64,000 nt of DNA, taken from NCBI RefSeq assembly GCF_014879935.1, contig NZ_JACSRD010000146.1, positions 1-64,000 on the forward strand, given 5' to 3'. This document shows positions 1 to 64,000 of this stretch, in pieces. The position numbers and the translations under genes are program-made. The notes below the pieces were generated by a model. The model was not told the DNA's origin. It saw nothing but the letters and a program-made list of their open reading frames with translations, and searched no databases. Origin of the DNA: Prosthecobacter sp. (GTDB lineage Bacteria > Verrucomicrobiota > Verrucomicrobiia > Verrucomicrobiales > Verrucomicrobiaceae). Numbering within the stretch: position 1 is the stretch's first letter; every line of letters starts with the position of its first letter.

Positions 1-71
1 ATCCGTTATCCAACCCGTGAGTACAACTTCTTTCTCTCGCCTTTTGAGGTTTTAAAACACTGCCTAGTAAC

Positions 72-3000
72 GTGGTGGCTGTGGCAGCGGGATGGGCTCA
101 CACGGTGGCGCTGAAGGCCGATGGCACCGTGGTGGCCTGGGGGTACAATTATTACGGTCAGACGAATGTGCCTGCTGGCCTCGGTGGCGTGGGGGACATC
201 GCGGCTGGAGGGTTGCATACAGTGGCGCTGAAAGGCGATGGCACCGTCGTGGCTTGGGGATACAATACCTACGGCCAAGCGACGGTGCCCTCTGGACTCA
301 CTGGCGTGGTAGCTGTGGCGGCAGGATGGGCAGAAACATTAGCGATTAAGGTCGATGGCACTGTGGTAGCCTGGGGCGAGTACTCAGATGTGCCCACTGG
401 ACTCAGTGGCGTTTCAGCCATTGCGGCGGGAACCGATTATAAAGCCGCCATTGTCCCTTTGCGCCCATTGGCAGAGCTGGGAACCTCAAGCGCCATCACT
501 TCGGTAAGCGCGATCCTACATGGTAGCATCCAGCCTTACGGGAAGACCACGAGTGCCGCTTTTCAATATAGCACGGATGGTAGCTTCAGCAGCAGCGCAT
601 CTATTCCACTCACTCCCGCCGATGGCACAACGCCCCAGAGTTTCAGCGTACCCTTGACTGGTCTGCAGCCCGCCACCACCTATTTCTATCGCATCAGCGC
701 CACCAGCACGAACGGCACGACCATTACGTCGGTTAGGACGTTCATGACTGATCCCACCAATTCGGAGATCACAATCAGCGGGCTGGGGATCGAGATACCT
801 AAAGGCGACACCAGTCCATGGGGAGGAGATGGGACCGAATATGGGCATCTAGGAACGCCTGGCCCCTTCACCGACACCACCTATTCGATCGCGAACGCAG
901 GCCCGGACACGCTGGTGCTCACTGACACGCCCCGGGTGCGTCTCACAGGTCCAAATGCGGCGGATTTCACCGTGACCAGCCAGCCAGCGGCCAGTGTGGC
1001 TGCTGGGCAGAGCACGAGCTTCACGGTGCGCTTTCAACCTTTCTCCACCGGGCTGAAGACGGCCACGGTGAGCATCCTGAACAGTGATCCTGACGAGTCG
1101 GCTTACACCTTTGCCATCCAGGGCTCCTGCGGCACCGGTGTCATGGATGCACGCTTCAGCGTGGATGGTGTGCAATCCTCTGTTTTCACCACCAGCGGCA
1201 CACCGAGAAACACGCAGGGGCGGGATGTGGTGGTGCAGCCGGATGGGAAGATCGTGGTGGTGGGCTTTGGGCACAATGGCACGAGCAATGACACGGTGCT
1301 GGCCCGGTTCCTGCCGGATGGCACGCCGGATGCCACGTTTGGAACGAACGGGCAGGCGCGCACAGATTTTGGTGCGAATGATGGTTGCTACTCGGTGGGG
1401 ATTCAGGCGGATGGCAAGATCGTGGTGGGCGGTGAGGCCGACGTGGGGAGCCACTACGATTTCGCGCTCGCCAGATATCTTCCCAACGGCACACTTGACC
1501 CCAGCTTTGATGAGGATGGCAAGGTGACCACGGACTGGTTTGCGGGCAATGACTCCGCAGCAGAGTTGCTGATTCAACCGGATGGTAAGATCATCGCCGT
1601 CGGCACTGCCGGGACGCCGACAGGCTCTCACTTTGCTTTGGCCCGCTATAATGCGGATGGCAGCATGGACACGAGGTTTGGCACAGGAGGCAAAGTGAAC
1701 ACCGCCATCGGCAGTCTGGGGGCGAATGCGTATGCCGCCGTGCTTCAACTGAATGGCAACATTGTGGTGGGTGGGAGATCGGCACTCCCGGGTGGCGAGT
1801 CATTTGCTTTGGCACGCTACACATCCAGCGGTGTGCTTGACAGCAGCTTTGGCGCGAACGGCATCACCACAACAACGCTGGCGAGCGGTGAAGATCGGAT
1901 TCTCGGCCTGGCCCTGCAGCCGGATGGCCGGATTCTGGCGGTGGGTCGCTCGTTCACCGCAGGAATCAGCTACGACTTTGGCATTGCCCGCTACCTGTCG
2001 AATGGATCCCTCGACACGAGCTTCGACGGCGACGGCATGCGAACGGTGGGCTTTGGCCCGTATTCCGACTGGGCGGAGGCGGTGGAAGTGCAGCCGGATG
2101 GGAAAATCGTGTTGTCAGGTTTCTACTCGGAAGCCAGTCGGCAAGGCATGGGCATCCTGCGCCTGAACAGCAACGGCAGTTACGATCAAACCTACGGACC
2201 AGATGGCATCGTGAAGATTACCCCCGGCCCGACCAACGACCGCCTTCATGGCTCGGCGCTGGATGCGAATGGCAATTTCGTCGGCGCTGGCTTCACGACG
2301 GACTCTGGCGGCACCTCGAATCTGGCAGTCGTGCGCGTGCTGGGTGCTTCTGCTCCCGCACTGCCCCTGGTCACCGCTAGCGTGGCTCCGGCTGGTGCGG
2401 GGCTGCTCATCAGTGGTCAGGTGCAGCCAGCGGGTGCCAGCACCACGCTCACCGTGGACTACGGCACCACGAACGCTCTCGGCAGCACCGCGACCATCGG
2501 GACCTTCACCGGTGGTGGCACGCAGAGCTTTGAAACGACGCTCTACCCCGGCAGCCTCGCAGTCGGCGCGAATTACTACTACCGGGTCACCGCGGCGAGT
2601 GTGAATGGCACGACAACCACGGACATTCAAAGCTTCATGGCCCCGCCGCCAGACATCCAGGTGGAGCAGCCGGTGGGTTCGCTGCTGGTAGATGGCGCTT
2701 CCAGTGTGAACTTCGGCACCGCCCCGCTGGGCACGCCGGTGACACGGACCTTCCGTGTTACGAACACAGGCAGCTCCACACTGAATGTCACCGCGCTGAC
2801 CCTGCCCGAGGGGTATGAGCACGTCGGCCCCTTTGCTGCTTATGTCTTGGAACCGAATGCCACGCACAGCTTCGACGTGCGGTTTCTAGCGAACACGGTG
2901 CCCGGCACCTTCACAGGACCGATGACTATTGAAAGTAATGATCCAGATGCGGAGGGAAGCTTTGCATTGGGGCTGACGGGGCGGGCAGCGTTGGTTTATC

Positions 3001-5378
3001 CCGGAGCCATGGCGATCAAGCAGACGATTCCATCGGCCACCAATGGGGTCTATACACTCGATCCGGATGGGCCGGGCGGAGCAGACCCTTTTGATGCTTA
3101 CTGCGATATGACGACCAACGGCGGAGGTTGGACACTGCTACTGAAGGCTAATGGATCGCAGACGACCTTCCAATACTCGTCGGCGCTATGGACCAACACC
3201 ACCACCCTCAATGATGGCAGTCCGGGGTTGGATAACACCGAATTCAAATCCCAAGGGTTCTCGACGATTCCCTTCAATGCCCTCATGGTGGGATTAGGGA
3301 CAAAGCGTTTGCAACTTAATCTGCCCGGCCTCAGCAAAACTTCCCTCCGCGACATGTTCTCCGGTGGCACCCTTGTTGCCAGTAACAGCCGCACAGACTG
3401 GCTGGCCCTGACGCCCAGTCCTGGAAACTTCACCTTGATGAGTGCCACCCAGTTCGGCGGTGTGAATGTGACTGCATCCGGCGGGGGGTATCTGAATGTC
3501 AGAGTTGGCATGCTGATGAACAACGTGGCGGACATGGTCACTCCTGATGCCTATGTCGGCGTCGGGGCATCTTCTTGGCAAGGTGATCTCACTACGACGG
3601 CCGGCGCGTCAAACTACGTCTCTCCTGTGGTCCACTACCCTGATACAAGCTACCTCTTTGTACGGGACACCACGCCCGGAGCCGTGCCGTCCTACGCTGC
3701 CGAAGTAGCCAACTCCCCTGCATCTTCGATCACCTCCGATACGGCCATCGTCAACGGTGCCGTGAACCCGAAAGGCATTACCACCAACGTGTGGTTCGAG
3801 TATGGCACGACCACGACATACGGCAGCAGCACCAGCAGCCAGGCCGTGGGCTCCGGCACCAGCGCCGTGCCCGTGAGCGCAAACCTCATCGGGCTCTCCC
3901 CCGGAACGCTCTACCACTACCGGCTCGTGGCCCAAAACGGTGTCACTACCACCTACGGCGCAGACATGACTTTCACCATGGTTAGCACCAACGCCAACCT
4001 CTCCGGGTTGGTCCTGAGCCAGGGGGCCTTGAGTCCGGCATTCAGCAGCGGCACGACCCAGTATGCCGCTCGTGTCCCCGCCAGCACGCTTGACATGACG
4101 CTGACCGCGACCGTGGCCGATCCCAACGCCACCTTCACCCTCAACGGCAATGCCGCAGTGTCCAACGTGCCGTCCCCGATCTGGGTTTCCGTCCCAGGGG
4201 AGAACATCTTCACCGTGCAGGTCGTGGCACAGGACGGTGTGACGACGAAAAACTATGTCGTGACGGTCACGAAGACAGATCCCATCTTTTCCGGTGGGGA
4301 TGATTTCAATGACAGCACTCGCGATGCGGCGAAGTGGGCACCTGCGGACATCGCCAGCGGGAATGGCTCCCTGGTCGAGGCCAACGGGCGGCTCGAATAC
4401 CGGGTGGCGACGCCGGACCTCGTCGAAGGTTTTGACGAGGTCAGACGTGAATGGGTGCTGAATAGCGCTGTCTTTCCCATCCAGGCATTCGATGTCATCG
4501 TGGATGTGCATAACAGCGTGGAGCCTGACGCGGACCACAACGCCTGCATCGGCATCACCGTGACCAACCTGGCCAATGCGGAGGACTACCTCACCCTGGA
4601 GCTCTTCCGCAGCGGGCCGGAGGGCGACGGTGAGGGGATACTGGCCATCCTAAGTTCGGCTGCCGCACAGGGAGAGGTGCTGCCCCTGACGCAACCCACC
4701 GATCACCCGGCGCTCACCGATGCCTGTCTGCGGCTGACCTACGATCCCGGGCCGGGCGTCTTCACCGCCAGCTATGATCCCACCGGACGGAGTGACGGCC
4801 TCCAATGGCAGGAGTACGGCACCTTTGGCATCAGCGGCCTGCCCATGACGGCTACACGCCAAACCTCCTGGTCCATGCCCCCCGGGGGCGGGTTCAAGGT
4901 CAGCGTGACCGCCTTCTCCGAGGGCCTGAGCATCACCAGTGGACAGGTGCATGCGGATAACTTTCAGACTGGCACTGGCGCTGCGGGGTGGCGTCTGACC
5001 ACCTTTGGCATCGCAGAGGCCACGGGTGCCGCCGCCGATGACGCGGATCCCGATGGTGACGGCATGGTGAACTTCCTGGAATACGCGGTCGGCCACCACG
5101 GAGGCGTGGCTGGCGTGCTGCACACACCGCTTTCCAAGGGCTCGGGGGGAATGCTGGAGTATTTCTATCCCCGGAGCTTCCGGGCGGTGAGTGACGGCAT
5201 CGTCTTTGATGTGGAATGGAGCGACAGCCTGCTGCCAGGCTCCTGGAGCACGGAGGGTGTGGTCAGCGAATGGCTGTCCACAGCAGGCGGTGCCATGCAG
5301 ATGCGTGCCCTTGTTCCCTCAGGCACCGGTGGCAGGCGTTTTGTCCGGCTTCGTATCAGCCCGCCGCCGCCCCCGTGA
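72..5378 (+). CDS. Large multi-domain surface/secreted protein: RCC1 repeats, fibronectin-III-like, choice-of-anchor D (x2), delta-60 repeats, fibrinogen-like domain, cadherin-like beta sandwich, C-terminal DPDGDG..EYA module
   Basis: ORF of 1768 aa. RCC1 motifs 'VAAGWAHTVALKADGTVVAWGYN'; repeated 'QPDGKIVVVGF..LARFLPDGTPDATFGTNG' (delta-60); 'AYCDMTTNGGGWTLLLKA' (fibrinogen-like); 'ANLSGLVLSQGALSPAFSSGTTQYAARV' (cadherin-like beta sandwich); C-term 'DADPDGDGMVNFLEYAVG'. N-terminus starts mid-repeat, without a signal peptide. Confidence 0.85.
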   Translation: MVAVAAGWAHTVALKADGTVVAWGYNYYGQTNVPAGLGGVGDIAAGGLHTVALKGDGTVVAWGYNTYGQATVPSGLTGVVAVAAGWAETLAIKVDGTVVAWGEYSDVPTGLSGVSAIAAGTDYKAAIVPLRPLAELGTSSAITSVSAILHGSIQPYGKTTSAAFQYSTDGSFSSSASIPLTPADGTTPQSFSVPLTGLQPATTYFYRISATSTNGTTITSVRTFMTDPTNSEITISGLGIEIPKGDTSPWGGDGTEYGHLGTPGPFTDTTYSIANAGPDTLVLTDTPRVRLTGPNAADFTVTSQPAASVAAGQSTSFTVRFQPFSTGLKTATVSILNSDPDESAYTFAIQGSCGTGVMDARFSVDGVQSSVFTTSGTPRNTQGRDVVVQPDGKIVVVGFGHNGTSNDTVLARFLPDGTPDATFGTNGQARTDFGANDGCYSVGIQADGKIVVGGEADVGSHYDFALARYLPNGTLDPSFDEDGKVTTDWFAGNDSAAELLIQPDGKIIAVGTAGTPTGSHFALARYNADGSMDTRFGTGGKVNTAIGSLGANAYAAVLQLNGNIVVGGRSALPGGESFALARYTSSGVLDSSFGANGITTTTLASGEDRILGLALQPDGRILAVGRSFTAGISYDFGIARYLSNGSLDTSFDGDGMRTVGFGPYSDWAEAVEVQPDGKIVLSGFYSEASRQGMGILRLNSNGSYDQTYGPDGIVKITPGPTNDRLHGSALDANGNFVGAGFTTDSGGTSNLAVVRVLGASAPALPLVTASVAPAGAGLLISGQVQPAGASTTLTVDYGTTNALGSTATIGTFTGGGTQSFETTLYPGSLAVGANYYYRVTAASVNGTTTTDIQSFMAPPPDIQVEQPVGSLLVDGASSVNFGTAPLGTPVTRTFRVTNTGSSTLNVTALTLPEGYEHVGPFAAYVLEPNATHSFDVRFLANTVPGTFTGPMTIESNDPDAEGSFALGLTGRAALVYPGAMAIKQTIPSATNGVYTLDPDGPGGADPFDAYCDMTTNGGGWTLLLKANGSQTTFQYSSALWTNTTTLNDGSPGLDNTEFKSQGFSTIPFNALMVGLGTKRLQLNLPGLSKTSLRDMFSGGTLVASNSRTDWLALTPSPGNFTLMSATQFGGVNVTASGGGYLNVRVGMLMNNVADMVTPDAYVGVGASSWQGDLTTTAGASNYVSPVVHYPDTSYLFVRDTTPGAVPSYAAEVANSPASSITSDTAIVNGAVNPKGITTNVWFEYGTTTTYGSSTSSQAVGSGTSAVPVSANLIGLSPGTLYHYRLVAQNGVTTTYGADMTFTMVSTNANLSGLVLSQGALSPAFSSGTTQYAARVPASTLDMTLTATVADPNATFTLNGNAAVSNVPSPIWVSVPGENIFTVQVVAQDGVTTKNYVVTVTKTDPIFSGGDDFNDSTRDAAKWAPADIASGNGSLVEANGRLEYRVATPDLVEGFDEVRREWVLNSAVFPIQAFDVIVDVHNSVEPDADHNACIGITVTNLANAEDYLTLELFRSGPEGDGEGILAILSSAAAQGEVLPLTQPTDHPALTDACLRLTYDPGPGVFTASYDPTGRSDGLQWQEYGTFGISGLPMTATRQTSWSMPPGGGFKVSVTAFSEGLSITSGQVHADNFQTGTGAAGWRLTTFGIAEATGAAADDADPDGDGMVNFLEYAVGHHGGVAGVLHTPLSKGSGGMLEYFYPRSFRAVSDGIVFDVEWSDSLLPGSWSTEGVVSEWLSTAGGAMQMRALVPSGTGGRRFVRLRISPPPPP

Positions 5379-5478
5379 GGGATGGGACACATGAGTTGCG
5401 ATGGGCAAGACGCGTGCCTGGCCTGATGCAGGCGCATCAAAGCTCCGGTGACCAGACGAAAGGGGCCGAGCCGGGGCG

Positions 5479-6120
5479 TCACCGGATGATCAGCTTCACC
5501 GCGCCCTGACCTTGTCGGTCATCGGCGGAGGACACCAGAACCTGGGCCAGGTGATGGCCGGTGCGCCACGGAGCACCGGTGATCGGCTTCACCTGGAGGA
5601 GATAAGCCCCCGTGCCGACATTGCGAAAGGACGTGATGTTGTTACTGAAGGGCGCCTGCTGTCCGGGCACTTCGAAATACTCCATGATCGTGAAGTGATC
5701 CTTGGTCAGGTCTGTCACCGGCCAGCCAGCGCTGCTCACCAGCACCAGGATGTTGGCCGGATGGGTGTTTCCATTGGCCGCAGCCCCCGCTGAGGCCTGG
5801 CAGGCGAGTGTCAGCGCGGAATTGCCAGGAGCGCTGGCCTTGGGCGCGGCGCCCGGCATGGCTGGCGCTGCCGGTTTGGGCGGGGGAGCTTCATACACAG
5901 GCTTCATGACCGGAGTAGGCTCCGCTTTCTTCACGGGAACCGGAGCAGGAGCGGGTTTGGGGGCGGGGGCGGACTTCGCTGGAGCGGCTTTTTTCGGCGG
6001 CGAGGCTTTTTTGGCAGGAACCGGCTTTTTGGCTGGCGCTGGCTTCTTTGGGGAAGGCTGCGGCTTTTTCGCTGCGGGCTTTTTGGCAGGTGCCTTTTTG
6101 GGAGCAGGTTTCTTGGCCAT
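5479..6120 (-). CDS. Lys/Pro/Ala-rich histone-H1-like N-terminus fused to a globular C-terminal domain; function unknown
   Basis: 213-aa ORF starting MAKKPAPKKAPAKKPAAKKPQPSPKK..., then a non-repetitive ~110-aa domain; clear ATG; no better ORF opposite. Confidence 0.7.
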   Translation of the reverse strand: MAKKPAPKKAPAKKPAAKKPQPSPKKPAPAKKPVPAKKASPPKKAAPAKSAPAPKPAPAPVPVKKAEPTPVMKPVYEAPPPKPAAPAMPGAAPKASAPGNSALTLACQASAGAAANGNTHPANILVLVSSAGWPVTDLTKDHFTIMEYFEVPGQQAPFSNNITSFRNVGTGAYLLQVKPITGAPWRTGHHLAQVLVSSADDRQGQGAVKLIIR

Positions 6121-6303
6121 GGCGTTGGGTCAGAATTGTTTCAATTTCCCTGAGGCTAGCAATAGTTCGGGTGCTCTGTCCAGATTCCTCTTGGTGGAGA
6201 GGCCCTCGACCGCGGCGGCCGCTTACTACGGAGAAAGTGTTGAAGTGCCGTCAAAACGGAGGAAAACCGCCCGCGCGGAGATCGATGCCACTGTCCGATG
6301 GTT

Positions 6304-6336
6304 TGCGAGTATCTCTAGCTTCTTTGAATACTCGCA
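6304..6336. repeat. 9-bp perfect inverted repeat (tgcgagtat...atactcgca)
   Basis: TGCGAGTAT-15 nt-ATACTCGCA in the intergenic region between the K-rich gene and the dcw cluster. Confidence 0.7.
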
Positions 6337-6389
6337 TGAACACCATGTGAATAATTTGAATCATGTGCAAAAATTCTGAAAATCGCCGA

Positions 6390-6419
6390 TTGCCAAAACA
6401 AGCAACCGTAGATTATAAG
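6390..6419 (+). promoter_or_regulatory. Candidate sigma70-like promoter for the dcw cluster
   Basis: TTGCCA (6390-6395), 18-nt spacer, TATAAG (6414-6419), about 240 nt upstream of the likely rsmH start. Confidence 0.35.
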
Positions 6420-6657
6420 GATTGGTTAGAATTTTAGTCTGGCGTGACATTTCACACCCCAATCAGTGCGAATGGCCGCCGAAGGTCTTCAGTTTATCAT
6501 GAACGCGCACGCCGAAACCGGACTTTTCCTGCCGCGTCTCCTTCGTCCTCAAGGTCGGAAGGGGGGCTCGTCTGCGCGTTCGTGGCTCTCTGTGGTTTCC
6601 AGACTGATTGCATTTCCTCAAGTAGGAAGCTGGCCCTGGTTCGGGTCCACGGATGGC

Positions 6658-7689
6658 ATGGATGACCTCATGCCGTGGGGGCGTGGCACTTTGGTGACAC
6701 GTCCAGGAGCCGGGGGAGGGGGGGATGTGCCGGAATCCGGCCAGCCCGGCCACAGCACGCGCAATCTGCCATTCTATCACGCTCCTGTTTTGCTCCAGGA
6801 AGTTCTCGATTTGCTCCAGCCCGCCCCGGGCAAGCTGATCTTTGACGGAACACTCGGGGGCGGCGGTCATTCCGAGGCATTGCTGCAGCACGGTGCTCGC
6901 GTGGTGGCCATGGACCAGGACGCGAATGCCCTGAGGCATGCGACGGACCGTTTGAAGCCCTACGCGGCACAGTTTTGCGCCCTGCGCGGCAATTTTCGTC
7001 ATTTTCCGCAGATCGTTGAAGAAACCGGCGTCTCGGGCTTCGACGGCATGTTGGTGGACATCGGTGTGTCGAGCCATCAACTCGATGAAGCCGTCCGCGG
7101 CTTCTCTTTCGCCAAGGATGCGCCGCTGGACATGCGCATGGACACCGACGCTCCACGCACGGCGGCAGACATCGTCAATCAGGAGGATGAGGCGGAACTC
7201 ACCCGCATCTTCAATGAGTATGGTGAGGAACCCAACGCCCGCCGGATCGCCCGTGCGATCATCAAGGCGCGTGCCTCCCGTCGCATCGAATCCACGCTGC
7301 ACCTGGCCGAGATCGTCGCCACCGCCTCGCCAAAACGCTCCAAGCGCCATCCGGCCACACTGGTGTTCCAGGCCCTGCGCATCGCGGTGAATGATGAACT
7401 CGCCGCGTTGCGCGATTTCCTCGCCGCCGCTCCCCGCTGGTTGAAACCCGGCGGCAGGCTCGCCGTGATCTCCTTCCACTCGCTGGAGGACCGCATCGTC
7501 AAACAAACGCTGCAGCACCTTTCCACGCCCTTCCTTGACCGCCCGGAATGGCCGGAGCCGCGCAAGAATCCCGACTGCGTGCTGAAACTCATCACCCGCA
7601 AACCGGTCGAAGCCGGCCCGCATGAGATCGAATTGAACCCGCGTGCCCGCAGCGCCCGGCTGCGCGTCGCCGAACGCCTTTCCGCATGA
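6658..7689 (+). CDS. rsmH: 16S rRNA (cytosine(1402)-N(4))-methyltransferase
   Basis: 'FYHAPVLLQEVLDLL', 'FDGTLGGGGHSEALL', 'DGMLVDIGVSSHQLDEAVRGFSF', 'ISFHSLEDRIVK'. Track ORF opens at 6466; start taken at ATG 6658 (uncertain). Confidence 0.92.
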   Translation: MDDLMPWGRGTLVTRPGAGGGGDVPESGQPGHSTRNLPFYHAPVLLQEVLDLLQPAPGKLIFDGTLGGGGHSEALLQHGARVVAMDQDANALRHATDRLKPYAAQFCALRGNFRHFPQIVEETGVSGFDGMLVDIGVSSHQLDEAVRGFSFAKDAPLDMRMDTDAPRTAADIVNQEDEAELTRIFNEYGEEPNARRIARAIIKARASRRIESTLHLAEIVATASPKRSKRHPATLVFQALRIAVNDELAALRDFLAAAPRWLKPGGRLAVISFHSLEDRIVKQTLQHLSTPFLDRPEWPEPRKNPDCVLKLITRKPVEAGPHEIELNPRARSARLRVAERLSA

Positions 7690-8072
7690 AGCCACGCCAG
7701 CGCAACCGCTACCGCAACAGCCTGGGCCTGCCCGCGATCACGGGCATTCTCATTGTCGTGGCCTCGCTTGCCTTCGTGGGCCTCGGCATCGTCGTCAGCA
7801 AGAACCGTGTCCGCGCCATCGGCGACGAGCAGCGCAAGGTCGAATCCGAGATGCGCCTGCTGAACGCCGAGATTCTCGCCTTGAACAACAAGATCGAAAC
7901 GCTGCTCACACGCGATCGCGTCCAGCCGCGCCTCACCGCCGCTGGAACGCTGCTGCGGCCGATCACCAAGCACAGCCTGCTCGTTCTCAAAACGCTGCCG
8001 GCTCAGCCTGCGGCGGCAGCAGCGGCCGTTTCCTCGCCTTCCATCGCTCAAACCAACGCCAATCATCCGTGA
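7686..8072 (+). CDS. FtsL-like small bitopic membrane protein (positional/topological assignment)
   Basis: 128 aa, single N-terminal TM plus coiled-coil-like 'EQRKVESEMRLLNAEILALNNKIETL'; ATGA overlap with rsmH; located between rsmH and ftsI. Confidence 0.6.
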   Translation: MKPRQRNRYRNSLGLPAITGILIVVASLAFVGLGIVVSKNRVRAIGDEQRKVESEMRLLNAEILALNNKIETLLTRDRVQPRLTAAGTLLRPITKHSLLVLKTLPAQPAAAAAAVSSPSIAQTNANHP

Positions 8073-9931
8073 GCCAGCCTCTCCCGAGCCAGATCCAGCT
8101 CCGTCGCGACCGTCCTGTGTGCCGGCGCATGTTTGTGCTGCTCTTTGTGCTGCTGGCGGGCTTTTCGCTCGTCACCTGGAGGCTCGCGGTCATCCACATC
8201 AAGGAATCGCCGCGTCTTTCCAGCCTCGCCGCGAAGAAATACCAGCGTCACATCGTCCTGCCGGCGCATCGCGGCGCCATCAAGGACTTCAATGGCGAAT
8301 ACCTCGCCCATGACGAGGACGTCAGCGAGCTCTACACCGACCGCACCCATCTGCGCGAGATCATCACCGTCCGTCATCATCTCGCTGCCGTGCGTGGGAT
8401 GAAAGCACTGGACCTGCGTGGACAGCTCGACGAGGCGCAGACCATCGCCGCGTATCACGACCACGTCGCCAGGGTGCTCGCGGGCATCCTGCCTCAGCCG
8501 GAGGCTGAGATCCGCTCCCAGGTCGCCTCCGACAAGCCGGAGATCGTGCTGGCAAAGCAGATCGACGAGGAAACCGCGAAACAGTGGGCCGTGCTGTTCA
8601 AGGCCGAGCACATTTTTGGCATTCACATGCGCCCGACGGTCGCCCGCCGTTTCCCGGCGAAGGACCGCCTTTCGCTCGTGTTGGGGGACACCGACACCAG
8701 CAACAAAGGACGCTGGGGCGTCGAAAAGCTCATGGACGCAAGGCTCGCAGGTGTCGCGGGTGAGCAGTTCATCGAGCGCGACAAGTCCGGCAACGAGCTG
8801 CCGGCCTATCGAGGCAGCGTCGTCGAACCGCAAAACGGCAGCGATGTGCATCTCACCATCGACATGCAGCTTCAGGACAACGTCGAGGCCATCTGTGAGC
8901 GTGCGTGGAAGGCCAACAACGCCCGCCGCGTCGTCATCGTCGTCACCGAACCCGCCACCGGCACCGTCCTGGCGATGGCCGCGCGTCCGCATCGTGACGT
9001 CAGCAATCCGGACCTCAGCACCTGGACCAATCACGTGATTGCGGAGCCGTATGAGCCCGGGTCGATCTTCAAGGTCGTCACCCTTGCCGCGGCGCTCGAC
9101 AATCACAAGGTCACCCCCGGCGAGCGCATCGACTGCGGCCAGATGTTTTATGAGGATCCCGTCCGCAAAGTGAAGCTCAGCGACGACGAACCGCTCGGCA
9201 TGCAGACCGTCAAAGGCGTGCTCGTCCATTCCTCCAACATCGGCATGTACAAGATCAGCAAGCGTGTCGGCCAGGACCTGATGCTCGATTACACCTCGCG
9301 TTTTGGTTTCGGTGCCGTCACCGGCATCGGACTGATGGGAGAAAAGGCCGGCTACGTGAACACCGGCCGCTGGAGCAACACCACCTACTCCCGCATGCCC
9401 ATCGGCTATGAGGTCTCCGTCACGCCGCTCCAGATGTGCATGGCCTACGGTGCCATCGCCAATGGTGGCGTGCTGATGAAGCCGCGCCTCATCGACCGCG
9501 TCGTCAAACCCAATGGCGAGGCCGAAGTCATCCCGCCACAGCCGGTCTGGCAGGCCTGCACCGCGAAGACAGCGGCCTCCCTGCGTGACTTCCTCGAAGG
9601 AGTCGTGCTGGAAGGCACCGGGAGCCGTGCGGCCGTCCCGGATGTGCGCGTCGGCGGCAAGACCGGCACCACACGTCGTTATGACCCCGAAAAGAAACGC
9701 TACATCGATGGCGCCTACCTCACCTCGTTCGTCGGCATGGCTCCGATCGACAACCCCCAGCTCGTCTGCCTCGTGATGCTCGACGATCCCCAGGCTGAAA
9801 GCTCGAAAATGATCCGCGGCGGCCGCGTCGCCGCCCCCATCTTCGCCGAAGTCGTGCGTGAGACGCTGGATCACCTCGCCATCCGCAACCAGCGCCCCAT
9901 CAAAGTCGCCGCGAAAGGAGGTGCACAATGA
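8069..9931 (+). CDS. ftsI: Peptidoglycan transpeptidase FtsI/PBP3-like
   Basis: 'EPGSIFKVVTLAAALD', 'SSNIGMYKISKRVG', 'KTGTTRRY'; N-terminal TM. GTG start at 8069 overlaps the ftsL-like stop (GTGA); the track ORF from 7643 is over-extended. Confidence 0.9.
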   Translation: MSQPLPSQIQLRRDRPVCRRMFVLLFVLLAGFSLVTWRLAVIHIKESPRLSSLAAKKYQRHIVLPAHRGAIKDFNGEYLAHDEDVSELYTDRTHLREIITVRHHLAAVRGMKALDLRGQLDEAQTIAAYHDHVARVLAGILPQPEAEIRSQVASDKPEIVLAKQIDEETAKQWAVLFKAEHIFGIHMRPTVARRFPAKDRLSLVLGDTDTSNKGRWGVEKLMDARLAGVAGEQFIERDKSGNELPAYRGSVVEPQNGSDVHLTIDMQLQDNVEAICERAWKANNARRVVIVVTEPATGTVLAMAARPHRDVSNPDLSTWTNHVIAEPYEPGSIFKVVTLAAALDNHKVTPGERIDCGQMFYEDPVRKVKLSDDEPLGMQTVKGVLVHSSNIGMYKISKRVGQDLMLDYTSRFGFGAVTGIGLMGEKAGYVNTGRWSNTTYSRMPIGYEVSVTPLQMCMAYGAIANGGVLMKPRLIDRVVKPNGEAEVIPPQPVWQACTAKTAASLRDFLEGVVLEGTGSRAAVPDVRVGGKTGTTRRYDPEKKRYIDGAYLTSFVGMAPIDNPQLVCLVMLDDPQAESSKMIRGGRVAAPIFAEVVRETLDHLAIRNQRPIKVAAKGGAQ

Positions 9932-11484
9932 AACTGCGTGACATCATCCCGCACCTGGAACGGCCGGCCGTTTCGGGAAGCCTCGACACGGAGGTGACCG
10001 GCTTCACCTACGATTCGCGCAAAGCCGGTCCTGGCATCGTTTTCGTCGCCATGCGTGGCTCGAATGCGGACGGCCACAGCTTCATTCCGAAGGCCATCGA
10101 ACTCGGCGCCGCCGCCATCATCGCCGAACAGGCTCCGGCGGAGGATTGTGCCACGCCGTGGGTTCACGTGCGCCATTCGCGCATCGCCCTGGCCCAGGCG
10201 GCCGCGGCTTTGAACGGCCATCCGGCCAAGGTGCTCACCATCGCCGGTGTCACGGGCACGAACGGGAAGACCACCACGGCCTTCCTCATGCATCACCTTT
10301 TCAACGCCGCCCAGTTGCGCAGCGGCCTGCTCGGCACCGTGTTCTACGATCTCGGTGGCGAGCAGCACATGCCCGCCACGCACACCACGCCCGAATCGCT
10401 CGAGATCCAGGGCCTGCTGGGCCAGATGCGGGACAATGGCTGCCGCGCCTGCGCCATGGAGGTTTCCTCTCATGCGCTCGATCAGGATCGCGTGTTCGGC
10501 CTGCCTTTCGCCGCTGCGATCTTCACCAACCTCACGCAGGACCATCTCGATTATCACGGCACGATGGAGAAATACTTCGAGGCCAAGGTGCGGCTGTTTG
10601 AAATGTCCGCCGCCCTGCCGCGCTCGTCGCTCATCATCAATGGGGACGACTCCTGGGGCCGCAAGCTGGTGGACCGCTTCCAAAACACCGGCCGCGTCAC
10701 GCGTTTCGGCTTCGGCGTGCACAATGAGTTCCGCGCCATCAACGTGCGGTACGACTTCACCGGCACCACCTTCGAACTGGAGGCCCGGGGCCGCAGTTTC
10801 CTCGTCCGCACGCCTCTGATCGGCGACTTCAATGTGTACAACACGCTCGGCGCGCTCGCAGCCGCTCACGGCGTCGGTTTGAACCTGCGTGAAGCCATCC
10901 GTCATATGCAAAACGCCCCGCAGGTGCCCGGACGGCTCGAACGCGTGTCGGAAAACACCCGTTTCCATGTCTTCGTCGATTACGCCCACACGCCGGACGG
11001 CATCGTGAACGCCTTGAAGACCGTCCGTGCGCTGCGTCCACGCCGCATCATCACCGTTTTCGGCTGCGGGGGCGACCGCGACCGCATGAAGCGGCCGAAG
11101 ATGGCTGCTGCGGCCGAGGAAGGCAGCGACATTTGCGTGCTCACGTCCGACAATCCGCGCACCGAGGACCCGGAACAGATCCTGAACGACGCCAAGGCCG
11201 GCTTTGCCCGTCCGAAGGGCCATGCCATCATCCCCGACCGTCGCGAGGCCATCCGCGTCGCCTTCGAAGGCGCCCGTGAGGGCGACATCGTCGTCATCGC
11301 CGGCAAAGGCCACGAAGATTACCAGGACATCAAGGGCAAGAAGCATCCCTTCGACGACCGCAAGGTCGCCCGCCAGCTCCTGCACGACCTCAAAGCTGCC
11401 CGCGCCCAGGAGCGCGAGGAGAAAGCCGCCGAGCGCGAAGCCCAGCGCGGCGGTTTTGGACGCCCACCCCGATTCGACCGCTGA
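9928..11484 (+). CDS. murE: UDP-N-acetylmuramoyl-L-alanyl-D-glutamate--2,6-diaminopimelate ligase
   Basis: 'GVTGTNGKTTTAFLMHHLF', 'FVDYAHTPDGIVNALKTVR', 'TSDNPRTEDPEQI'; ATGA overlap with ftsI. Confidence 0.93.
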   Translation: MKLRDIIPHLERPAVSGSLDTEVTGFTYDSRKAGPGIVFVAMRGSNADGHSFIPKAIELGAAAIIAEQAPAEDCATPWVHVRHSRIALAQAAAALNGHPAKVLTIAGVTGTNGKTTTAFLMHHLFNAAQLRSGLLGTVFYDLGGEQHMPATHTTPESLEIQGLLGQMRDNGCRACAMEVSSHALDQDRVFGLPFAAAIFTNLTQDHLDYHGTMEKYFEAKVRLFEMSAALPRSSLIINGDDSWGRKLVDRFQNTGRVTRFGFGVHNEFRAINVRYDFTGTTFELEARGRSFLVRTPLIGDFNVYNTLGALAAAHGVGLNLREAIRHMQNAPQVPGRLERVSENTRFHVFVDYAHTPDGIVNALKTVRALRPRRIITVFGCGGDRDRMKRPKMAAAAEEGSDICVLTSDNPRTEDPEQILNDAKAGFARPKGHAIIPDRREAIRVAFEGAREGDIVVIAGKGHEDYQDIKGKKHPFDDRKVARQLLHDLKAARAQEREEKAAEREAQRGGFGRPPRFDR

Positions 11485-11500
11485 TGATCGCCGCTCCAAT

Positions 11501-11580
11501 GACGAATGCCGAATGCCGAATGCCGAATGCCCTCGGCATCTGGCCTGCATTTGTCATTCGTCATTCGTCATTCGTTATTT
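11501..11580. repeat. Heptad-based imperfect inverted repeat: (GACGAAT)(GCCGAAT)3 ... (GTCATTC)3 GTTATTT
   Basis: Read directly. Left heptads 11501-11528, right heptads 11553-11580. Arms pair imperfectly, with mismatches roughly every 7 nt. Ends 4 nt before the murF ATG. Confidence 0.9.
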
Positions 11581-11584
11581 TTTC

Positions 11585-12949
11585 ATGAAGCCGACCCCGA
11601 TCCAGACTCTCGCCCAATTCGCCGCAGGCACGCTGCGGGGCGACGGATCGCGCCTGGTCACGAAGGTGAACACCGATTCGCGCAAAATCGCTGATGGCGA
11701 CGTGTTCGTGGCGCTGGTCGGGGAAAAGTTCGACGCGCATGACTTCATCCCGCAGGTCGCTGCCGCCGGAGCCGCCGTTGTTGTTGTCAGCAAGGTGAAC
11801 TCCGCCTGGGGCACCCTGCCTTGCGCGGTGATCGAAGTGGGTGACACGCTGGTCGCGCTGCAAAGCATGGCCCGTGGTTATCGCCAGCAGCACAACCCGC
11901 TGATCATCGGCCTGACCGGCAGCAACGGCAAAACCTCCACCAAAGACCTCACCGCCATCGTGATGGCGAAGAAGCTCCAGACCCGGGCCACCTTTGGCAA
12001 TTTGAACAACCACATCGGTGTTCCGCTCACGTTGCTGTCGCTCCGCGATGGCGATGAATGCTGCGTCACCGAGATGGGCATGAATCATCCCGGCGAGATC
12101 AAGGTGCTCACCGACATCGCCATTCCCGACGCCGGAATCGTCACGAACGTCGGCATGGCGCACATCGAACACATGGGCACGCAGGATGCGATTGCGTGGG
12201 AAAAGGCCACGCTGCCAGCCCAGGTGAAGCGCGGCGGTGTCGTGGTGCTCAATGCCAACGACAAGTACAGCGCTGTGATCGCCCGCCATTGCCAGGGCAG
12301 TGTCTCGACGGCCGGAGTCGGCTGTGGGGACGTGGCGGCATCGAATCTGCGCGCTGATGCCACCGGAACCAGTTTCTCGCTCGACTTCAGCGGTGAGAAG
12401 ATTGAGGCGCGCCTGCCGATTTTGGGCGAACACATGGTTGGAAACGCCGCCTTGGCTGCCTGCATGGGCTGGAGGCAGGGAATTTCACCGGCGGACATCG
12501 CCGATGCGCTGAATCAGGCCAAGCTGACCGGCGGTCGGGTCGAACCGAAAGTCGTCAAAGGCGTTCGTTTCATCGATGACTCCTACAACGCGAATCCGGA
12601 CAGCATGATCGCTGGCTTGCGCACGCTGAGCACGCTGGGAGAGCCTCAAAGCCGCCGCGTGGCTGTGCTGGGCCGCATGGGCGAGCTGGGGCCGATCGCC
12701 GAGGCCGAACATCGCCGCGTGGGCGAATTCGCCGGCTCGCTGAAGCTCGACGCCGTCTTCAGCGTCGGCGGCAACGAGGCCGCATGGATCACCGAGGCCT
12801 CGAAGGCTTCCTCCTCCGAGCATTTTCCAGATCATGCCGCCTGCGCCGCCCGGCTGCGCGAGTGGCTGCGTGAGGGGGATGTCGTGCTGCTGAAGGGCAG
12901 CCGCTCCGCGCGCATGGAGCAGGTTCTCACGCACTTTTCCGCATCATGA
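11585..12949 (+). CDS. murF: UDP-N-acetylmuramoyl-tripeptide--D-alanyl-D-alanine ligase
   Basis: 'GLTGSNGKTSTKDLTAIVM', 'GNLNNHIGVPLTLL', 'FIDDSYNANPDSM'; start taken at ATG 11585, not the extended ORF start 11204, which overlaps murE. Confidence 0.92.
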   Translation: MKPTPIQTLAQFAAGTLRGDGSRLVTKVNTDSRKIADGDVFVALVGEKFDAHDFIPQVAAAGAAVVVVSKVNSAWGTLPCAVIEVGDTLVALQSMARGYRQQHNPLIIGLTGSNGKTSTKDLTAIVMAKKLQTRATFGNLNNHIGVPLTLLSLRDGDECCVTEMGMNHPGEIKVLTDIAIPDAGIVTNVGMAHIEHMGTQDAIAWEKATLPAQVKRGGVVVLNANDKYSAVIARHCQGSVSTAGVGCGDVAASNLRADATGTSFSLDFSGEKIEARLPILGEHMVGNAALAACMGWRQGISPADIADALNQAKLTGGRVEPKVVKGVRFIDDSYNANPDSMIAGLRTLSTLGEPQSRRVAVLGRMGELGPIAEAEHRRVGEFAGSLKLDAVFSVGGNEAAWITEASKASSSEHFPDHAACAARLREWLREGDVVLLKGSRSARMEQVLTHFSAS

Positions 12950-14091
12950 TGTATTGGCTCTACGAACTCAGGGAATGGATGACCGCTCACGGCTGGATGA
13001 GCGATGACGCAGCCCTGTACAAAATCCTCAATCTCTTCAAGTACCACACCTTCCGTGCGGGTGGAGCCGCGATCACCGCCTTCCTGCTCTCTCTTTTTTA
13101 TGGCGAGCGCCTGATCCGCAAGCTGATCTCCCTCAAGATCGGCCAGCCGATCCGCACGGCCGAGGAAGTGCACAAGCTCTACGAACTGCATGGCAAGAAA
13201 GCCGGCACGCCGACCATGGGCGGCATCTTGATCCTCGGCGCGATCGTGGTTTCCACGCTCGTCTGGGCCAAGTGGGACAACATCATGGTCTGGATCGTCT
13301 TGCTCACGACGATCGGCCTCGGTGCGCTAGGGTTCCGTGACGATTACCTGAAGATCAGCAAGAAGAACTCCAAGGGCGTGAGCGCACGCACCAAGCTCAT
13401 CTGGCAGACCTCCGTGGCCGTGGTGGCCGGGTTCCTTTTCGCCTACGCGGTCCCCGGCGACAACGGCCTCACGTTGCGGGCGCTTTACATCCCGTTCGTG
13501 AAGGACGCGGTGATCACCGACATGCACGTCTTCGCGGTCGCCTTGTTCGCGCTCATCATCGTCGGCGCGTCGAACGCCGTGAATCTCACGGACGGGCTCG
13601 ACGGGCTCGCCACCGGCTGCTCGATCACGACCGCCATCGCGTATGCCGCGTTCGGCTACATCTGCGGCAATGCGCGTTATTCTGACTACCTCGGCGTCGC
13701 GCACAACAGCCTCGCGAACGAGCTTCCCATCATCGCCATGGCGCTGGCGGGCGCCTGCCTTGGCTTTTTGTGGTTCAATGCGCATCCGGCCCGGATGTTC
13801 ATGGGGGACACTGGATCGCTGGCCCTCGGCGGATGCATCGCGACGCTCGCCATCGGCTGCAAGCAGGAGATCGTGCTGGCCCTTGTCGGCGGCGTGTTCG
13901 TGATGGAGGCCTGCAGCGTCATTCTTCAGGTCTGGAGCTTCAAGAAACGCGGCAAGCGCATTTTCCGCATGGCTCCGATTCATCATCACTTCGAGCTCGG
14001 CGGCTGGCATGAGAACCAGGTCATCGTGCGCTTCTGGGTGCTCTCCCTGCTCTTCGCCATGCTCGGCCTCGCCACGCTCAAGATTCGTTAA
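12946..14091 (+). CDS. mraY: Phospho-N-acetylmuramoyl-pentapeptide-transferase
   Basis: 'KKAGTPTMGGILIL', 'NLTDGLDGLATG', 'FMGDTGSLALGG', 'PIHHHFELGGWHENQVIVRFW'; ATGA overlap with murF. Confidence 0.95.
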   Translation: MMYWLYELREWMTAHGWMSDDAALYKILNLFKYHTFRAGGAAITAFLLSLFYGERLIRKLISLKIGQPIRTAEEVHKLYELHGKKAGTPTMGGILILGAIVVSTLVWAKWDNIMVWIVLLTTIGLGALGFRDDYLKISKKNSKGVSARTKLIWQTSVAVVAGFLFAYAVPGDNGLTLRALYIPFVKDAVITDMHVFAVALFALIIVGASNAVNLTDGLDGLATGCSITTAIAYAAFGYICGNARYSDYLGVAHNSLANELPIIAMALAGACLGFLWFNAHPARMFMGDTGSLALGGCIATLAIGCKQEIVLALVGGVFVMEACSVILQVWSFKKRGKRIFRMAPIHHHFELGGWHENQVIVRFWVLSLLFAMLGLATLKIR

Positions 14092-14094
14092 GTC

Positions 14095-15399
14095 ATGAAA
14101 TTCGCCTCCCAGCACTTCGCCATTCTCGGTGCCGGCCGCAGCGGCCTCGGCGCCGCCCGGCTGGCGCGTCTGCATGGTGCGGAGGTGACGATCTTCGATG
14201 AAGGCGACAAGGCGAAGCCGGTGGAGGATTTCCCGTGCGTGCTGGGCCAGCCGGCGCGCGATCTCGTGGTCAAGCCGGGTGATTTTGATCTCGTCATCAT
14301 CAGTCCGGGTTTGGATGAGCACTGGCCGCTGCCGAAGAAATTCACCGACGCAGGTGTCCCGCTCGTTGGCGAGACTGAATTCGCCTTCAACCTGACGGAC
14401 ATGCCCATGGCGGCCATCACCGGCACCAATGGCAAGAGCACCTGCACGGAGCTGATCGCGGCGCTGTTCAACGGCTGCGGCATGAAGTCGATCCCCTGCG
14501 GCAATCACGGCATGTCCTTGAGCGAAGTCGTCGCCAGCGGCGTGCGCCACGACGTGCTGGCGCTCGAAATCAGCAGCTTCCAGCTCGAAACGATCAAAAA
14601 CTTCCGCGCCAAGGCCAGTCTGTGGCTCAACTTCGCCCCGGATCACCTCGACCGCTATCCCGGCATGCCGGAATACTTCGCCGCGAAGGCCCGCATCTTC
14701 GAAAACGTCACCGCTGACGATGTCGCCATCGTGCGCGCCGGTGAAAACGTCTCCAGCGGCCAGGCGCAGCGTTGGACCTTCAGCGCTTACGGTGCGGAAG
14801 CCGACTACACCTATGCTGGCGGCAAGTTTTACCTCCACGGCGGCGAGATCGGCAGCGCCGCCGGTTTGAAGCTGCGCGGCAAGCACAACATGGAGAACGT
14901 GCTCGCGGCATTGATGACGGGGCGCGTGTTCGGTCTGGAGTTTTCCGCGATGCTGAAGGCGATGGAAAGCTATGAGCCGCCGCGTCATCGCTGCGAACTG
15001 GTGCGGACGCTGCGGGATCGCGAGTATATCAATGATTCCAAGGCCACGAACCTGCACGCGCTGGAGGCCTGCCTGCGCTCGCAGGAGCGTCCGATCGTCC
15101 TGATTGCCGGTGGCAAGGACAAGCAGCTCGATTACACGCCTCTGAGGGCCGAATTGAAGGGCCAAGTGCGTGCGATGGTCTTCATCGGTGAGATTGCGCA
15201 GCAACTGGAGCAGACCTTCGGCGATCTGCTGCCCTGCAAGCGTGGCAAGGACATGGCGGAGGCTGTTTCCATCGCCACCGAGCTCGCCCAGGCCGGCGAT
15301 GCGATCATCCTGAGCCCCGGCACCTCCTCTTTCGACATGTACACCGGTTATGCCCAGCGCGGCGATGTGTTCCGCGACGCCGTCAATTCCCTGAACTGA
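14095..15399 (+). CDS. murD: UDP-N-acetylmuramoylalanine--D-glutamate ligase
   Basis: 'ILGAGRSGLGAARLA', 'AITGTNGKSTCTELIAALF', 'NDSKATNLHALEACL', 'LSPGTSSFDMYTGYAQRGDVF'. Confidence 0.93.
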   Translation: MKFASQHFAILGAGRSGLGAARLARLHGAEVTIFDEGDKAKPVEDFPCVLGQPARDLVVKPGDFDLVIISPGLDEHWPLPKKFTDAGVPLVGETEFAFNLTDMPMAAITGTNGKSTCTELIAALFNGCGMKSIPCGNHGMSLSEVVASGVRHDVLALEISSFQLETIKNFRAKASLWLNFAPDHLDRYPGMPEYFAAKARIFENVTADDVAIVRAGENVSSGQAQRWTFSAYGAEADYTYAGGKFYLHGGEIGSAAGLKLRGKHNMENVLAALMTGRVFGLEFSAMLKAMESYEPPRHRCELVRTLRDREYINDSKATNLHALEACLRSQERPIVLIAGGKDKQLDYTPLRAELKGQVRAMVFIGEIAQQLEQTFGDLLPCKRGKDMAEAVSIATELAQAGDAIILSPGTSSFDMYTGYAQRGDVFRDAVNSLN

Positions 15400-15434
15400 T
15401 TTTGAAATACAAACTCCCGCCACCCTCACGTCCC

Positions 15435-16589
15435 ATGAAAATGAAGACGACACCCAAGACCAAGGACAAGAAGCTGCTGCTCAATCTCATCGATGGAGAG
15501 CGGCATCGTCATCGCGTGGCGCTCGTCACGGAAGAGGGCGAATGGAACCAGCATGAGCCGAACTCCGGCATGGCGCGCATGTTTGTCGTCATGTTGCTGG
15601 TTCACGTCGTGCTGATCGGCGGCATCATCATCTACGATTTCATGGGTGAGGATGAGTCTCCGCAGCAGACCGTGACACAGGCCGCCCGTGCCATGACGAC
15701 CAGCTCCGGCCTGCCGCAGACGGCGCCTGAGATCGTTACCGCGCAGGCGCAAGCCGCGGCGGACACGGTGCAATTCGACAGCTACGAGATGCGGTCGGGC
15801 GATTCGCTCAAGAGCATCGCCACGAAGTTCGGCACGACGGAGGAGGAGATCACGCGGCTGAACATGATCGACAAAGGACTGCAAATCGGCCCTGGAACGA
15901 TGTTGCGCGTGCCGAAACAACCGGTGTTGAGCGCCATCCCGGTGGACCGGCAGACCTTGAAGCCGCAACTGCCCGAACCTGATGCGACGAAGCCGTTGGC
16001 GGTGCAGGATCAGCCGCCCACGGTGACGAAGGAACCGAGTGAGGCGGTGAAACCGTCCGAAGCTCCCGCCAGCCTTTCGGCCGCGCTGACTCCGATGTCC
16101 CTGCTGACACCCGGCGAGACGCCGCCGGCCACCAGTGCGATCGCCTCGGCCGACATCCCGGCCACCACGGCCGCTCCGAAGGAGGACATCGCCGCCCTGC
16201 CGGCACCGACGAGACCTGGTGTTGCTTCCCTGCTGCAATCGGAGGCGCCCGAACACTCCGGGTCGAAGGAAACGCCGAAACGTGCGGAGCCCAAAGCCCT
16301 GCCCAAGCCCGCACCGGTGCTGCCGCCGACCCAGATGCTCAAAAAAATCGCCGACACGCCGCCTGCGCCGGTGAAGAAGAGCGAGCCGGCACGGAAGCCG
16401 GTGGAAACGCCTTCCAAGTCCGTCGCGAAGGCGACACCGGTGCGCATGCACGCCTTGCAGTCGGGCGAGACGCTCTATCGCTTGTCATCGAAGTATGGCG
16501 TCTCCGTGACTGCGATTCAGAAGGCCAACAACATCAAGAATCCCAATGCCATGCGTGAAGGCATGAAGCTGGTGATCCCGGCGAAATAG
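15435..16589 (+). CDS. Membrane-anchored protein with two LysM domains
   Basis: 'YEMRSGDSLKSIATKFGTTEEEITRLN' and C-terminal 'HALQSGETLYRLSSKYGVSVTAIQKANNI'; single TM 'MFVVMLLVHVVLIGGIIIYDF'. Start ATG 15435 (alternative TTG 15402). Confidence 0.8.
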   Translation: MKMKTTPKTKDKKLLLNLIDGERHRHRVALVTEEGEWNQHEPNSGMARMFVVMLLVHVVLIGGIIIYDFMGEDESPQQTVTQAARAMTTSSGLPQTAPEIVTAQAQAAADTVQFDSYEMRSGDSLKSIATKFGTTEEEITRLNMIDKGLQIGPGTMLRVPKQPVLSAIPVDRQTLKPQLPEPDATKPLAVQDQPPTVTKEPSEAVKPSEAPASLSAALTPMSLLTPGETPPATSAIASADIPATTAAPKEDIAALPAPTRPGVASLLQSEAPEHSGSKETPKRAEPKALPKPAPVLPPTQMLKKIADTPPAPVKKSEPARKPVETPSKSVAKATPVRMHALQSGETLYRLSSKYGVSVTAIQKANNIKNPNAMREGMKLVIPAK

Positions 16590-16595
16590 CAAGGA

Positions 16596-16699
16596 GCGTA
16601 GAGCGAAGGGCAAAGAGACAGGCTCAGGTCCACATCGCTCCAAACCATTTGTGAATCGTCCAACTTCAGACTCTTCGCTCTTTGCCCTTAGCCCTACGC
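16596..16699. repeat. 22-bp inverted repeat (20/22) spanning the LysM-ftsW intergenic region
   Basis: GCGTAGAGCGAAGGGCAAAGAG (16596-16617) versus the reverse complement of 16678-16699 (GCGTAGGGCTAAGGGCAAAGAG). Right arm ends 4 nt before the ftsW ATG. Confidence 0.9.
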
Positions 16700-16703
16700 T
16701 TTC

Positions 16704-17864
16704 ATGGCCAGACACTCCATCTTCCTGCTCATCCTGGCGGCGGTCTCATTGATCGCTCTCGGCATCACGATGCTGGCGAGCACCACGTTCGAAGTCGCTG
16801 GCGAAGGCGCGGAGGATTATGTGACGCTCTGGCGGCAGCTCGTCTGGCTGGGCGTTTCCGTTGCCGGCTGCATGGTGGCGGCATTGATCGACTACAATGT
16901 CTGGATGCGCTGGCGCTGGCACATCCTGATCACCGCGGCGGTGCTGCTGGCGCTCTGCTACGCGCCGCTGATCGGCGTGAAGATCAATGGCTCGCGCCGC
17001 TGGATCGGCATGCAGGGCTTTGGCATCTCTAGCTTCCGCGTGCAGCCCTCCGAATTCGGCAAGATCGCCCTGATCATCGTGCTGGCGGGCTGGTTTGCCA
17101 CGCATGAGACGCTCACCCGGACGTTCTGGCGTGGATTCGCCCTGCCGGGTCTGATTTTGATGGGAGTGGTGGGGCTGATCGGCTGCGAGTTCGATCTCGG
17201 CAGCGCCCTGCTCACGGCGACTGTGGGCATGGGGGTGATGTTTGTGGCCGGAACGAAGATCCGCTATCTCGTGCTGATCATTCTGGCCTGCGGAGCGGGT
17301 TTGTGGGCGGGCGTGAAATACCTGCCGAACCGCTTTGACCGCATCATGGTCACCTTTGACCTCGAAAAGCACAAGGAGGGCCTCGGTTTGCAGCAGTGGG
17401 TGTCCAAGCTGGCCTTCGGCTCCGGCGGCGTCGATGGCCGGGGCTTGGGCGAAGGGCGCATGAAGCTGTCCTACCTGCCCGAAGCACACACTGACTTCAT
17501 TTTCCCGATGGTGGGGGAGGAACTGGGCCTGCGCGGCACGGCGGCCGTCGTCCTGGCCTTCGCGGTGCTGGTGATGAGCGGCTTCATGGTCTCCGCCTAT
17601 GCGCCCAATCGTTTTGGCAAGCTGCTCGGCGCAGGTCTCACGTTTCTGCTGGGGATGGAAGCACTCTTGAACATGGGGGTGACGACCGCGTTGCTGCCGA
17701 ACAAGGGCCTCCCGCTGCCCTTCGTGAGCTACGGTGGTTCCAGCCTGGTGGCTGCGATGGTCGCGGTGGGCATCCTGATCAACATCCATCGCCAGGGCGT
17801 GCATCTGACCTGGGATCAACTTCCCGTGATCCGCCGGAAGCGCCGCTGGACGCCGCAGTTGTAG
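16704..17864 (+). CDS. ftsW: FtsW/RodA/SpoVE-family peptidoglycan polymerase
   Basis: Polytopic; 'AHTDFIFPMVGEELGLRGT', 'LPNKGLPLPFVSYGGSSLVAAM'. Confidence 0.88.
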   Translation: MARHSIFLLILAAVSLIALGITMLASTTFEVAGEGAEDYVTLWRQLVWLGVSVAGCMVAALIDYNVWMRWRWHILITAAVLLALCYAPLIGVKINGSRRWIGMQGFGISSFRVQPSEFGKIALIIVLAGWFATHETLTRTFWRGFALPGLILMGVVGLIGCEFDLGSALLTATVGMGVMFVAGTKIRYLVLIILACGAGLWAGVKYLPNRFDRIMVTFDLEKHKEGLGLQQWVSKLAFGSGGVDGRGLGEGRMKLSYLPEAHTDFIFPMVGEELGLRGTAAVVLAFAVLVMSGFMVSAYAPNRFGKLLGAGLTFLLGMEALLNMGVTTALLPNKGLPLPFVSYGGSSLVAAMVAVGILINIHRQGVHLTWDQLPVIRRKRRWTPQL

Positions 17865-17990
17865 GCGGTCTTAGCCCTTGATCATGGACGCTTCGTGGCT
17901 TTCCTCAGCTTTGCCGGGGTCGTCCTCCGCCAGGGTCAACGGGACCCGCGAAGTGCTTCCGGTTCAACCCTTTCAGCCTTTTGAATCTCA

Positions 17991-19118
17991 GTGAAACAGA
18001 AAAATCCGAAGTCCGTCCACGTGCTCATTGCGTGTGGCGGCACCGGGGGGCATTTGTTCCCCGGCATCGCCGTGGGTGAGGTGCTCGCCTCACGCGGCCA
18101 TGACGTCACGCTGCTCATCAGCGAAAAGAAAATCGATTCCCTGGCCGCCTCCGGCCACAAGGAGCTGCGCTTCGAGAAAATGCCGTTCCTGGCCATGCCG
18201 AAGCCGTGGTCGCCGAAGATGATCGGCTTTTTGAAAGGACTGTGGCAGGGCACGAAACGCTGCCGCCAGATCATCCGGGATCATGATGTCAAAGTGGTGC
18301 TCGGCATGGGCGGCTTCACGTCGTTCGCGCCGCTTTATGCGGGCCGCAAGGAAGGCTGCCGCACCTTGATTCACGAAAGCAATGCGATCCCCGGCAAGGC
18401 GAACCGCCTGAACGCCCGCTTCAGCGACATCGTGCTGTGCGGGCTCGAAGCCTGCAAAGAGCACTTCCCGAAACACGGCGATGTGCGTGTCGTCGGCACG
18501 CCGATCCGCAGCAGCATGAAGCAGCAGAACGGCGACGACCCGAGGGCGTTTTTCAAGCTGGACAAGGACAGGCGTACGCTGCTCGTCATGGGCGGCAGCC
18601 AGGGAGCTCGTGGCGTGAACCGCGCGGTGGGCATGGCGCTCGAGCAATTCGAGAGCATGGGCATCCAGGTGCTGCACATCGCCGGACCGACCGATTACGA
18701 GGAGGTGCGTGATGTTTATGCGAAGATCCCGATGCTGAAGCAGCATGTGGCCGCGTTCTGCCATCGCATGGATCTGGCGTATCGCGCAGCGGATGTCGCC
18801 GTCGCACGTTCAGGGGCCTCGTCGATGTCGGAGCTGGCTTACTTCGGCGTGCCGAGCCTGCTGGTGCCTTATCCGTATGCCGCTGAGGATCATCAGACGC
18901 GGAACGCGGAGATTTTCGACCAGGTGGGTGCTGGTCGCATGATCAAGGAGAGCGATTTGAACGCCGACTCGCTCGCCGACGCCGTGCGGAGCATCGTGAA
19001 TGACACGCGGAAGGCTGGCGACATGAAGAAGGCGGCGCAGAAGCTCGCGGTGAAGAATTCCGCCGAGAAAATCGCCGACCTGATCGTCAAGGAGGCTGAC
19101 AAGGCCCAGACCGCGTAA
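17991..19118 (+). CDS. murG: UDP-N-acetylglucosamine--N-acetylmuramyl-(pentapeptide) pyrophosphoryl-undecaprenol N-acetylglucosamine transferase
   Basis: 'ACGGTGGHLFPGIAVGEVL', 'GMGGFTSFAPLYAG', 'HESNAIPGKANR', 'ARSGASSMSELAYFGVPSLLVPYPYAAEDHQTRNAE'; GTG start. Confidence 0.92.
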   Translation: MKQKNPKSVHVLIACGGTGGHLFPGIAVGEVLASRGHDVTLLISEKKIDSLAASGHKELRFEKMPFLAMPKPWSPKMIGFLKGLWQGTKRCRQIIRDHDVKVVLGMGGFTSFAPLYAGRKEGCRTLIHESNAIPGKANRLNARFSDIVLCGLEACKEHFPKHGDVRVVGTPIRSSMKQQNGDDPRAFFKLDKDRRTLLVMGGSQGARGVNRAVGMALEQFESMGIQVLHIAGPTDYEEVRDVYAKIPMLKQHVAAFCHRMDLAYRAADVAVARSGASSMSELAYFGVPSLLVPYPYAAEDHQTRNAEIFDQVGAGRMIKESDLNADSLADAVRSIVNDTRKAGDMKKAAQKLAVKNSAEKIADLIVKEADKAQTA

Positions 19119-19143
19119 ATCCAGCCGATCTTGCCATTTCCTG

Positions 19144-19175
19144 TGCTTCTGGCCGGACCGGAAGCATCCTTGTTT
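19144..19175 (+). terminator. Candidate intrinsic terminator downstream of murG
   Basis: TGCTTCTGG-CCGGA-CCGGAAGCA hairpin (one G.U pair) followed by TCCTTGTTT. Confidence 0.5.
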
Positions 19176-19232
19176 GAAACACCGGGCGGAACCGCTATGT
19201 ATCCAGCCCCTCAAACCCCAACCTCACCTCCT

Positions 19233-20354
19233 ATGAATCTCACACGCACGGCTTACGGCACCTGGAGTGGCGGCCGCTTCATGCACTACGGCGAACAACT
19301 CTCCGAAGAGCACTACATGCAGCTCATGCGCGATTCGTTTGCCAAGGGTGTGCGCACCTTCGTCACCGCGGATGTGTATGGCGTGGGTCGTGCCGATGCC
19401 CTGCTGGGCGAGGCGCTGAAAGGCATCCCGCGTGAGGAATACTGCCTCGTCGGCATCGTGGGCCACGACATTTACGAAGGCATCCGCCAGGGCTCCCGCG
19501 GCTACCCGCGCTTCACCGATCCCACGCTGCGCGGGCCGGAGAAGTATTACGACTACCTCAAGATGGCGACGGAAAAGAGCCTCGAACGTTGCCAGACCAG
19601 CAAGTTTGATCTCCTGATGCTTCACAACCCGGACAGCATCAGCTACACGAGCGAAAAAGTGTGGGATGCCTTCACCAATATCCGCGATGAAGGCCTCACC
19701 GACCGTCTCGGCATTGCTCCCGGACCGGCGAACGGCTTCACGCTCGACATGATCGAGTGCTTCGAGCGCTACGGCGACCGCATGGACTGGGCGATGATCA
19801 TTTTGAATCCCTTCGAGCCCTGGCCCGGTCAGCACGTGCTCGCCGCGGCGGAGAAGAACAAGGTCGATATCCTCGCCCGCGTCGTCGATTACGGCGGTCT
19901 CTTCCACGATGACGTGAAGCCCGGCCACAAATTCCGCGATGGCGATCATCGCACGCACCGCCCCGGCGAGTGGATCGAGCACGGCGTGGAGCGTCTCGAA
20001 AAAGTGCGCCCCATCGCGCAGAAGCACGGTTTGAGCATGCTACAGCTCGCCTGCTTGTGGACTTTGGGGAACACAGCCGTGAAAAGTGTCGTCCCCACGC
20101 TCATCCAGGAGCACGGCGAAGGTGCGCGCAGCATTGAGAGCAAGCTCGACGACCTCGCCGCACTGCCGGAGCAATGCCTGAGCAAGGAAGAGATCGAAAC
20201 CATCCGTCAAATCGGCGACAACACCGGCTGCATGGCCCTCAAAGGCGCCAGCCAGCGTCATCCGGGTGACATGGAACCGCGTGCCGACGAATGGGCGATG
20301 CGCGATGATCTCATGGCTCTCGCAGGCCGTTTCGGCGTGCAGTGGGCGTGGTGA
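19233..20354 (+). CDS. Aldo/keto reductase family protein
   Basis: 'GVRTFVTADVYGVGRADALLGEALKGIPREEY', 'KFDLLMLHNPD', 'GLSMLQLACLWTLGN'; start ATG 19233 (alternative 19197). Confidence 0.75.
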   Translation: MNLTRTAYGTWSGGRFMHYGEQLSEEHYMQLMRDSFAKGVRTFVTADVYGVGRADALLGEALKGIPREEYCLVGIVGHDIYEGIRQGSRGYPRFTDPTLRGPEKYYDYLKMATEKSLERCQTSKFDLLMLHNPDSISYTSEKVWDAFTNIRDEGLTDRLGIAPGPANGFTLDMIECFERYGDRMDWAMIILNPFEPWPGQHVLAAAEKNKVDILARVVDYGGLFHDDVKPGHKFRDGDHRTHRPGEWIEHGVERLEKVRPIAQKHGLSMLQLACLWTLGNTAVKSVVPTLIQEHGEGARSIESKLDDLAALPEQCLSKEEIETIRQIGDNTGCMALKGASQRHPGDMEPRADEWAMRDDLMALAGRFGVQWAW

Positions 20355-20414
20355 ACTCCTGATTGACGCATCCTGCGGGCGAAACCAGATTCATCCAAAC
20401 ATCCGTTACTCGTT

Positions 20415-21179
20415 TTGAACCATGACGAAGCTCCTTCCGCCCTCGAATCGCGTCTTGAAAGCCAGGCGCGTGCTTTCCACTCTGCCGCGGAAGACCTTCA
20501 ACGGCGAACAGGCGGCGGAACAAGTGCGACAGCACCTCGCGGAGGCGAAACGGCACATCTTGCAGAGTGGGCACGGGAACGAGGCGTCCTGACTGACGGG
20601 CGGGAATTTGAAATCTGCGCGCTTGTCTCCAACAGCACCAGTGAACATGAGGTGCGGTATCACAAAGACCAAAACCGTGCATGGAAGCGCACATGGGCGG
20701 GTTTTTACGGCCAGGTGCCTTGCCCCGATAACGGCCGCCTTGGACGACGAAACGCCACGCCCTCCGAGTACCTGCGGCGCATGGCGCTGCAGATCCGTGT
20801 GTTCGCCAGCGACATCCGGTTGGAGGGAGTCTGTGTGTCGGAAAAGCCCAGCATGATCATCGGGCAGCCCGCAGGCGAGCCTTCCTTTATCATCTCCCAA
20901 GACTGGCTGGACAGGGTCCGGGACACGACTCCCTCGGACATCGCCGCTTTTCTCAACGACGAAGGCTTTGAACCTGTGACACGCTCGTATTTCGGCTGGT
21001 ATCGCGACGCGGATGGCACGGTGATCGTTGATGCCAAGGCGGACAATTTCATCACCACCGAGGCGGATATCATCGCGCTCGACCTGCAAATGGCCCAGTT
21101 TTCGCGTGAAGAAGCCCTTGCAGCGGGTTTGACATCTCCGCCAGACATGGACGAAGACTCCAGCCTATTCTCTTCATGA
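20415..21179 (+). CDS. Hypothetical protein, kinase-fold-like (resembles kinase-like domains of polyvalent proteins); N-terminus possibly frameshifted
   Basis: 'PSEYLRRMALQIRVFASDIRLEGV...FLNDEGFEPVTRSYFGWYRDADGTVIVDAKADNFITTEADIIALDLQ'. The only in-frame start is TTG 20415; an overlapping frame starting ATG 20422 gives a credible N-terminus. ATGA overlap with nadB. Confidence 0.5.
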   Translation: MNHDEAPSALESRLESQARAFHSAAEDLQRRTGGGTSATAPRGGETAHLAEWARERGVLTDGREFEICALVSNSTSEHEVRYHKDQNRAWKRTWAGFYGQVPCPDNGRLGRRNATPSEYLRRMALQIRVFASDIRLEGVCVSEKPSMIIGQPAGEPSFIISQDWLDRVRDTTPSDIAAFLNDEGFEPVTRSYFGWYRDADGTVIVDAKADNFITTEADIIALDLQMAQFSREEALAAGLTSPPDMDEDSSLFSS

Positions 21180-22780
21180 TCGAATCCGATTTCATCATCG
21201 TCGGAACCGGCGCGGGTGGCCTTAGCGCGGCGTTACATGCCTCGGAGCATGGGAACGTGGTGATGATCACGAAAAGAGGCGCGCTCGATTCGAATTCGAA
21301 CTGGGCGCAGGGCGGCATCGCCTGCGTCACGGCGGAGAACGACTCCATCGAGAAACACGTGAGCGACACGCTGATTGCCGGCGCCGGTTTGTGCAAGGAG
21401 AGCGCGGTGCGCACGATCGTGAGCGAGGGGCCGGCCCGCATTGCCGAACTGGTGAAGTGGGGCGTTCATTTTGACCAGCGTGAGTCCGAGAGCGGCCATC
21501 TGGAGTTCGATCTGACCAAGGAAGGCGGCCACACCGCCCGTCGTGTGCTGCATGCCGCCGATGCCACCGGGCGCGAGATCACGGAAAAGCTGCTCGCGGC
21601 CGTTCGCGCGAAGCCAAACATCACGATTTACGAGAATCATTACGCCATCGACCTCATCACGACGGCGAAACTGGGCCTCGTGTCCGAGGATCGCGTGCTC
21701 GGGCTCTACGTGCTCGATGAAACCACGGGTGAGGTGCACACCTTCCGCTCGGATCGTGTCATCCTGGCCACCGGCGGCTGCGGACGCGTTTATTTGTACA
21801 CGACGAACCCACGGGTGGCGACGGGCGATGGCGTGGCGATGGCCTGGCGGGCCGGAGCGACGATCTCGGACATGGAGTTCATCCAGTTCCATCCGACCTG
21901 TCTCTACCATCCGCAGAAGCGCTCGTTTTTGATCACCGAGGCCATGCGTGGTGAAGGAGCGCGTCTGATCGGCAAGGACGGCGAGGAGTTCATGCAGAGT
22001 TACGACCCGCGTGGGTCGCTCGCCCCGCGTGACATCGTGGCGCGTGCCATCGACCACGAGATCAAGCGCACCGGCGGTCCCTGCGTGTACCTCGACATCA
22101 GCCACAAGCCGGCAGACTTCATCGCACACCACTTCCCGAACATCCAGAAGGCCTGCCTTGAAGTCGGGATCGACATCACGAAAGAGCCGATCCCCGTCGT
22201 TCCCGCTGCGCATTATCAGTGCGGTGGTGTTTTGACCGATGTGAACGGCGCCACCAACATCCGCGGCTTGTGCGCGGTGGGTGAAGTCGGCTGCACCGGA
22301 TTGCATGGTGCGAACCGTCTGGCGAGCAACTCGCTGCTCGAATGCTGTGTCACCGCGTATCGGGCCGTGAATCACCTCCTCAAAAAGATTCCGCCGGGCA
22401 AAAAAGCCGAGCAGAGCTACGAACTGCGGCCCTGGCAGGTCAGCGGCGTCGTGGAAAATGACGAACTCGTCGTCATCTACCACAACTGGGATGAGATCCG
22501 CCGCCTGATGTGGGACTACGTCTCGATCGTGCGCACCAACAAGCGCCTCCAACGCGCCGCCGCCCGTCTGCGGAACCTCAAACGCGAGGTACAGGAGTTT
22601 TACTGGAACAACCGCGTGACGAGCGAGATCCTAGAACTGCGCAACCTCGTTGAAACCGCCTCCCTCATCGTCGAATGCGCCATCCGCCGCCACGAAAGCC
22701 GCGGGCTGCATTTCACGCTCGACTACCCGCAGCCGGACGACTCCAGGAGTCCGCAGGACACCACCCTGAGACGCTACTGA
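21176..22780 (+). CDS. nadB: L-aspartate oxidase
   Basis: 'DFIIVGTGAGGLSAALHASEHG', 'NSNWAQGGIACV', 'GEVGCTGLHGANRLASNSLLECCV'. Confidence 0.93.
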   Translation: MIESDFIIVGTGAGGLSAALHASEHGNVVMITKRGALDSNSNWAQGGIACVTAENDSIEKHVSDTLIAGAGLCKESAVRTIVSEGPARIAELVKWGVHFDQRESESGHLEFDLTKEGGHTARRVLHAADATGREITEKLLAAVRAKPNITIYENHYAIDLITTAKLGLVSEDRVLGLYVLDETTGEVHTFRSDRVILATGGCGRVYLYTTNPRVATGDGVAMAWRAGATISDMEFIQFHPTCLYHPQKRSFLITEAMRGEGARLIGKDGEEFMQSYDPRGSLAPRDIVARAIDHEIKRTGGPCVYLDISHKPADFIAHHFPNIQKACLEVGIDITKEPIPVVPAAHYQCGGVLTDVNGATNIRGLCAVGEVGCTGLHGANRLASNSLLECCVTAYRAVNHLLKKIPPGKKAEQSYELRPWQVSGVVENDELVVIYHNWDEIRRLMWDYVSIVRTNKRLQRAAARLRNLKREVQEFYWNNRVTSEILELRNLVETASLIVECAIRRHESRGLHFTLDYPQPDDSRSPQDTTLRRY

Positions 22781-22925
22781 AGCCACCGTCGAGGGCGGCT
22801 TCGCGGTCGTTTTGAACGGTTGTGCCTCGGCTGTGTCCAGCATCCTCCCCGCAAGGTGGACTGCGAATTACCCATTGCGGGTTCTGCCCTTTACCTGTTA
22901 CAATTCCCAAAACTTTGCCAACCCC

Positions 22926-23882
22926 ATGCCTGTCGGACATCTTTACTGCCTGATCAGTGTCGCCTCGCTGGCTGCCGCCATGCCGGCTGTCGGCCAGGGG
23001 GCGGGTTCGGTCTCCGCTGCGGGTGCTGTGGCCGCGCTGAAGAAGACCGGTGCCAGTCCGGCCGCAAAAACCATCCAGGTCCGGCCGCCGTCTCCCAGCA
23101 AGCCCGAGACGACCCGGAACATCAGCATCGCCGTTCCAAGTTTCAGCACGGGAGGGATCCCCAACCTCGGCTACGCGAGGTATCCGTGGAAGCTGGACAT
23201 CGTGGCCACCGTGTTCTGGGTGGGCGAGGAGCCGACGGAAAACAACCCCACGCCGAACGACAAAAGCTCGTGGGACACCAAGTGGATGGAGAGTTTCGGC
23301 GGCTACGACGACCCCGATCCAACCAAGCGCACGGAAGCCTTCACGCCGATCGGTTTCACGCCGAAACAAAACCCGTTCTATGTGGCGCTGCCGTACAACG
23401 ACTGCATCGACTACAACTCGCACAAGCCTGAGGCGTCAAAAATCATCCCCTGGTTCAAGACCCGCTTCACCCGTTCCGGCCGTACGGTGCTCAAAGGCCA
23501 GTGGGTGGCGATCCGTCACGGCAACCGCGTCTGCTACGCCCAGTGGGAGGATTGCGGCCCGTTCGTCACCGACGACCATGAGTACGTCTTTGGCAACTCA
23601 CGGCCGAAAAACACCAGCAACAACGGCGCGGGCATCGACATCTCCCCCGCCATCCGCGATTACCTGGGCCTGAAAAGCATGTCACGCTGCGACTGGCGCT
23701 TTGTGGATGTCAGCGAGGTTCCCGCCGGTCCTTGGCGCACCTTCGGCACGAACAACCACTTCGTTCATCAGCAGAAGGTCGAGAAGGAGCGCGAGCACTC
23801 GGCGATCTCCTCCCGTCTGGAGGAACTCCGCCGCATGCGTGACGAGTACTTCCGCCAGAACGGCACTGGCGCTGTGCGTTGA
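22926..23882 (+). CDS. Secreted protein, possible double-psi beta-barrel (RlpA-like) fold
   Basis: Signal peptide 'MPVGHLYCLISVASLAAAMPAVGQGAG'; 'GQWVAIRHGNRVCYAQWEDCGPF....GAGIDISPAIRDYLGL' resembles the DPBB core. Confidence 0.55.
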   Translation: MPVGHLYCLISVASLAAAMPAVGQGAGSVSAAGAVAALKKTGASPAAKTIQVRPPSPSKPETTRNISIAVPSFSTGGIPNLGYARYPWKLDIVATVFWVGEEPTENNPTPNDKSSWDTKWMESFGGYDDPDPTKRTEAFTPIGFTPKQNPFYVALPYNDCIDYNSHKPEASKIIPWFKTRFTRSGRTVLKGQWVAIRHGNRVCYAQWEDCGPFVTDDHEYVFGNSRPKNTSNNGAGIDISPAIRDYLGLKSMSRCDWRFVDVSEVPAGPWRTFGTNNHFVHQQKVEKEREHSAISSRLEELRRMRDEYFRQNGTGAVR

Positions 23883-23885
23883 CGC

Positions 23886-26800
23886 TCAGCGGGGTGGAGT
23901 TTGAAAGTCCAGCCGCCCGCGCTGGAAGACATGTGGCAGCGTCGCGCCGACGGGTGATGCGAGTTGCGCCGTCGGGCGGGCTTCGATGCTGCGTCCGGCA
24001 CCCGCTTTGGGCTGGTTCAGGCAGTCCTGCACATAAACGACCGCTTTCAGCGGGGATTTGACCGGCAGCTTCTCCTCCGGCTCTCCGAAGGTGCATTTTT
24101 CAAAGACGCAGTTCCGCGTGGCCAGCGCGAAGCTCTCCGGCACGCGGCAGTTGATGAAGCGGCAGTTCTGGATGCTGAGCCAGTCCTTCGTCACCTCCAT
24201 GCCCGCGTCCTCCTTGAAGACGATGGGGACCAAATCCGCATCGTGCATCGTGCAGCCGTCCAGTTTCATGCCCACGTCACCGATCTTCCAGTTCTGCATG
24301 AAGCCACCGGTGATAACGCAGTTGGCGAAATTCCAGCGGCTGCTGAAGTAGGCGGTGAACCAACCCCCTTCTTTGGCAAACGCGCAGTCCTGGAAGAGGC
24401 TGTTTTTCGCCTCGAAACTGCCGCCAAGGTCCGCAGTGACCTTCACATCGCGAAAGTGTCCGCCGTCGGTCTTCCACGAGCCTTCGCGCATGTGGAATCG
24501 CACATTCTCGATGCGCATGCCGGGCAGGCTGGTCACATCGCACCGCTGCTCGTCGTAATTGGCCTTCGGGTCCTTCTTGCCGGGCGCTCCGATGTCGATC
24601 CGGCGCAGCGGACGGTAGGTGCCGGCCGGCAGGGTGAGTTTGCCGGCCCACTCCAGCTTGTGCAGCAGCGGCTCCTTCAGCTCCGGCACGCTCGACACCT
24701 CATTTTCGAGCGTTTGAAGGTCCACTTCCTTCAATTGGATGGATTTGATCGTCACGACGTCGTCGAGCCCGAAGATCTCCAGCGGTTTGTTCAGCTTGGA
24801 ATAGTCGCCGAAGTGCAGGTAGCGTCGTTCGCCGTTCACGTTGAGGCTCTGCATGTGGGGCATGACCCGCCACGTGATGGTGACGAAGGTGTCCTCGGGA
24901 ATGCGGCCCTTGCCGGCGGCGTGACGTCCACCTGCAAAGTCTGCGTCCATCCGCAGTTCGTCCTGATTGCGCTCCCAGTTGAAGATCACCTGCTTCGCCG
25001 TGTAGGCCAGCCGTAGATTGTTCTTCTGCGTCTTGGCCGTGATCGTGAGCACCAGCGGCGGCTGGAAGCTTTCTGCAGTCGTGAAGCGCTCGCCACGGTT
25101 GAGCACGAGTTCCTTGCCTCCGGGCAGCAGTTCCCGGGCTTCGTCGAGCACCGTGAGCTTTTGCCGCGCCAGGTTGCGGATGCGTTGCGCAGCCAGACTG
25201 GCGTCGTCGCTCTTCCCCGCCTGGGTCCATTCCGCTTCGGTGGCTTTGAGCAACTCTTCGTATTTCAGGAACAGATTGATCACCCCATTGTGGCGGGCGA
25301 GTTCGATGGGACGAAGGCTGGTGCGATAGGTGGAACGCAGATTTTTCAGCGACACGGGCAGATCCGCCGCGTCGTCGGGCGGCAGCGGACTTTGAGCAGC
25401 CACACGGTCTTTCTCGGCCCGCAGGACGAGGCTCTCGGACTCCTGAGAGGCAGCGGCCAGCGCACGGTCGAGCGCTGCCGCATACTTGGAGTTCAGATCG
25501 GCCAGGGCGCTTCGATGAACGGCAAGGACATCGCGCTCCAACGCGGCGTGGAAGCTCGCATCCAGCTCACGCAGACGCTTCGCTCCTTCACTTTCCACGA
25601 CAGGCTCCGGCATCGGTGCGGGTGTGGTGGGTGCCGTTTGCGTCTTCCCATCCCACTCGATGATGAACGAGCGGCCGGCGGTTTCGAATCCGCTGCCCCA
25701 GCCGAGCACCGGGTCGGTGCCGAGCGTCATCTTGAGCACGAAGGTCTTCTCGGGCTCCTGGTCCTTCGGGCCGGAAGCCCAGCGGGTGTATTCAAACGGC
25801 TCCCCGGTGATCCAGCGCCACACACCTTTCTCACGAATCGCTCCAATCGTGACCATGCGGGCGGACACCTCCTGCACATACACCGGCATCACACGCTCCA
25901 GCCACTCCTGCTCTTCCTGGCTGGTGACGGTAAGCAGGTGGGCACCCAGACTTTCCGCGTGTTTGACCGCAGTGCTGAAGCTCATGCGCTGCTCCACCAC
26001 CTGATAATGATGTCCGTTGTGGCTCAGCACAGGAAAGTTCGTCAAAGGACTGCCTTTGGGGGCATCGGGAGCGGATTCCACCACGACGGGCATGGGCGGC
26101 GGAGGAGTTGGCGGCGGAGAAGGGATCGTCGCCGTTGCGACCGGCTTCGCATCGTTCGAATCCGTCGGCGCGGGCTTGTTTTCGACCGTCGTGACGTCGG
26201 ACGACGGTTTTTTCGAATCGCCGCTCCGCAGGAAAAAGAATGCCGCGCCGCCCAACACCACGACCGCCGTCATGATGAGGCCCCATGGGGCGCCTTGCTG
26301 CGGCGGCGGGGTGAACGGCTGCGGACGCGGGCGCGGCGGCATGCCTGCCTGGCGTTGCGGCTGGGTCCGGGCCTTCGCCACCGGCACGGTGAGGATCTGG
26401 TCGAGATCACGCCGGATTTCGCGGGCGCTCTGGTAGCGTTTCGCCACGTCCTGCTCCATGGCCTTGCGCACGATGGCATCGAAGCGCGTGTCGCAGCCCG
26501 TCTTCTCGCTCGGCAGCTTGAAAAAGCCGCGCGGGATCTCCCCGGTCAGCATGTTGTAGAGCATCACGCCCACCGCGTAGAGATCAGCACGGCCGTCCAC
26601 CATCATGTTGGTGATCAAGGCCTCCGGCGCCACGTAATCCGGCGTCCCCATCGTCATCCCACCCTGCGTGAGGCCGCTGGTCTGCGCAGGATCGTGCATC
26701 CGTGCCAGGCCGAAGTCGGCCACCTTCACCGCCCCCTCCATGTTGATGAGAACGTTGGCCGGTTTGATGTCCCGGTGGATGACACCGTGCTCGTGCGCGT

Positions 26801-27245
26801 ATGCCAGGGCGTCGCACACATGCGCCGTGACCGCCAGGGCGTGGTCCGGCGTCAGGCGGCCCTGCGCCTGGATCATCTTCGCCACATCCGTGCCGTCGAT
26901 GTGCTCCATCACAAAGTAAAGCAGGCCGTCGGCGGTCGCGCCGAAGTCATACACGGACACGATCCCCGTGTGGTTCATCTTCGCCATCGTGCGTGCCTCG
27001 TTGGTGAAGCGCTCCACGAACTCCGCCTCGTCCTCCGCCGCCTGTGGAGGCAGCACCTTGATGGCCACCAGCCGGTCCAGCGAAGTCTGCCGCGCTTGGT
27101 AAACCGCACCCATCCCGCCACACCCCAGCATGGTCCATTCGTCGTACTGCGGCAGCATCGCGTGCAGGTGCTCCGGAGCCGGCGGCACCCAGCGCACCAC
27201 GCCTCCGGAGGAAGAAGTCTCTTCGCGTTGAGGATTCTCATTCAT
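23886..27245 (-). CDS. Transmembrane Ser/Thr protein kinase with extracytoplasmic C-type-lectin-like and right-handed beta-helix-like regions
   Basis: 'GCGGMGAVYQARQTSLDRLVAIKVL', 'VIHRDIKPANVLIN', 'VADFGLARM'; TM 'GLIMTAVVVLGGAAFFFL'; CTLD-like 'FSTAVKHAESLGAHLLTVTSQEEQEWLERV...WRWITGEPFEYTRWASG'; C-terminal 'LSIQNCRFINCRVPESFALATRNCVFEKCTF'. Confidence 0.88.
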   Translation of the reverse strand: MNENPQREETSSSGGVVRWVPPAPEHLHAMLPQYDEWTMLGCGGMGAVYQARQTSLDRLVAIKVLPPQAAEDEAEFVERFTNEARTMAKMNHTGIVSVYDFGATADGLLYFVMEHIDGTDVAKMIQAQGRLTPDHALAVTAHVCDALAYAHEHGVIHRDIKPANVLINMEGAVKVADFGLARMHDPAQTSGLTQGGMTMGTPDYVAPEALITNMMVDGRADLYAVGVMLYNMLTGEIPRGFFKLPSEKTGCDTRFDAIVRKAMEQDVAKRYQSAREIRRDLDQILTVPVAKARTQPQRQAGMPPRPRPQPFTPPPQQGAPWGLIMTAVVVLGGAAFFFLRSGDSKKPSSDVTTVENKPAPTDSNDAKPVATATIPSPPPTPPPPMPVVVESAPDAPKGSPLTNFPVLSHNGHHYQVVEQRMSFSTAVKHAESLGAHLLTVTSQEEQEWLERVMPVYVQEVSARMVTIGAIREKGVWRWITGEPFEYTRWASGPKDQEPEKTFVLKMTLGTDPVLGWGSGFETAGRSFIIEWDGKTQTAPTTPAPMPEPVVESEGAKRLRELDASFHAALERDVLAVHRSALADLNSKYAAALDRALAAASQESESLVLRAEKDRVAAQSPLPPDDAADLPVSLKNLRSTYRTSLRPIELARHNGVINLFLKYEELLKATEAEWTQAGKSDDASLAAQRIRNLARQKLTVLDEARELLPGGKELVLNRGERFTTAESFQPPLVLTITAKTQKNNLRLAYTAKQVIFNWERNQDELRMDADFAGGRHAAGKGRIPEDTFVTITWRVMPHMQSLNVNGERRYLHFGDYSKLNKPLEIFGLDDVVTIKSIQLKEVDLQTLENEVSSVPELKEPLLHKLEWAGKLTLPAGTYRPLRRIDIGAPGKKDPKANYDEQRCDVTSLPGMRIENVRFHMREGSWKTDGGHFRDVKVTADLGGSFEAKNSLFQDCAFAKEGGWFTAYFSSRWNFANCVITGGFMQNWKIGDVGMKLDGCTMHDADLVPIVFKEDAGMEVTKDWLSIQNCRFINCRVPESFALATRNCVFEKCTFGEPEEKLPVKSPLKAVVYVQDCLNQPKAGAGRSIEARPTAQLASPVGATLPHVFQRGRLDFQTPPR

Positions 27246-27314
27246 GACCGGTGAAAAAATGGGGTTCGCTGCAGAACGTATCTGCCGCACGCCCTCTTGG
27301 GAATCCTAAAAAAC

Positions 27315-29063
27315 TCAAACCAGGCCGCGTCGCTCCAGCGACTCCTCCATCGCACGGTCGATCAGCATCACCGCGAGGGATTGGGTGGCGTCGTCGAGGA
27401 GTTGAGTGGCGGCTTTGAGGGCCTTGGCGTCGTGTTCGGCGGATTCGAGCAGGGATCGCACCAAGGCGGCGGCATTCAGCACGGTTTGTTTCTCCTCGGC
27501 GCTGACGACATCGCCAAGCTGGCCAAGCGCGGCATCCACGGCGGGCAGCAGTTCCTCGGCTTTCAGCTTCGCCTCGGTCCAGATGCGCTCGTTCATGTCC
27601 TCGAAGGCGAAATCGACGCTCTCGGCGATCATCTGCTCCACGCGTTCATCAGCGACATCGACGGCGGTGCCGCGGATTTCGAGCGTGGTGTCCGTGTTCG
27701 TGGCCGTGTCACGGGCCAGCACGTGGAGAATGCCGTCCGCGTCGAGGCTGAACTGCACGCCCACCCGGGCGCTGCCTTTCGGGCCGGCGGGGAAGGGGAC
27801 TTCAATGCGTCCCAGCTCCCAGTTGTCCTTCGCCAGCTCACGTTCGCCTTGGAGAATGCGGATCAGCATCGAATCCTGGTTGGCGACGGCATTCGTGAAC
27901 ATTTCGCCCGCTTTGGCGGGAATCGTCGTGTTGCGTGGGATGATGATGTTCATCAAACCGCCGAACGTTTCGATCCCGAGCGAGAGCGGCGTGACATCGA
28001 GCAGCAAAACCTGGCGCAAGCTGCCGCTGAGGATGCCGGCTTGGATCGTGGCACCCAAGGCAATCGCCTCGTCTGGATTTTGTGAGGTGTTCGGCTCACG
28101 ACCGAAGATCTCGCGCACGTATTCGCGCACCAGCGGCATGCGGGTGCTGCCACCGACGAGGATGATTTCATCGAGCTGCTCCGGCTTCACGCCGGCGTCG
28201 CTCAGGGCGCGCAGACAGTGCAAACGGGTGCGCTCGATCCACGGCCGGGCTAGTTTGTCGAGTTCGCCCCGGCTGATTTCGAGACTGCCGGCGAGTGGAA
28301 TGTCGATGCGCGTCGTTTCGTCGCTGGAGAGGCGTTTTTTGGCCAGTTCAGCCGCCTCGATGAGTCGGATGTCGTTGGCGGGCAGGTTTAACCGCTCGGC
28401 GACGAATTGAGCGAGCAAGCGATCGAGATCATCGCCGCCGAGTTGCGTGTCACCCGCGGTGGAAAGCACCTGGAAGACGCCGTCGCGCATTTCGAGCACG
28501 CTGATGTCGAAAGTGCCGCCGCCGAGGTCATAGACAGCGATCTTTTGATGCTCGGAAAGCTTGTCGAGGCCGTAGGCGAGCGCCGCGGCGGTCGGTTCGC
28601 TCAAGATGCGAACGACTTCGAGTCCGGCGAGTTCGCCCGCGCGTTTGGTGGCGTTGCGTTGAGCGTCGTTGAAGTAAGCCGGCACGGTGATGGCGGCCTG
28701 CGTCACGCCTTGTTCCAGCGCTTGTTCGGCGATGGCCTTCAAGTGCTTCAAGATCTCCGCCGAAACTTCGACAGGCGTCGTCTTCAAATCGCTGAGCACG
28801 TAAGGCGGCACCCATCCGCCTTCGCCCGGACGACGGCCGATGAGGCGTTTCACGGAGGTGATGGTGCGTGCGGGGTGCAGCGCCCGTTGCCGTAATGCAG
28901 CGGCGCCGACGGTGATCTTGCCATCCTCACCAAACACGACGGCACTCGGTGTGCTGCGATCACCGTTCTCATCGGCCAGCAGGATCGGAAAGCCGCTGTC
29001 CACGACGCCGACGAGGGAGTTCGTGGTGCCGAGGTCGATGCCGAGGATCGGTTTCGAGTTCAA
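27315..29063 (-). CDS. Hsp70 family protein (DnaK/HscA-like)
   Basis: 'ILGIDLGTTNSLVGVV', 'VYDLGGGTFDISVLEM', 'ILVGGSTRMPLVREYV', 'IPRNTTIPAK'. TTG start 29063; the track ORF extension to 30128 is antisense to trpD and is discarded. Confidence 0.9.
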   Translation of the reverse strand: MNSKPILGIDLGTTNSLVGVVDSGFPILLADENGDRSTPSAVVFGEDGKITVGAAALRQRALHPARTITSVKRLIGRRPGEGGWVPPYVLSDLKTTPVEVSAEILKHLKAIAEQALEQGVTQAAITVPAYFNDAQRNATKRAGELAGLEVVRILSEPTAAALAYGLDKLSEHQKIAVYDLGGGTFDISVLEMRDGVFQVLSTAGDTQLGGDDLDRLLAQFVAERLNLPANDIRLIEAAELAKKRLSSDETTRIDIPLAGSLEISRGELDKLARPWIERTRLHCLRALSDAGVKPEQLDEIILVGGSTRMPLVREYVREIFGREPNTSQNPDEAIALGATIQAGILSGSLRQVLLLDVTPLSLGIETFGGLMNIIIPRNTTIPAKAGEMFTNAVANQDSMLIRILQGERELAKDNWELGRIEVPFPAGPKGSARVGVQFSLDADGILHVLARDTATNTDTTLEIRGTAVDVADERVEQMIAESVDFAFEDMNERIWTEAKLKAEELLPAVDAALGQLGDVVSAEEKQTVLNAAALVRSLLESAEHDAKALKAATQLLDDATQSLAVMLIDRAMEESLERRGLV

Positions 29064-29123
29064 AGTGTTTTGAGTTTCAAGTTCGAGGGTTGCTAAACAC
29101 GGGGCGGCATTCAAAATCAAATC

Positions 29124-30161
29124 ATGGAATCGCTCACCAGCCAGCTTCTCTCCCACGTGCATCTTAACGACGGCCAGATCGCGCAGGCGGCGGCCGGCCT
29201 GGTCGATCTTGCGGTCGAGTCGGTGGCGAAGGCGGATTTTCTGCGGGCGCTGGCCCGGAAAGGCGAGACGCCGGCGGAAATCGCGTCGTTTGTGCGGGAG
29301 TTTTTGAAGCTGGCCGTCGATCCGTGCCTGGATCGCGCCAAGCTGCCCGGCCCGATGCTCGATGTGGTGGGCACAGGCGGGGACAAGCTGCATCTCTTCA
29401 ATGTGTCGAGCACGGCGATGTTCATCCTGGCTGCCGGCGGCGTGTGTGTGACGAAACATGGCAACCGCGGCATCACTTCGAAAGCAGGCGGCGCGGATGT
29501 GTTGGAGGCGCTGGGCATCAAGATTGACCTTCCGGTGGCCACCGTGGTGCGTGGCATCGAACAAATCGGCCTCGGGTTCTTTTTTGCGCCGCTCTACCAT
29601 CCGGCCTTCAAGGCGGTGGCCGAGGCGCGGAAGATGCTCGCCGCGGAGGGCCAGCGCTCGATTTTCAACGTGCTGGGACCGCTGCTGAATCCAGGGCGGC
29701 CGGATTACCAGCTCATCGGTGTGTTCGATCCGAAGCTGACGCGGGCGTTTGGCGAGATCCTGGTGCAGCTCGGTCGCAAGGGCGCGTGGGTCGTCCACGG
29801 CAGCGCCGGAGGCGGCCAGGGCATGGATGAACTCTCCACGCTCGACATGAATGACGTTTGCGAACTCAAGGATGGCGTCTTGAACGAGATGAAGATCGAC
29901 CCGAGGGCGCTCGGCTTCGGCAAAGCATCGCTGCAGGACCTCGTCGGCGGTGATGCGGGTGAGAACGCGATCATTCTCGAAGGTGTGCTCGCTGGCACGA
30001 TCAAGGGGGCGAAGCGTGACATCGCCGTGCTGAACGCGGCGGCGGGCTTTGTGATCACCGGCAAGGCGGCGGATCTTCCCGCTGGCAGAGCCCTTGCCGA
30101 GGAGTTGCTGAATCGCGGAGCGGCCCATGCGAAGCTGCGGGCGATGCAGGATTTGTGCTGA
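29124..30161 (+). CDS. trpD: Anthranilate phosphoribosyltransferase
   Basis: 'LDVVGTGGDKLHLFNVSSTAMFILAAGGVCVTKHGNRGITSKAGGADVLEALG', 'FFFAPLYHPAFKAV', 'FNVLGPLLNPGRPDYQLIGVF'. Confidence 0.93.
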   Translation: MESLTSQLLSHVHLNDGQIAQAAAGLVDLAVESVAKADFLRALARKGETPAEIASFVREFLKLAVDPCLDRAKLPGPMLDVVGTGGDKLHLFNVSSTAMFILAAGGVCVTKHGNRGITSKAGGADVLEALGIKIDLPVATVVRGIEQIGLGFFFAPLYHPAFKAVAEARKMLAAEGQRSIFNVLGPLLNPGRPDYQLIGVFDPKLTRAFGEILVQLGRKGAWVVHGSAGGGQGMDELSTLDMNDVCELKDGVLNEMKIDPRALGFGKASLQDLVGGDAGENAIILEGVLAGTIKGAKRDIAVLNAAAGFVITGKAADLPAGRALAEELLNRGAAHAKLRAMQDLC

Positions 30162-30208
30162 GCTGCTGGCGTGATTTCCCGCGAGACAGCGCGGCGGGAG
30201 GTGTTACG

Positions 30209-31114
30209 ATGCGCGCAAGTTTTTCCGCCGTGCCACTGCCCGCGACCGCCAACGAAGTCCTCGAAACCGTCCAGAAGGTGCCCTCCAGCACGTGGGTGAC
30301 GTGGGCCACCATCGGCTTCATGTGCTTCGCGGCCGGCATTGCTTTCGTGAAAGGCGTGATGCAGCAGATCATGCGGGTGCTGACGCTGGCCGTGTCCGTG
30401 GGCGCGGCTTATTACGTGTTCCGTCATCGCGCCCAGTTCTTTGGAAACACCAATGTCAGCACGGATCACCTGCTGCTGCTGTGCGTCGCGGCCGGGCTGC
30501 TGACGTTCTTTCTCTGCAAAGGCGTGCTGTATCTCGTCGCCGGCTTTGGTTTGCTGCGGCTGACAGGCGGCATCGCTGGCTGGAAGGGCATGATGATGAG
30601 CTTCCTGCCCTCGGGAGCGTTGCTGTGGATCGCGTCCTTGGTGCTGCGGCTGATGGGCAACCTGGAGGGCATGGAAAGCGCCGCCGACATGGTGAAGAAG
30701 GGCGGTGCTTTGGAAAGTCAGGCCAAGTCGATCTGGCACAGCCTCAGCCAACGCATGGACGGGACACCTTTCGGGAAGCTGTCGGCGAAATTCGACCCCT
30801 ACGACATCAAGGCCACGGCAAACCTGGCCCGGTTGCTCATTCTCTGGCCGGAAGGCAGCATGTGGCAGCGGCTCGCCGCACAAAGTCCCGCCACCGCACA
30901 GGCCCTGAACCATCCGCGGCTGGTCGAACTCGGGTATGACAAGGACGTGCAGAATGCCATCGACCGCCAGGACTTCGCGGGCCTGATGCAGATGCGCAAA
31001 GTCGAGGACGTGGCGCAGCATCCCGACCTGGCTCCGCTGCTCAGCAGGCTGGAACTCGAGCAGGCGATGGATTCCGTCGTCTATCAGCGCCCGCAGCCGG
31101 TGACGCTGCGGTGA
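30209..31114 (+). CDS. CvpA-like multi-pass membrane protein
   Basis: Several TM helices in the N-terminal half, soluble C-terminal half; start ATG 30209. Confidence 0.5.
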   Translation: MRASFSAVPLPATANEVLETVQKVPSSTWVTWATIGFMCFAAGIAFVKGVMQQIMRVLTLAVSVGAAYYVFRHRAQFFGNTNVSTDHLLLLCVAAGLLTFFLCKGVLYLVAGFGLLRLTGGIAGWKGMMMSFLPSGALLWIASLVLRLMGNLEGMESAADMVKKGGALESQAKSIWHSLSQRMDGTPFGKLSAKFDPYDIKATANLARLLILWPEGSMWQRLAAQSPATAQALNHPRLVELGYDKDVQNAIDRQDFAGLMQMRKVEDVAQHPDLAPLLSRLELEQAMDSVVYQRPQPVTLR

Positions 31115-31133
31115 AACGGCGGCCTGTGCATCA

Positions 31134-32396
31134 TCACACGATGTCCAGCCCGCTCATCTCGCCCGTGCTCGTCGCGAAGGTCTCATCCTGCATGCCGAGA
31201 CGATGCAGGGCGCTCAGGTAGAGGTTCGGCAGCGGGTAGTTGTTCTTCTGGTCGAACGCCAGGTGACGCCCATGCCTGAAGCCACCGCCGGCGAAGAGCA
31301 GCGGCATGTTCTTGTTGTCGTGGCTGCTCGCATTGCCCAGGTTCGAGGTCAGGACGACCATCGTCTCGTCGAGAAGCTTGTCCGCCTTCAGCTTGCGGAT
31401 GAAGGAGCCCCACGTGTTCACCACGCCCTGCTCCACCAGGGAGAGCTGCGTCAGCTTCTCCTCGTCCATCCCGTGATGGCTGAGCGTGTGATAGCTCTCA
31501 TCCACGCCTTCGATGCCGTTCACGTTGTTTCCGGTCACATGCAGTGTGACGAAGCGCGTGCTGTCCGTCGCCAACGCCATGTGGACGATGTCGAGGAAGA
31601 TGCGGTCCACCTCCACCTCGTTGTCACGCGGGATCTTGGTGGGGGCGGCGAGACTCACTTTGGGCTTCGGCTTGTGCGTCCAGGCCTCGTTCGCGGCGAG
31701 GCGTTGCTCCAGTTCGCGCACGCTGGTGAACCAGGCGTCCAGCTTGTCACGATCGCCGGAGCCGACCTCGCGCATGAGCGATTTCGCCTCCGCGCCCACC
31801 ACATCCATCACGCTGCGGCCACGGCGGATCAGTTCCGCCTGGCGCTCCTGCTCGGCGGGCGTGTCATTCACAAACAGGCGCGTGAACAGGCGCATCGCGT
31901 TGTTTTCCGCCGGGATCATCGAGCCGTTCTCCGTGTAGCTCGGGCTGCTCTGGCTGTTTGTATTCAGCACCAGCGAGGGAAAGCGCGTCTCATGCCCCAG
32001 ATGCTTCGCCATGTATTGGTCGAGTGAGATGGTGTTCCTCGATGTGGCTCCGCGTGAATTCGGGCAGGCTGAAAAGATGCTCCCTTCGGCCGAATGGCCG
32101 CCCGAAACCCCGGGATGCGACGAACCGGACACGATGGTGAAGTCGTTCCGGATGTCCTGCAGCGACGTCAGGTAACGCGATGGCTTGTAATCCGTGCCGG
32201 CTCCTTCCGGAACCAGGTTCGGATTGTGCAAACCGAGCGCCAGGCTCATGCCGACAAAGCGTTTCGCCTGCCTCGTCTCCCGGGCAGCCGCAAAGGCAGG
32301 CGTCATCGCATCGAGCAACGGCAGGCCGAGCGTGATGCCGGCCCCCCGCAGCATGGCGCGGCGGGAAAGGTGTTTTTGAAAGGTAAAGGTGCTCAT
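31134..32396 (-). CDS. DUF1552 domain-containing secreted protein
   Basis: Tat-like 'LSRRAMLRGAGITLGLPLLDAMTPAFA'; 'GGHSAEGSIFSACPNSRGATSRNTISLDQYMAKHLG'; 'VVLTSNLGNASSHDNKNMPLLFAGGGF'. Confidence 0.88.
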   Translation of the reverse strand: MSTFTFQKHLSRRAMLRGAGITLGLPLLDAMTPAFAAARETRQAKRFVGMSLALGLHNPNLVPEGAGTDYKPSRYLTSLQDIRNDFTIVSGSSHPGVSGGHSAEGSIFSACPNSRGATSRNTISLDQYMAKHLGHETRFPSLVLNTNSQSSPSYTENGSMIPAENNAMRLFTRLFVNDTPAEQERQAELIRRGRSVMDVVGAEAKSLMREVGSGDRDKLDAWFTSVRELEQRLAANEAWTHKPKPKVSLAAPTKIPRDNEVEVDRIFLDIVHMALATDSTRFVTLHVTGNNVNGIEGVDESYHTLSHHGMDEEKLTQLSLVEQGVVNTWGSFIRKLKADKLLDETMVVLTSNLGNASSHDNKNMPLLFAGGGFRHGRHLAFDQKNNYPLPNLYLSALHRLGMQDETFATSTGEMSGLDIV

Positions 32397-32460
32397 GGGG
32401 GGATAATGCGCCAACGATGGTGATTCATCTGTCTTTCGGCTTTCGCTGCGTATCGCTTTC

Positions 32461-35160
32461 TCACGCTGAGTGGTTCGTGTTCGCAAGCTGGTAGCGTTGA
32501 CGAGTTCGTGCTGAAAGGTTTTGCGAGTATGACTGAATGGTTTGCGCCCAATCTGGCTCGAACTGGCCGAGCATTCGAGGTCGATCTTTCGGTTTGGCTT
32601 CGAGATAGTCCAGCCAGGTGCCCAGCATTCTAAAAACATCAGATTCAAACGTCGCGGGCGTAAATATGCCTGCCCCCTCCGAAAAGAGGTCACGCAGCAA
32701 GTTCAGTGGAAGCCCGGCATCGACTATTCTGAAAAAGATAAAGAATTGCTCTTTCAGCCCGTCGGTTCCTAGAGCGATGAGAATGCGTTTTCCGAGTTGG
32801 AAGGCTCCTGCTTCGCCTTTGTCATTCCAAGCATCCCAGATTGCCTCGGCAAACTCCTCAACGGTGACATCCCAATCAAACAAATTCGTGCCTTTGTGAG
32901 TAGTTGCATAGTCCCACGCGGATTCGAATGATGAAAGGCGGCAGAGATGGCGTGCAATCTGTCCGTGATTATACGCCAGGCGCTCTGTTAGTGGCTGGCC
33001 TTCCCAGGCTTGAAGAGCCTGCTTTTGGTATTTCATCGCCTCAGCAGTCTTGCCTGTGGCCGCAAGGCACCAAGCCATCTGCTCCAGGCTGTCCACGGTC
33101 GAAATCGGGTGATTATCGCCAAACGCGAGCGATGCCTCGAACGCCTTCACCGCATCATCAAACTGCTCGGATTCTTTGAGGAGGATGCCTTTCAAGCGAC
33201 AAGCTCGACAGGCGTCTTTGCGGTCCATCTTCTTCAGAACCTCTTCAATCGGCGCTAGGATGCGCAGAGCAGGTTGTTGCGCGTTCTGCCCCCTGCTGAG
33301 CTGAAGCAAAAAGTGCTCTGCCAGCATCCAGGATTTCGCTGTTGTTTCTCGAATGCCTGCATTTGCCCACAGGCAAACTGCTCGGGCGGCCCATTCGGCG
33401 GCTTGTTGGATGGTTGGGCCCGCCAATCCATCTAGATGCTGGAACGCAAAATCAGATGCTTCCGTCAATGAAGAGGCGAGGGGATATGCTGAATCGAGTT
33501 CGACCAATGCATGAACCCATTCCGAATTTGTGAAGACAGATTGCAAAGCTTCCGCTGACTGGGAAAACCGGGAAAGAGTTCTTTTCCTGTCATCGGCAGA
33601 GTGCTGCTTCAGTAGGCTAGCGTGGAAATGATACTTTATGACTGAAGAAACTGGCATTCCAGCTAGTAGCTGGAGCGGCCGTCGCTCGCTTTCTACAGTA
33701 ATAGCAGCATCTGCCAGATGCTTCGCCTGCTCACATGCCGTCCGAAGTTCCTCATCGGTTTTGAATCTGTCGAAAACCTGCGCGTAAAATGTGGGCATGT
33801 CCTGGCCTGTGAATAGCACTTCATCCATCCAAAGCCATTCTCGGCCCAGCCGAACCAAGCTTTCCGCGTCTCGCATGCTCTCAGGCAGCAGCTTCACATC
33901 CACGCCGCGTTCGGAGCAGGCGAGTTTAGCCATGAACTCGGCCTCGGCGGGTTTGGCGCTGCCGAGGTAGCCTTCAGCGAAGTGCCACTTGTGGCGGAAC
34001 TCGATGCTGGTGGCGAGCAGGTCGGCGAGGATGGCTAGTTGGCAGGGCTGGTCAGGATCGACGTAGCGCATGCGGTAGAACTGGACGAAAAGCCGGTCGG
34101 TGACTCGGTAGGAGTGCTCCTTGTTGCCAGGGCGGCGCTCATTGACGACGTAGCCGTAGTCCACGAGCCAGCGGAAGGCACGTGAGATGTCATTTTGCCG
34201 GGCGTGAACACGGGCGGCGAGTTCGACCTGCGAAGCGGGCTCGCCACCGCGGATGAGAGCGTCAAAGACCTTGCGCGTGTTCGCCGGGAGGCGCTCGATG
34301 AGCGAGCGGTAGTAGTCGGACATGCGGTCGAGCGTGGCGGTGAGGTCAGCACTGGCGCTGACGGGGTCCTGCTCGTCGAGAATGGCGGAGGCAAGCACGG
34401 CTGCCACGCGGGCGCTGCCACCGGTGAAGCGGCTGTAGGCATCAATGCGGGCGAGCTGGCGCTGCGTGGGCACTTTCCCAATCAACTCGGCACGACGGGT
34501 CAGGTAGTGACGGTGGTCCAGCTCGTTCCAGCGCGGCATGGGATGGTGCTCAAACTGCCGGAAGAGCCTTTTTTCATAGGCCTCGTCAAACTCTCCTTCA
34601 ACCGCCGTGGCGAGGAGCATGATGCGCGGCTCGTTTTCCATGAGCGAACGCAGGCGTGAGGCGCGGACGGGCGAGTCAAAGGCCTGCTGGAGCAGCATGT
34701 CGAAGTTTTCGACCCCGATGACGAGCAGCGTGCCGGTGAAAGCCTCGAGCAGGGACTTCAAGGCAGTCTCCCAGGCGGCGGCCTCGTCTTTTTCACTCGT
34801 CTGCCAGGCGGGCGAGCTGCCTTTGCTACGCGGTTTGCCGGGGAGCAGCCTCTCCACCTCGCGCAGCCACTCGTGCGGGGCATAGACATTGGGCAGTTCT
34901 TCCGGCAGCAGGACAAACGCGGCGCTTTCGGTCATGACCTTAGGCCACATGGCCTGCACGAGGCAGAGGAAGAAGGACTTCCCCGCGCCACGCGGCCCGG
35001 TGACGAGCCAGTGGCGGCCTGCCGCTGGCTCCCGGTGCCGCTGGCGGACAAGAAGATAAAAATCATGCAGCAACTCCTCCCGTCCGGTGCTGAGCCGCAG
35101 AACGGTTTCCGAGCTCATTTGACGCGGATTGAACCACGGGATGTCCTTGGCGGCGGTCAT
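32461..35160 (-). CDS. P-loop ATPase with winged-helix and TPR-like C-terminal region (STAND/AAA-type)
   Basis: Walker A 'LVTGPRGAGKSFFL'; Walker-B-like 'TLLVIGVENFDMLL'; wHTH-like 'ASQVELAARVHARQNDISRAFRWLVDYGYVV'; helical repeats C-terminal. Start ATG 35160. Confidence 0.8.
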   Translation of the reverse strand: MTAAKDIPWFNPRQMSSETVLRLSTGREELLHDFYLLVRQRHREPAAGRHWLVTGPRGAGKSFFLCLVQAMWPKVMTESAAFVLLPEELPNVYAPHEWLREVERLLPGKPRSKGSSPAWQTSEKDEAAAWETALKSLLEAFTGTLLVIGVENFDMLLQQAFDSPVRASRLRSLMENEPRIMLLATAVEGEFDEAYEKRLFRQFEHHPMPRWNELDHRHYLTRRAELIGKVPTQRQLARIDAYSRFTGGSARVAAVLASAILDEQDPVSASADLTATLDRMSDYYRSLIERLPANTRKVFDALIRGGEPASQVELAARVHARQNDISRAFRWLVDYGYVVNERRPGNKEHSYRVTDRLFVQFYRMRYVDPDQPCQLAILADLLATSIEFRHKWHFAEGYLGSAKPAEAEFMAKLACSERGVDVKLLPESMRDAESLVRLGREWLWMDEVLFTGQDMPTFYAQVFDRFKTDEELRTACEQAKHLADAAITVESERRPLQLLAGMPVSSVIKYHFHASLLKQHSADDRKRTLSRFSQSAEALQSVFTNSEWVHALVELDSAYPLASSLTEASDFAFQHLDGLAGPTIQQAAEWAARAVCLWANAGIRETTAKSWMLAEHFLLQLSRGQNAQQPALRILAPIEEVLKKMDRKDACRACRLKGILLKESEQFDDAVKAFEASLAFGDNHPISTVDSLEQMAWCLAATGKTAEAMKYQKQALQAWEGQPLTERLAYNHGQIARHLCRLSSFESAWDYATTHKGTNLFDWDVTVEEFAEAIWDAWNDKGEAGAFQLGKRILIALGTDGLKEQFFIFFRIVDAGLPLNLLRDLFSEGAGIFTPATFESDVFRMLGTWLDYLEAKPKDRPRMLGQFEPDWAQTIQSYSQNLSARTRQRYQLANTNHSA

Positions 35161-35186
35161 GGATGGTGGGAGGTTTTTTTCCAAAT

Positions 35187-36350
35187 TCAGCTCACGCCGC
35201 GCTCGGCCCGCCACCACTGCCGAAGGAGGTTCAGGCTGAAGAGCCAGCGAAAGTCGGCTCCTTCGAGAATGAAGTTGTCGTATTGCAGCATCTGCACGAC
35301 CCGGCGGTAGCCTTCGGGCAGCTTTTTGCCGTTCAACCTCGCTCCAGCGGCTGTTTTGGCCCGCGCGATGGTGTCGAGCACTTGCTCGGCGATGGGGAGT
35401 TCTTCGCGAGAGTAGTGCTTCGAGAGCCTCTCACGGAATTGCTGGAGGAAGGAGCGGTTGATGGCAGGAAGCACGTCATCGTGCATCAGCGCCTCAAGCG
35501 AATCCTGTGGGCGCATTTGCGAGAGGTATTGCGTGGTAATGTTCAAGAACTCGGGAACGAAGTCAGGCAGGATCTGGAGCGTCGATTCGATGTGAGCGGG
35601 CTTTGAGGCTGTTTTTCCTTGGAGACGGCTGGCGAGGTATTCCTGCGCTTCCTCTTTGGAAAATGGCCGGATCGGCAGGCGAAAGAGCCCTCCGAGCACG
35701 GTATCTGGAATGCCGTGCAGAGTAAGCAGGTTTTCCATGCTGATGGAGCCTGCGATGATCATGCGAAGACCGGCATCGCGGAGCTTGCGCAGGCTGGCGA
35801 GCGCTACCGTCAGCTCCACATCTGGCACTCCGGCCCGGATGAGATTTTCGAGGAGGAAAGGTAGCTCGTCGATGCAGAGAACAGGCAGCTTTTCCGCCGG
35901 ATGCTTTGACAAAACCTGGCCCAGCGCCTCCACGAGCGGCTGCCAGTAGCGCGGCAGGGATTCGGGTGCCTGAAACTCGATCACGGGACCATCCGGGATG
36001 CCCACCTTGCCCACATGCTCGCGAAGCCACCCCATGAGCTTGTCCGGGACGCTGCCGAGCGTTTTGAGCAAATCTGTGGTCTCTGCTAGCAGGGATTTGG
36101 GCATCTCCCGTAGCAGATCGCGGTAGAAGTCATGCAAGCTCGTGTAGTCCTGAACATTGAGGAATCCGATCTGACCTCCCGCATCGGCATGCCGCACCAG
36201 CGCCTCTTTGGCCACCCAGCTCTTGCCAGTGCGACGGATGCCGGTCAGGAGCACGCTTTGGCGGCTCTGCCAGCAGTCGCGAATGAGTGCGAGTTCCTTG
36301 TCACGAAAGCGAAAGGATGGGTTGCGGAGCTGGTTGGAAGAGATGGGCAT
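35187..36350 (-). CDS. AAA-family ATP-binding protein with C-terminal winged helix
   Basis: Walker A 'VLLTGIRRTGKSWVA'; Walker B 'LPVLCIDELPFLL'; 'LRMIIAGSISMENLL'; C-terminal 'RRVVQMLQYDNFILEGADFRWLFSLNLLRQWWRAERG'. 26 bp upstream of the second ATPase. Confidence 0.82.
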   Translation of the reverse strand: MPISSNQLRNPSFRFRDKELALIRDCWQSRQSVLLTGIRRTGKSWVAKEALVRHADAGGQIGFLNVQDYTSLHDFYRDLLREMPKSLLAETTDLLKTLGSVPDKLMGWLREHVGKVGIPDGPVIEFQAPESLPRYWQPLVEALGQVLSKHPAEKLPVLCIDELPFLLENLIRAGVPDVELTVALASLRKLRDAGLRMIIAGSISMENLLTLHGIPDTVLGGLFRLPIRPFSKEEAQEYLASRLQGKTASKPAHIESTLQILPDFVPEFLNITTQYLSQMRPQDSLEALMHDDVLPAINRSFLQQFRERLSKHYSREELPIAEQVLDTIARAKTAAGARLNGKKLPEGYRRVVQMLQYDNFILEGADFRWLFSLNLLRQWWRAERGVS

Positions 36351-36365
36351 GGCGGAAGTTTTGTA

Positions 36366-36379
36366 AATTCATATGAATT
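36366..36379. promoter_or_regulatory. 14-bp perfect palindrome AATTCATATGAATT, possible operator of the ATPase pair
   Basis: Read directly; lies 15 bp upstream of the ATG at 36350 in a short AT-rich patch. Confidence 0.5.
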
Positions 36380-36450
36380 GCAAATCATATTTATGGCGGG
36401 CTGGCTTTGGAAGGGCCTGCCAATGCGAGTCACCCAGTGCCAAGAAGTGG

Positions 36451-38904
36451 CTACTTCCTTCGAAACACCTCGCTCAACACCACCTCGCGCATGATCGAAC
36501 GCAGACCGTGGTCGGATGTTGCGGTGTCCGTGACGATCTGGTCGAGCGCGGCGGCATCGCTGAAACGCGGGGCGGCACCGGTTGCATAAGTGACGAAATG
36601 CGCGGCAAAGCCACGGGCCAGCTGCGCCTTGCGTGCGCTGTAGAGGCCCTTCCAGACAACGAGGTCGTCGAACGGCGTGCCATCGGGCGTTTTGCCCGAT
36701 GGATCGACTTTCGCGCCTTTGCCCATGCCGTAGCTGGCGCGCCAGCCGCCGACGGGATCGTAGTTTTCCAGCGCAAAACCCGGCGGGTCGATGGTTTGAT
36801 GGCAGCTCGCACAGCTTTCGTTGTTGCGATGCTTGTCGAGCTGGTCGCGGATCGACGTCGCCCCGCGAATGTCCGGCTCGATGGCAGGCACACCGGGCGG
36901 TGGCGGCGGAATCGCCTCGCCGAGGATGCGTTCGTTGATGAACACCCCGCGCACCACAGGCGAGGTCGTCGTGCCATCCGCCGTGACCTTCAGCACGGCG
37001 CCCTGCGTCAGCAGTCCTCCCCGTCGGCTGTCTTTCGGCAGCGACACCTTTTGCAAGCCGGAGCCAGACTCCAGACCCAGCGATTGCAGGGCACTCTCCA
37101 CATCGACACGAGCTGTCGTTTTGTCCTGTGGCTGCGGTTTGGCCCCCTTCCGCTTCTTGTCCTTTTCCGTTGGTTTCACAGCGTCCGCACGGGCGAAGTA
37201 ATGCCGCGCCAGACGACCATTCAGGAACGTGAAGCTGGAATCGACGAAGTGGCTGATGCCCAGGTCGCTCCGGATCATTTCGGCGAAGTAAGTCCGTGTC
37301 TCTTGCAGCATCGACTGCTGCAGCACGGTGTCGAACGTGCGGAACTGACGTGGGTCAGGGGTCGTGAAGTCGATCTCCTTCAATTTCAGCCACTGATCGG
37401 TGAAGCTCGCGATGAAACGCTCCGCTTTTTTGTCTGCCAGCATGCGTTCCACCTGCTTCGTCAGCACCGCCGGCTTGTTCAGCTCGCCCCGGTCCGCCAG
37501 CTTCATGAGCTGCCCGTCCGGCATGCTCACCCACAATGCGTAACTCAGCCGCGTGGCGATGGCGTGATCATCGAGCGCGCCAGGAGCTTCGATGAACGTC
37601 AGAAAACGCGGTGAGCACAGCATCGCACGATAGCTGGCCCGCAAAGCCTCAGTGAACGAATCCCCCTCGGAGAGCGACTTGCGTCCGATGTCGCGATAGG
37701 GAGCCAGATGCTCCTTTGTTTCGGGCCGACGGAACGCACGCCGTGCGAATTCGCCCACCAAACGGTCAAGATCCTCCGCTGTGCCCTTCTTTGGATCGAC
37801 ATCGCCGAAAAGATGACGGCGCACCGTCGCACCATCGGCATAAGGGTGGATGCGCTCCATCAAAATGCCCCGATGCGCGATGCCGCGATAGCCTTCCTTC
37901 TCAAGATCGCGGCCGATGAAGCTGACGTTGCCGCCCTTGGCCCCCGTGGGCGCCACCTTGTTCTCCCCATCGTTCGGACGCAGTTCCAGGCGGTGCGTTT
38001 CCTGAATCCACGCCTCGAAAACCATGTCCCGCGGCTGCGCGGTCGCCTCGACCAGGCCGATCATGTAGAGCATCGGCGCGTTCGACTCGCACTCACCGGA
38101 GCGCAGCGTGCCCCACGCCGCGCCATCGGGTCCGGGATTGATCGCCTGCACGTCCTTCAGCGTGATCCGATACCACCCGCCATCAGGAACACGCGTGGCA
38201 TTCATGCGCCCGAAGAACTGGAGCCCGATCGGCCATGAGATGCTGCGTCCGCCGCGAAAATCCGGCCCGCGGTAATTGCCGCGGCCGTTTTGTGTCGTGT
38301 CCTTGGCAGTGGTGAAGCGTGAGAAAGGCTTGTCGCCCTCCAGGGCGCGCGAGAAGGCGTCGTCCAGCGCCAGATCCGCCACATCCAGGTAGCGGGCCAG
38401 TTGATGATGCGAAAGCTGCTGGCCGTCGGAAACCGTCTCAAAGCCATGCGAGGCGCGATCCTCCGGCAGCAGGTCCTTCAGCGGGATGTCGATGCCGAGC
38501 AGATCGTGAATCGTGTGCTCATACTCCGTGCGTGTCAGCCTGCGGCTCCGCACGCGGCCATTGGCCGCGATGTCGTCGGCATCCGCCTTGACCAGCGGCG
38601 TCTTCAGGGCAGCGAGAAAGCCGTCTTTCTCCGCCTTTTCCGGCTGCGGCTTCTTCTTCGGCGGCATCTCGCCATCGCGCACGCGTTCGAAGACGTGCTG
38701 CCAGGTTTTAAGCGAGGCGGCGTCGAGCTTGTCAAAGTGCAAGGCGGTCAAATCGAGGCCGCCCTTCTTCACGTCCGCGTCGTGGCATTCGACGCAGTGC
38801 TGATCGAGAAAAGAGGCGAACTTCGGTGGTGTCCCGGCGTGGAGGCATCCGGTGAAAATGGTCAGGATGGCGGACAAGGTCGTGCGCATTCGATGAGGGG
38901 TCAT
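36451..38904 (-). CDS. DUF1587/DUF1592/DUF1588/DUF1585/DUF1595-type planctomycete cytochrome c protein
   Basis: 'FLDQHCVECHDADVKKGGLDLTAL', 'LTRTEYEHTIHDLLGIDI', 'SPVVRGVFINERILGEAIPPPPPGVPAIEPD', 'CASCHQTIDPPGFALENYDPVGGWR'. ATGA overlap with the upstream oxidoreductase. Confidence 0.9.
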   Translation of the reverse strand: MTPHRMRTTLSAILTIFTGCLHAGTPPKFASFLDQHCVECHDADVKKGGLDLTALHFDKLDAASLKTWQHVFERVRDGEMPPKKKPQPEKAEKDGFLAALKTPLVKADADDIAANGRVRSRRLTRTEYEHTIHDLLGIDIPLKDLLPEDRASHGFETVSDGQQLSHHQLARYLDVADLALDDAFSRALEGDKPFSRFTTAKDTTQNGRGNYRGPDFRGGRSISWPIGLQFFGRMNATRVPDGGWYRITLKDVQAINPGPDGAAWGTLRSGECESNAPMLYMIGLVEATAQPRDMVFEAWIQETHRLELRPNDGENKVAPTGAKGGNVSFIGRDLEKEGYRGIAHRGILMERIHPYADGATVRRHLFGDVDPKKGTAEDLDRLVGEFARRAFRRPETKEHLAPYRDIGRKSLSEGDSFTEALRASYRAMLCSPRFLTFIEAPGALDDHAIATRLSYALWVSMPDGQLMKLADRGELNKPAVLTKQVERMLADKKAERFIASFTDQWLKLKEIDFTTPDPRQFRTFDTVLQQSMLQETRTYFAEMIRSDLGISHFVDSSFTFLNGRLARHYFARADAVKPTEKDKKRKGAKPQPQDKTTARVDVESALQSLGLESGSGLQKVSLPKDSRRGGLLTQGAVLKVTADGTTTSPVVRGVFINERILGEAIPPPPPGVPAIEPDIRGATSIRDQLDKHRNNESCASCHQTIDPPGFALENYDPVGGWRASYGMGKGAKVDPSGKTPDGTPFDDLVVWKGLYSARKAQLARGFAAHFVTYATGAAPRFSDAAALDQIVTDTATSDHGLRSIMREVVLSEVFRRK

Positions 38905-40259
38905 GCTTTCCACAAATCTTCACCGTAATTCCATCCTTCGCGAACAGGCTCTTTGATCCAGGAGTCGAATTCGGGGGCGTCTTTGACTTTCATGGCCGCG
39001 GCGTCCCATTCGATGGTTTTGCCGCTGCGGATGGCCAGCACGCCGACGTTCACGAGTTCGGTCAAAGGGCACGCGTAATCGAAATGGGAGCCGGCGTGCG
39101 GGATATCACCCCGGATGGCAGCAAAAAGCTCGCCAATCGGCTCCCCCGCAACCGAGCGCGGCAGCGGTTTGCGACGCAGCACATCGATGATCGGCGTCAT
39201 GCGTTCGCGAGGCCAGAGCTGCGGGCTTTGCACACGCATGCCTTCTGAGAAGAGCGTTTCCTTGCTGCCCTTCATGATCATGCCGTTGTCAGGCAGGCCT
39301 TTTTCCATGCCCGGCAGCGCCTCGGGCAGCAGGCCGCCCTCATACCAATGAATCTCCACCGGCGGCATCTCGCCACGTGCGGCGAAGTGGAAGATGATGT
39401 GCGATTTCGGCGCGGTGTAAGCCTTCAAATTGCCCGGCGTCTGCTCCACCACCTCCACCTTCTCCGGCATGCCGAGCTGCAACGCCCAGAATGGCGCATC
39501 AAGGCAGTGGCAGCCGATGTCGCCGAGCCCGCCGCAGCCATAGTTCCACCAGCCGCGCCAGAATTGCGGCAGGTATTGCGCGCTGTATTCCGCGTCGGCC
39601 ACGGGGCCCTGCCATTGCTTCCAATCGAGACCTTCCGGCACGGGCTCACTTTTGGGAATCTCCGTCGGAAACGTCTGTGCAAACCCCACCTTGCCCGAAG
39701 GACGGTCGGTCCAGCAATGCACCTCCTTCACCTCGCCGAGCACACCGGCCTCGAACCACTCCTTCACCAGGCGGATGCCTTCCCAGCAGTGGCCCTGGTT
39801 GCCCATCACCGTCTGCACGCCGTGCTTCTTCGCGGCCTTCTGCAGCGTGCGCACCTGCCAGATGTTGTGCGCGAGCGGCTTTTGCACAAAAACGTGCTTC
39901 TTCGCCTCCATCGCAGCCATCGCCGCCGCGAAGTGCGTGTGGTCCGGCGTCGAGATGAGCACGGCGTCGATCTCAGAGCCCTTCTTGTCCAGCATCTCGC
40001 GGAAGTCGGTGAACTTCGGGATCTTGGGATGCTTCTCCGCGATCACGCCCGCGCTGCGTGTCCCGAGTTTCCGCCAGTCCACATCACAAAAGGCGACGAT
40101 CTCCTCGTCACGCGCCCCGCTGACCGCACCATTGCCCATCTGCCCGATGCCGACGCAGGCCACGCGGATTTTCTGCTTCGAGTCTTGCGCCCGCAAAACG
40201 TTCGGCGCGGCGATGGCGCCCAGGGCGGCGGTTTGGAGGAAATGACGGCGGGTGGACAT
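38901..40259 (-). CDS. Gfo/Idh/MocA family oxidoreductase with Tat signal
   Basis: 'MSTRRHFLQTAALGAIAAPNVLRA', 'IRVACVGIGQMGNGAV', 'VFVQKPLAHNIWQVRTL', 'GCGGLGDIGCHCLDAPFWAL'. Confidence 0.9.
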   Translation of the reverse strand: MSTRRHFLQTAALGAIAAPNVLRAQDSKQKIRVACVGIGQMGNGAVSGARDEEIVAFCDVDWRKLGTRSAGVIAEKHPKIPKFTDFREMLDKKGSEIDAVLISTPDHTHFAAAMAAMEAKKHVFVQKPLAHNIWQVRTLQKAAKKHGVQTVMGNQGHCWEGIRLVKEWFEAGVLGEVKEVHCWTDRPSGKVGFAQTFPTEIPKSEPVPEGLDWKQWQGPVADAEYSAQYLPQFWRGWWNYGCGGLGDIGCHCLDAPFWALQLGMPEKVEVVEQTPGNLKAYTAPKSHIIFHFAARGEMPPVEIHWYEGGLLPEALPGMEKGLPDNGMIMKGSKETLFSEGMRVQSPQLWPRERMTPIIDVLRRKPLPRSVAGEPIGELFAAIRGDIPHAGSHFDYACPLTELVNVGVLAIRSGKTIEWDAAAMKVKDAPEFDSWIKEPVREGWNYGEDLWKA

Positions 40260-40360
40260 GGGAAGGCAAAACGCGGCATCGCGTCCCACATTACGTTGAA
40301 ATGCTCGTTGCTGCCTCACGGCTTCTGGCGACTGCTTCCTGATGCCCCGCAAAAGTCGCA

Positions 40361-40492
40361 TCAACGAGCCTGACATTCCCATTTGTGCTCGGGCGTGATG
40401 TCCTCGTAAAGTTTCTCCCGTGACTTCCTTTCGTTCGCCAAAGCATGCTGCCCCTGTTCGATCAACTCGGGCAGGTCGGGGGCTTCCAGCAT
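40361..40492 (-). pseudogene. Possible remnant of a Uma2 (DUF820)-type endonuclease N-terminus
   Basis: 'MLEAPDLPELIEQGQHALANERKSREKLYEDITPEHKWE' resembles Uma2 N-termini, then terminates. Confidence 0.3.
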
Positions 40493-40692
40493 GGCGTGGA
40501 GTGCGGCGGCGCTGATTCGATCATCGTGCACCACCCTTGGGAAACCGTTAAGAGGGCGCAAAACGCGTTGGCACCATTGTCCCGCGCCTGCTCAATGGCC
40601 TGCATGCTTTCTTCGGTCCCCAACGAGATGATCCTCGGCTCCGCGGCATGGTGGTCACGCTTTGACCGGCTTTGCTCAAGCCGTCCAGGCTT

Positions 40693-41159
40693 TCATTCGG
40701 ACCGGAAGCTCATCTGCTCCGCAGGCACATCCAGCCGGATGCGGGTGCCGTAGCCGAGTCCTTCTGTCCACGGCAGCAGCAGTTCGAGCACGTCCGGCGT
40801 CTGGAAATGCGTGGGTTTCGTGTCGGGATGCGGGAAGTAGATCCAGCCGCTCACGGGCGGCGCGTCTTCGCGATGCACCGCGACGTCAAAGAACGAAAAT
40901 CCTCCGCCGGGTCCTCCGGATGCCATTTCAACTGCCGGAACGTGTGCCGTGCCCTGCCGATCCGATAGCTGAAGGGCGCGATGCTCACGTTCAGCGTGCC
41001 TGGATAAAATGCGCCCAGATCCAGCCCCAGCGCCGCGAAATGCGGGAGCTGCATGCGAACGGTGCCGCCGGGATACTTGGGGTTTTCATTCAGACCGGAC
41101 GCGACGCGGTGGCCTGGGACGATGACGGCGGGGATCATGGGCTGAGTTGGTTGTCCCAT
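40693..41159 (-). pseudogene. Frameshifted gene for a small protein with resemblance to CTP-dependent riboflavin kinase (DUF120)-like domains
   Basis: Frame 1 'MGQPTQPMIPAVIVPGHRVASGLNENPKYPGGTVRMQLPHFAALGLDLGAFYPGTLNVSI...LKWHPEDPAEDF' continues in another frame as 'SFFDVAVHREDAPPVSGWIYFPHPDTKPTHFQTPDVLELLLPWTEGLGYGTRIRL'. One extra T in the TTTT run near 40896-40899 restores a single ORF. Confidence 0.6.
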
Positions 41160-41454
41160 GGACGAGGCTTCATCGTTTTGCGAGTGGAGTTCTGATGCCG
41201 ACCCTGGCGCGGGTTCCGGCTGGGGGTCAGGGGAAAAGAGGGGTGGTCTGGTGCGAGTTTCGCCGCAGGCACCCTCTGGAAGATCACTGAGCGCGTGGAC
41301 CGGGGCGGGGGAGGAGGTCTGTGGCTGTATTTTCCACGAAAGGCAGGACATTTGGGAATTCAGGCACGGCGAGGGAGCAGGGGTGGATTCGCTGCAAGGC
41401 CTTGAGGCTGAATGGATTACCGCGCATCAAGGCATAATTCTGAGATTGCGTGAA

Positions 41455-41470
41455 CTAAGTCACTACTTAG
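41455..41470. repeat. Small hairpin CTAAGT-CACT-ACTTAG upstream of the giant adhesin gene
   Basis: Perfect 6-bp stem, 4-nt loop. Confidence 0.5.
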
Positions 41471-41690
41471 AGCTTGGCTTTGGAGCGGGACTTGCTACAG
41501 ATGGCCGCCGGTAATTTCTGCTTTTCTGCCCATGTCCCGCATCCGCCTCTTTTCCCGCATGCTTCAACCGCGGTGCTTCCACCTCACGGGACAGCTTTGC
41601 GCCCGGGTTTCCTCCTGGCCGCAGAAAGCAGGTTTCCTGCGCCTTTTGATTCCCTCTGTTTGGTCCTGCTGCCTCAATCCTGCTCCTGCC

Positions 41691-44600
41691 ATGAACACTC
41701 GTTCCTCCCTCCTGCGCTCAACCCGCGCTCTGCTTAACGCCTTGGTTGCTCGAAGCCGGCTGCTGGTCGTGCTAACTCCAGTTTTGCTGGGAACCCTTTA
41801 TGCCGGCACAGCCGTTCAGTTCACGGCACCGGGCACTGTCAGGACCAATTTTACCGGGACAGTTGGGTTCACCTTCACGCCGTCTTCGTCAATTACTGTG
41901 ACACATGTGGGCTTCTGGGACAACGGTGACGACGGATTGGCGGTGAGCCATCAAGTCGGCATTTGGCAAAACACTGGATTAACGCTCCTGGCATCTGAGT
42001 CAGTTCCCTCAGGCACCACCGCGCCGCTGACGGGTGGGTTCAGATATGTCGAACTTTCCTCACCTTTGGTGCTGTCTGCGGGGGTGCTCTATCGTATCGG
42101 GGCGAGCGTGGAAAGTTCTGATGGCTTTTGTCAGGATCCCACGGGGTTCACATCGGACTCTAAGGTCGGATATGCCAACAGTGCCTATGAAACAGCGCCT
42201 TTTGGCTTTCCCGGCAGCAACGCCAATCCCACCATCGGTTTTTTTGGGGTCAACTTTGTATTCGTTGCTTCCCCGACAGTGACAGGCATCACCCCAAACT
42301 CCGGTAGCACGGTGGGTGGCACGAGTGTGACAATTAGCGGCACGGAGTTGACTGGTGCGACGGCCGTGAAGTTCGGTGGCACGGATGCCCAGGCATTCAC
42401 GGTTGACAGCGCCACGCAGATCACGGCTACGACACCTGCCCATGGTGTCGGAGCAGTCAGTGTTCAAGTGACGACGCCCGGCGGCACCAATGCGGCGAAC
42501 ACCCTGTTCACCTACGTGAACTTTGCTCCGACTGACATCGCTCTTTCGTCCTCCAGCATCGCTGAGAACAACGCGCTTGGAGCCACGGTGGGCATGCTGA
42601 GCGCCACGGATGCCGATGCTGGCCAGACGCACACCTTCAGCCTCGTGACCGGCACGGGAGACACGGACAACAGCAGTTTCGACATCACCGGCAGCACCCT
42701 GACCCTCAATGGCAGCGCCAATTATGAATCCAAGAACAGCTACAGCATCCGGGTGCAGGCCAATGATGGCAATGGCGGAACGTTTCAGAAACAGTTCACG
42801 GTAACTGTGACCGACTTGAACGAGGCGCCGGTGATCACCAGCAACGGTGGCGGGGCGGCGGACAGCGTCACTGTGGCTGAGAACACGACTGCAGTGACCA
42901 CCGTGGTGGCCACGGACCCTGAGGTGCCGGCCACGCAGACGCTGACGTATTCCAAATCGGGAACGGATGCCGCATTCTTCACGATCAACAGCAGCACGGG
43001 GGTGCTCAGTTTCACCAGCGCGCCGAACTATGAAAGCCCGTCGGATGCTGGAAACAACAACGTGTACAATGTGACCGTCACGGCGACGGACAACGGCACA
43101 GGGACGCTGAGCGATTCACAAGATCTGGCGGTGACGGTGACGAATGTGAACGAGGCACCAAGCTTCGCCAAGGGCGCGGATCAGTTGCTTCCCAGCAATA
43201 CGAACAGCCTGCAAACGGTGACCAACTGGGCTACGGCCATCGACGACGGCGACAGCACGGTGACTCAGGGGCTGACCTTCAACGTCAGCAACAACAACGC
43301 CGGCCTTTTCACGACGGCACCCTCCATCAGCAGCAGCGGCACGCTGACCTACACCCCCAGTGGCACCGCGGGCACGGCGACGGTGACGGTGTCCTTGACT
43401 GATGACAACACGATCAACGGCAACCCGGCGCTGACGACCGCGGACCAGACCTTCACCATCACAGTGGAGGTGGTGGCGGACTACACCGTGTCCACGGCGG
43501 GCAATGCTGTCGTGATCACTGACAACAGCGGCAACGCGGACACGCTGTCCATCAGCGAACCCAGCGCGGGGAACATCAACTTTGCCGCCACAGGCCGCAC
43601 CTTCAGTGTCAACGGCGGGCTCAATCTCACGGGTGCCTCGGGCAGCCTTGCCCTCGCCGGTGTGACCAGCATCACGGTCAACGCCGGGGCGGGTGCGGAT
43701 GCCATCAGTGTGGGTGCCTTCACCGGCACGCTGCCGAGCCTCACTCTGAATGGCGGCATCGGCGACGACACCGTGAATTTCAACGGCGACATTACCTTTG
43801 CTTCCGGTGCGAGCCTGGACGTGGACCTGCAGAACGACAATGTCACACCAGGCACGGACGCTGTGATTGTGGCGGCCAATGCGAACGTGATCACCGCCGG
43901 CTCGGGCACTGTGGCGGTCAAGGTCAGCAAGAACATCGCGCTGGCCAGCGGGTCGAGCTTTGAAACGGTGGATGGTGGCATCACGCTGGAGGCCAATCAG
44001 CAGGGGACGCCAACAAGTGGCGGCTTTGTGGGTGTGGATGTCAGCAACGGCCTGGTCCGTTCGACCGGCACAGGAGTGGTTTCTGTTCTGGGCAAAGGCG
44101 GCAGCACAGGGAACGACCAGATCGGTGTACGCGTGCATGCTGGCGGCGACATCATTGGCGGCACGAGCGGCACCCTGACGGTCATCGGTGCTGGTGGCGC
44201 TTCGACTGGCACGGGTAACGCGGGTGTCAATGTAAACGGCAGTGGTTCCACGATCACAGCTCTCGGTGCGCATGTGCAGGTCACGGGCACGGGTGGAGGG
44301 GGTACATATAGCATGGGACTTGACCTCTATAGCTCGCCCCAAATCACCTCAACGGGAGCGGGCAATCTCACGATCACTGGCAATGGCGGGCTCAACCCTG
44401 CTGCTGGTGCGTTCAATCATGGCATCATCATGAGCGCAACCACGTTTGCCTCGACCGGAGGCAACATCAGCGTGACCGGCAACGGTGGTTCTGGTTCAAA
44501 TGCCAGCGGAGACTTCACCGGGATTCAAATGGACGACAGCACGATTACCTCAAGTGGTAGCGGCTCGGTGACGGTGAATGCCACAGCAGGAACAGCAGCA

Positions 44601-47600
44601 ACGTCGCAAACCACCATTGGCCTGGATATCCGGTTCACCTCACAAATCACCTCCTCTGGAGGCGATGTCAGCGTCACGGGCACGGGTGGCAACACGAGTG
44701 GCTCATCGACAGGTGCGGGCGCTGGCGTGCGACTCATCGGCAATGGCACGATCACGGCGGGCGGGACGGGTTCAGTCAGTGTCACCGGCGCGGGTGTGGG
44801 GGGCTCTGCCGCTGGCCATGAAGGCATCGTGATCAATGGTTCTGGCTTGAATTCGAATCTGGCGCGCATCGGTGCCGCCAATGGCGCGACGACGTTGACC
44901 GCTACCTCGGGCAACAGCGCCAGTCATGCCTTGGTGGTCGGGAGTTCCAACGCCGGGCGTATCACCACTGGCAACAACAATCCGATCATCATCAACGCCG
45001 ACAGCATTAACTTTGCTGGCTCTGCCATTGTTTCCAGCGGTACGGCCCCGACGACCATCAACACCCGCACAGCAGGCACCTTGATCAACCTCGGCGGCGC
45101 TGACGTGCTCTCAGGCAGTCCCCTCACTCTCGGACTTACGGACGCTGAACTGGATACGATCACCGCCAGCACGCTCATCATCGGCAGTGCCAGCAGCGGA
45201 AATGTGACCGTGAGCGCGGCCATCAGCCCAGCCAGCTATGCGACTTTGGACATCCAAAAAGGAGTCACCTTCTCCGCTACTGGCGGATTCGCCTCGGATG
45301 TGACTTCGATGGCCGTGTTTGAGAAGATGAAGGCCAACGGTGCCGTGGTCATCAACACCAGCGCCACGCTGACGGCGACCGCCCTCGGCGGCTATGTCCC
45401 CACCCAGTCGGATTCGTTCACGATCCTCGACAACATCTCCGCCAGCACGACGACGGGTAATTTCAGCGGCAAGTCCGAGGGCACGCTGGTCGCCATCGGT
45501 GGCACCAACCGCGCCATCACCTACACCGGGGGCACTGGCAATGATGTGGTGTTCACCTCCCTGGCACCGACGCTCACCACTCCCACCAGCACGGCACTGG
45601 CGGCTCTCACGGCCACGCTGGGCGGCAATGTCACGAGTGATGGTGGTGCCGATGTCACCGCACGGGGGGTGGTCTATTCGGTCACCACCACCAATGGCGA
45701 TCCCCAGATCGGGGGGACGGGAGTCACCACGGTCACAGGGACCGGGACCACGGGCGTGTTCACCGTCGATGTCAGCAGCCTTTCAGCGAGCACCGGCTAC
45801 ACCTATGCCGCCTATGCTACCAATGCGGCAGGCACCAGCTACAGTGCCACAGGCACCTTCACCACGACGGGTGACTTTGCTCCCACGCCGGGTGTCCCGG
45901 TCCATTACAGCGATGTGATCGGCGGCTCAGGTCCCGTCAAGATCACGGGAGGTGGCGAACTAGTGCTCAGCGGCGCCAACACCTACACGGGAAACACGCT
46001 GGTGCAGAACGGCAAGGTGTCCATCAACTCCGTCGCCCCCGGCTCGGCTCCGCAGCCCCTCGGCCGGTCAACCGACGTGCACCTGGGCGTGGCGGGCGCC
46101 TCCTCCGGCACGCTGGTTTACACCGGCGGCGCAGGCACTTTGGACAAGCACATCAGCGCCTTGGGCAATGGCTCTGACACCATCCAGAACTCCGGCAGTG
46201 GTCTGCTCACTCTCTCTGGGACGCTCACGAAAACAGGCACCACGCTCACCTTGAAGGGCGGCGCCTCTGGCATCCGGGTGACCGGCGCGATCACGGGCAA
46301 CACGGGTAGCCGGAACTCCGACCTGGTCATTGACGGTGGCACCACCACGCTGGCCAGCGCAAACACCTACAACGGCCCCACTTACATCATCAACGGCGGC
46401 ACGCTGAACGCGGACGCGGTGGACGCCCTTCCCACCAGCCCGGCGCGTTCGGACATCCTGATGGACCAGACCGGCACGGGCGGCTCCACGCTGGCCCTCG
46501 GCGTCAGCCAGTCGGTATTCTCCCTCACCGGGGCTGCCACCTCCTCCCTGAACCTCAATGCGAACTCGCTGACGGTGGGGGACGCCTCCGGCAGCAGCAC
46601 CTTTGCCGGCGTGATCAGCGGCGTCGGCGGCAGCCTCATCAAGGATGGGGCCAGTGAGCTGACCCTCACAGGAGCGAACACCTACACTGGTGGTACGACG
46701 GTGAGTGCCGGAACGATTGTCCTGGGCAACCAGGACGGCTTCGGCACAGGAACCGTGACCCTCGCCGACGGGGTCACATTCCGCACGGCCAATTTTGAGG
46801 GGAACAGCGCGGCGGGAGCTCTTCCGAACGACTTCGTGCTCAGTGGCGGGACGGTGAACGTGGATGTCAGCTTCGCGACCGGCAAGGACATCTGGATCAA
46901 CACGTCGGTATCAGGGACTGGCGGCCTGTCAGTGTCGGGCTCAGGACGAGATCCTGGATTGATGCTCTCTGGTGCCAAGACTTTCAGTGGCGGCGTCACG
47001 ATCGGCAGCGACAGCCGGGTGACGATTGATCACAACTCCTCCCTGGGAACGGGCGGCCTGCAAATCAGTGGCGGTACAGGCACCCTGCGAGTGGCTGGCA
47101 ATGTTTCAGGAGTGGCCAACGACATCTCCGTCGCCAGCGGGGCGATTCTCGGCGCCGTGGTGGACAGCGGCCTGACGGGCGTGCTGTCCGGGGTGATCAG
47201 CGGCTCCGGCGGTGGTCTGACCAAGAGCGGCGATGGCACCCTGGCTCTGAGCGGAGCGAACACCTACACGGGAGACACGACGATCAGCGCGGGCACCCTT
47301 CAGATCAACAATGGCGGCTCGCTTTCCACCAGCAGCGCGATCATCAACAACGCCACCCTGACCTTCAACCGCAGCACGGACATCACGCAGGGAACGCACT
47401 TTGCCAGTGTGATCAGTGGCACCGGTGCGGTGAGGAAGTCTGGCAGCGGCATCCTCGTGCTCACGGGAGCGAACACCTACACGGGCTCCACGATCATCAG
47501 TGGAGGCACGCTGCAGATCGGCAATGGCGGCACCACCGGCTCGCTTTCCACCAGCAGTGCGATCACCAACAACGCGACTTTAGTCTTCAATCGCAGCGAC

Positions 47601-50600
47601 ACGATCACGCAGGGCGCCGACTTCAACAGTGTCATCGGTGGCAGCGGCGGGACAGTGACGCAGTCGGGCAGCGGTACGTTGGTGTTCAATGGAAACAACA
47701 CCTACACGGGTGCCACGACAGTGAGCACGGGCGTGTTGAACATCCGGCACGCGAACGCTTTGGGCACGACGGCGGCGGGCACGAGCGTGACCTCTGGGGC
47801 TGCGTTGCAGATCCAGGGCGGCATCACCACCGGAGCGGAGGCCTTGACCCTGAACGGCACGGGCGTGAGTACCACCGGTGCTCTGCGCAATATCAGCGGC
47901 AACAATGACTTTGCGGGTCTGGTGACGCTGGGCAGCGCGACGCGGATCAACTCGGACTCCTCGGGTGAAACATTGACCCTGAGCAACACGGGCACGATCA
48001 CCGGTACTTTTGGATTGACCGTTGGTGGCGCAGGAAACACGACGATCGCCAGCATCATTGGAACCGACAGCGGAACCCTGACCAAGGATGGCGCGGGGAC
48101 GCTGACTCTCACGGCCGCGAACACTTACACGGGAACGACAACGATCAGCGCAGGCACCCTGGCCCTCAGTGGCAGCGGCCGCCTTTCCAACAGTTCCGCT
48201 GTCTCGGTTTCTGGCGGCACTTTCGACATCGGCAGCGTGAGCGACACGGTGGGAGCGGTGACCTTGGGTTCAGGCAGCATCACCGGCAGCACGGGGGTGC
48301 TGACGGGATCGAGCTACGCCGTGGCCTCCGGCAGTGTGAGCGCGATCCTGGGCGGTTCCGGAGTGGCTCTGACGAAGACGACGGCCAGCACGGTCACGCT
48401 CTCCGGAGTGAATACTTACACCGGGGCGACCACCATCAGTGCAGGCACCCTGGCCCTGAGCGGGGCGGGGGCGTTGTCCGACAGCACCGCCGTGAATCTG
48501 ACCGGAGCGACCGGTGTTTTTGACATCTCCGGCATCACGGCGTCTGGCGAGACCGTCGGCTCACTGGCCGGCGTGGCCTCGTCTTCGGTGGTGATCACCG
48601 GGAAGACGCTGACCGCAGGTGGAACGAATGCCAACACGACCTTCGCCGGTGTGATCAGCGGCGTTGGCGGGGCGCTGACGAAAGCGGGGGCCGGCGAGCT
48701 CACCCTGAGCGGAGCCAACACCTACTCTGGCAACACGACGATCGATGGTGGGGCGATCTTCATCAACCATGCCACGGCGATCGGTTCCGGAGCCTTGGTG
48801 GCCGGTGCAACGGCCCGGATCGACAACACATCGGGGAGCGCCATCACTCTTTCGAACAACAACAACGTGACCCTGAGCGGTGGCAGCCTGACCTTCACCG
48901 GTTCCAATAATCTGAGCTTCGGCTCGGGCGTCCTGACCATCAGCGGCAATAACCGCACGATCACCACCGATGGAGGTGTGCTGACCTTTGGTGGCATTGA
49001 TGCCGCTGGCTCCAGCCCCACGACGCGGAGCCTGACGAAGAGCGGAACGGGCACGCTGGTCATCACCGGTGCGGCTGGTGCCAATTTCCAAGGAGGATTC
49101 ATCCACGATGACGGAACGCTGATCCTTGGAAACAAGGCGTCTTTGGGCACCGGGGCGCTGACGATGCAGGGAGGCATACTTCAGGCCTCCACCGACCTGG
49201 ATGGGGCCAATGCGCTCACGGTTTCCGGCTGGAGCCTGGCAGCCAGTTCCAACTTCAGTGGGAACAGCAGCATCACGCTCGGAAACAGTACCGTTGGCAT
49301 GGGGGCCAGCCGTTCGATTTTCAATGACATCACCGCAGGAAAGGCCCTGACACTGGGTGCCTTCGCGATTTCCAGTGACTCGACTTCGCAAACCCTGACC
49401 ATCAGCGGGAGCGGGGCGACCACAGTGAATGGAGTCATCAGCAATGGCGGCACCTCGACGGGCAGCGCCCTGACCAAGAACGGAACGGGGGTGCTGACCT
49501 TGACGGCCGCCAATACGTATGCCGGTGCGACGACCATCACCGCTGGCACTCTGGCCTTGAGCGGTGCGGGTGCCCTTTCCGACAGCTCTGCGGTGAATTT
49601 GAACGGGGCTACAGCGGTGTTTGACATCTCCGGCATCACGGCTGCAAGCGAGTCCGTGGGCTCGCTGGCGGGTGTGGTGAGTTCGTCAGCGGTCCTGGGT
49701 GCCAAAACCCTGACCGCAGGCGGCAACGATGGCACCACCAGCTTTGCCGGGGTGATCAGTGGAACTGACGGCAGCCTGACCAAAGCGGGCACCGGAACCT
49801 TGACGCTGTCTGTAACGAACACGTTCACAGGCACGACGACGGTGAGCGCCGGAACGCTGTCGATCACCGGCAGCATCAATAACTCGGCCACCATTGCGGT
49901 GAATGGGGGCCTGCTTTCGACCAACGGTGCCAACAAACTGGCCGATACGGCGGCGGTGACGGTGTCAGGTGGTACTCTCACGGTGGGTGGGGCGGACACG
50001 GTTGGAACGCTGACAACCAGTGGCAGCGGCAGCACGATCGGCGGTTCGGCCACGTTGACGGCATTGACTTATGCCCTGGGTGGCACCGGCACGACCGTAA
50101 CGGGCAACCTGGGAGCGGGAACGATCAACAGCAGCGGCACAGTGGCGCTGAACGGAACGGCGGCGGCGGCGACGGTGAACGTCACCGCTGGAGCGCTGAC
50201 GCTGGGAGCCAGCAGCGCGATCAACAGCGCCACGGTCGTGGCCATCAGCGGTGGCAGCCTGACTCTGGGAGCCTCCAACCAGATCGGCGACGCGGCGGTG
50301 ACGGTTTCCAGCACGGGCACCCTGGCCTTGGGAACCAACAGTGACACGGTCGCCTCGGTCAGCCTGACCGGGACAGGCAGCATCACCGGCAGCACCGGGG
50401 TGCTGACCAGCACGGCGGCCTACGACATGCAGGCAGGCAGCGTGAGCGCGATTTTGGGCGGCACGGCCGGGCTGAACAAGACCACGACAGGGACAGTGAC
50501 CCTGAGCGGAGCGAACACCTACACCGGCACGACCCAGATCAGCGCGGGAACGCTGGCCTTGAGCGGGTCGGGTGCCCTCTCCAACAGTTCATCCGTGATC

Positions 50601-53600
50601 GTAACCGGCGGCACCTTCGACATCGGCTCGGTGAGTGACACGGTGGCCGGGGTGCAACTGGCATCCGGCAGCATCACCGGCACCAGCGGGGTGCTGACGA
50701 GCAGCAGCACCTACGATGTGCGTTCTGGCGATGTCAGCGCGATCCTGGGCGGCACGGTGGGACTGACCAAGACAACGACCGGTACGGTGACCCTGACGGG
50801 GGCCAACAACTACACAGGTCTGTCCGCTGTGAGCGCGGGCATTCTGAACATCCGGCATGCAACGGCTTTGGGCACCACCGCAGGCGGCACCTCGGTGAGC
50901 AATGGAGCCACCTTGCAGCTGCAGGGCGGCATCACCGTGGGAGCGGAAGCCCTGACCCTCAATGGCGGTGCCGCGAGCGGCGAGACGGGAGCCCTTGTGA
51001 ATGTGAGCGGAACCAACACCTATGGTGGAGCGATCACCGTGGCGGCCAGCAGCTCGATCTCGGCAGCGACTGGATCGGAGCTCAACCTGACGGGCGGTGT
51101 GGTCAAGAATGGCACCACAGCGACCTTCAACGGCGGCGGCACCATCAACGTGGGTACGGTCGGCATCAGTGGAGCCTCGGCGAACTCGGACCTGATCATT
51201 GATGGTGTCACGGTGAATCTGAATGTGGCCAACACCTACAATGGGCCGACAATCATCCGCAACAGCGGCACGCTCAAGGCCAACGTGGTCAACGCATTGC
51301 CCACGGCCAACGGGCGCACGGCGGTCACCTTCGACGGCTCGGGGACATCGGTGCTGACGCTGGGCGCGGCGCAGTCGGTGGCGTCGTTGACCTCCGCTGG
51401 GGTAGCGACGATCACACTGGACACCAACACGCTCACGGTGGGAACCTCGGCTGGCAGCACGACCTTTGCTGGGACTATTGGCGGCACGGGCGGCCTCACG
51501 AAAGATGGAGCGAGCACGCTGGTGCTCAGCGGCAGCAACACTTACACGGGCTTGACGGACGTGCAGGCCGGGACGCTCAGCTTTGGTGCCAGCGATGTCA
51601 TCGCTGACACCGCCAGCGTGAGGGTTTCGGGCGGCGCCCTGGCCGTCAGCACGTTCAGCGACACTGTGGCAGGCGTCCAATTGACGTCCGGCAGCATCAC
51701 GGGGAGCAGTGGCGTGCTGACCAGCACCAGCGCCTATGACATGCAGGCTGGCAGCGTGAGTGCGATCCTGAGCGGGGCGGTGGGGCTTACAAAGACCACG
51801 ACAGGCACGGTGACCCTCACTGGAGCCAACCTCTACACCGGGCTCACGACTGTGTCCGCAGGGATCCTCAACATTCAAAACGCCAGTGCCCTGGGAACGG
51901 TGGCGGCCGGGACCAGTGTGGCTTCAGGAGCCGCATTGGAACTCCAAGGCGGTATCACGACTTTGGCCGAAGCACTGACCTTGAACGGCACCGGCGTCAG
52001 CAATGGCGGCGCACTGCGCAATATCGGCGGGAATAACGATTTCGCCGGTCTGGTGACCCTGGGCGGAGCGGCGCGGGTCAACTCGGATGCTGGGACGCTG
52101 ACCTTGAGCAATACAGGAGCGATCACCGGTTCTGGACTTGGATTGACAGTCGGAGGTGCGGGCAACACAACGATTAACAGCATCATCGGCACAGGCACAG
52201 GTTCATTGACCAAGGATGGCTCTGGAACACTGACTTTGACTGGTGCAAACACCTTCACAGGTGCAACCGCGATCAATGCCGGGACGTTGCAAGTGAGCGG
52301 ATCGCTCGCTGCTGGCAGCAACGTGGCTGTAGCCACGGGAGGCACCCTGACGGGTGCCGGCACGGTGAACGGAAACGCGACCTTGACGGGCAATGGGGTG
52401 ATCAACCTCACCAATCCAGGTGTGATCAGCGGCACCTTGGGAGTGACCGGAGGCAACTGGAACGGAGCTGGTAGTGTGACCGGTGTTGTCACCTCCAGCA
52501 GCGGCACCTTCAACATTGGCAGCGGGGCGAATTTGACCGCGACCAGCGGACTGAACGTCACCGGGGGCACCATCGCGAGCGGCAGTGGCACTAGTACCAT
52601 CACGGGCAGTGTGAACTACACGAGCGCCAGTTCCAGCACCTTCAACGGTGTGATTGCTGGCAGCGGCAAGACGGTGACCATGAACAACGGCTCAGGCAGC
52701 CTGACGCTCGGTGGCAGCAACACCTATACTGGATTGACGGACGTCCAGGCTGGGACGTTGGCCTTCGGTGCCAGCAATGTCATTGCTGATACAGCCAGCG
52801 TGAAGGTCTCTGGCGGCACCCTGGCCATCGGAACACGCAGCGACACAGTGGCTGGCGTGCAATTGACCGCCGGCAGTATCACCGGAAGCAGTGGTGTCCT
52901 CACCAGTACCAGCACCTACGATGTCCAGGCCGGCAGCATCAGCGCAATCTTGGGTGGAACAGTTGGCCTGACCAAGACCACGGCGGGCACGGTCATCCTC
53001 TCAGGCACCAACACCTACACAGGGGCCACGCTCTTGAGTGCGGGCAGCCTGGTGGTCAATGGCAGCATCGGCAGCAGCAGCCTGACGACCATCGAAAGCG
53101 GTGCCACTCTGCTCGGCACGGGGACGGTCGGAGCGATCCAGCTCAACAGCGGCGGGGCGATCAATGCCGGCGGTGTTTCCTCGGCAGGCACTTTGAACAC
53201 CGGCAGCATTGCCATTGTGGACGGCCAGTTGGTGTTCAACCTTGGCGGCACAGGCAGCTACGACAGCTTGAACACGACCGGGACAATCGATCTGACCGCA
53301 GGCGGCACAGGTGCACAACTGGTTCTTAACGCGATCAGTGCTTATACGGCCACGCTTAACAACGCGTTTACTCTTGTGACCAACGATTTTGCTGACAGCA
53401 TCAGCGGGGCGTTTGCCAAGGGAACGTTCGGCGGCACGAAGGTGATCACCCTGAGTGGTGTGGACTATGTGGAGAATGTTCTGGGCTCAAATTATTACGG
53501 GCGCATCAACTATGCGGGCAGCTCCGCCACGCCAGCCAACCTCAGTGCTTCTGGCAATGACTTGGTGCTCAAAGTGGTGACACCGGAGATCACCATCACA

Positions 53601-56600
53601 GAGTCTGGCAACAACCAGACGGACGGCGGGACCTACAACTTTGGTGATGTGGACAAAGTCGTGCCAGCCGTCCCTCTCACCAAGACATTCACCATCAAGA
53701 ATGACGGCGAGGTGGATCTTCTGGACATCTACGTGAACGACCCGACCGGAGCCCATGCCGGCGACTATTCGGTCAATCGCACTGGAACAGCGACCTTCCT
53801 GCCTCCAGGAGCGAGCACCACTTTCACCGTTACTTTCGACCCGAGCCGGATCGGAACGCGCACTGCTGCCATCACGATCGACAGCACCGATCTGGATGAA
53901 AACCCGTTCAATCTGGCGCTTACAGGTGTTGGATCGATCGCGCGTGATCTCAGTGAGCCTTGGACGGTGCTCTATGGGGGCGTCGATGCTCCTGCCACAC
54001 GGCGTGACGGCGTGGCCATGGCGGTGGCCATCCAGCGCAGCACGACAAGGGACGAGGCGCTGGCTGTCTTCGCCACCGGCTATACGACCAATGCAAACGG
54101 CGACCGTGACATCTACACGGCCAAATATGACCCGGTGACTGGGGCGAAGTTGTGGGACCAGATCTTTGCTGGAGCGGCTGGCGGTGCTGACGAGGCGGCT
54201 GCCATAGCGGTGGATGCCAATGGGGACGTGGTAATCACAGGGTTTACGACCGTCGGCACCAGCAATACTGACGTATATATCGCGAAGTACTCCGGGGTAA
54301 ACGGGGTGGCCCTCTGGGAGGACACATATGCCGGGAGCGGAGGTAGCTTTGACGAAGGCAACAGCATCGCCGTGCATTCGAGCGGCCGTGTTTTGGTAAC
54401 GGGTTATGGCAGGACGTCCACCACCGGAGCAGACATGTATGTGGCAGGATACTCCCCGGCGGGCGGGCTTTTGTTCGAACGGTTGATTGATGGAGGCAGC
54501 AACGGAGACGATGTGGCTCGTAGCATCGCCGTGGACAGCGCGGGCGATGCCGCTATCGCCGGTTATGCTCGCGGATCTGGAAAAGACTTCAGAATCTACA
54601 AGGTCAACGGCTTCACAGGGGCCACTTCCTGGCAATGGAACGTCAATGGCAGCACCAACACCGATGACGAGGCTTTTTCCGTGGCATTCGACTCAACCGG
54701 TCAGGTGGCTGCCACCGGCACGGTCCGCAGCACGAATTATGATCTTTACACAGTCAAACTCACCGCCGCAGGCGGGCTTGTATGGCAGAAACAATGGAAC
54801 AGTTCGTTCAATTCGTCGGATGCGGGGTATGACATCGCCGTGGATTCCTCTGGCAACGTGATCGTGGGTGGGACCAGCTATCGTGCCGCCAGCATCATGG
54901 ACGGTTATGTCGTTAAGTATGCGGCTGCGAATGGAGCTTTGGTCTGGGATCGCCGTTTTAATGGATCAGTGTCAAACCAGGATGTCATCAACTCAGTCGA
55001 TCTCGACGGCCTCGACAACGTGATCGCGACGGGATTTTCGTTCAATGCCATTCCGAACTCCGATGTTCTGACAGCCAAGATGTTCGCCTCCGATGGCGGG
55101 CTCGTTTGGGAGAAGCGCTACAACAGCGCTGCTAGTGGCTGGGACAACGGAGTGTCAGTGGCTGTCTCTACCGATGGAAACGTGTTTGTGGGAGGTTATG
55201 CAGGCAGTTCGAGCGGCACATCCGACTTCCTCGTCAAAAACTATCAGGCCTTGGTTCCCCCGGTCCAAAATGCTCAGACCATCGCGTTTGCTAATCCCGG
55301 CGGTCCCCGGGTGGCTGGATCAGACCTGCCGCTATCTGCCTCCGCCTCCAGTGGCCTTGCCGTGAGGTTCTCGGTGGTAAGCGGACCCGCGACACTCAAC
55401 GATGGCAACAACACCTTGAGTTTCACAGGAACGGGCCCAGTGACCATCCGGGCCAGCCAGCAAGGCAATAGCACATGGGCCAAGGCGACGCCTGTGGACC
55501 AGTCATTCACCGTCATCAAGAGCAGCCAGACCATTGACTTTGCCCTTCCCTCCACCGTCCCTTACACGACCAGCACGGTGGTCCTCTCTGGGGCGGCCAC
55601 GAGCAATCTGGCGGTCACCTATGCGATCGTGAGCGGCCCTGGCACGATTACAGGAGACGTGCTGTCGTTCACCGGCAGCGGAGTGGTGACAGTGAGCGCG
55701 AATCAGGCCGGGGATGCCCGCTTCAACGCCGCCACCGAGGTGCAGCGAAGCATCAATGCTTCCAATACAGCTCCAGTGATCATTCCTGCTGGCGTCCAGC
55801 AAGGGTGGCTTTTGTCTTATGCTGGAAGTGGAGCTGGCGAGGGCCGAGCCGTGGCACTGGAGGTTTCTGGGAGCAGCGCTGTGGCGTCATTTGTTGCTGG
55901 CTACACTACAGTGGGTGGCAACAAGGACATTTACCTTATGAAGTTCAATAATGATGGAACTGCAGCATGGGGGGCGCCAACGATCGTCCCTGGTTCAGGC
56001 GGCGGCGATGACGAAGCTGTGGCCGTCGCAGTTGATGCCTCTGGGAATGTGTACATCAGCGGCTATGTCACCATGGGATCCGGCAACACAGATGTCTATG
56101 TGGCCAAATTCAATGGTGGCACAGGTGCGAATGTGTGGACGCGCACCTTCGCCGGAAGCGCTGGAGGTGCCGATGCGGCAGTGGGGCTTGCGCTTGATGG
56201 TGCAAGTAACGTGATTGTCGGGGGCTACACTCGCAGCATCGCGGGCACTGGCAATGATTTCTTCGCCGCCAAGCTCTCACAAGCGGCCGGCACCACTGTC
56301 TGGACGGCCACACACAACAGCAGTGGAGCAGTCTCGGATGTGCCCAATGCCGTCGCCGTCGGCGGCAGTGGGGACGTGGCACTTGCCGGAATCGCGGGTA
56401 GCGATGCGTGGACTCTTCTCCTTCATTCGAGCACGGGGGGCATCAAATGGCAACGTCGCTATGATGCGCAGAGCAAGCCTGATGCCGTTCGGGGCGTGGT
56501 GGTGGATGCTAACAACGATGTGATCATCACCGCCTACAGCCAGGCTGCCAACTACAACATCTACACTGCGAAATACTCGCGGGTGGATGGTGATATCATT

Positions 56601-57836
56601 TGGGAGCAGACATACAATAGCAGCTTCAACAGCTCCGATGCGCCTTGGGCGGCAGTCCTTGACTCCAATGGCGATATCATTGTCGCCGGGACCTCTTATA
56701 GTGCCGCAAGCACGCCAGACAGCATTACTTTGAAATACAACGGTGCCTCTGGGAGCCTGGTCTGGCAGCAGCGTTACAATGGTCCTGCTAGCAAGGCCGA
56801 CGAACATTTCGCGGTCGCCGTGGACGCCAATGACAATCCGGTCGTAACCGGATATTCGCTCAATAGCGACAACACTTCCGACATCTACACAGCAAAGCTC
56901 GCGAGTGGTACTGGTATGCCGATGTGGGAAACTCGCTTCAATGGAGCTGCGAACAAAAGTGACTATGGACGGGCGGTGGCTGCCGATCCGACTGGCCGAG
57001 CTTGGGTGGCAGGCTACCAGACCAATGCGTCCAATATCAAAGAGTTGCTCCATGTTAAATACCAGCCCGTCGGCGCGCCTCCGCCTCCGCTTCCGTTCCT
57101 GGCGGACGAGGACTCTGCTATGACCGCGCCTCCTCCGCCTCCGGGGCTTCAGATGTTCATGGAAGTCGAGCAGGGCGACGCAGCACAGTTCTCGGCTGGA
57201 TATTTCGATGCTGAAGGTAACAACACCGTCGGATTCAGCGCCGTGTTGGATGGCCTGCCGGCAGGGGTGGTGGAGTCCGACGCGTCCGCAGGAGCCTTCG
57301 AGTGGGAACATGATACCAGCACCCTTGCTCCAGGCCCTCACGAGTTGGTAATCACGGCAACTGACTCGGCGGGTGCCAGTGCCAGCGTAAACGTCCAGAT
57401 CAACGTCACGTCCAATCTCGCTGATCGAGCATGGCGCTTTGCCCACTTTGGCACCACCGCGGCAGGTGGTATTGCAGATTTCGGAGCCGACCCGGACGGC
57501 GACGGTCTGGACAACCTCGGTGAATTTGCGTTTGGACTGAACCCCCTCCAGGCTGCTGATGCTCGCCAGACCTCCCGCGTGTCGGTCGCAGACGCAGAGG
57601 GCGGGCTCCGCGCCATCTTCCGCCGTCGCAAAGATTATTCTTCGGCGGGCCTGACCTATGTGACGCAATTCTCCAGTGATCTCTCCAATTGGTTCAACAG
57701 CACGGCCATCCCGCAAGTGCTGGCCGATGACGGAACGATTGAGGAGGTGTCACTGACCTTCCCGGTCCTGCCCAATGGGCAGCAAGGCAGGTTCTTCCGC
57801 GTCGTGGTGGATTCGGAATCGTCACCGGCGCAATAA
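41691..57836 (+). CDS. Giant (~5,380 aa) autotransporter-type adhesin: IPT/TIG, cadherin-like, ~20 autotransporter-associated beta-strand repeats, choice-of-anchor D, two SBBP-like beta-propeller blocks, C-terminal DPDGDG..EFA module
   Basis: Signal peptide 'MNTRSSLLRSTRALLNALVARSRLLVVLTPVLLGTLYA'; many 'GxGxLTKxGxGTLTLSGANTYTGxTTVSAGTL' repeats (45,950-53,060); propeller repeats 'DIYTAKYDPVTGAKLWDQIF..AIAVDANGDVVITGF'. Start ATG 41691 (track ORF opens at 41532). Confidence 0.9.
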   Translation: MNTRSSLLRSTRALLNALVARSRLLVVLTPVLLGTLYAGTAVQFTAPGTVRTNFTGTVGFTFTPSSSITVTHVGFWDNGDDGLAVSHQVGIWQNTGLTLLASESVPSGTTAPLTGGFRYVELSSPLVLSAGVLYRIGASVESSDGFCQDPTGFTSDSKVGYANSAYETAPFGFPGSNANPTIGFFGVNFVFVASPTVTGITPNSGSTVGGTSVTISGTELTGATAVKFGGTDAQAFTVDSATQITATTPAHGVGAVSVQVTTPGGTNAANTLFTYVNFAPTDIALSSSSIAENNALGATVGMLSATDADAGQTHTFSLVTGTGDTDNSSFDITGSTLTLNGSANYESKNSYSIRVQANDGNGGTFQKQFTVTVTDLNEAPVITSNGGGAADSVTVAENTTAVTTVVATDPEVPATQTLTYSKSGTDAAFFTINSSTGVLSFTSAPNYESPSDAGNNNVYNVTVTATDNGTGTLSDSQDLAVTVTNVNEAPSFAKGADQLLPSNTNSLQTVTNWATAIDDGDSTVTQGLTFNVSNNNAGLFTTAPSISSSGTLTYTPSGTAGTATVTVSLTDDNTINGNPALTTADQTFTITVEVVADYTVSTAGNAVVITDNSGNADTLSISEPSAGNINFAATGRTFSVNGGLNLTGASGSLALAGVTSITVNAGAGADAISVGAFTGTLPSLTLNGGIGDDTVNFNGDITFASGASLDVDLQNDNVTPGTDAVIVAANANVITAGSGTVAVKVSKNIALASGSSFETVDGGITLEANQQGTPTSGGFVGVDVSNGLVRSTGTGVVSVLGKGGSTGNDQIGVRVHAGGDIIGGTSGTLTVIGAGGASTGTGNAGVNVNGSGSTITALGAHVQVTGTGGGGTYSMGLDLYSSPQITSTGAGNLTITGNGGLNPAAGAFNHGIIMSATTFASTGGNISVTGNGGSGSNASGDFTGIQMDDSTITSSGSGSVTVNATAGTAATSQTTIGLDIRFTSQITSSGGDVSVTGTGGNTSGSSTGAGAGVRLIGNGTITAGGTGSVSVTGAGVGGSAAGHEGIVINGSGLNSNLARIGAANGATTLTATSGNSASHALVVGSSNAGRITTGNNNPIIINADSINFAGSAIVSSGTAPTTINTRTAGTLINLGGADVLSGSPLTLGLTDAELDTITASTLIIGSASSGNVTVSAAISPASYATLDIQKGVTFSATGGFASDVTSMAVFEKMKANGAVVINTSATLTATALGGYVPTQSDSFTILDNISASTTTGNFSGKSEGTLVAIGGTNRAITYTGGTGNDVVFTSLAPTLTTPTSTALAALTATLGGNVTSDGGADVTARGVVYSVTTTNGDPQIGGTGVTTVTGTGTTGVFTVDVSSLSASTGYTYAAYATNAAGTSYSATGTFTTTGDFAPTPGVPVHYSDVIGGSGPVKITGGGELVLSGANTYTGNTLVQNGKVSINSVAPGSAPQPLGRSTDVHLGVAGASSGTLVYTGGAGTLDKHISALGNGSDTIQNSGSGLLTLSGTLTKTGTTLTLKGGASGIRVTGAITGNTGSRNSDLVIDGGTTTLASANTYNGPTYIINGGTLNADAVDALPTSPARSDILMDQTGTGGSTLALGVSQSVFSLTGAATSSLNLNANSLTVGDASGSSTFAGVISGVGGSLIKDGASELTLTGANTYTGGTTVSAGTIVLGNQDGFGTGTVTLADGVTFRTANFEGNSAAGALPNDFVLSGGTVNVDVSFATGKDIWINTSVSGTGGLSVSGSGRDPGLMLSGAKTFSGGVTIGSDSRVTIDHNSSLGTGGLQISGGTGTLRVAGNVSGVANDISVASGAILGAVVDSGLTGVLSGVISGSGGGLTKSGDGTLALSGANTYTGDTTISAGTLQINNGGSLSTSSAIINNATLTFNRSTDITQGTHFASVISGTGAVRKSGSGILVLTGANTYTGSTIISGGTLQIGNGGTTGSLSTSSAITNNATLVFNRSDTITQGADFNSVIGGSGGTVTQSGSGTLVFNGNNTYTGATTVSTGVLNIRHANALGTTAAGTSVTSGAALQIQGGITTGAEALTLNGTGVSTTGALRNISGNNDFAGLVTLGSATRINSDSSGETLTLSNTGTITGTFGLTVGGAGNTTIASIIGTDSGTLTKDGAGTLTLTAANTYTGTTTISAGTLALSGSGRLSNSSAVSVSGGTFDIGSVSDTVGAVTLGSGSITGSTGVLTGSSYAVASGSVSAILGGSGVALTKTTASTVTLSGVNTYTGATTISAGTLALSGAGALSDSTAVNLTGATGVFDISGITASGETVGSLAGVASSSVVITGKTLTAGGTNANTTFAGVISGVGGALTKAGAGELTLSGANTYSGNTTIDGGAIFINHATAIGSGALVAGATARIDNTSGSAITLSNNNNVTLSGGSLTFTGSNNLSFGSGVLTISGNNRTITTDGGVLTFGGIDAAGSSPTTRSLTKSGTGTLVITGAAGANFQGGFIHDDGTLILGNKASLGTGALTMQGGILQASTDLDGANALTVSGWSLAASSNFSGNSSITLGNSTVGMGASRSIFNDITAGKALTLGAFAISSDSTSQTLTISGSGATTVNGVISNGGTSTGSALTKNGTGVLTLTAANTYAGATTITAGTLALSGAGALSDSSAVNLNGATAVFDISGITAASESVGSLAGVVSSSAVLGAKTLTAGGNDGTTSFAGVISGTDGSLTKAGTGTLTLSVTNTFTGTTTVSAGTLSITGSINNSATIAVNGGLLSTNGANKLADTAAVTVSGGTLTVGGADTVGTLTTSGSGSTIGGSATLTALTYALGGTGTTVTGNLGAGTINSSGTVALNGTAAAATVNVTAGALTLGASSAINSATVVAISGGSLTLGASNQIGDAAVTVSSTGTLALGTNSDTVASVSLTGTGSITGSTGVLTSTAAYDMQAGSVSAILGGTAGLNKTTTGTVTLSGANTYTGTTQISAGTLALSGSGALSNSSSVIVTGGTFDIGSVSDTVAGVQLASGSITGTSGVLTSSSTYDVRSGDVSAILGGTVGLTKTTTGTVTLTGANNYTGLSAVSAGILNIRHATALGTTAGGTSVSNGATLQLQGGITVGAEALTLNGGAASGETGALVNVSGTNTYGGAITVAASSSISAATGSELNLTGGVVKNGTTATFNGGGTINVGTVGISGASANSDLIIDGVTVNLNVANTYNGPTIIRNSGTLKANVVNALPTANGRTAVTFDGSGTSVLTLGAAQSVASLTSAGVATITLDTNTLTVGTSAGSTTFAGTIGGTGGLTKDGASTLVLSGSNTYTGLTDVQAGTLSFGASDVIADTASVRVSGGALAVSTFSDTVAGVQLTSGSITGSSGVLTSTSAYDMQAGSVSAILSGAVGLTKTTTGTVTLTGANLYTGLTTVSAGILNIQNASALGTVAAGTSVASGAALELQGGITTLAEALTLNGTGVSNGGALRNIGGNNDFAGLVTLGGAARVNSDAGTLTLSNTGAITGSGLGLTVGGAGNTTINSIIGTGTGSLTKDGSGTLTLTGANTFTGATAINAGTLQVSGSLAAGSNVAVATGGTLTGAGTVNGNATLTGNGVINLTNPGVISGTLGVTGGNWNGAGSVTGVVTSSSGTFNIGSGANLTATSGLNVTGGTIASGSGTSTITGSVNYTSASSSTFNGVIAGSGKTVTMNNGSGSLTLGGSNTYTGLTDVQAGTLAFGASNVIADTASVKVSGGTLAIGTRSDTVAGVQLTAGSITGSSGVLTSTSTYDVQAGSISAILGGTVGLTKTTAGTVILSGTNTYTGATLLSAGSLVVNGSIGSSSLTTIESGATLLGTGTVGAIQLNSGGAINAGGVSSAGTLNTGSIAIVDGQLVFNLGGTGSYDSLNTTGTIDLTAGGTGAQLVLNAISAYTATLNNAFTLVTNDFADSISGAFAKGTFGGTKVITLSGVDYVENVLGSNYYGRINYAGSSATPANLSASGNDLVLKVVTPEITITESGNNQTDGGTYNFGDVDKVVPAVPLTKTFTIKNDGEVDLLDIYVNDPTGAHAGDYSVNRTGTATFLPPGASTTFTVTFDPSRIGTRTAAITIDSTDLDENPFNLALTGVGSIARDLSEPWTVLYGGVDAPATRRDGVAMAVAIQRSTTRDEALAVFATGYTTNANGDRDIYTAKYDPVTGAKLWDQIFAGAAGGADEAAAIAVDANGDVVITGFTTVGTSNTDVYIAKYSGVNGVALWEDTYAGSGGSFDEGNSIAVHSSGRVLVTGYGRTSTTGADMYVAGYSPAGGLLFERLIDGGSNGDDVARSIAVDSAGDAAIAGYARGSGKDFRIYKVNGFTGATSWQWNVNGSTNTDDEAFSVAFDSTGQVAATGTVRSTNYDLYTVKLTAAGGLVWQKQWNSSFNSSDAGYDIAVDSSGNVIVGGTSYRAASIMDGYVVKYAAANGALVWDRRFNGSVSNQDVINSVDLDGLDNVIATGFSFNAIPNSDVLTAKMFASDGGLVWEKRYNSAASGWDNGVSVAVSTDGNVFVGGYAGSSSGTSDFLVKNYQALVPPVQNAQTIAFANPGGPRVAGSDLPLSASASSGLAVRFSVVSGPATLNDGNNTLSFTGTGPVTIRASQQGNSTWAKATPVDQSFTVIKSSQTIDFALPSTVPYTTSTVVLSGAATSNLAVTYAIVSGPGTITGDVLSFTGSGVVTVSANQAGDARFNAATEVQRSINASNTAPVIIPAGVQQGWLLSYAGSGAGEGRAVALEVSGSSAVASFVAGYTTVGGNKDIYLMKFNNDGTAAWGAPTIVPGSGGGDDEAVAVAVDASGNVYISGYVTMGSGNTDVYVAKFNGGTGANVWTRTFAGSAGGADAAVGLALDGASNVIVGGYTRSIAGTGNDFFAAKLSQAAGTTVWTATHNSSGAVSDVPNAVAVGGSGDVALAGIAGSDAWTLLLHSSTGGIKWQRRYDAQSKPDAVRGVVVDANNDVIITAYSQAANYNIYTAKYSRVDGDIIWEQTYNSSFNSSDAPWAAVLDSNGDIIVAGTSYSAASTPDSITLKYNGASGSLVWQQRYNGPASKADEHFAVAVDANDNPVVTGYSLNSDNTSDIYTAKLASGTGMPMWETRFNGAANKSDYGRAVAADPTGRAWVAGYQTNASNIKELLHVKYQPVGAPPPPLPFLADEDSAMTAPPPPPGLQMFMEVEQGDAAQFSAGYFDAEGNNTVGFSAVLDGLPAGVVESDASAGAFEWEHDTSTLAPGPHELVITATDSAGASASVNVQINVTSNLADRAWRFAHFGTTAAGGIADFGADPDGDGLDNLGEFAFGLNPLQAADARQTSRVSVADAEGGLRAIFRRRKDYSSAGLTYVTQFSSDLSNWFNSTAIPQVLADDGTIEEVSLTFPVLPNGQQGRFFRVVVDSESSPAQ

Positions 57837-57847
57837 TCCAGGATTCG

Positions 57848-57872
57848 CGCCCGGGCCATTGCGGCTCGGGCG
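57848..57872 (+). terminator. Strong GC hairpin after the giant adhesin gene (no U tract)
   Basis: CGCCCGGGCC-ATTGC-GGCTCGGGCG: 10-bp stem with one G.U pair, 11 nt after the TAA. Confidence 0.45.
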
Positions 57873-57949
57873 AGGCAGTCGCTGACGTTCAACTCAGCGA
57901 TTGTGTGACGGTCCGAGCACCATTGTTAGCTGTTGCACCGGCAGTTCTC

Positions 57950-59362
57950 TCATCCCACGATCTGCCTGATCACCTTGCACGGCTCCACGCCGGTGAGTTT
58001 GAAGTCGAGGCCAGCGGCACGGAAGGACAGCCTTTCGTGGTCCATGCCGAGCTGATGCAGGATCGTGGCGTGGATGTCGGCCACGTGGACTTCGTCTTCG
58101 ATGATGTTGAAGCCCATTTCGTCGGTCGCGCCCATCGTGACGCCGCCTTTGATGCCGCCGCCGGCCATCCACATGGTGAAGGCCTGCGGATGGTGATCGC
58201 GGCCCATGCTGCGGCCGAGCGACACGCTGGCCTCGACCATCGGCGTGCGGCCAAATTCGCCGCCCCACACGACAAGCGTGCTGTCGAGCAGACCGCGTTG
58301 CTTGAGGTCTTTGACGAGCGCGGCGCTGGCCTGGTCGGTGTTCTTGCAGTTGTTGCGCACGTTGCCTTCCACGTTGCTGTGCGCGTCCCAGCCTTCGTTG
58401 TAGATGTTGATGAAGCGCACGCCGCGCTCGACCATGCGACGTGCGAGCAGGCAGGCGCGGGCAAAGGACGGCACCTTCGGATCGCAGCCATACATTTTCA
58501 GCGTGGCCTCGTCTTCCTTCGTGAGGTCCATCAGCTCTGGCGCGGAGGTTTGCAGGCGATAGGCCATCTCGTAGTTCGCGATGCGTGTGGCCGTCTCGCC
58601 ATCGCCATCGAGCTTCAGTCGGCGGTGATTGAGCGAGTTGATGAGCTCGATGGTATCCTTCTGCGTGCCGGGTGTGATGCCTTCCGGCGTGCTCACATTC
58701 AAAATGGGATCGCCGGTGTTGCGGAAGCGCGTGCCGGAATACACGCTCGGCAGGAAACCGCTGCTCCAGCACGCCGCGCCGCCGCTGATGCCGCTGCCGG
58801 TGCTCATCACGACAAAGCTCGGCAGATCCCGCGTCTCCGCGCCGAGGCCGTAAGTGATCCACGAGCCCATGCTGGGCCTGCCGGGCTGCGAAAAGCCCGT
58901 GTTCATGTAAATCTGCGCCGGAGCGTGGTTGAACTGTGTCGTGCGGCAGGACTTCACGATGGCGATGTCGTCCACGATGGTCGCCAGATGCGGCAGCACC
59001 TCGGAAAGCTCCGCGCCGCACTGCCCATGCTTCGCGAACTTGAAGCGCGGCCCCAACACCGCCGCGTCCGGCCGGATGAAGGCATAACGCTGCCCGCCGA
59101 TCACCGAAGGCGGCAGCGGCTTGCCTTCATACTTCGTCAGCATCGGCTTGTGATCGAACATCTCGAGCTGCGACGGCGCGCCGGCCATGAACATGTGGAT
59201 GACCGCCTTCGCCTTCGGCTGAAAATGCGACGACGCGGCCACATTCGGGCTCTTCGCCGCTCCATAAGCCGATTCCGCCAGCAACGAAGCCAGCGCGATC
59301 TTGCCCGTGCCGACGGCGCAATCCTGGAAGAAGTGTCTGCGGGTGATGTTGGGGGTGTTCAT
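57950..59362 (-). CDS. DUF1501 domain-containing (sulfatase-like) secreted protein
   Basis: Tat-like 'ITRRHFFQDCAVGTGKIALASLLAESAYG'; 'KAVIHMFMAGAPSQLEMFDHKPML'; 'LVVWGGEFGRTPMVE...GRDHHPQAFTMWMAGGGIKGG'. Confidence 0.92.
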   Translation of the reverse strand: MNTPNITRRHFFQDCAVGTGKIALASLLAESAYGAAKSPNVAASSHFQPKAKAVIHMFMAGAPSQLEMFDHKPMLTKYEGKPLPPSVIGGQRYAFIRPDAAVLGPRFKFAKHGQCGAELSEVLPHLATIVDDIAIVKSCRTTQFNHAPAQIYMNTGFSQPGRPSMGSWITYGLGAETRDLPSFVVMSTGSGISGGAACWSSGFLPSVYSGTRFRNTGDPILNVSTPEGITPGTQKDTIELINSLNHRRLKLDGDGETATRIANYEMAYRLQTSAPELMDLTKEDEATLKMYGCDPKVPSFARACLLARRMVERGVRFINIYNEGWDAHSNVEGNVRNNCKNTDQASAALVKDLKQRGLLDSTLVVWGGEFGRTPMVEASVSLGRSMGRDHHPQAFTMWMAGGGIKGGVTMGATDEMGFNIIEDEVHVADIHATILHQLGMDHERLSFRAAGLDFKLTGVEPCKVIRQIVG

Positions 59363-59658
59363 GGGGTTTGAAATGTTGATTTGAACCAGTGCTCCATCGA
59401 TTCGCGCCGTTCAGTCGATACGTTAGACCATCTTGTTTCGGGCCCGAGACGCAACGAGCCTGCAATGGTCATGATATGGCTAAACCATTCGGGATATGTC
59501 CACTCTCTGGGCACTGGTGAATGAAGCCTTCTCAGTTTGGGATTCCAATGCACATCAGCTGCCTCCCGATAAATCATCGGAAAGGACTGTGATCGTGGGC
59601 ACAAGTAGAGCTTCCCCTCCTCATCAATTCCCACTTCATCTATGATGTCAGTCTCCAT
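59359..59658 (-). CDS. Small hypothetical protein (possibly immunity-like), embedded in the PSD1/DUF1501 operon
   Basis: 99 aa 'METDIIDEVGIDEEGKLYLCPRSQSFPMIYREAADVHWNPKLRRLHSPVPREWTYPEWFSHI...'; 5 bp after the PSD1 stop and ATGA overlap with the DUF1501 start. Confidence 0.65.
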   Translation of the reverse strand: METDIIDEVGIDEEGKLYLCPRSQSFPMIYREAADVHWNPKLRRLHSPVPREWTYPEWFSHIMTIAGSLRLGPETRWSNVSTERRESMEHWFKSTFQTP

Positions 59659-59663
59659 GGCAG

Positions 59664-62642
59664 TTACGGGTGAGTGATCGCCTCATCGAGATTCAACACC
59701 GCACGGCACACCGACGTCCACAGCGCTTCGCCGTCGAGTTTGTTGGCGCGTTGTTTGGCGAGGAAGGTTTTGAGCATGGTCAGCTCATCGGCGGCGGGCG
59801 GGCGGGTGAGGCAGCGGCGAAAGGTGTTGGTGAGGCGGGAGTCGTCGTCGGGGGATTCGGCGATGACGGCTTTGGCCATGGCTTGGGCGGCTTCCATGAA
59901 CATCTGGTCGTTGAGTAGCGTGAGGGCTTGCAGCGGGCTGTTGGAGACATCGCGACGGGCAAGACAGGCCTCGCCGGTGGGCGCGTCGAAGGTGGTGGCC
60001 ATGGCGAAGGGGGCGGTGCGCTTCGTGAAGGTGTAGAGGCTGCGACGGTAGCGGTCCTCGCCCTCGCTGGTCTTCCATTCCACTTTGCCGTAAGTGCCCT
60101 CGGTGGTGACGCTGGCTGGCTGCGGCGGATACACGCCCGGGCCGCCCATTTTGAGTGAGAGCACGCCGGCGGCTTTGAGCGCGGAATCGCGGATGATTTC
60201 GGCATCGAGGCGGAAGCGTGGGGCGATGACGTAGAGCGAGTTTTCCAACTCGCTGTTTTCTGAACGAGTTGGAAAACTCGTTCTACGGCTGGCCTGCTTA
60301 TACGTCTGCGACATCACGATGAGCTTGTGCAGCTTTTTGAGGCTCCAGCCTTGCTTCACAAACTCCACGGCGAGCCAGTCGAGCAGCTCAGGATGGCTCG
60401 GCGCCTCGCTTTGATAACCAAAGTCCTCCAAGCTCTTAACAAGGCCGCGTCCAAAAAAGGCCTGCCACTGGCGGTTCACGGTGACACGGGCGGTGAGCGG
60501 GTTTTCGGGGCTGAAAAGCCACTTCGCGAAGGTGAGTCGGTTGGCAGGCGCGTTCTTCGGCAGCGAGGGCAGGAAGGCGGGCACAGCAGGTGGCACGATT
60601 TCCTTCGGCTGGAGGTATTCGCCGCGATGGTAGCGATTCGTGGGACGCGGATTCGACGCCGGACGCTCCTTCAATGCCAGCGTGGCCTGTCCACGCGGCA
60701 TCTGACGACGCGCAGCAAGCAAAGGCGCGGCAGCTTGCTTCATCTCGGGAGCAGTTTCGAGAAAACGCATCAGCACTTCTGACTTCTGACCTCTGACTTC
60801 TGACTTCTGCTCCGCGAGTGCATTCTCGACTTCCAACGGATGCCCGGTGGCCTCAGCGTGATCGCTAGTGGTCACGGAGAGGCGGAAATGACCAAGCGGG
60901 CAGGCGAAGTGCTTCTCGAAGAGCATTTTCAAATCGAAGCCATTCGTGAGATCGACCGGCTTCTCGAAATGAAACACCGCGGCGTGGCTTTGACCGTAAC
61001 CGCCGAGCACCTGCCAGCCGCTGCTCATCTCGGCGTCGAGCGTGGCCATGGCGTTGTTGGTCTTTTTCGCGGCGGCTTTGCGTGCGGCTTTCTTCGTCGG
61101 CTTCGCAGCGGCGGCGGCATCGTTGATCTTGTCTTCCTCTTCTTCGTTGGTGGCCTCGGCGTTCGTGATCTTCACGCGCTGTCCGTTTTGGAAGGCCTGC
61201 AGCTCGCTGAGGAAGAATCCGCCGATGGGGCCTTCGTAGTAAGTGAGTCCGGGGCCGTCGTTCGGCAGGCTGGGATGGCTGGCGACCTCAAGTTTGATGG
61301 CGGTGACGCCTTTGATCGGCGCTTTGAAGCTCAAATCATAGACATCGCTCTTCGAGATGTCGCCACTGCCGAGGATGAAGCCGTCGGGCTGCTGCTCGAG
61401 ATGTGGCATGGTGGTCTTCATGGCCGTGGGGCGGATGATTTGCCAGTTCGAGGCCCGTTTCGACTCGCCTTCGATCCAGCCGGCAAAACGGCTCTGCATC
61501 GCCGCCTCGCCTCCGGGGAACCTTTTCGGCAAATCGGCCTCCAGCTTTGCGATGCGCTCCGCGTGGGCTTTTTGCTGCGCTTCGATGTCGGGCGTCGGGA
61601 TGTGGTAGGTCGGCTCGTCGGCGTTGTTGAGCAGCGCCATGACGCTGTAGTAGTCGGTGTGCAGGATGGGATCGTATTTGTGCGTGTGGCACTGGCAGCA
61701 GTTCAGCGTGAGGCCCATCCACGCCGTACCAGTGACGCCGACGCGATCGACCATGGCGTAAAAGCGGTATTCATTCGGATCGATGCCGCCTTCCTCGTTC
61801 AGCATCGTGTTTCGATGAAAGCCGGTCGCGATGATGTCCTCCGCCGTGGCATTTGGGAGCATGTCTCCGGCGAGCTGCTTGATGCTGAACTGGTCGAAGG
61901 GCATGTCGTCATTCAGCGCCTTCACCACCCAGTCACGGTAAGGCCAGATCTGACGCGGCCGATCTTTCTCAAACCCATTCGTGTCGGCGTAGCGTGCGAG
62001 ATCCAGCCAGCGACGCGCCCAGCGTTCGCCGTATGGTTTGGAGGCGAGGAGGGTATCGACGAGCTTTTCGTAGGCTTGACCGGATTGACCGGATTGACTT
62101 TGGACGAAGGCGTCGGCTTCGGCGGGTGTGGGGGGGAGGCCCGTGAGGTCGAGATAGAGGCGGCGGACGAGGGTGTAGGGGTCGGCTTCGGGGGAAGGTT
62201 TGAGACCTTCTTTTTCGAGACGCTCACGAATGAAATGATCGATGCTGGCCTTCGGGTCCTTCGAAGGCTGTGGCGGTGAGTAGGCCCAATGCGCCTCATA
62301 CTTGGCCCCTTCGGCAATCCATTGCTTCAGGATGCTCTTCTCCTTGTCGGAGAGCACCTTCTTCGTGTGCGGCGGCGGCATGATCTCGTCCTCGTCGGTG
62401 GAGAGGATGCGTTTCACGACCTCGCTGGCGCCCGGTTTGCCGGGAATGATGGCGATCTCGCCGGATTTGCCCGCGCCGTGGGCGGAGGCCTGCAAATCAA
62501 GGCGCAGCTTGCCTTTGCGGGCCTTGTCATCCATGCCGTGGCAGGTGAAGCACTGCTGCGCGAGCACCGGACGCACGTCCCGATTGAAATCGAGGGCAGT
62601 GGCGGTGCTGGCGAGCAGAAAAAGAAGGAAGGGGGGCTTCAT
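59664..62642 (-). CDS. PSD1 / DUF1549-DUF1553 domain cytochrome c protein
   Basis: Signal peptide 'MKPPFLLFLLASTATA'; 'VRPVLAQQCFTCHGMDDKARKGKLRLD'; 'TLVRRLYLDLTGLPPTPAEADAF'; 'NPLTARVTVNRQWQAFFGRGLVKSLEDFGYQSEAPSHPELLDWLA'. Confidence 0.92.
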   Translation of the reverse strand: MKPPFLLFLLASTATALDFNRDVRPVLAQQCFTCHGMDDKARKGKLRLDLQASAHGAGKSGEIAIIPGKPGASEVVKRILSTDEDEIMPPPHTKKVLSDKEKSILKQWIAEGAKYEAHWAYSPPQPSKDPKASIDHFIRERLEKEGLKPSPEADPYTLVRRLYLDLTGLPPTPAEADAFVQSQSGQSGQAYEKLVDTLLASKPYGERWARRWLDLARYADTNGFEKDRPRQIWPYRDWVVKALNDDMPFDQFSIKQLAGDMLPNATAEDIIATGFHRNTMLNEEGGIDPNEYRFYAMVDRVGVTGTAWMGLTLNCCQCHTHKYDPILHTDYYSVMALLNNADEPTYHIPTPDIEAQQKAHAERIAKLEADLPKRFPGGEAAMQSRFAGWIEGESKRASNWQIIRPTAMKTTMPHLEQQPDGFILGSGDISKSDVYDLSFKAPIKGVTAIKLEVASHPSLPNDGPGLTYYEGPIGGFFLSELQAFQNGQRVKITNAEATNEEEEDKINDAAAAAKPTKKAARKAAAKKTNNAMATLDAEMSSGWQVLGGYGQSHAAVFHFEKPVDLTNGFDLKMLFEKHFACPLGHFRLSVTTSDHAEATGHPLEVENALAEQKSEVRGQKSEVLMRFLETAPEMKQAAAPLLAARRQMPRGQATLALKERPASNPRPTNRYHRGEYLQPKEIVPPAVPAFLPSLPKNAPANRLTFAKWLFSPENPLTARVTVNRQWQAFFGRGLVKSLEDFGYQSEAPSHPELLDWLAVEFVKQGWSLKKLHKLIVMSQTYKQASRRTSFPTRSENSELENSLYVIAPRFRLDAEIIRDSALKAAGVLSLKMGGPGVYPPQPASVTTEGTYGKVEWKTSEGEDRYRRSLYTFTKRTAPFAMATTFDAPTGEACLARRDVSNSPLQALTLLNDQMFMEAAQAMAKAVIAESPDDDSRLTNTFRRCLTRPPAADELTMLKTFLAKQRANKLDGEALWTSVCRAVLNLDEAITHP
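60231..60286. repeat. Palindromic repeat element inside the PSD1 ORF (22-bp arms, 21/22; inner 16 bp perfect)
   Basis: CGAGTTTTCCAACTCG (60237-60252) and exact reverse complement CGAGTTGGAAAACTCG (60265-60280), 12-nt spacer; outer 6 bp match with one mismatch. Confidence 0.92.
60774..60808. repeat. Heptad tandem repeat (GACTTCT)n, 5 units, inside the PSD1 ORF
   Basis: cacttct gacttct gacctct gacttct gacttct; encodes QKSEVRGQKSEV on the minus strand. Confidence 0.92.
62076..62100. repeat. 9-bp tandem repeat (TTGACCGGA)n, about 2.7 units, inside the PSD1 ORF
   Basis: ttgaccgga ttgaccgga ttgactt; encodes QSQSGQSGQ on the minus strand. Confidence 0.85.
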
Positions 62643-62738
62643 CGCGGAATAAACGAACGACGAAGGCAGATTTCGCCAGTTGAACCGGGGAGAGGCCAAC
62701 ATGACAAGCCGGGGGCACGATCCGACAATCTCGGACGA

Positions 62739-64000
62739 TCACCGACGACGGCGACGCAGGAGGGCGATCAGGCCGAAAAGGACCAGCGTGGCCCGGCCCG
62801 GTTCCGGCACCACGACGACAATGCCATGGCTGAAGAACAGGCTGGTGTCATAGAGCAGATCCGGCAGGCTCAGGTCCGGCAGCCCGAGGTCGCCCACGAG
62901 GCCATCACCCCGTCCCATGCCGCCGGTGCTGAAGCCGTTGGGGTTCACGCTGGACCAGTCGAGCAGATTGAAGACATCACCAAAGACCGGCTGGTAATCA
63001 GCGCCATTGTCATTGGTGAAGCTGATGATGCCACCGCTGTTCATGGTGAAGGAGCCGGTCACGACGACGCGGTCGTGATTGCCGCCCGTCTGCGTGTCGT
63101 AGGCGTCGCCCTGGGTGGTGATCCAGGTGTCGAAATCGCCGGTCCCGAGGTGGAGGAGGAAATTGGCGGAGTCGTTGTAGTCAGCACCGTTGGTGGCACC
63201 CATCTGGAGGGTGAGTCGGGTGACTCCCGTCGCATCACCTGCCAGTTCGAGATTGCCGTTCACGGTGAAGGTGCCGATTGCATCGCCCGCAGTGGCGACG
63301 GAGGCAGGGTCGGAGGACATGCCGGGGCTGAGGAAGCCGGGGGAGCCACTCGTGCCGATGATGAATGTTCCAGAGCCCGTGGCCACGGTGCCGGCACCAC
63401 TGACGGGGCCGTTGAAGGTGAAGTCGCCAGCGTTGGAGGCGGAGAAATCGAGCGTGCCGGCCGCCGCGACCTCGATCCAGCTCGTGGAGGAGATGTCCGT
63501 GTCGCCAGCGAGGGCGAGTGTGCCTTCGGCGATGGTCGTCTTGCCGGTGTAAGTGGTGTTTGGATTGTCGAGTGTCACCGTTCCGGGGCCTTCCTTGCGA
63601 ATGTTGAGCGTGTCGCCGGGGTCTGCGGTGGTGATGGGGCCGGAGATGAGCACACCGCCGCCCGCGTCGTTGGAGGACGAGATCAGGGTCAGCTCGCGGA
63701 TGTTGTCCACGCCCGGAAGCGTGAGGTGCTGCAGGGTGATCGCTCCTGCGAACTCGGTGGTGCCGCTGGTGAAGGTGCCGCCGATGTAGGTGGCTCCGCT
63801 GCCGTTGGTGTCGTTGATGTCGATGTCGGTGCTGATGTAGAGATCCGGGACGGCGGCGATGAGGCCGACATCCGGGCCGGCATCATCGGCCAGCCAGTAA
63901 ACAGGATCCGTGCCGTCGCCATTGACGGTGGTGACGTCCGTCGTGGCCACAAAGAAACGGCCGCCAGCGTGCGTGGCACCGTGTGTGACGAGGATGCTGG
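62739..64000 (-). CDS. PEP-CTERM-sorted autotransporter-associated beta-strand repeat protein (5' end beyond window)
   Basis: C-term 'VVVVPEPGRATLVLFGLIALLRRRRR'; 'NIRKEGPGTVTLDNPNTTYTGKTTIAEGTLALAG'. The frame stays open to 64000 ('SILVTHGATHAGGRFFVATTDV'). Confidence 0.85.
   Translation of the reverse strand, partial: SILVTHGATHAGGRFFVATTDVTTVNGDGTDPVYWLADDAGPDVGLIAAVPDLYISTDIDINDTNGSGATYIGGTFTSGTTEFAGAITLQHLTLPGVDNIRELTLISSSNDAGGGVLISGPITTADPGDTLNIRKEGPGTVTLDNPNTTYTGKTTIAEGTLALAGDTDISSTSWIEVAAAGTLDFSASNAGDFTFNGPVSGAGTVATGSGTFIIGTSGSPGFLSPGMSSDPASVATAGDAIGTFTVNGNLELAGDATGVTRLTLQMGATNGADYNDSANFLLHLGTGDFDTWITTQGDAYDTQTGGNHDRVVVTGSFTMNSGGIISFTNDNGADYQPVFGDVFNLLDWSSVNPNGFSTGGMGRGDGLVGDLGLPDLSLPDLLYDTSLFFSHGIVVVVPEPGRATLVLFGLIALLRRRRR

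Follow-up and report, generated by a model that had tools for sequence, protein, structure and literature searches.

The genes murE and murF of a Prosthecobacter strain are separated by a gap of 100 nt that holds two arms of tandem 7-nt units (heptads) in inverted order, placed directly before the murF start codon. What this sequence is, and what it may do for the translation of murF, was analysed in a stretch of 64 000 nt (the window; contig NZ_JACSRD010000146.1, positions 1–64 000), in the genome from which it comes (G000) and in related genomes. The initial annotation of the window proposed that it may be a mobile palindromic repeat, a translation-controlling RNA structure, or both.

The inverted heptad repeat between murE and murF

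The two genes are preceded by one for a PBP and followed by an mraY-like gene (Pfam; coordinates of the junction are given in Table 1). TRF delimited the tandem heptads as AATGCCG × 4.9 at positions 11498–11531 and CATTCGT × 4.6 at 11548–11579, and an inverted-repeat scan returned 26-nt arms (11498–11523 and 11547–11572) that are 88% complementary, with 23 nt between them. When one mismatch was allowed, the pattern CATTCGNCATTCG was matched seven times in the window, always within the murE–murF gap (0.61 matches expected), and none of 100 shuffled versions of the window reached seven. The genome-wide search that had been suggested rendered 119 + 151 = 270 double-heptads of the form CATTCGNCATTCG, compared with 0 + 0 for a control with the reversed pattern. 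The heptad-built inverted repeat described upstream of murF is real: its arms, their complementarity and the excess in both window and genome were all confirmed.

The last recognisable heptad of the right arm ends at about position 11579, and is followed by TTTTC and then by the murF ATG. The lack of a Shine-Dalgarno sequence at this place is not due to the repeat, since congeners devoid of the repeat also lack a GGAGG-like site, and in them murF overlaps murE by ATGA instead.

Table 1. Features of the murE–murF junction (window coordinates)
Feature	Position	Strand	Basis and remarks
murE (Mur ligase)	9928..11484	+	Pfam Mur_ligase_M/C, ORF list; stop TGA 11482–11484
34-codon mini-ORF MIAAPMTNAECRMPNALGIWPAFVIRHSSFVIFS*	11484..11588	+	ATG overlaps murE stop (TGATG), TGA overlaps murF ATG (ATGA); putative translation
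ATGA, left flank of element	11484..11487	+	Sequence; may be a duplicated 4-bp target or a stop/start signal under selection
Left heptad arm (AATGCCG)n, first unit AATGACG	11498..11531	+	TRF and inverted-repeat scan
Loop between arms	11532..11546	+	Loop comparison: no other genomic copy shares it
Right heptad arm (CATTCGT)n	11547..11579	+	TRF and inverted-repeat scan
ATGA, right flank of element	11585..11588	+	Sequence; includes murF start codon 11585–11587
murF (Mur ligase)	11585..12949	+	Pfam; full-length alignment to congeners

A dispersed family at gene boundaries

What lies between murE and murF is a single member of a dispersed heptad family, its tandem 7-nt units recurring in many scattered sets as in families of heptameric tandem repeats. 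The family is concentrated in a Prosthecobacter-like genus, a name taken from named loci (the best named relatives of murF come from Prosthecobacter MAGs). Triple-heptads were present in 25 of 34 sampled congeners, with 1 to 92 matches each compared with 143 in G000, and absent from all 21 genomes of other families of the order. In a survey of the phylum, 22 of 388 genomes contained matches, most of them with a single match or a handful; G219 and G252 had sets of moderate size. The reversed pattern used as a control matched one genome of that survey (G258) 15 times, and these matches probably belong to an unrelated heptamer family of another Verrucomicrobiota genome. No prior report of the repeat, be it from Prosthecobacter or from other Verrucomicrobia, was found in a literature search that covered few subscription journals.

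Distances to gene starts were recorded for 132 arrays sampled from listed places; the starts came from a simple, purpose-made gene caller, and the distances are approximate. Ninety of these arrays lay ≤30 nt from a predicted gene boundary and 11 well inside genes, though the window is 93% coding; heptad arrays avoid gene interiors. Among single arrays ≤40 nt upstream of a start, 19 had the GTCATTC sense toward the start and one the opposite orientation (P = 4 × 10–5). The initial annotation had reasoned that copies with no bias to start codons, and with no conservation at this junction, would argue for neutral replication slippage. Position and orientation proved to be strongly biased to gene boundaries, while at the murE–murF junction itself there was almost no conservation.

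The two strands differ in what they can encode. Neither a stop nor an ATG occurs in any of the frames of the (GTCATTC)n strand, which encodes V-I-R-H-S-S-F; every unit of the (GAATGAC)n strand includes an ATGA, and all of its frames are stopped. Copies would survive at gene edges because the former strand is free of stops and ATGs and the latter ends every frame, and the 19:1 orientation rule would provide a simple, translation-based reason for the presence of a heptamer repeat at start codons. About a dozen copies encode segments of signal peptides (assigned by eye). Sulfatases carry a heptad arm in the signal peptide (MKSLALVFSSFVILHSSFAAEQRPNI and MRFLLAVLVSSFCILHSSFAATQRPNI), and an enzyme of family PF06439 has the heptad-arm N-terminus MKRLVLLLSSFAITHSSFGEA, compared with MKRLVFFSLLLLAPAFAQ in its G068 orthologue. 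Tentatively, and with the odds well against it, the element might be regarded as a repeat of gene boundaries in which each strand serves to adapt translation: (GAATGAC)n would end every frame with an overlapping ATGA restart in each heptad, (GTCATTC)n would offer a signal-peptide-like sequence open in all frames, and insertions at stop/start overlaps would allow translation to continue downstream and would, time and again, provide secreted proteins with new N-termini and signal peptides.

The element has the structure AATGACG(AATGACG)n–unique loop–(CGTCATT)n. Its outer end is sharp at AATGACG (in a comparison anchored on that motif), which together with the inverted arms provides terminal inverted repeats such as those of MITEs. 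Single arms are frequent among the arrays, and copies at other sites, for example the orthologous ones at the tyrosyl-tRNA synthetase (TyrS) junction, have often lost one arm. Since the variable heptad bases in the two arms of a copy do not match and whole arrays switch heptad variant together between species (L203/L220), the arms evolve separately, by slippage, a process that would change both the number of heptads and their variants. Arm polarity is nearly fixed (64 left–right versus 9 right–left transitions), while the loops, of 7–63 nt, have no sequence common to copies except for orthologues and one possible pair. Copy-and-paste of whole elements was rejected on account of these loops, although old age could also explain their lack of a common sequence. 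Nearly fixed polarity with unrelated loops, together with the frequent single arms, would also fit the addition of heptads to DNA ends in repair by a template-carrying or slippage-prone polymerase, the arms being made separately, the loop being filler and the palindrome a by-product. This is highly improbable: the enzyme for it is hypothetical, inverted ends would lead to a fixed polarity in any element, and loop similarity may just have faded in old copies.

A second repeat of ∼150 nt, with ends AATGTCGTTAAGTTAAG and CTTAACTTAACGACATT, lies inside heptad arrays (L229:1502–1600, L236, L232:546–740, L224, L221, L219 and L214), like insertion sequences that target REPs. It is also found at G000 contig ends, at L017 (about 40–60) and L019 (about 15–32).

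Filled sites, empty sites and translation across the junction

Of 30 congeners examined at murE–murF, the insert was present in two (G000 and G014); the other 28 have an empty site, which rules out a conserved murF leader. The comparison with repeat-free relatives showed that in 17 near congeners murE and murF overlap by 4 nt, a single ATGA, while in G000 and G014 ATGA is found on both sides of the element. The doubled ATGA is a candidate target-site duplication, ATGA being also functionally constrained at this place. In a three-gene tree, on which presence of the insert is patchy, G014, G031, G000 and G026 fell into one clade (support 0.996); since G000 and G014 are not sisters, a single old insertion would imply that G031 and G026 lost it; otherwise there was transfer, or there were two insertions. 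The pattern of filled and empty sites recurs at the TyrS junction, where four species have gaps of ∼12 nt and most others heptad arms, some of them decayed. It recurs too at L180, a secreted-protein gene whose empty site is an ATGA overlap: four species have plain signal peptides over the ATGA-type overlap and many others heptad-derived N-termini. The proposal of a mobile palindromic repeat fits these observations, in that the family is dispersed and its orthologous sites are cleanly filled in some genomes and empty in others, although neither a transposition event nor a mover was seen. Such sites in related species show the repeat entering operon genes that overlap tightly, with the stop/start overlaps retained, and being incorporated into signal peptides of secreted enzymes. 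Two questions become testable: the birth of protein N-termini from repeats, and operon coupling after insertion. At TyrS loci L326, L327, L334 and L336, a small palindrome (e.g. GACGCC-ATAAA-GGCGT) surrounds the upstream stop codon beside the element.

As had been anticipated, the RNA of positions 11484–11600 folds into a stable stem (–42.5 kcal/mol, z = –4.7), and so does that of G014 (z = –6.1). The stem ends just upstream of the murF start, which it leaves uncovered in G014 and covers weakly in G000. It is nevertheless unlikely that such a hairpin directly controls translation of murF, or serves as a signal in the RNA that a binding protein or a nuclease recognises: the arms do not co-vary (own-arm agreement 0.388 versus 0.411 in shuffled pairs, P = 0.87; 43 copies), the orthologous TyrS-junction copies are often one-armed, only 2 of 30 congeners have the element at murE–murF, and no Rfam family reached the gathering score at the element, the only matches being sub-threshold ones to microRNAs. 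The first two of these observations led to the rejection of a selected RNA hairpin, and they leave the translation-controlling structure unsupported in the form originally put forward. A promoter/terminator scan returned nothing at the element.

A link to translation of another kind is suggested by the reading frame of the insert. In both carriers it reads as a mini-ORF of 34 codons, whose first codon overlaps the stop of murE and whose last overlaps the start of murF, the left overlap being TGATG in G000 and ATGA in G014, and the right one ATGA in both. Over 95 nt the two inserts show no indel and are identical at 83 positions (P = 1.5 × 10–6 compared with fourfold sites). This signal sits in the heptads, which are identical at 53 of 56 positions and more conserved than fourfold sites; the non-heptad positions (30 of 39 identical) do not differ significantly from fourfold sites (P = 0.07), and purifying selection on the whole element was rejected. 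So was a conserved mini-peptide, with 7 nonsynonymous versus 4 synonymous codons and changes spread evenly over codon positions. This is taken as modest evidence that retention concerns the frame rather than the peptide or the stem.

Termination–reinitiation via the mini-ORF is proposed. Ribosomes that finish murE would begin anew at the ATG overlapping its stop, pass through the stem while translating the mini-ORF, terminate at the ATGA and start once more at murF; the ancestral coupling of murE and murF translation at the ATGA overlap would thereby survive the insertion. Such a role, that of a spacer placed at the ancestral overlap, is the best supported for this copy, and we give it a probability of about one half, the steps of translation being inferred. 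In its favour, two genomes with the insert have the same frame, length and both overlaps; an exact relay would be expected by chance in ∼6% of insertions (17%, the proportion of frames open in other paired elements, times an estimated 1/3 for phase). Against it, the mini-peptide is unconserved, conservation beyond that of fourfold sites is confined to the heptads, G000 and G014 are not sisters, and most other tandem junctions with an array have no exact relay, which led us to reject a general coupling relay at every site. It is possible, if a good deal less probable, that a dispersed repeat merely landed at the junction and was tolerated, with turnover by slippage, no effect on murF and a mini-ORF open by chance. 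The divergence of the non-heptad positions, the unconserved peptide, the patchy presence on the tree and the decay of copies elsewhere are all consistent with a neutral insertion, but retention of frame, length and both stop/start overlaps in two diverged genomes, with no indel in 95 nt, argues against it.

Comparison with known repeat systems

The closest known system is that of the TAACTGA heptamers of Beggiatoaceae, while REP, MITE and RPE sequences match in part. MacGregor (2015, PMC4679880) describes TAACTGA direct repeats of marine Beggiatoaceae as scattered, mostly intergenic 7-nt tandem units that lie close to start codons, strongly favour one orientation and in many cases come without a ribosome-binding site; stops occur in all frames of one strand, the other is translatable, and no mover is known. 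The Prosthecobacter heptads are alike in these respects, with a bias to one orientation of 19:1. They differ in unit (GAATGAC/GTCATTC, often in inverted pairs, versus TAACTGA, mostly direct with one inverted), in the strand that points toward the start codon (open in Prosthecobacter, stop-bearing in Beggiatoaceae) and in their frequent N-terminal coding use. Heptameric STRR and long simple sequence repeats of cyanobacteria and others, cited there, are also seven-base tandem units scattered intergenically; their units differ from those seen here, and inverted pairs at start codons do not figure in the description given (PMC4679880).

REP, BIME and REPIN sequences with RAYT (e.g. PMC3733652) have in common with the heptad element short inverted repeats, a mostly extragenic position and a high copy number. 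A stem of fixed sequence (20–40 nt) tagged with GTAG/CGTC, as in REPs, was not found, CGTC occurring only as part of the heptad; also unlike in REPs, loops are unrelated between copies and the arms are tandem heptads. This genome is rich in RAYT-type Y1 transposase genes (27 matches to PF01797), which also occur genus-wide (loci L375–L382). RAYT is not supported as the mover: none of 8 RAYT loci had flanking heptad arrays, and RAYT and heptad copy numbers were only weakly correlated (rho = 0.42, P = 0.01, not phylogeny-corrected). MITEs (reviewed in PMC10969869) resemble the element in being small and non-coding, with inverted ends, clean empty sites and possibly a short target duplication (here ATGA). 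Heptad copies differ from MITEs in having no common internal sequence, and no related autonomous element was seen near the sampled arrays. The palindromic elements of Rickettsia (RPE) lie inside protein-coding genes, to whose products they add residues. The heptad repeat is likewise read in frame within proteins (the sulfatases and the PF06439 enzyme, the latter with repeat-free orthologues), but in another genus and with another unit, and here at N-termini, overlapping signal peptides.

The window also contains a second heptad tandem array, ACTTCTG × 5 at 60775–60809, unrelated to the murE–murF heptads, a 117-nt tandem repeat (2.6 copies, 71–376) at the start of a 1768-codon ORF, and an ORF of 5434 codons for a giant protein at 41532–57836.
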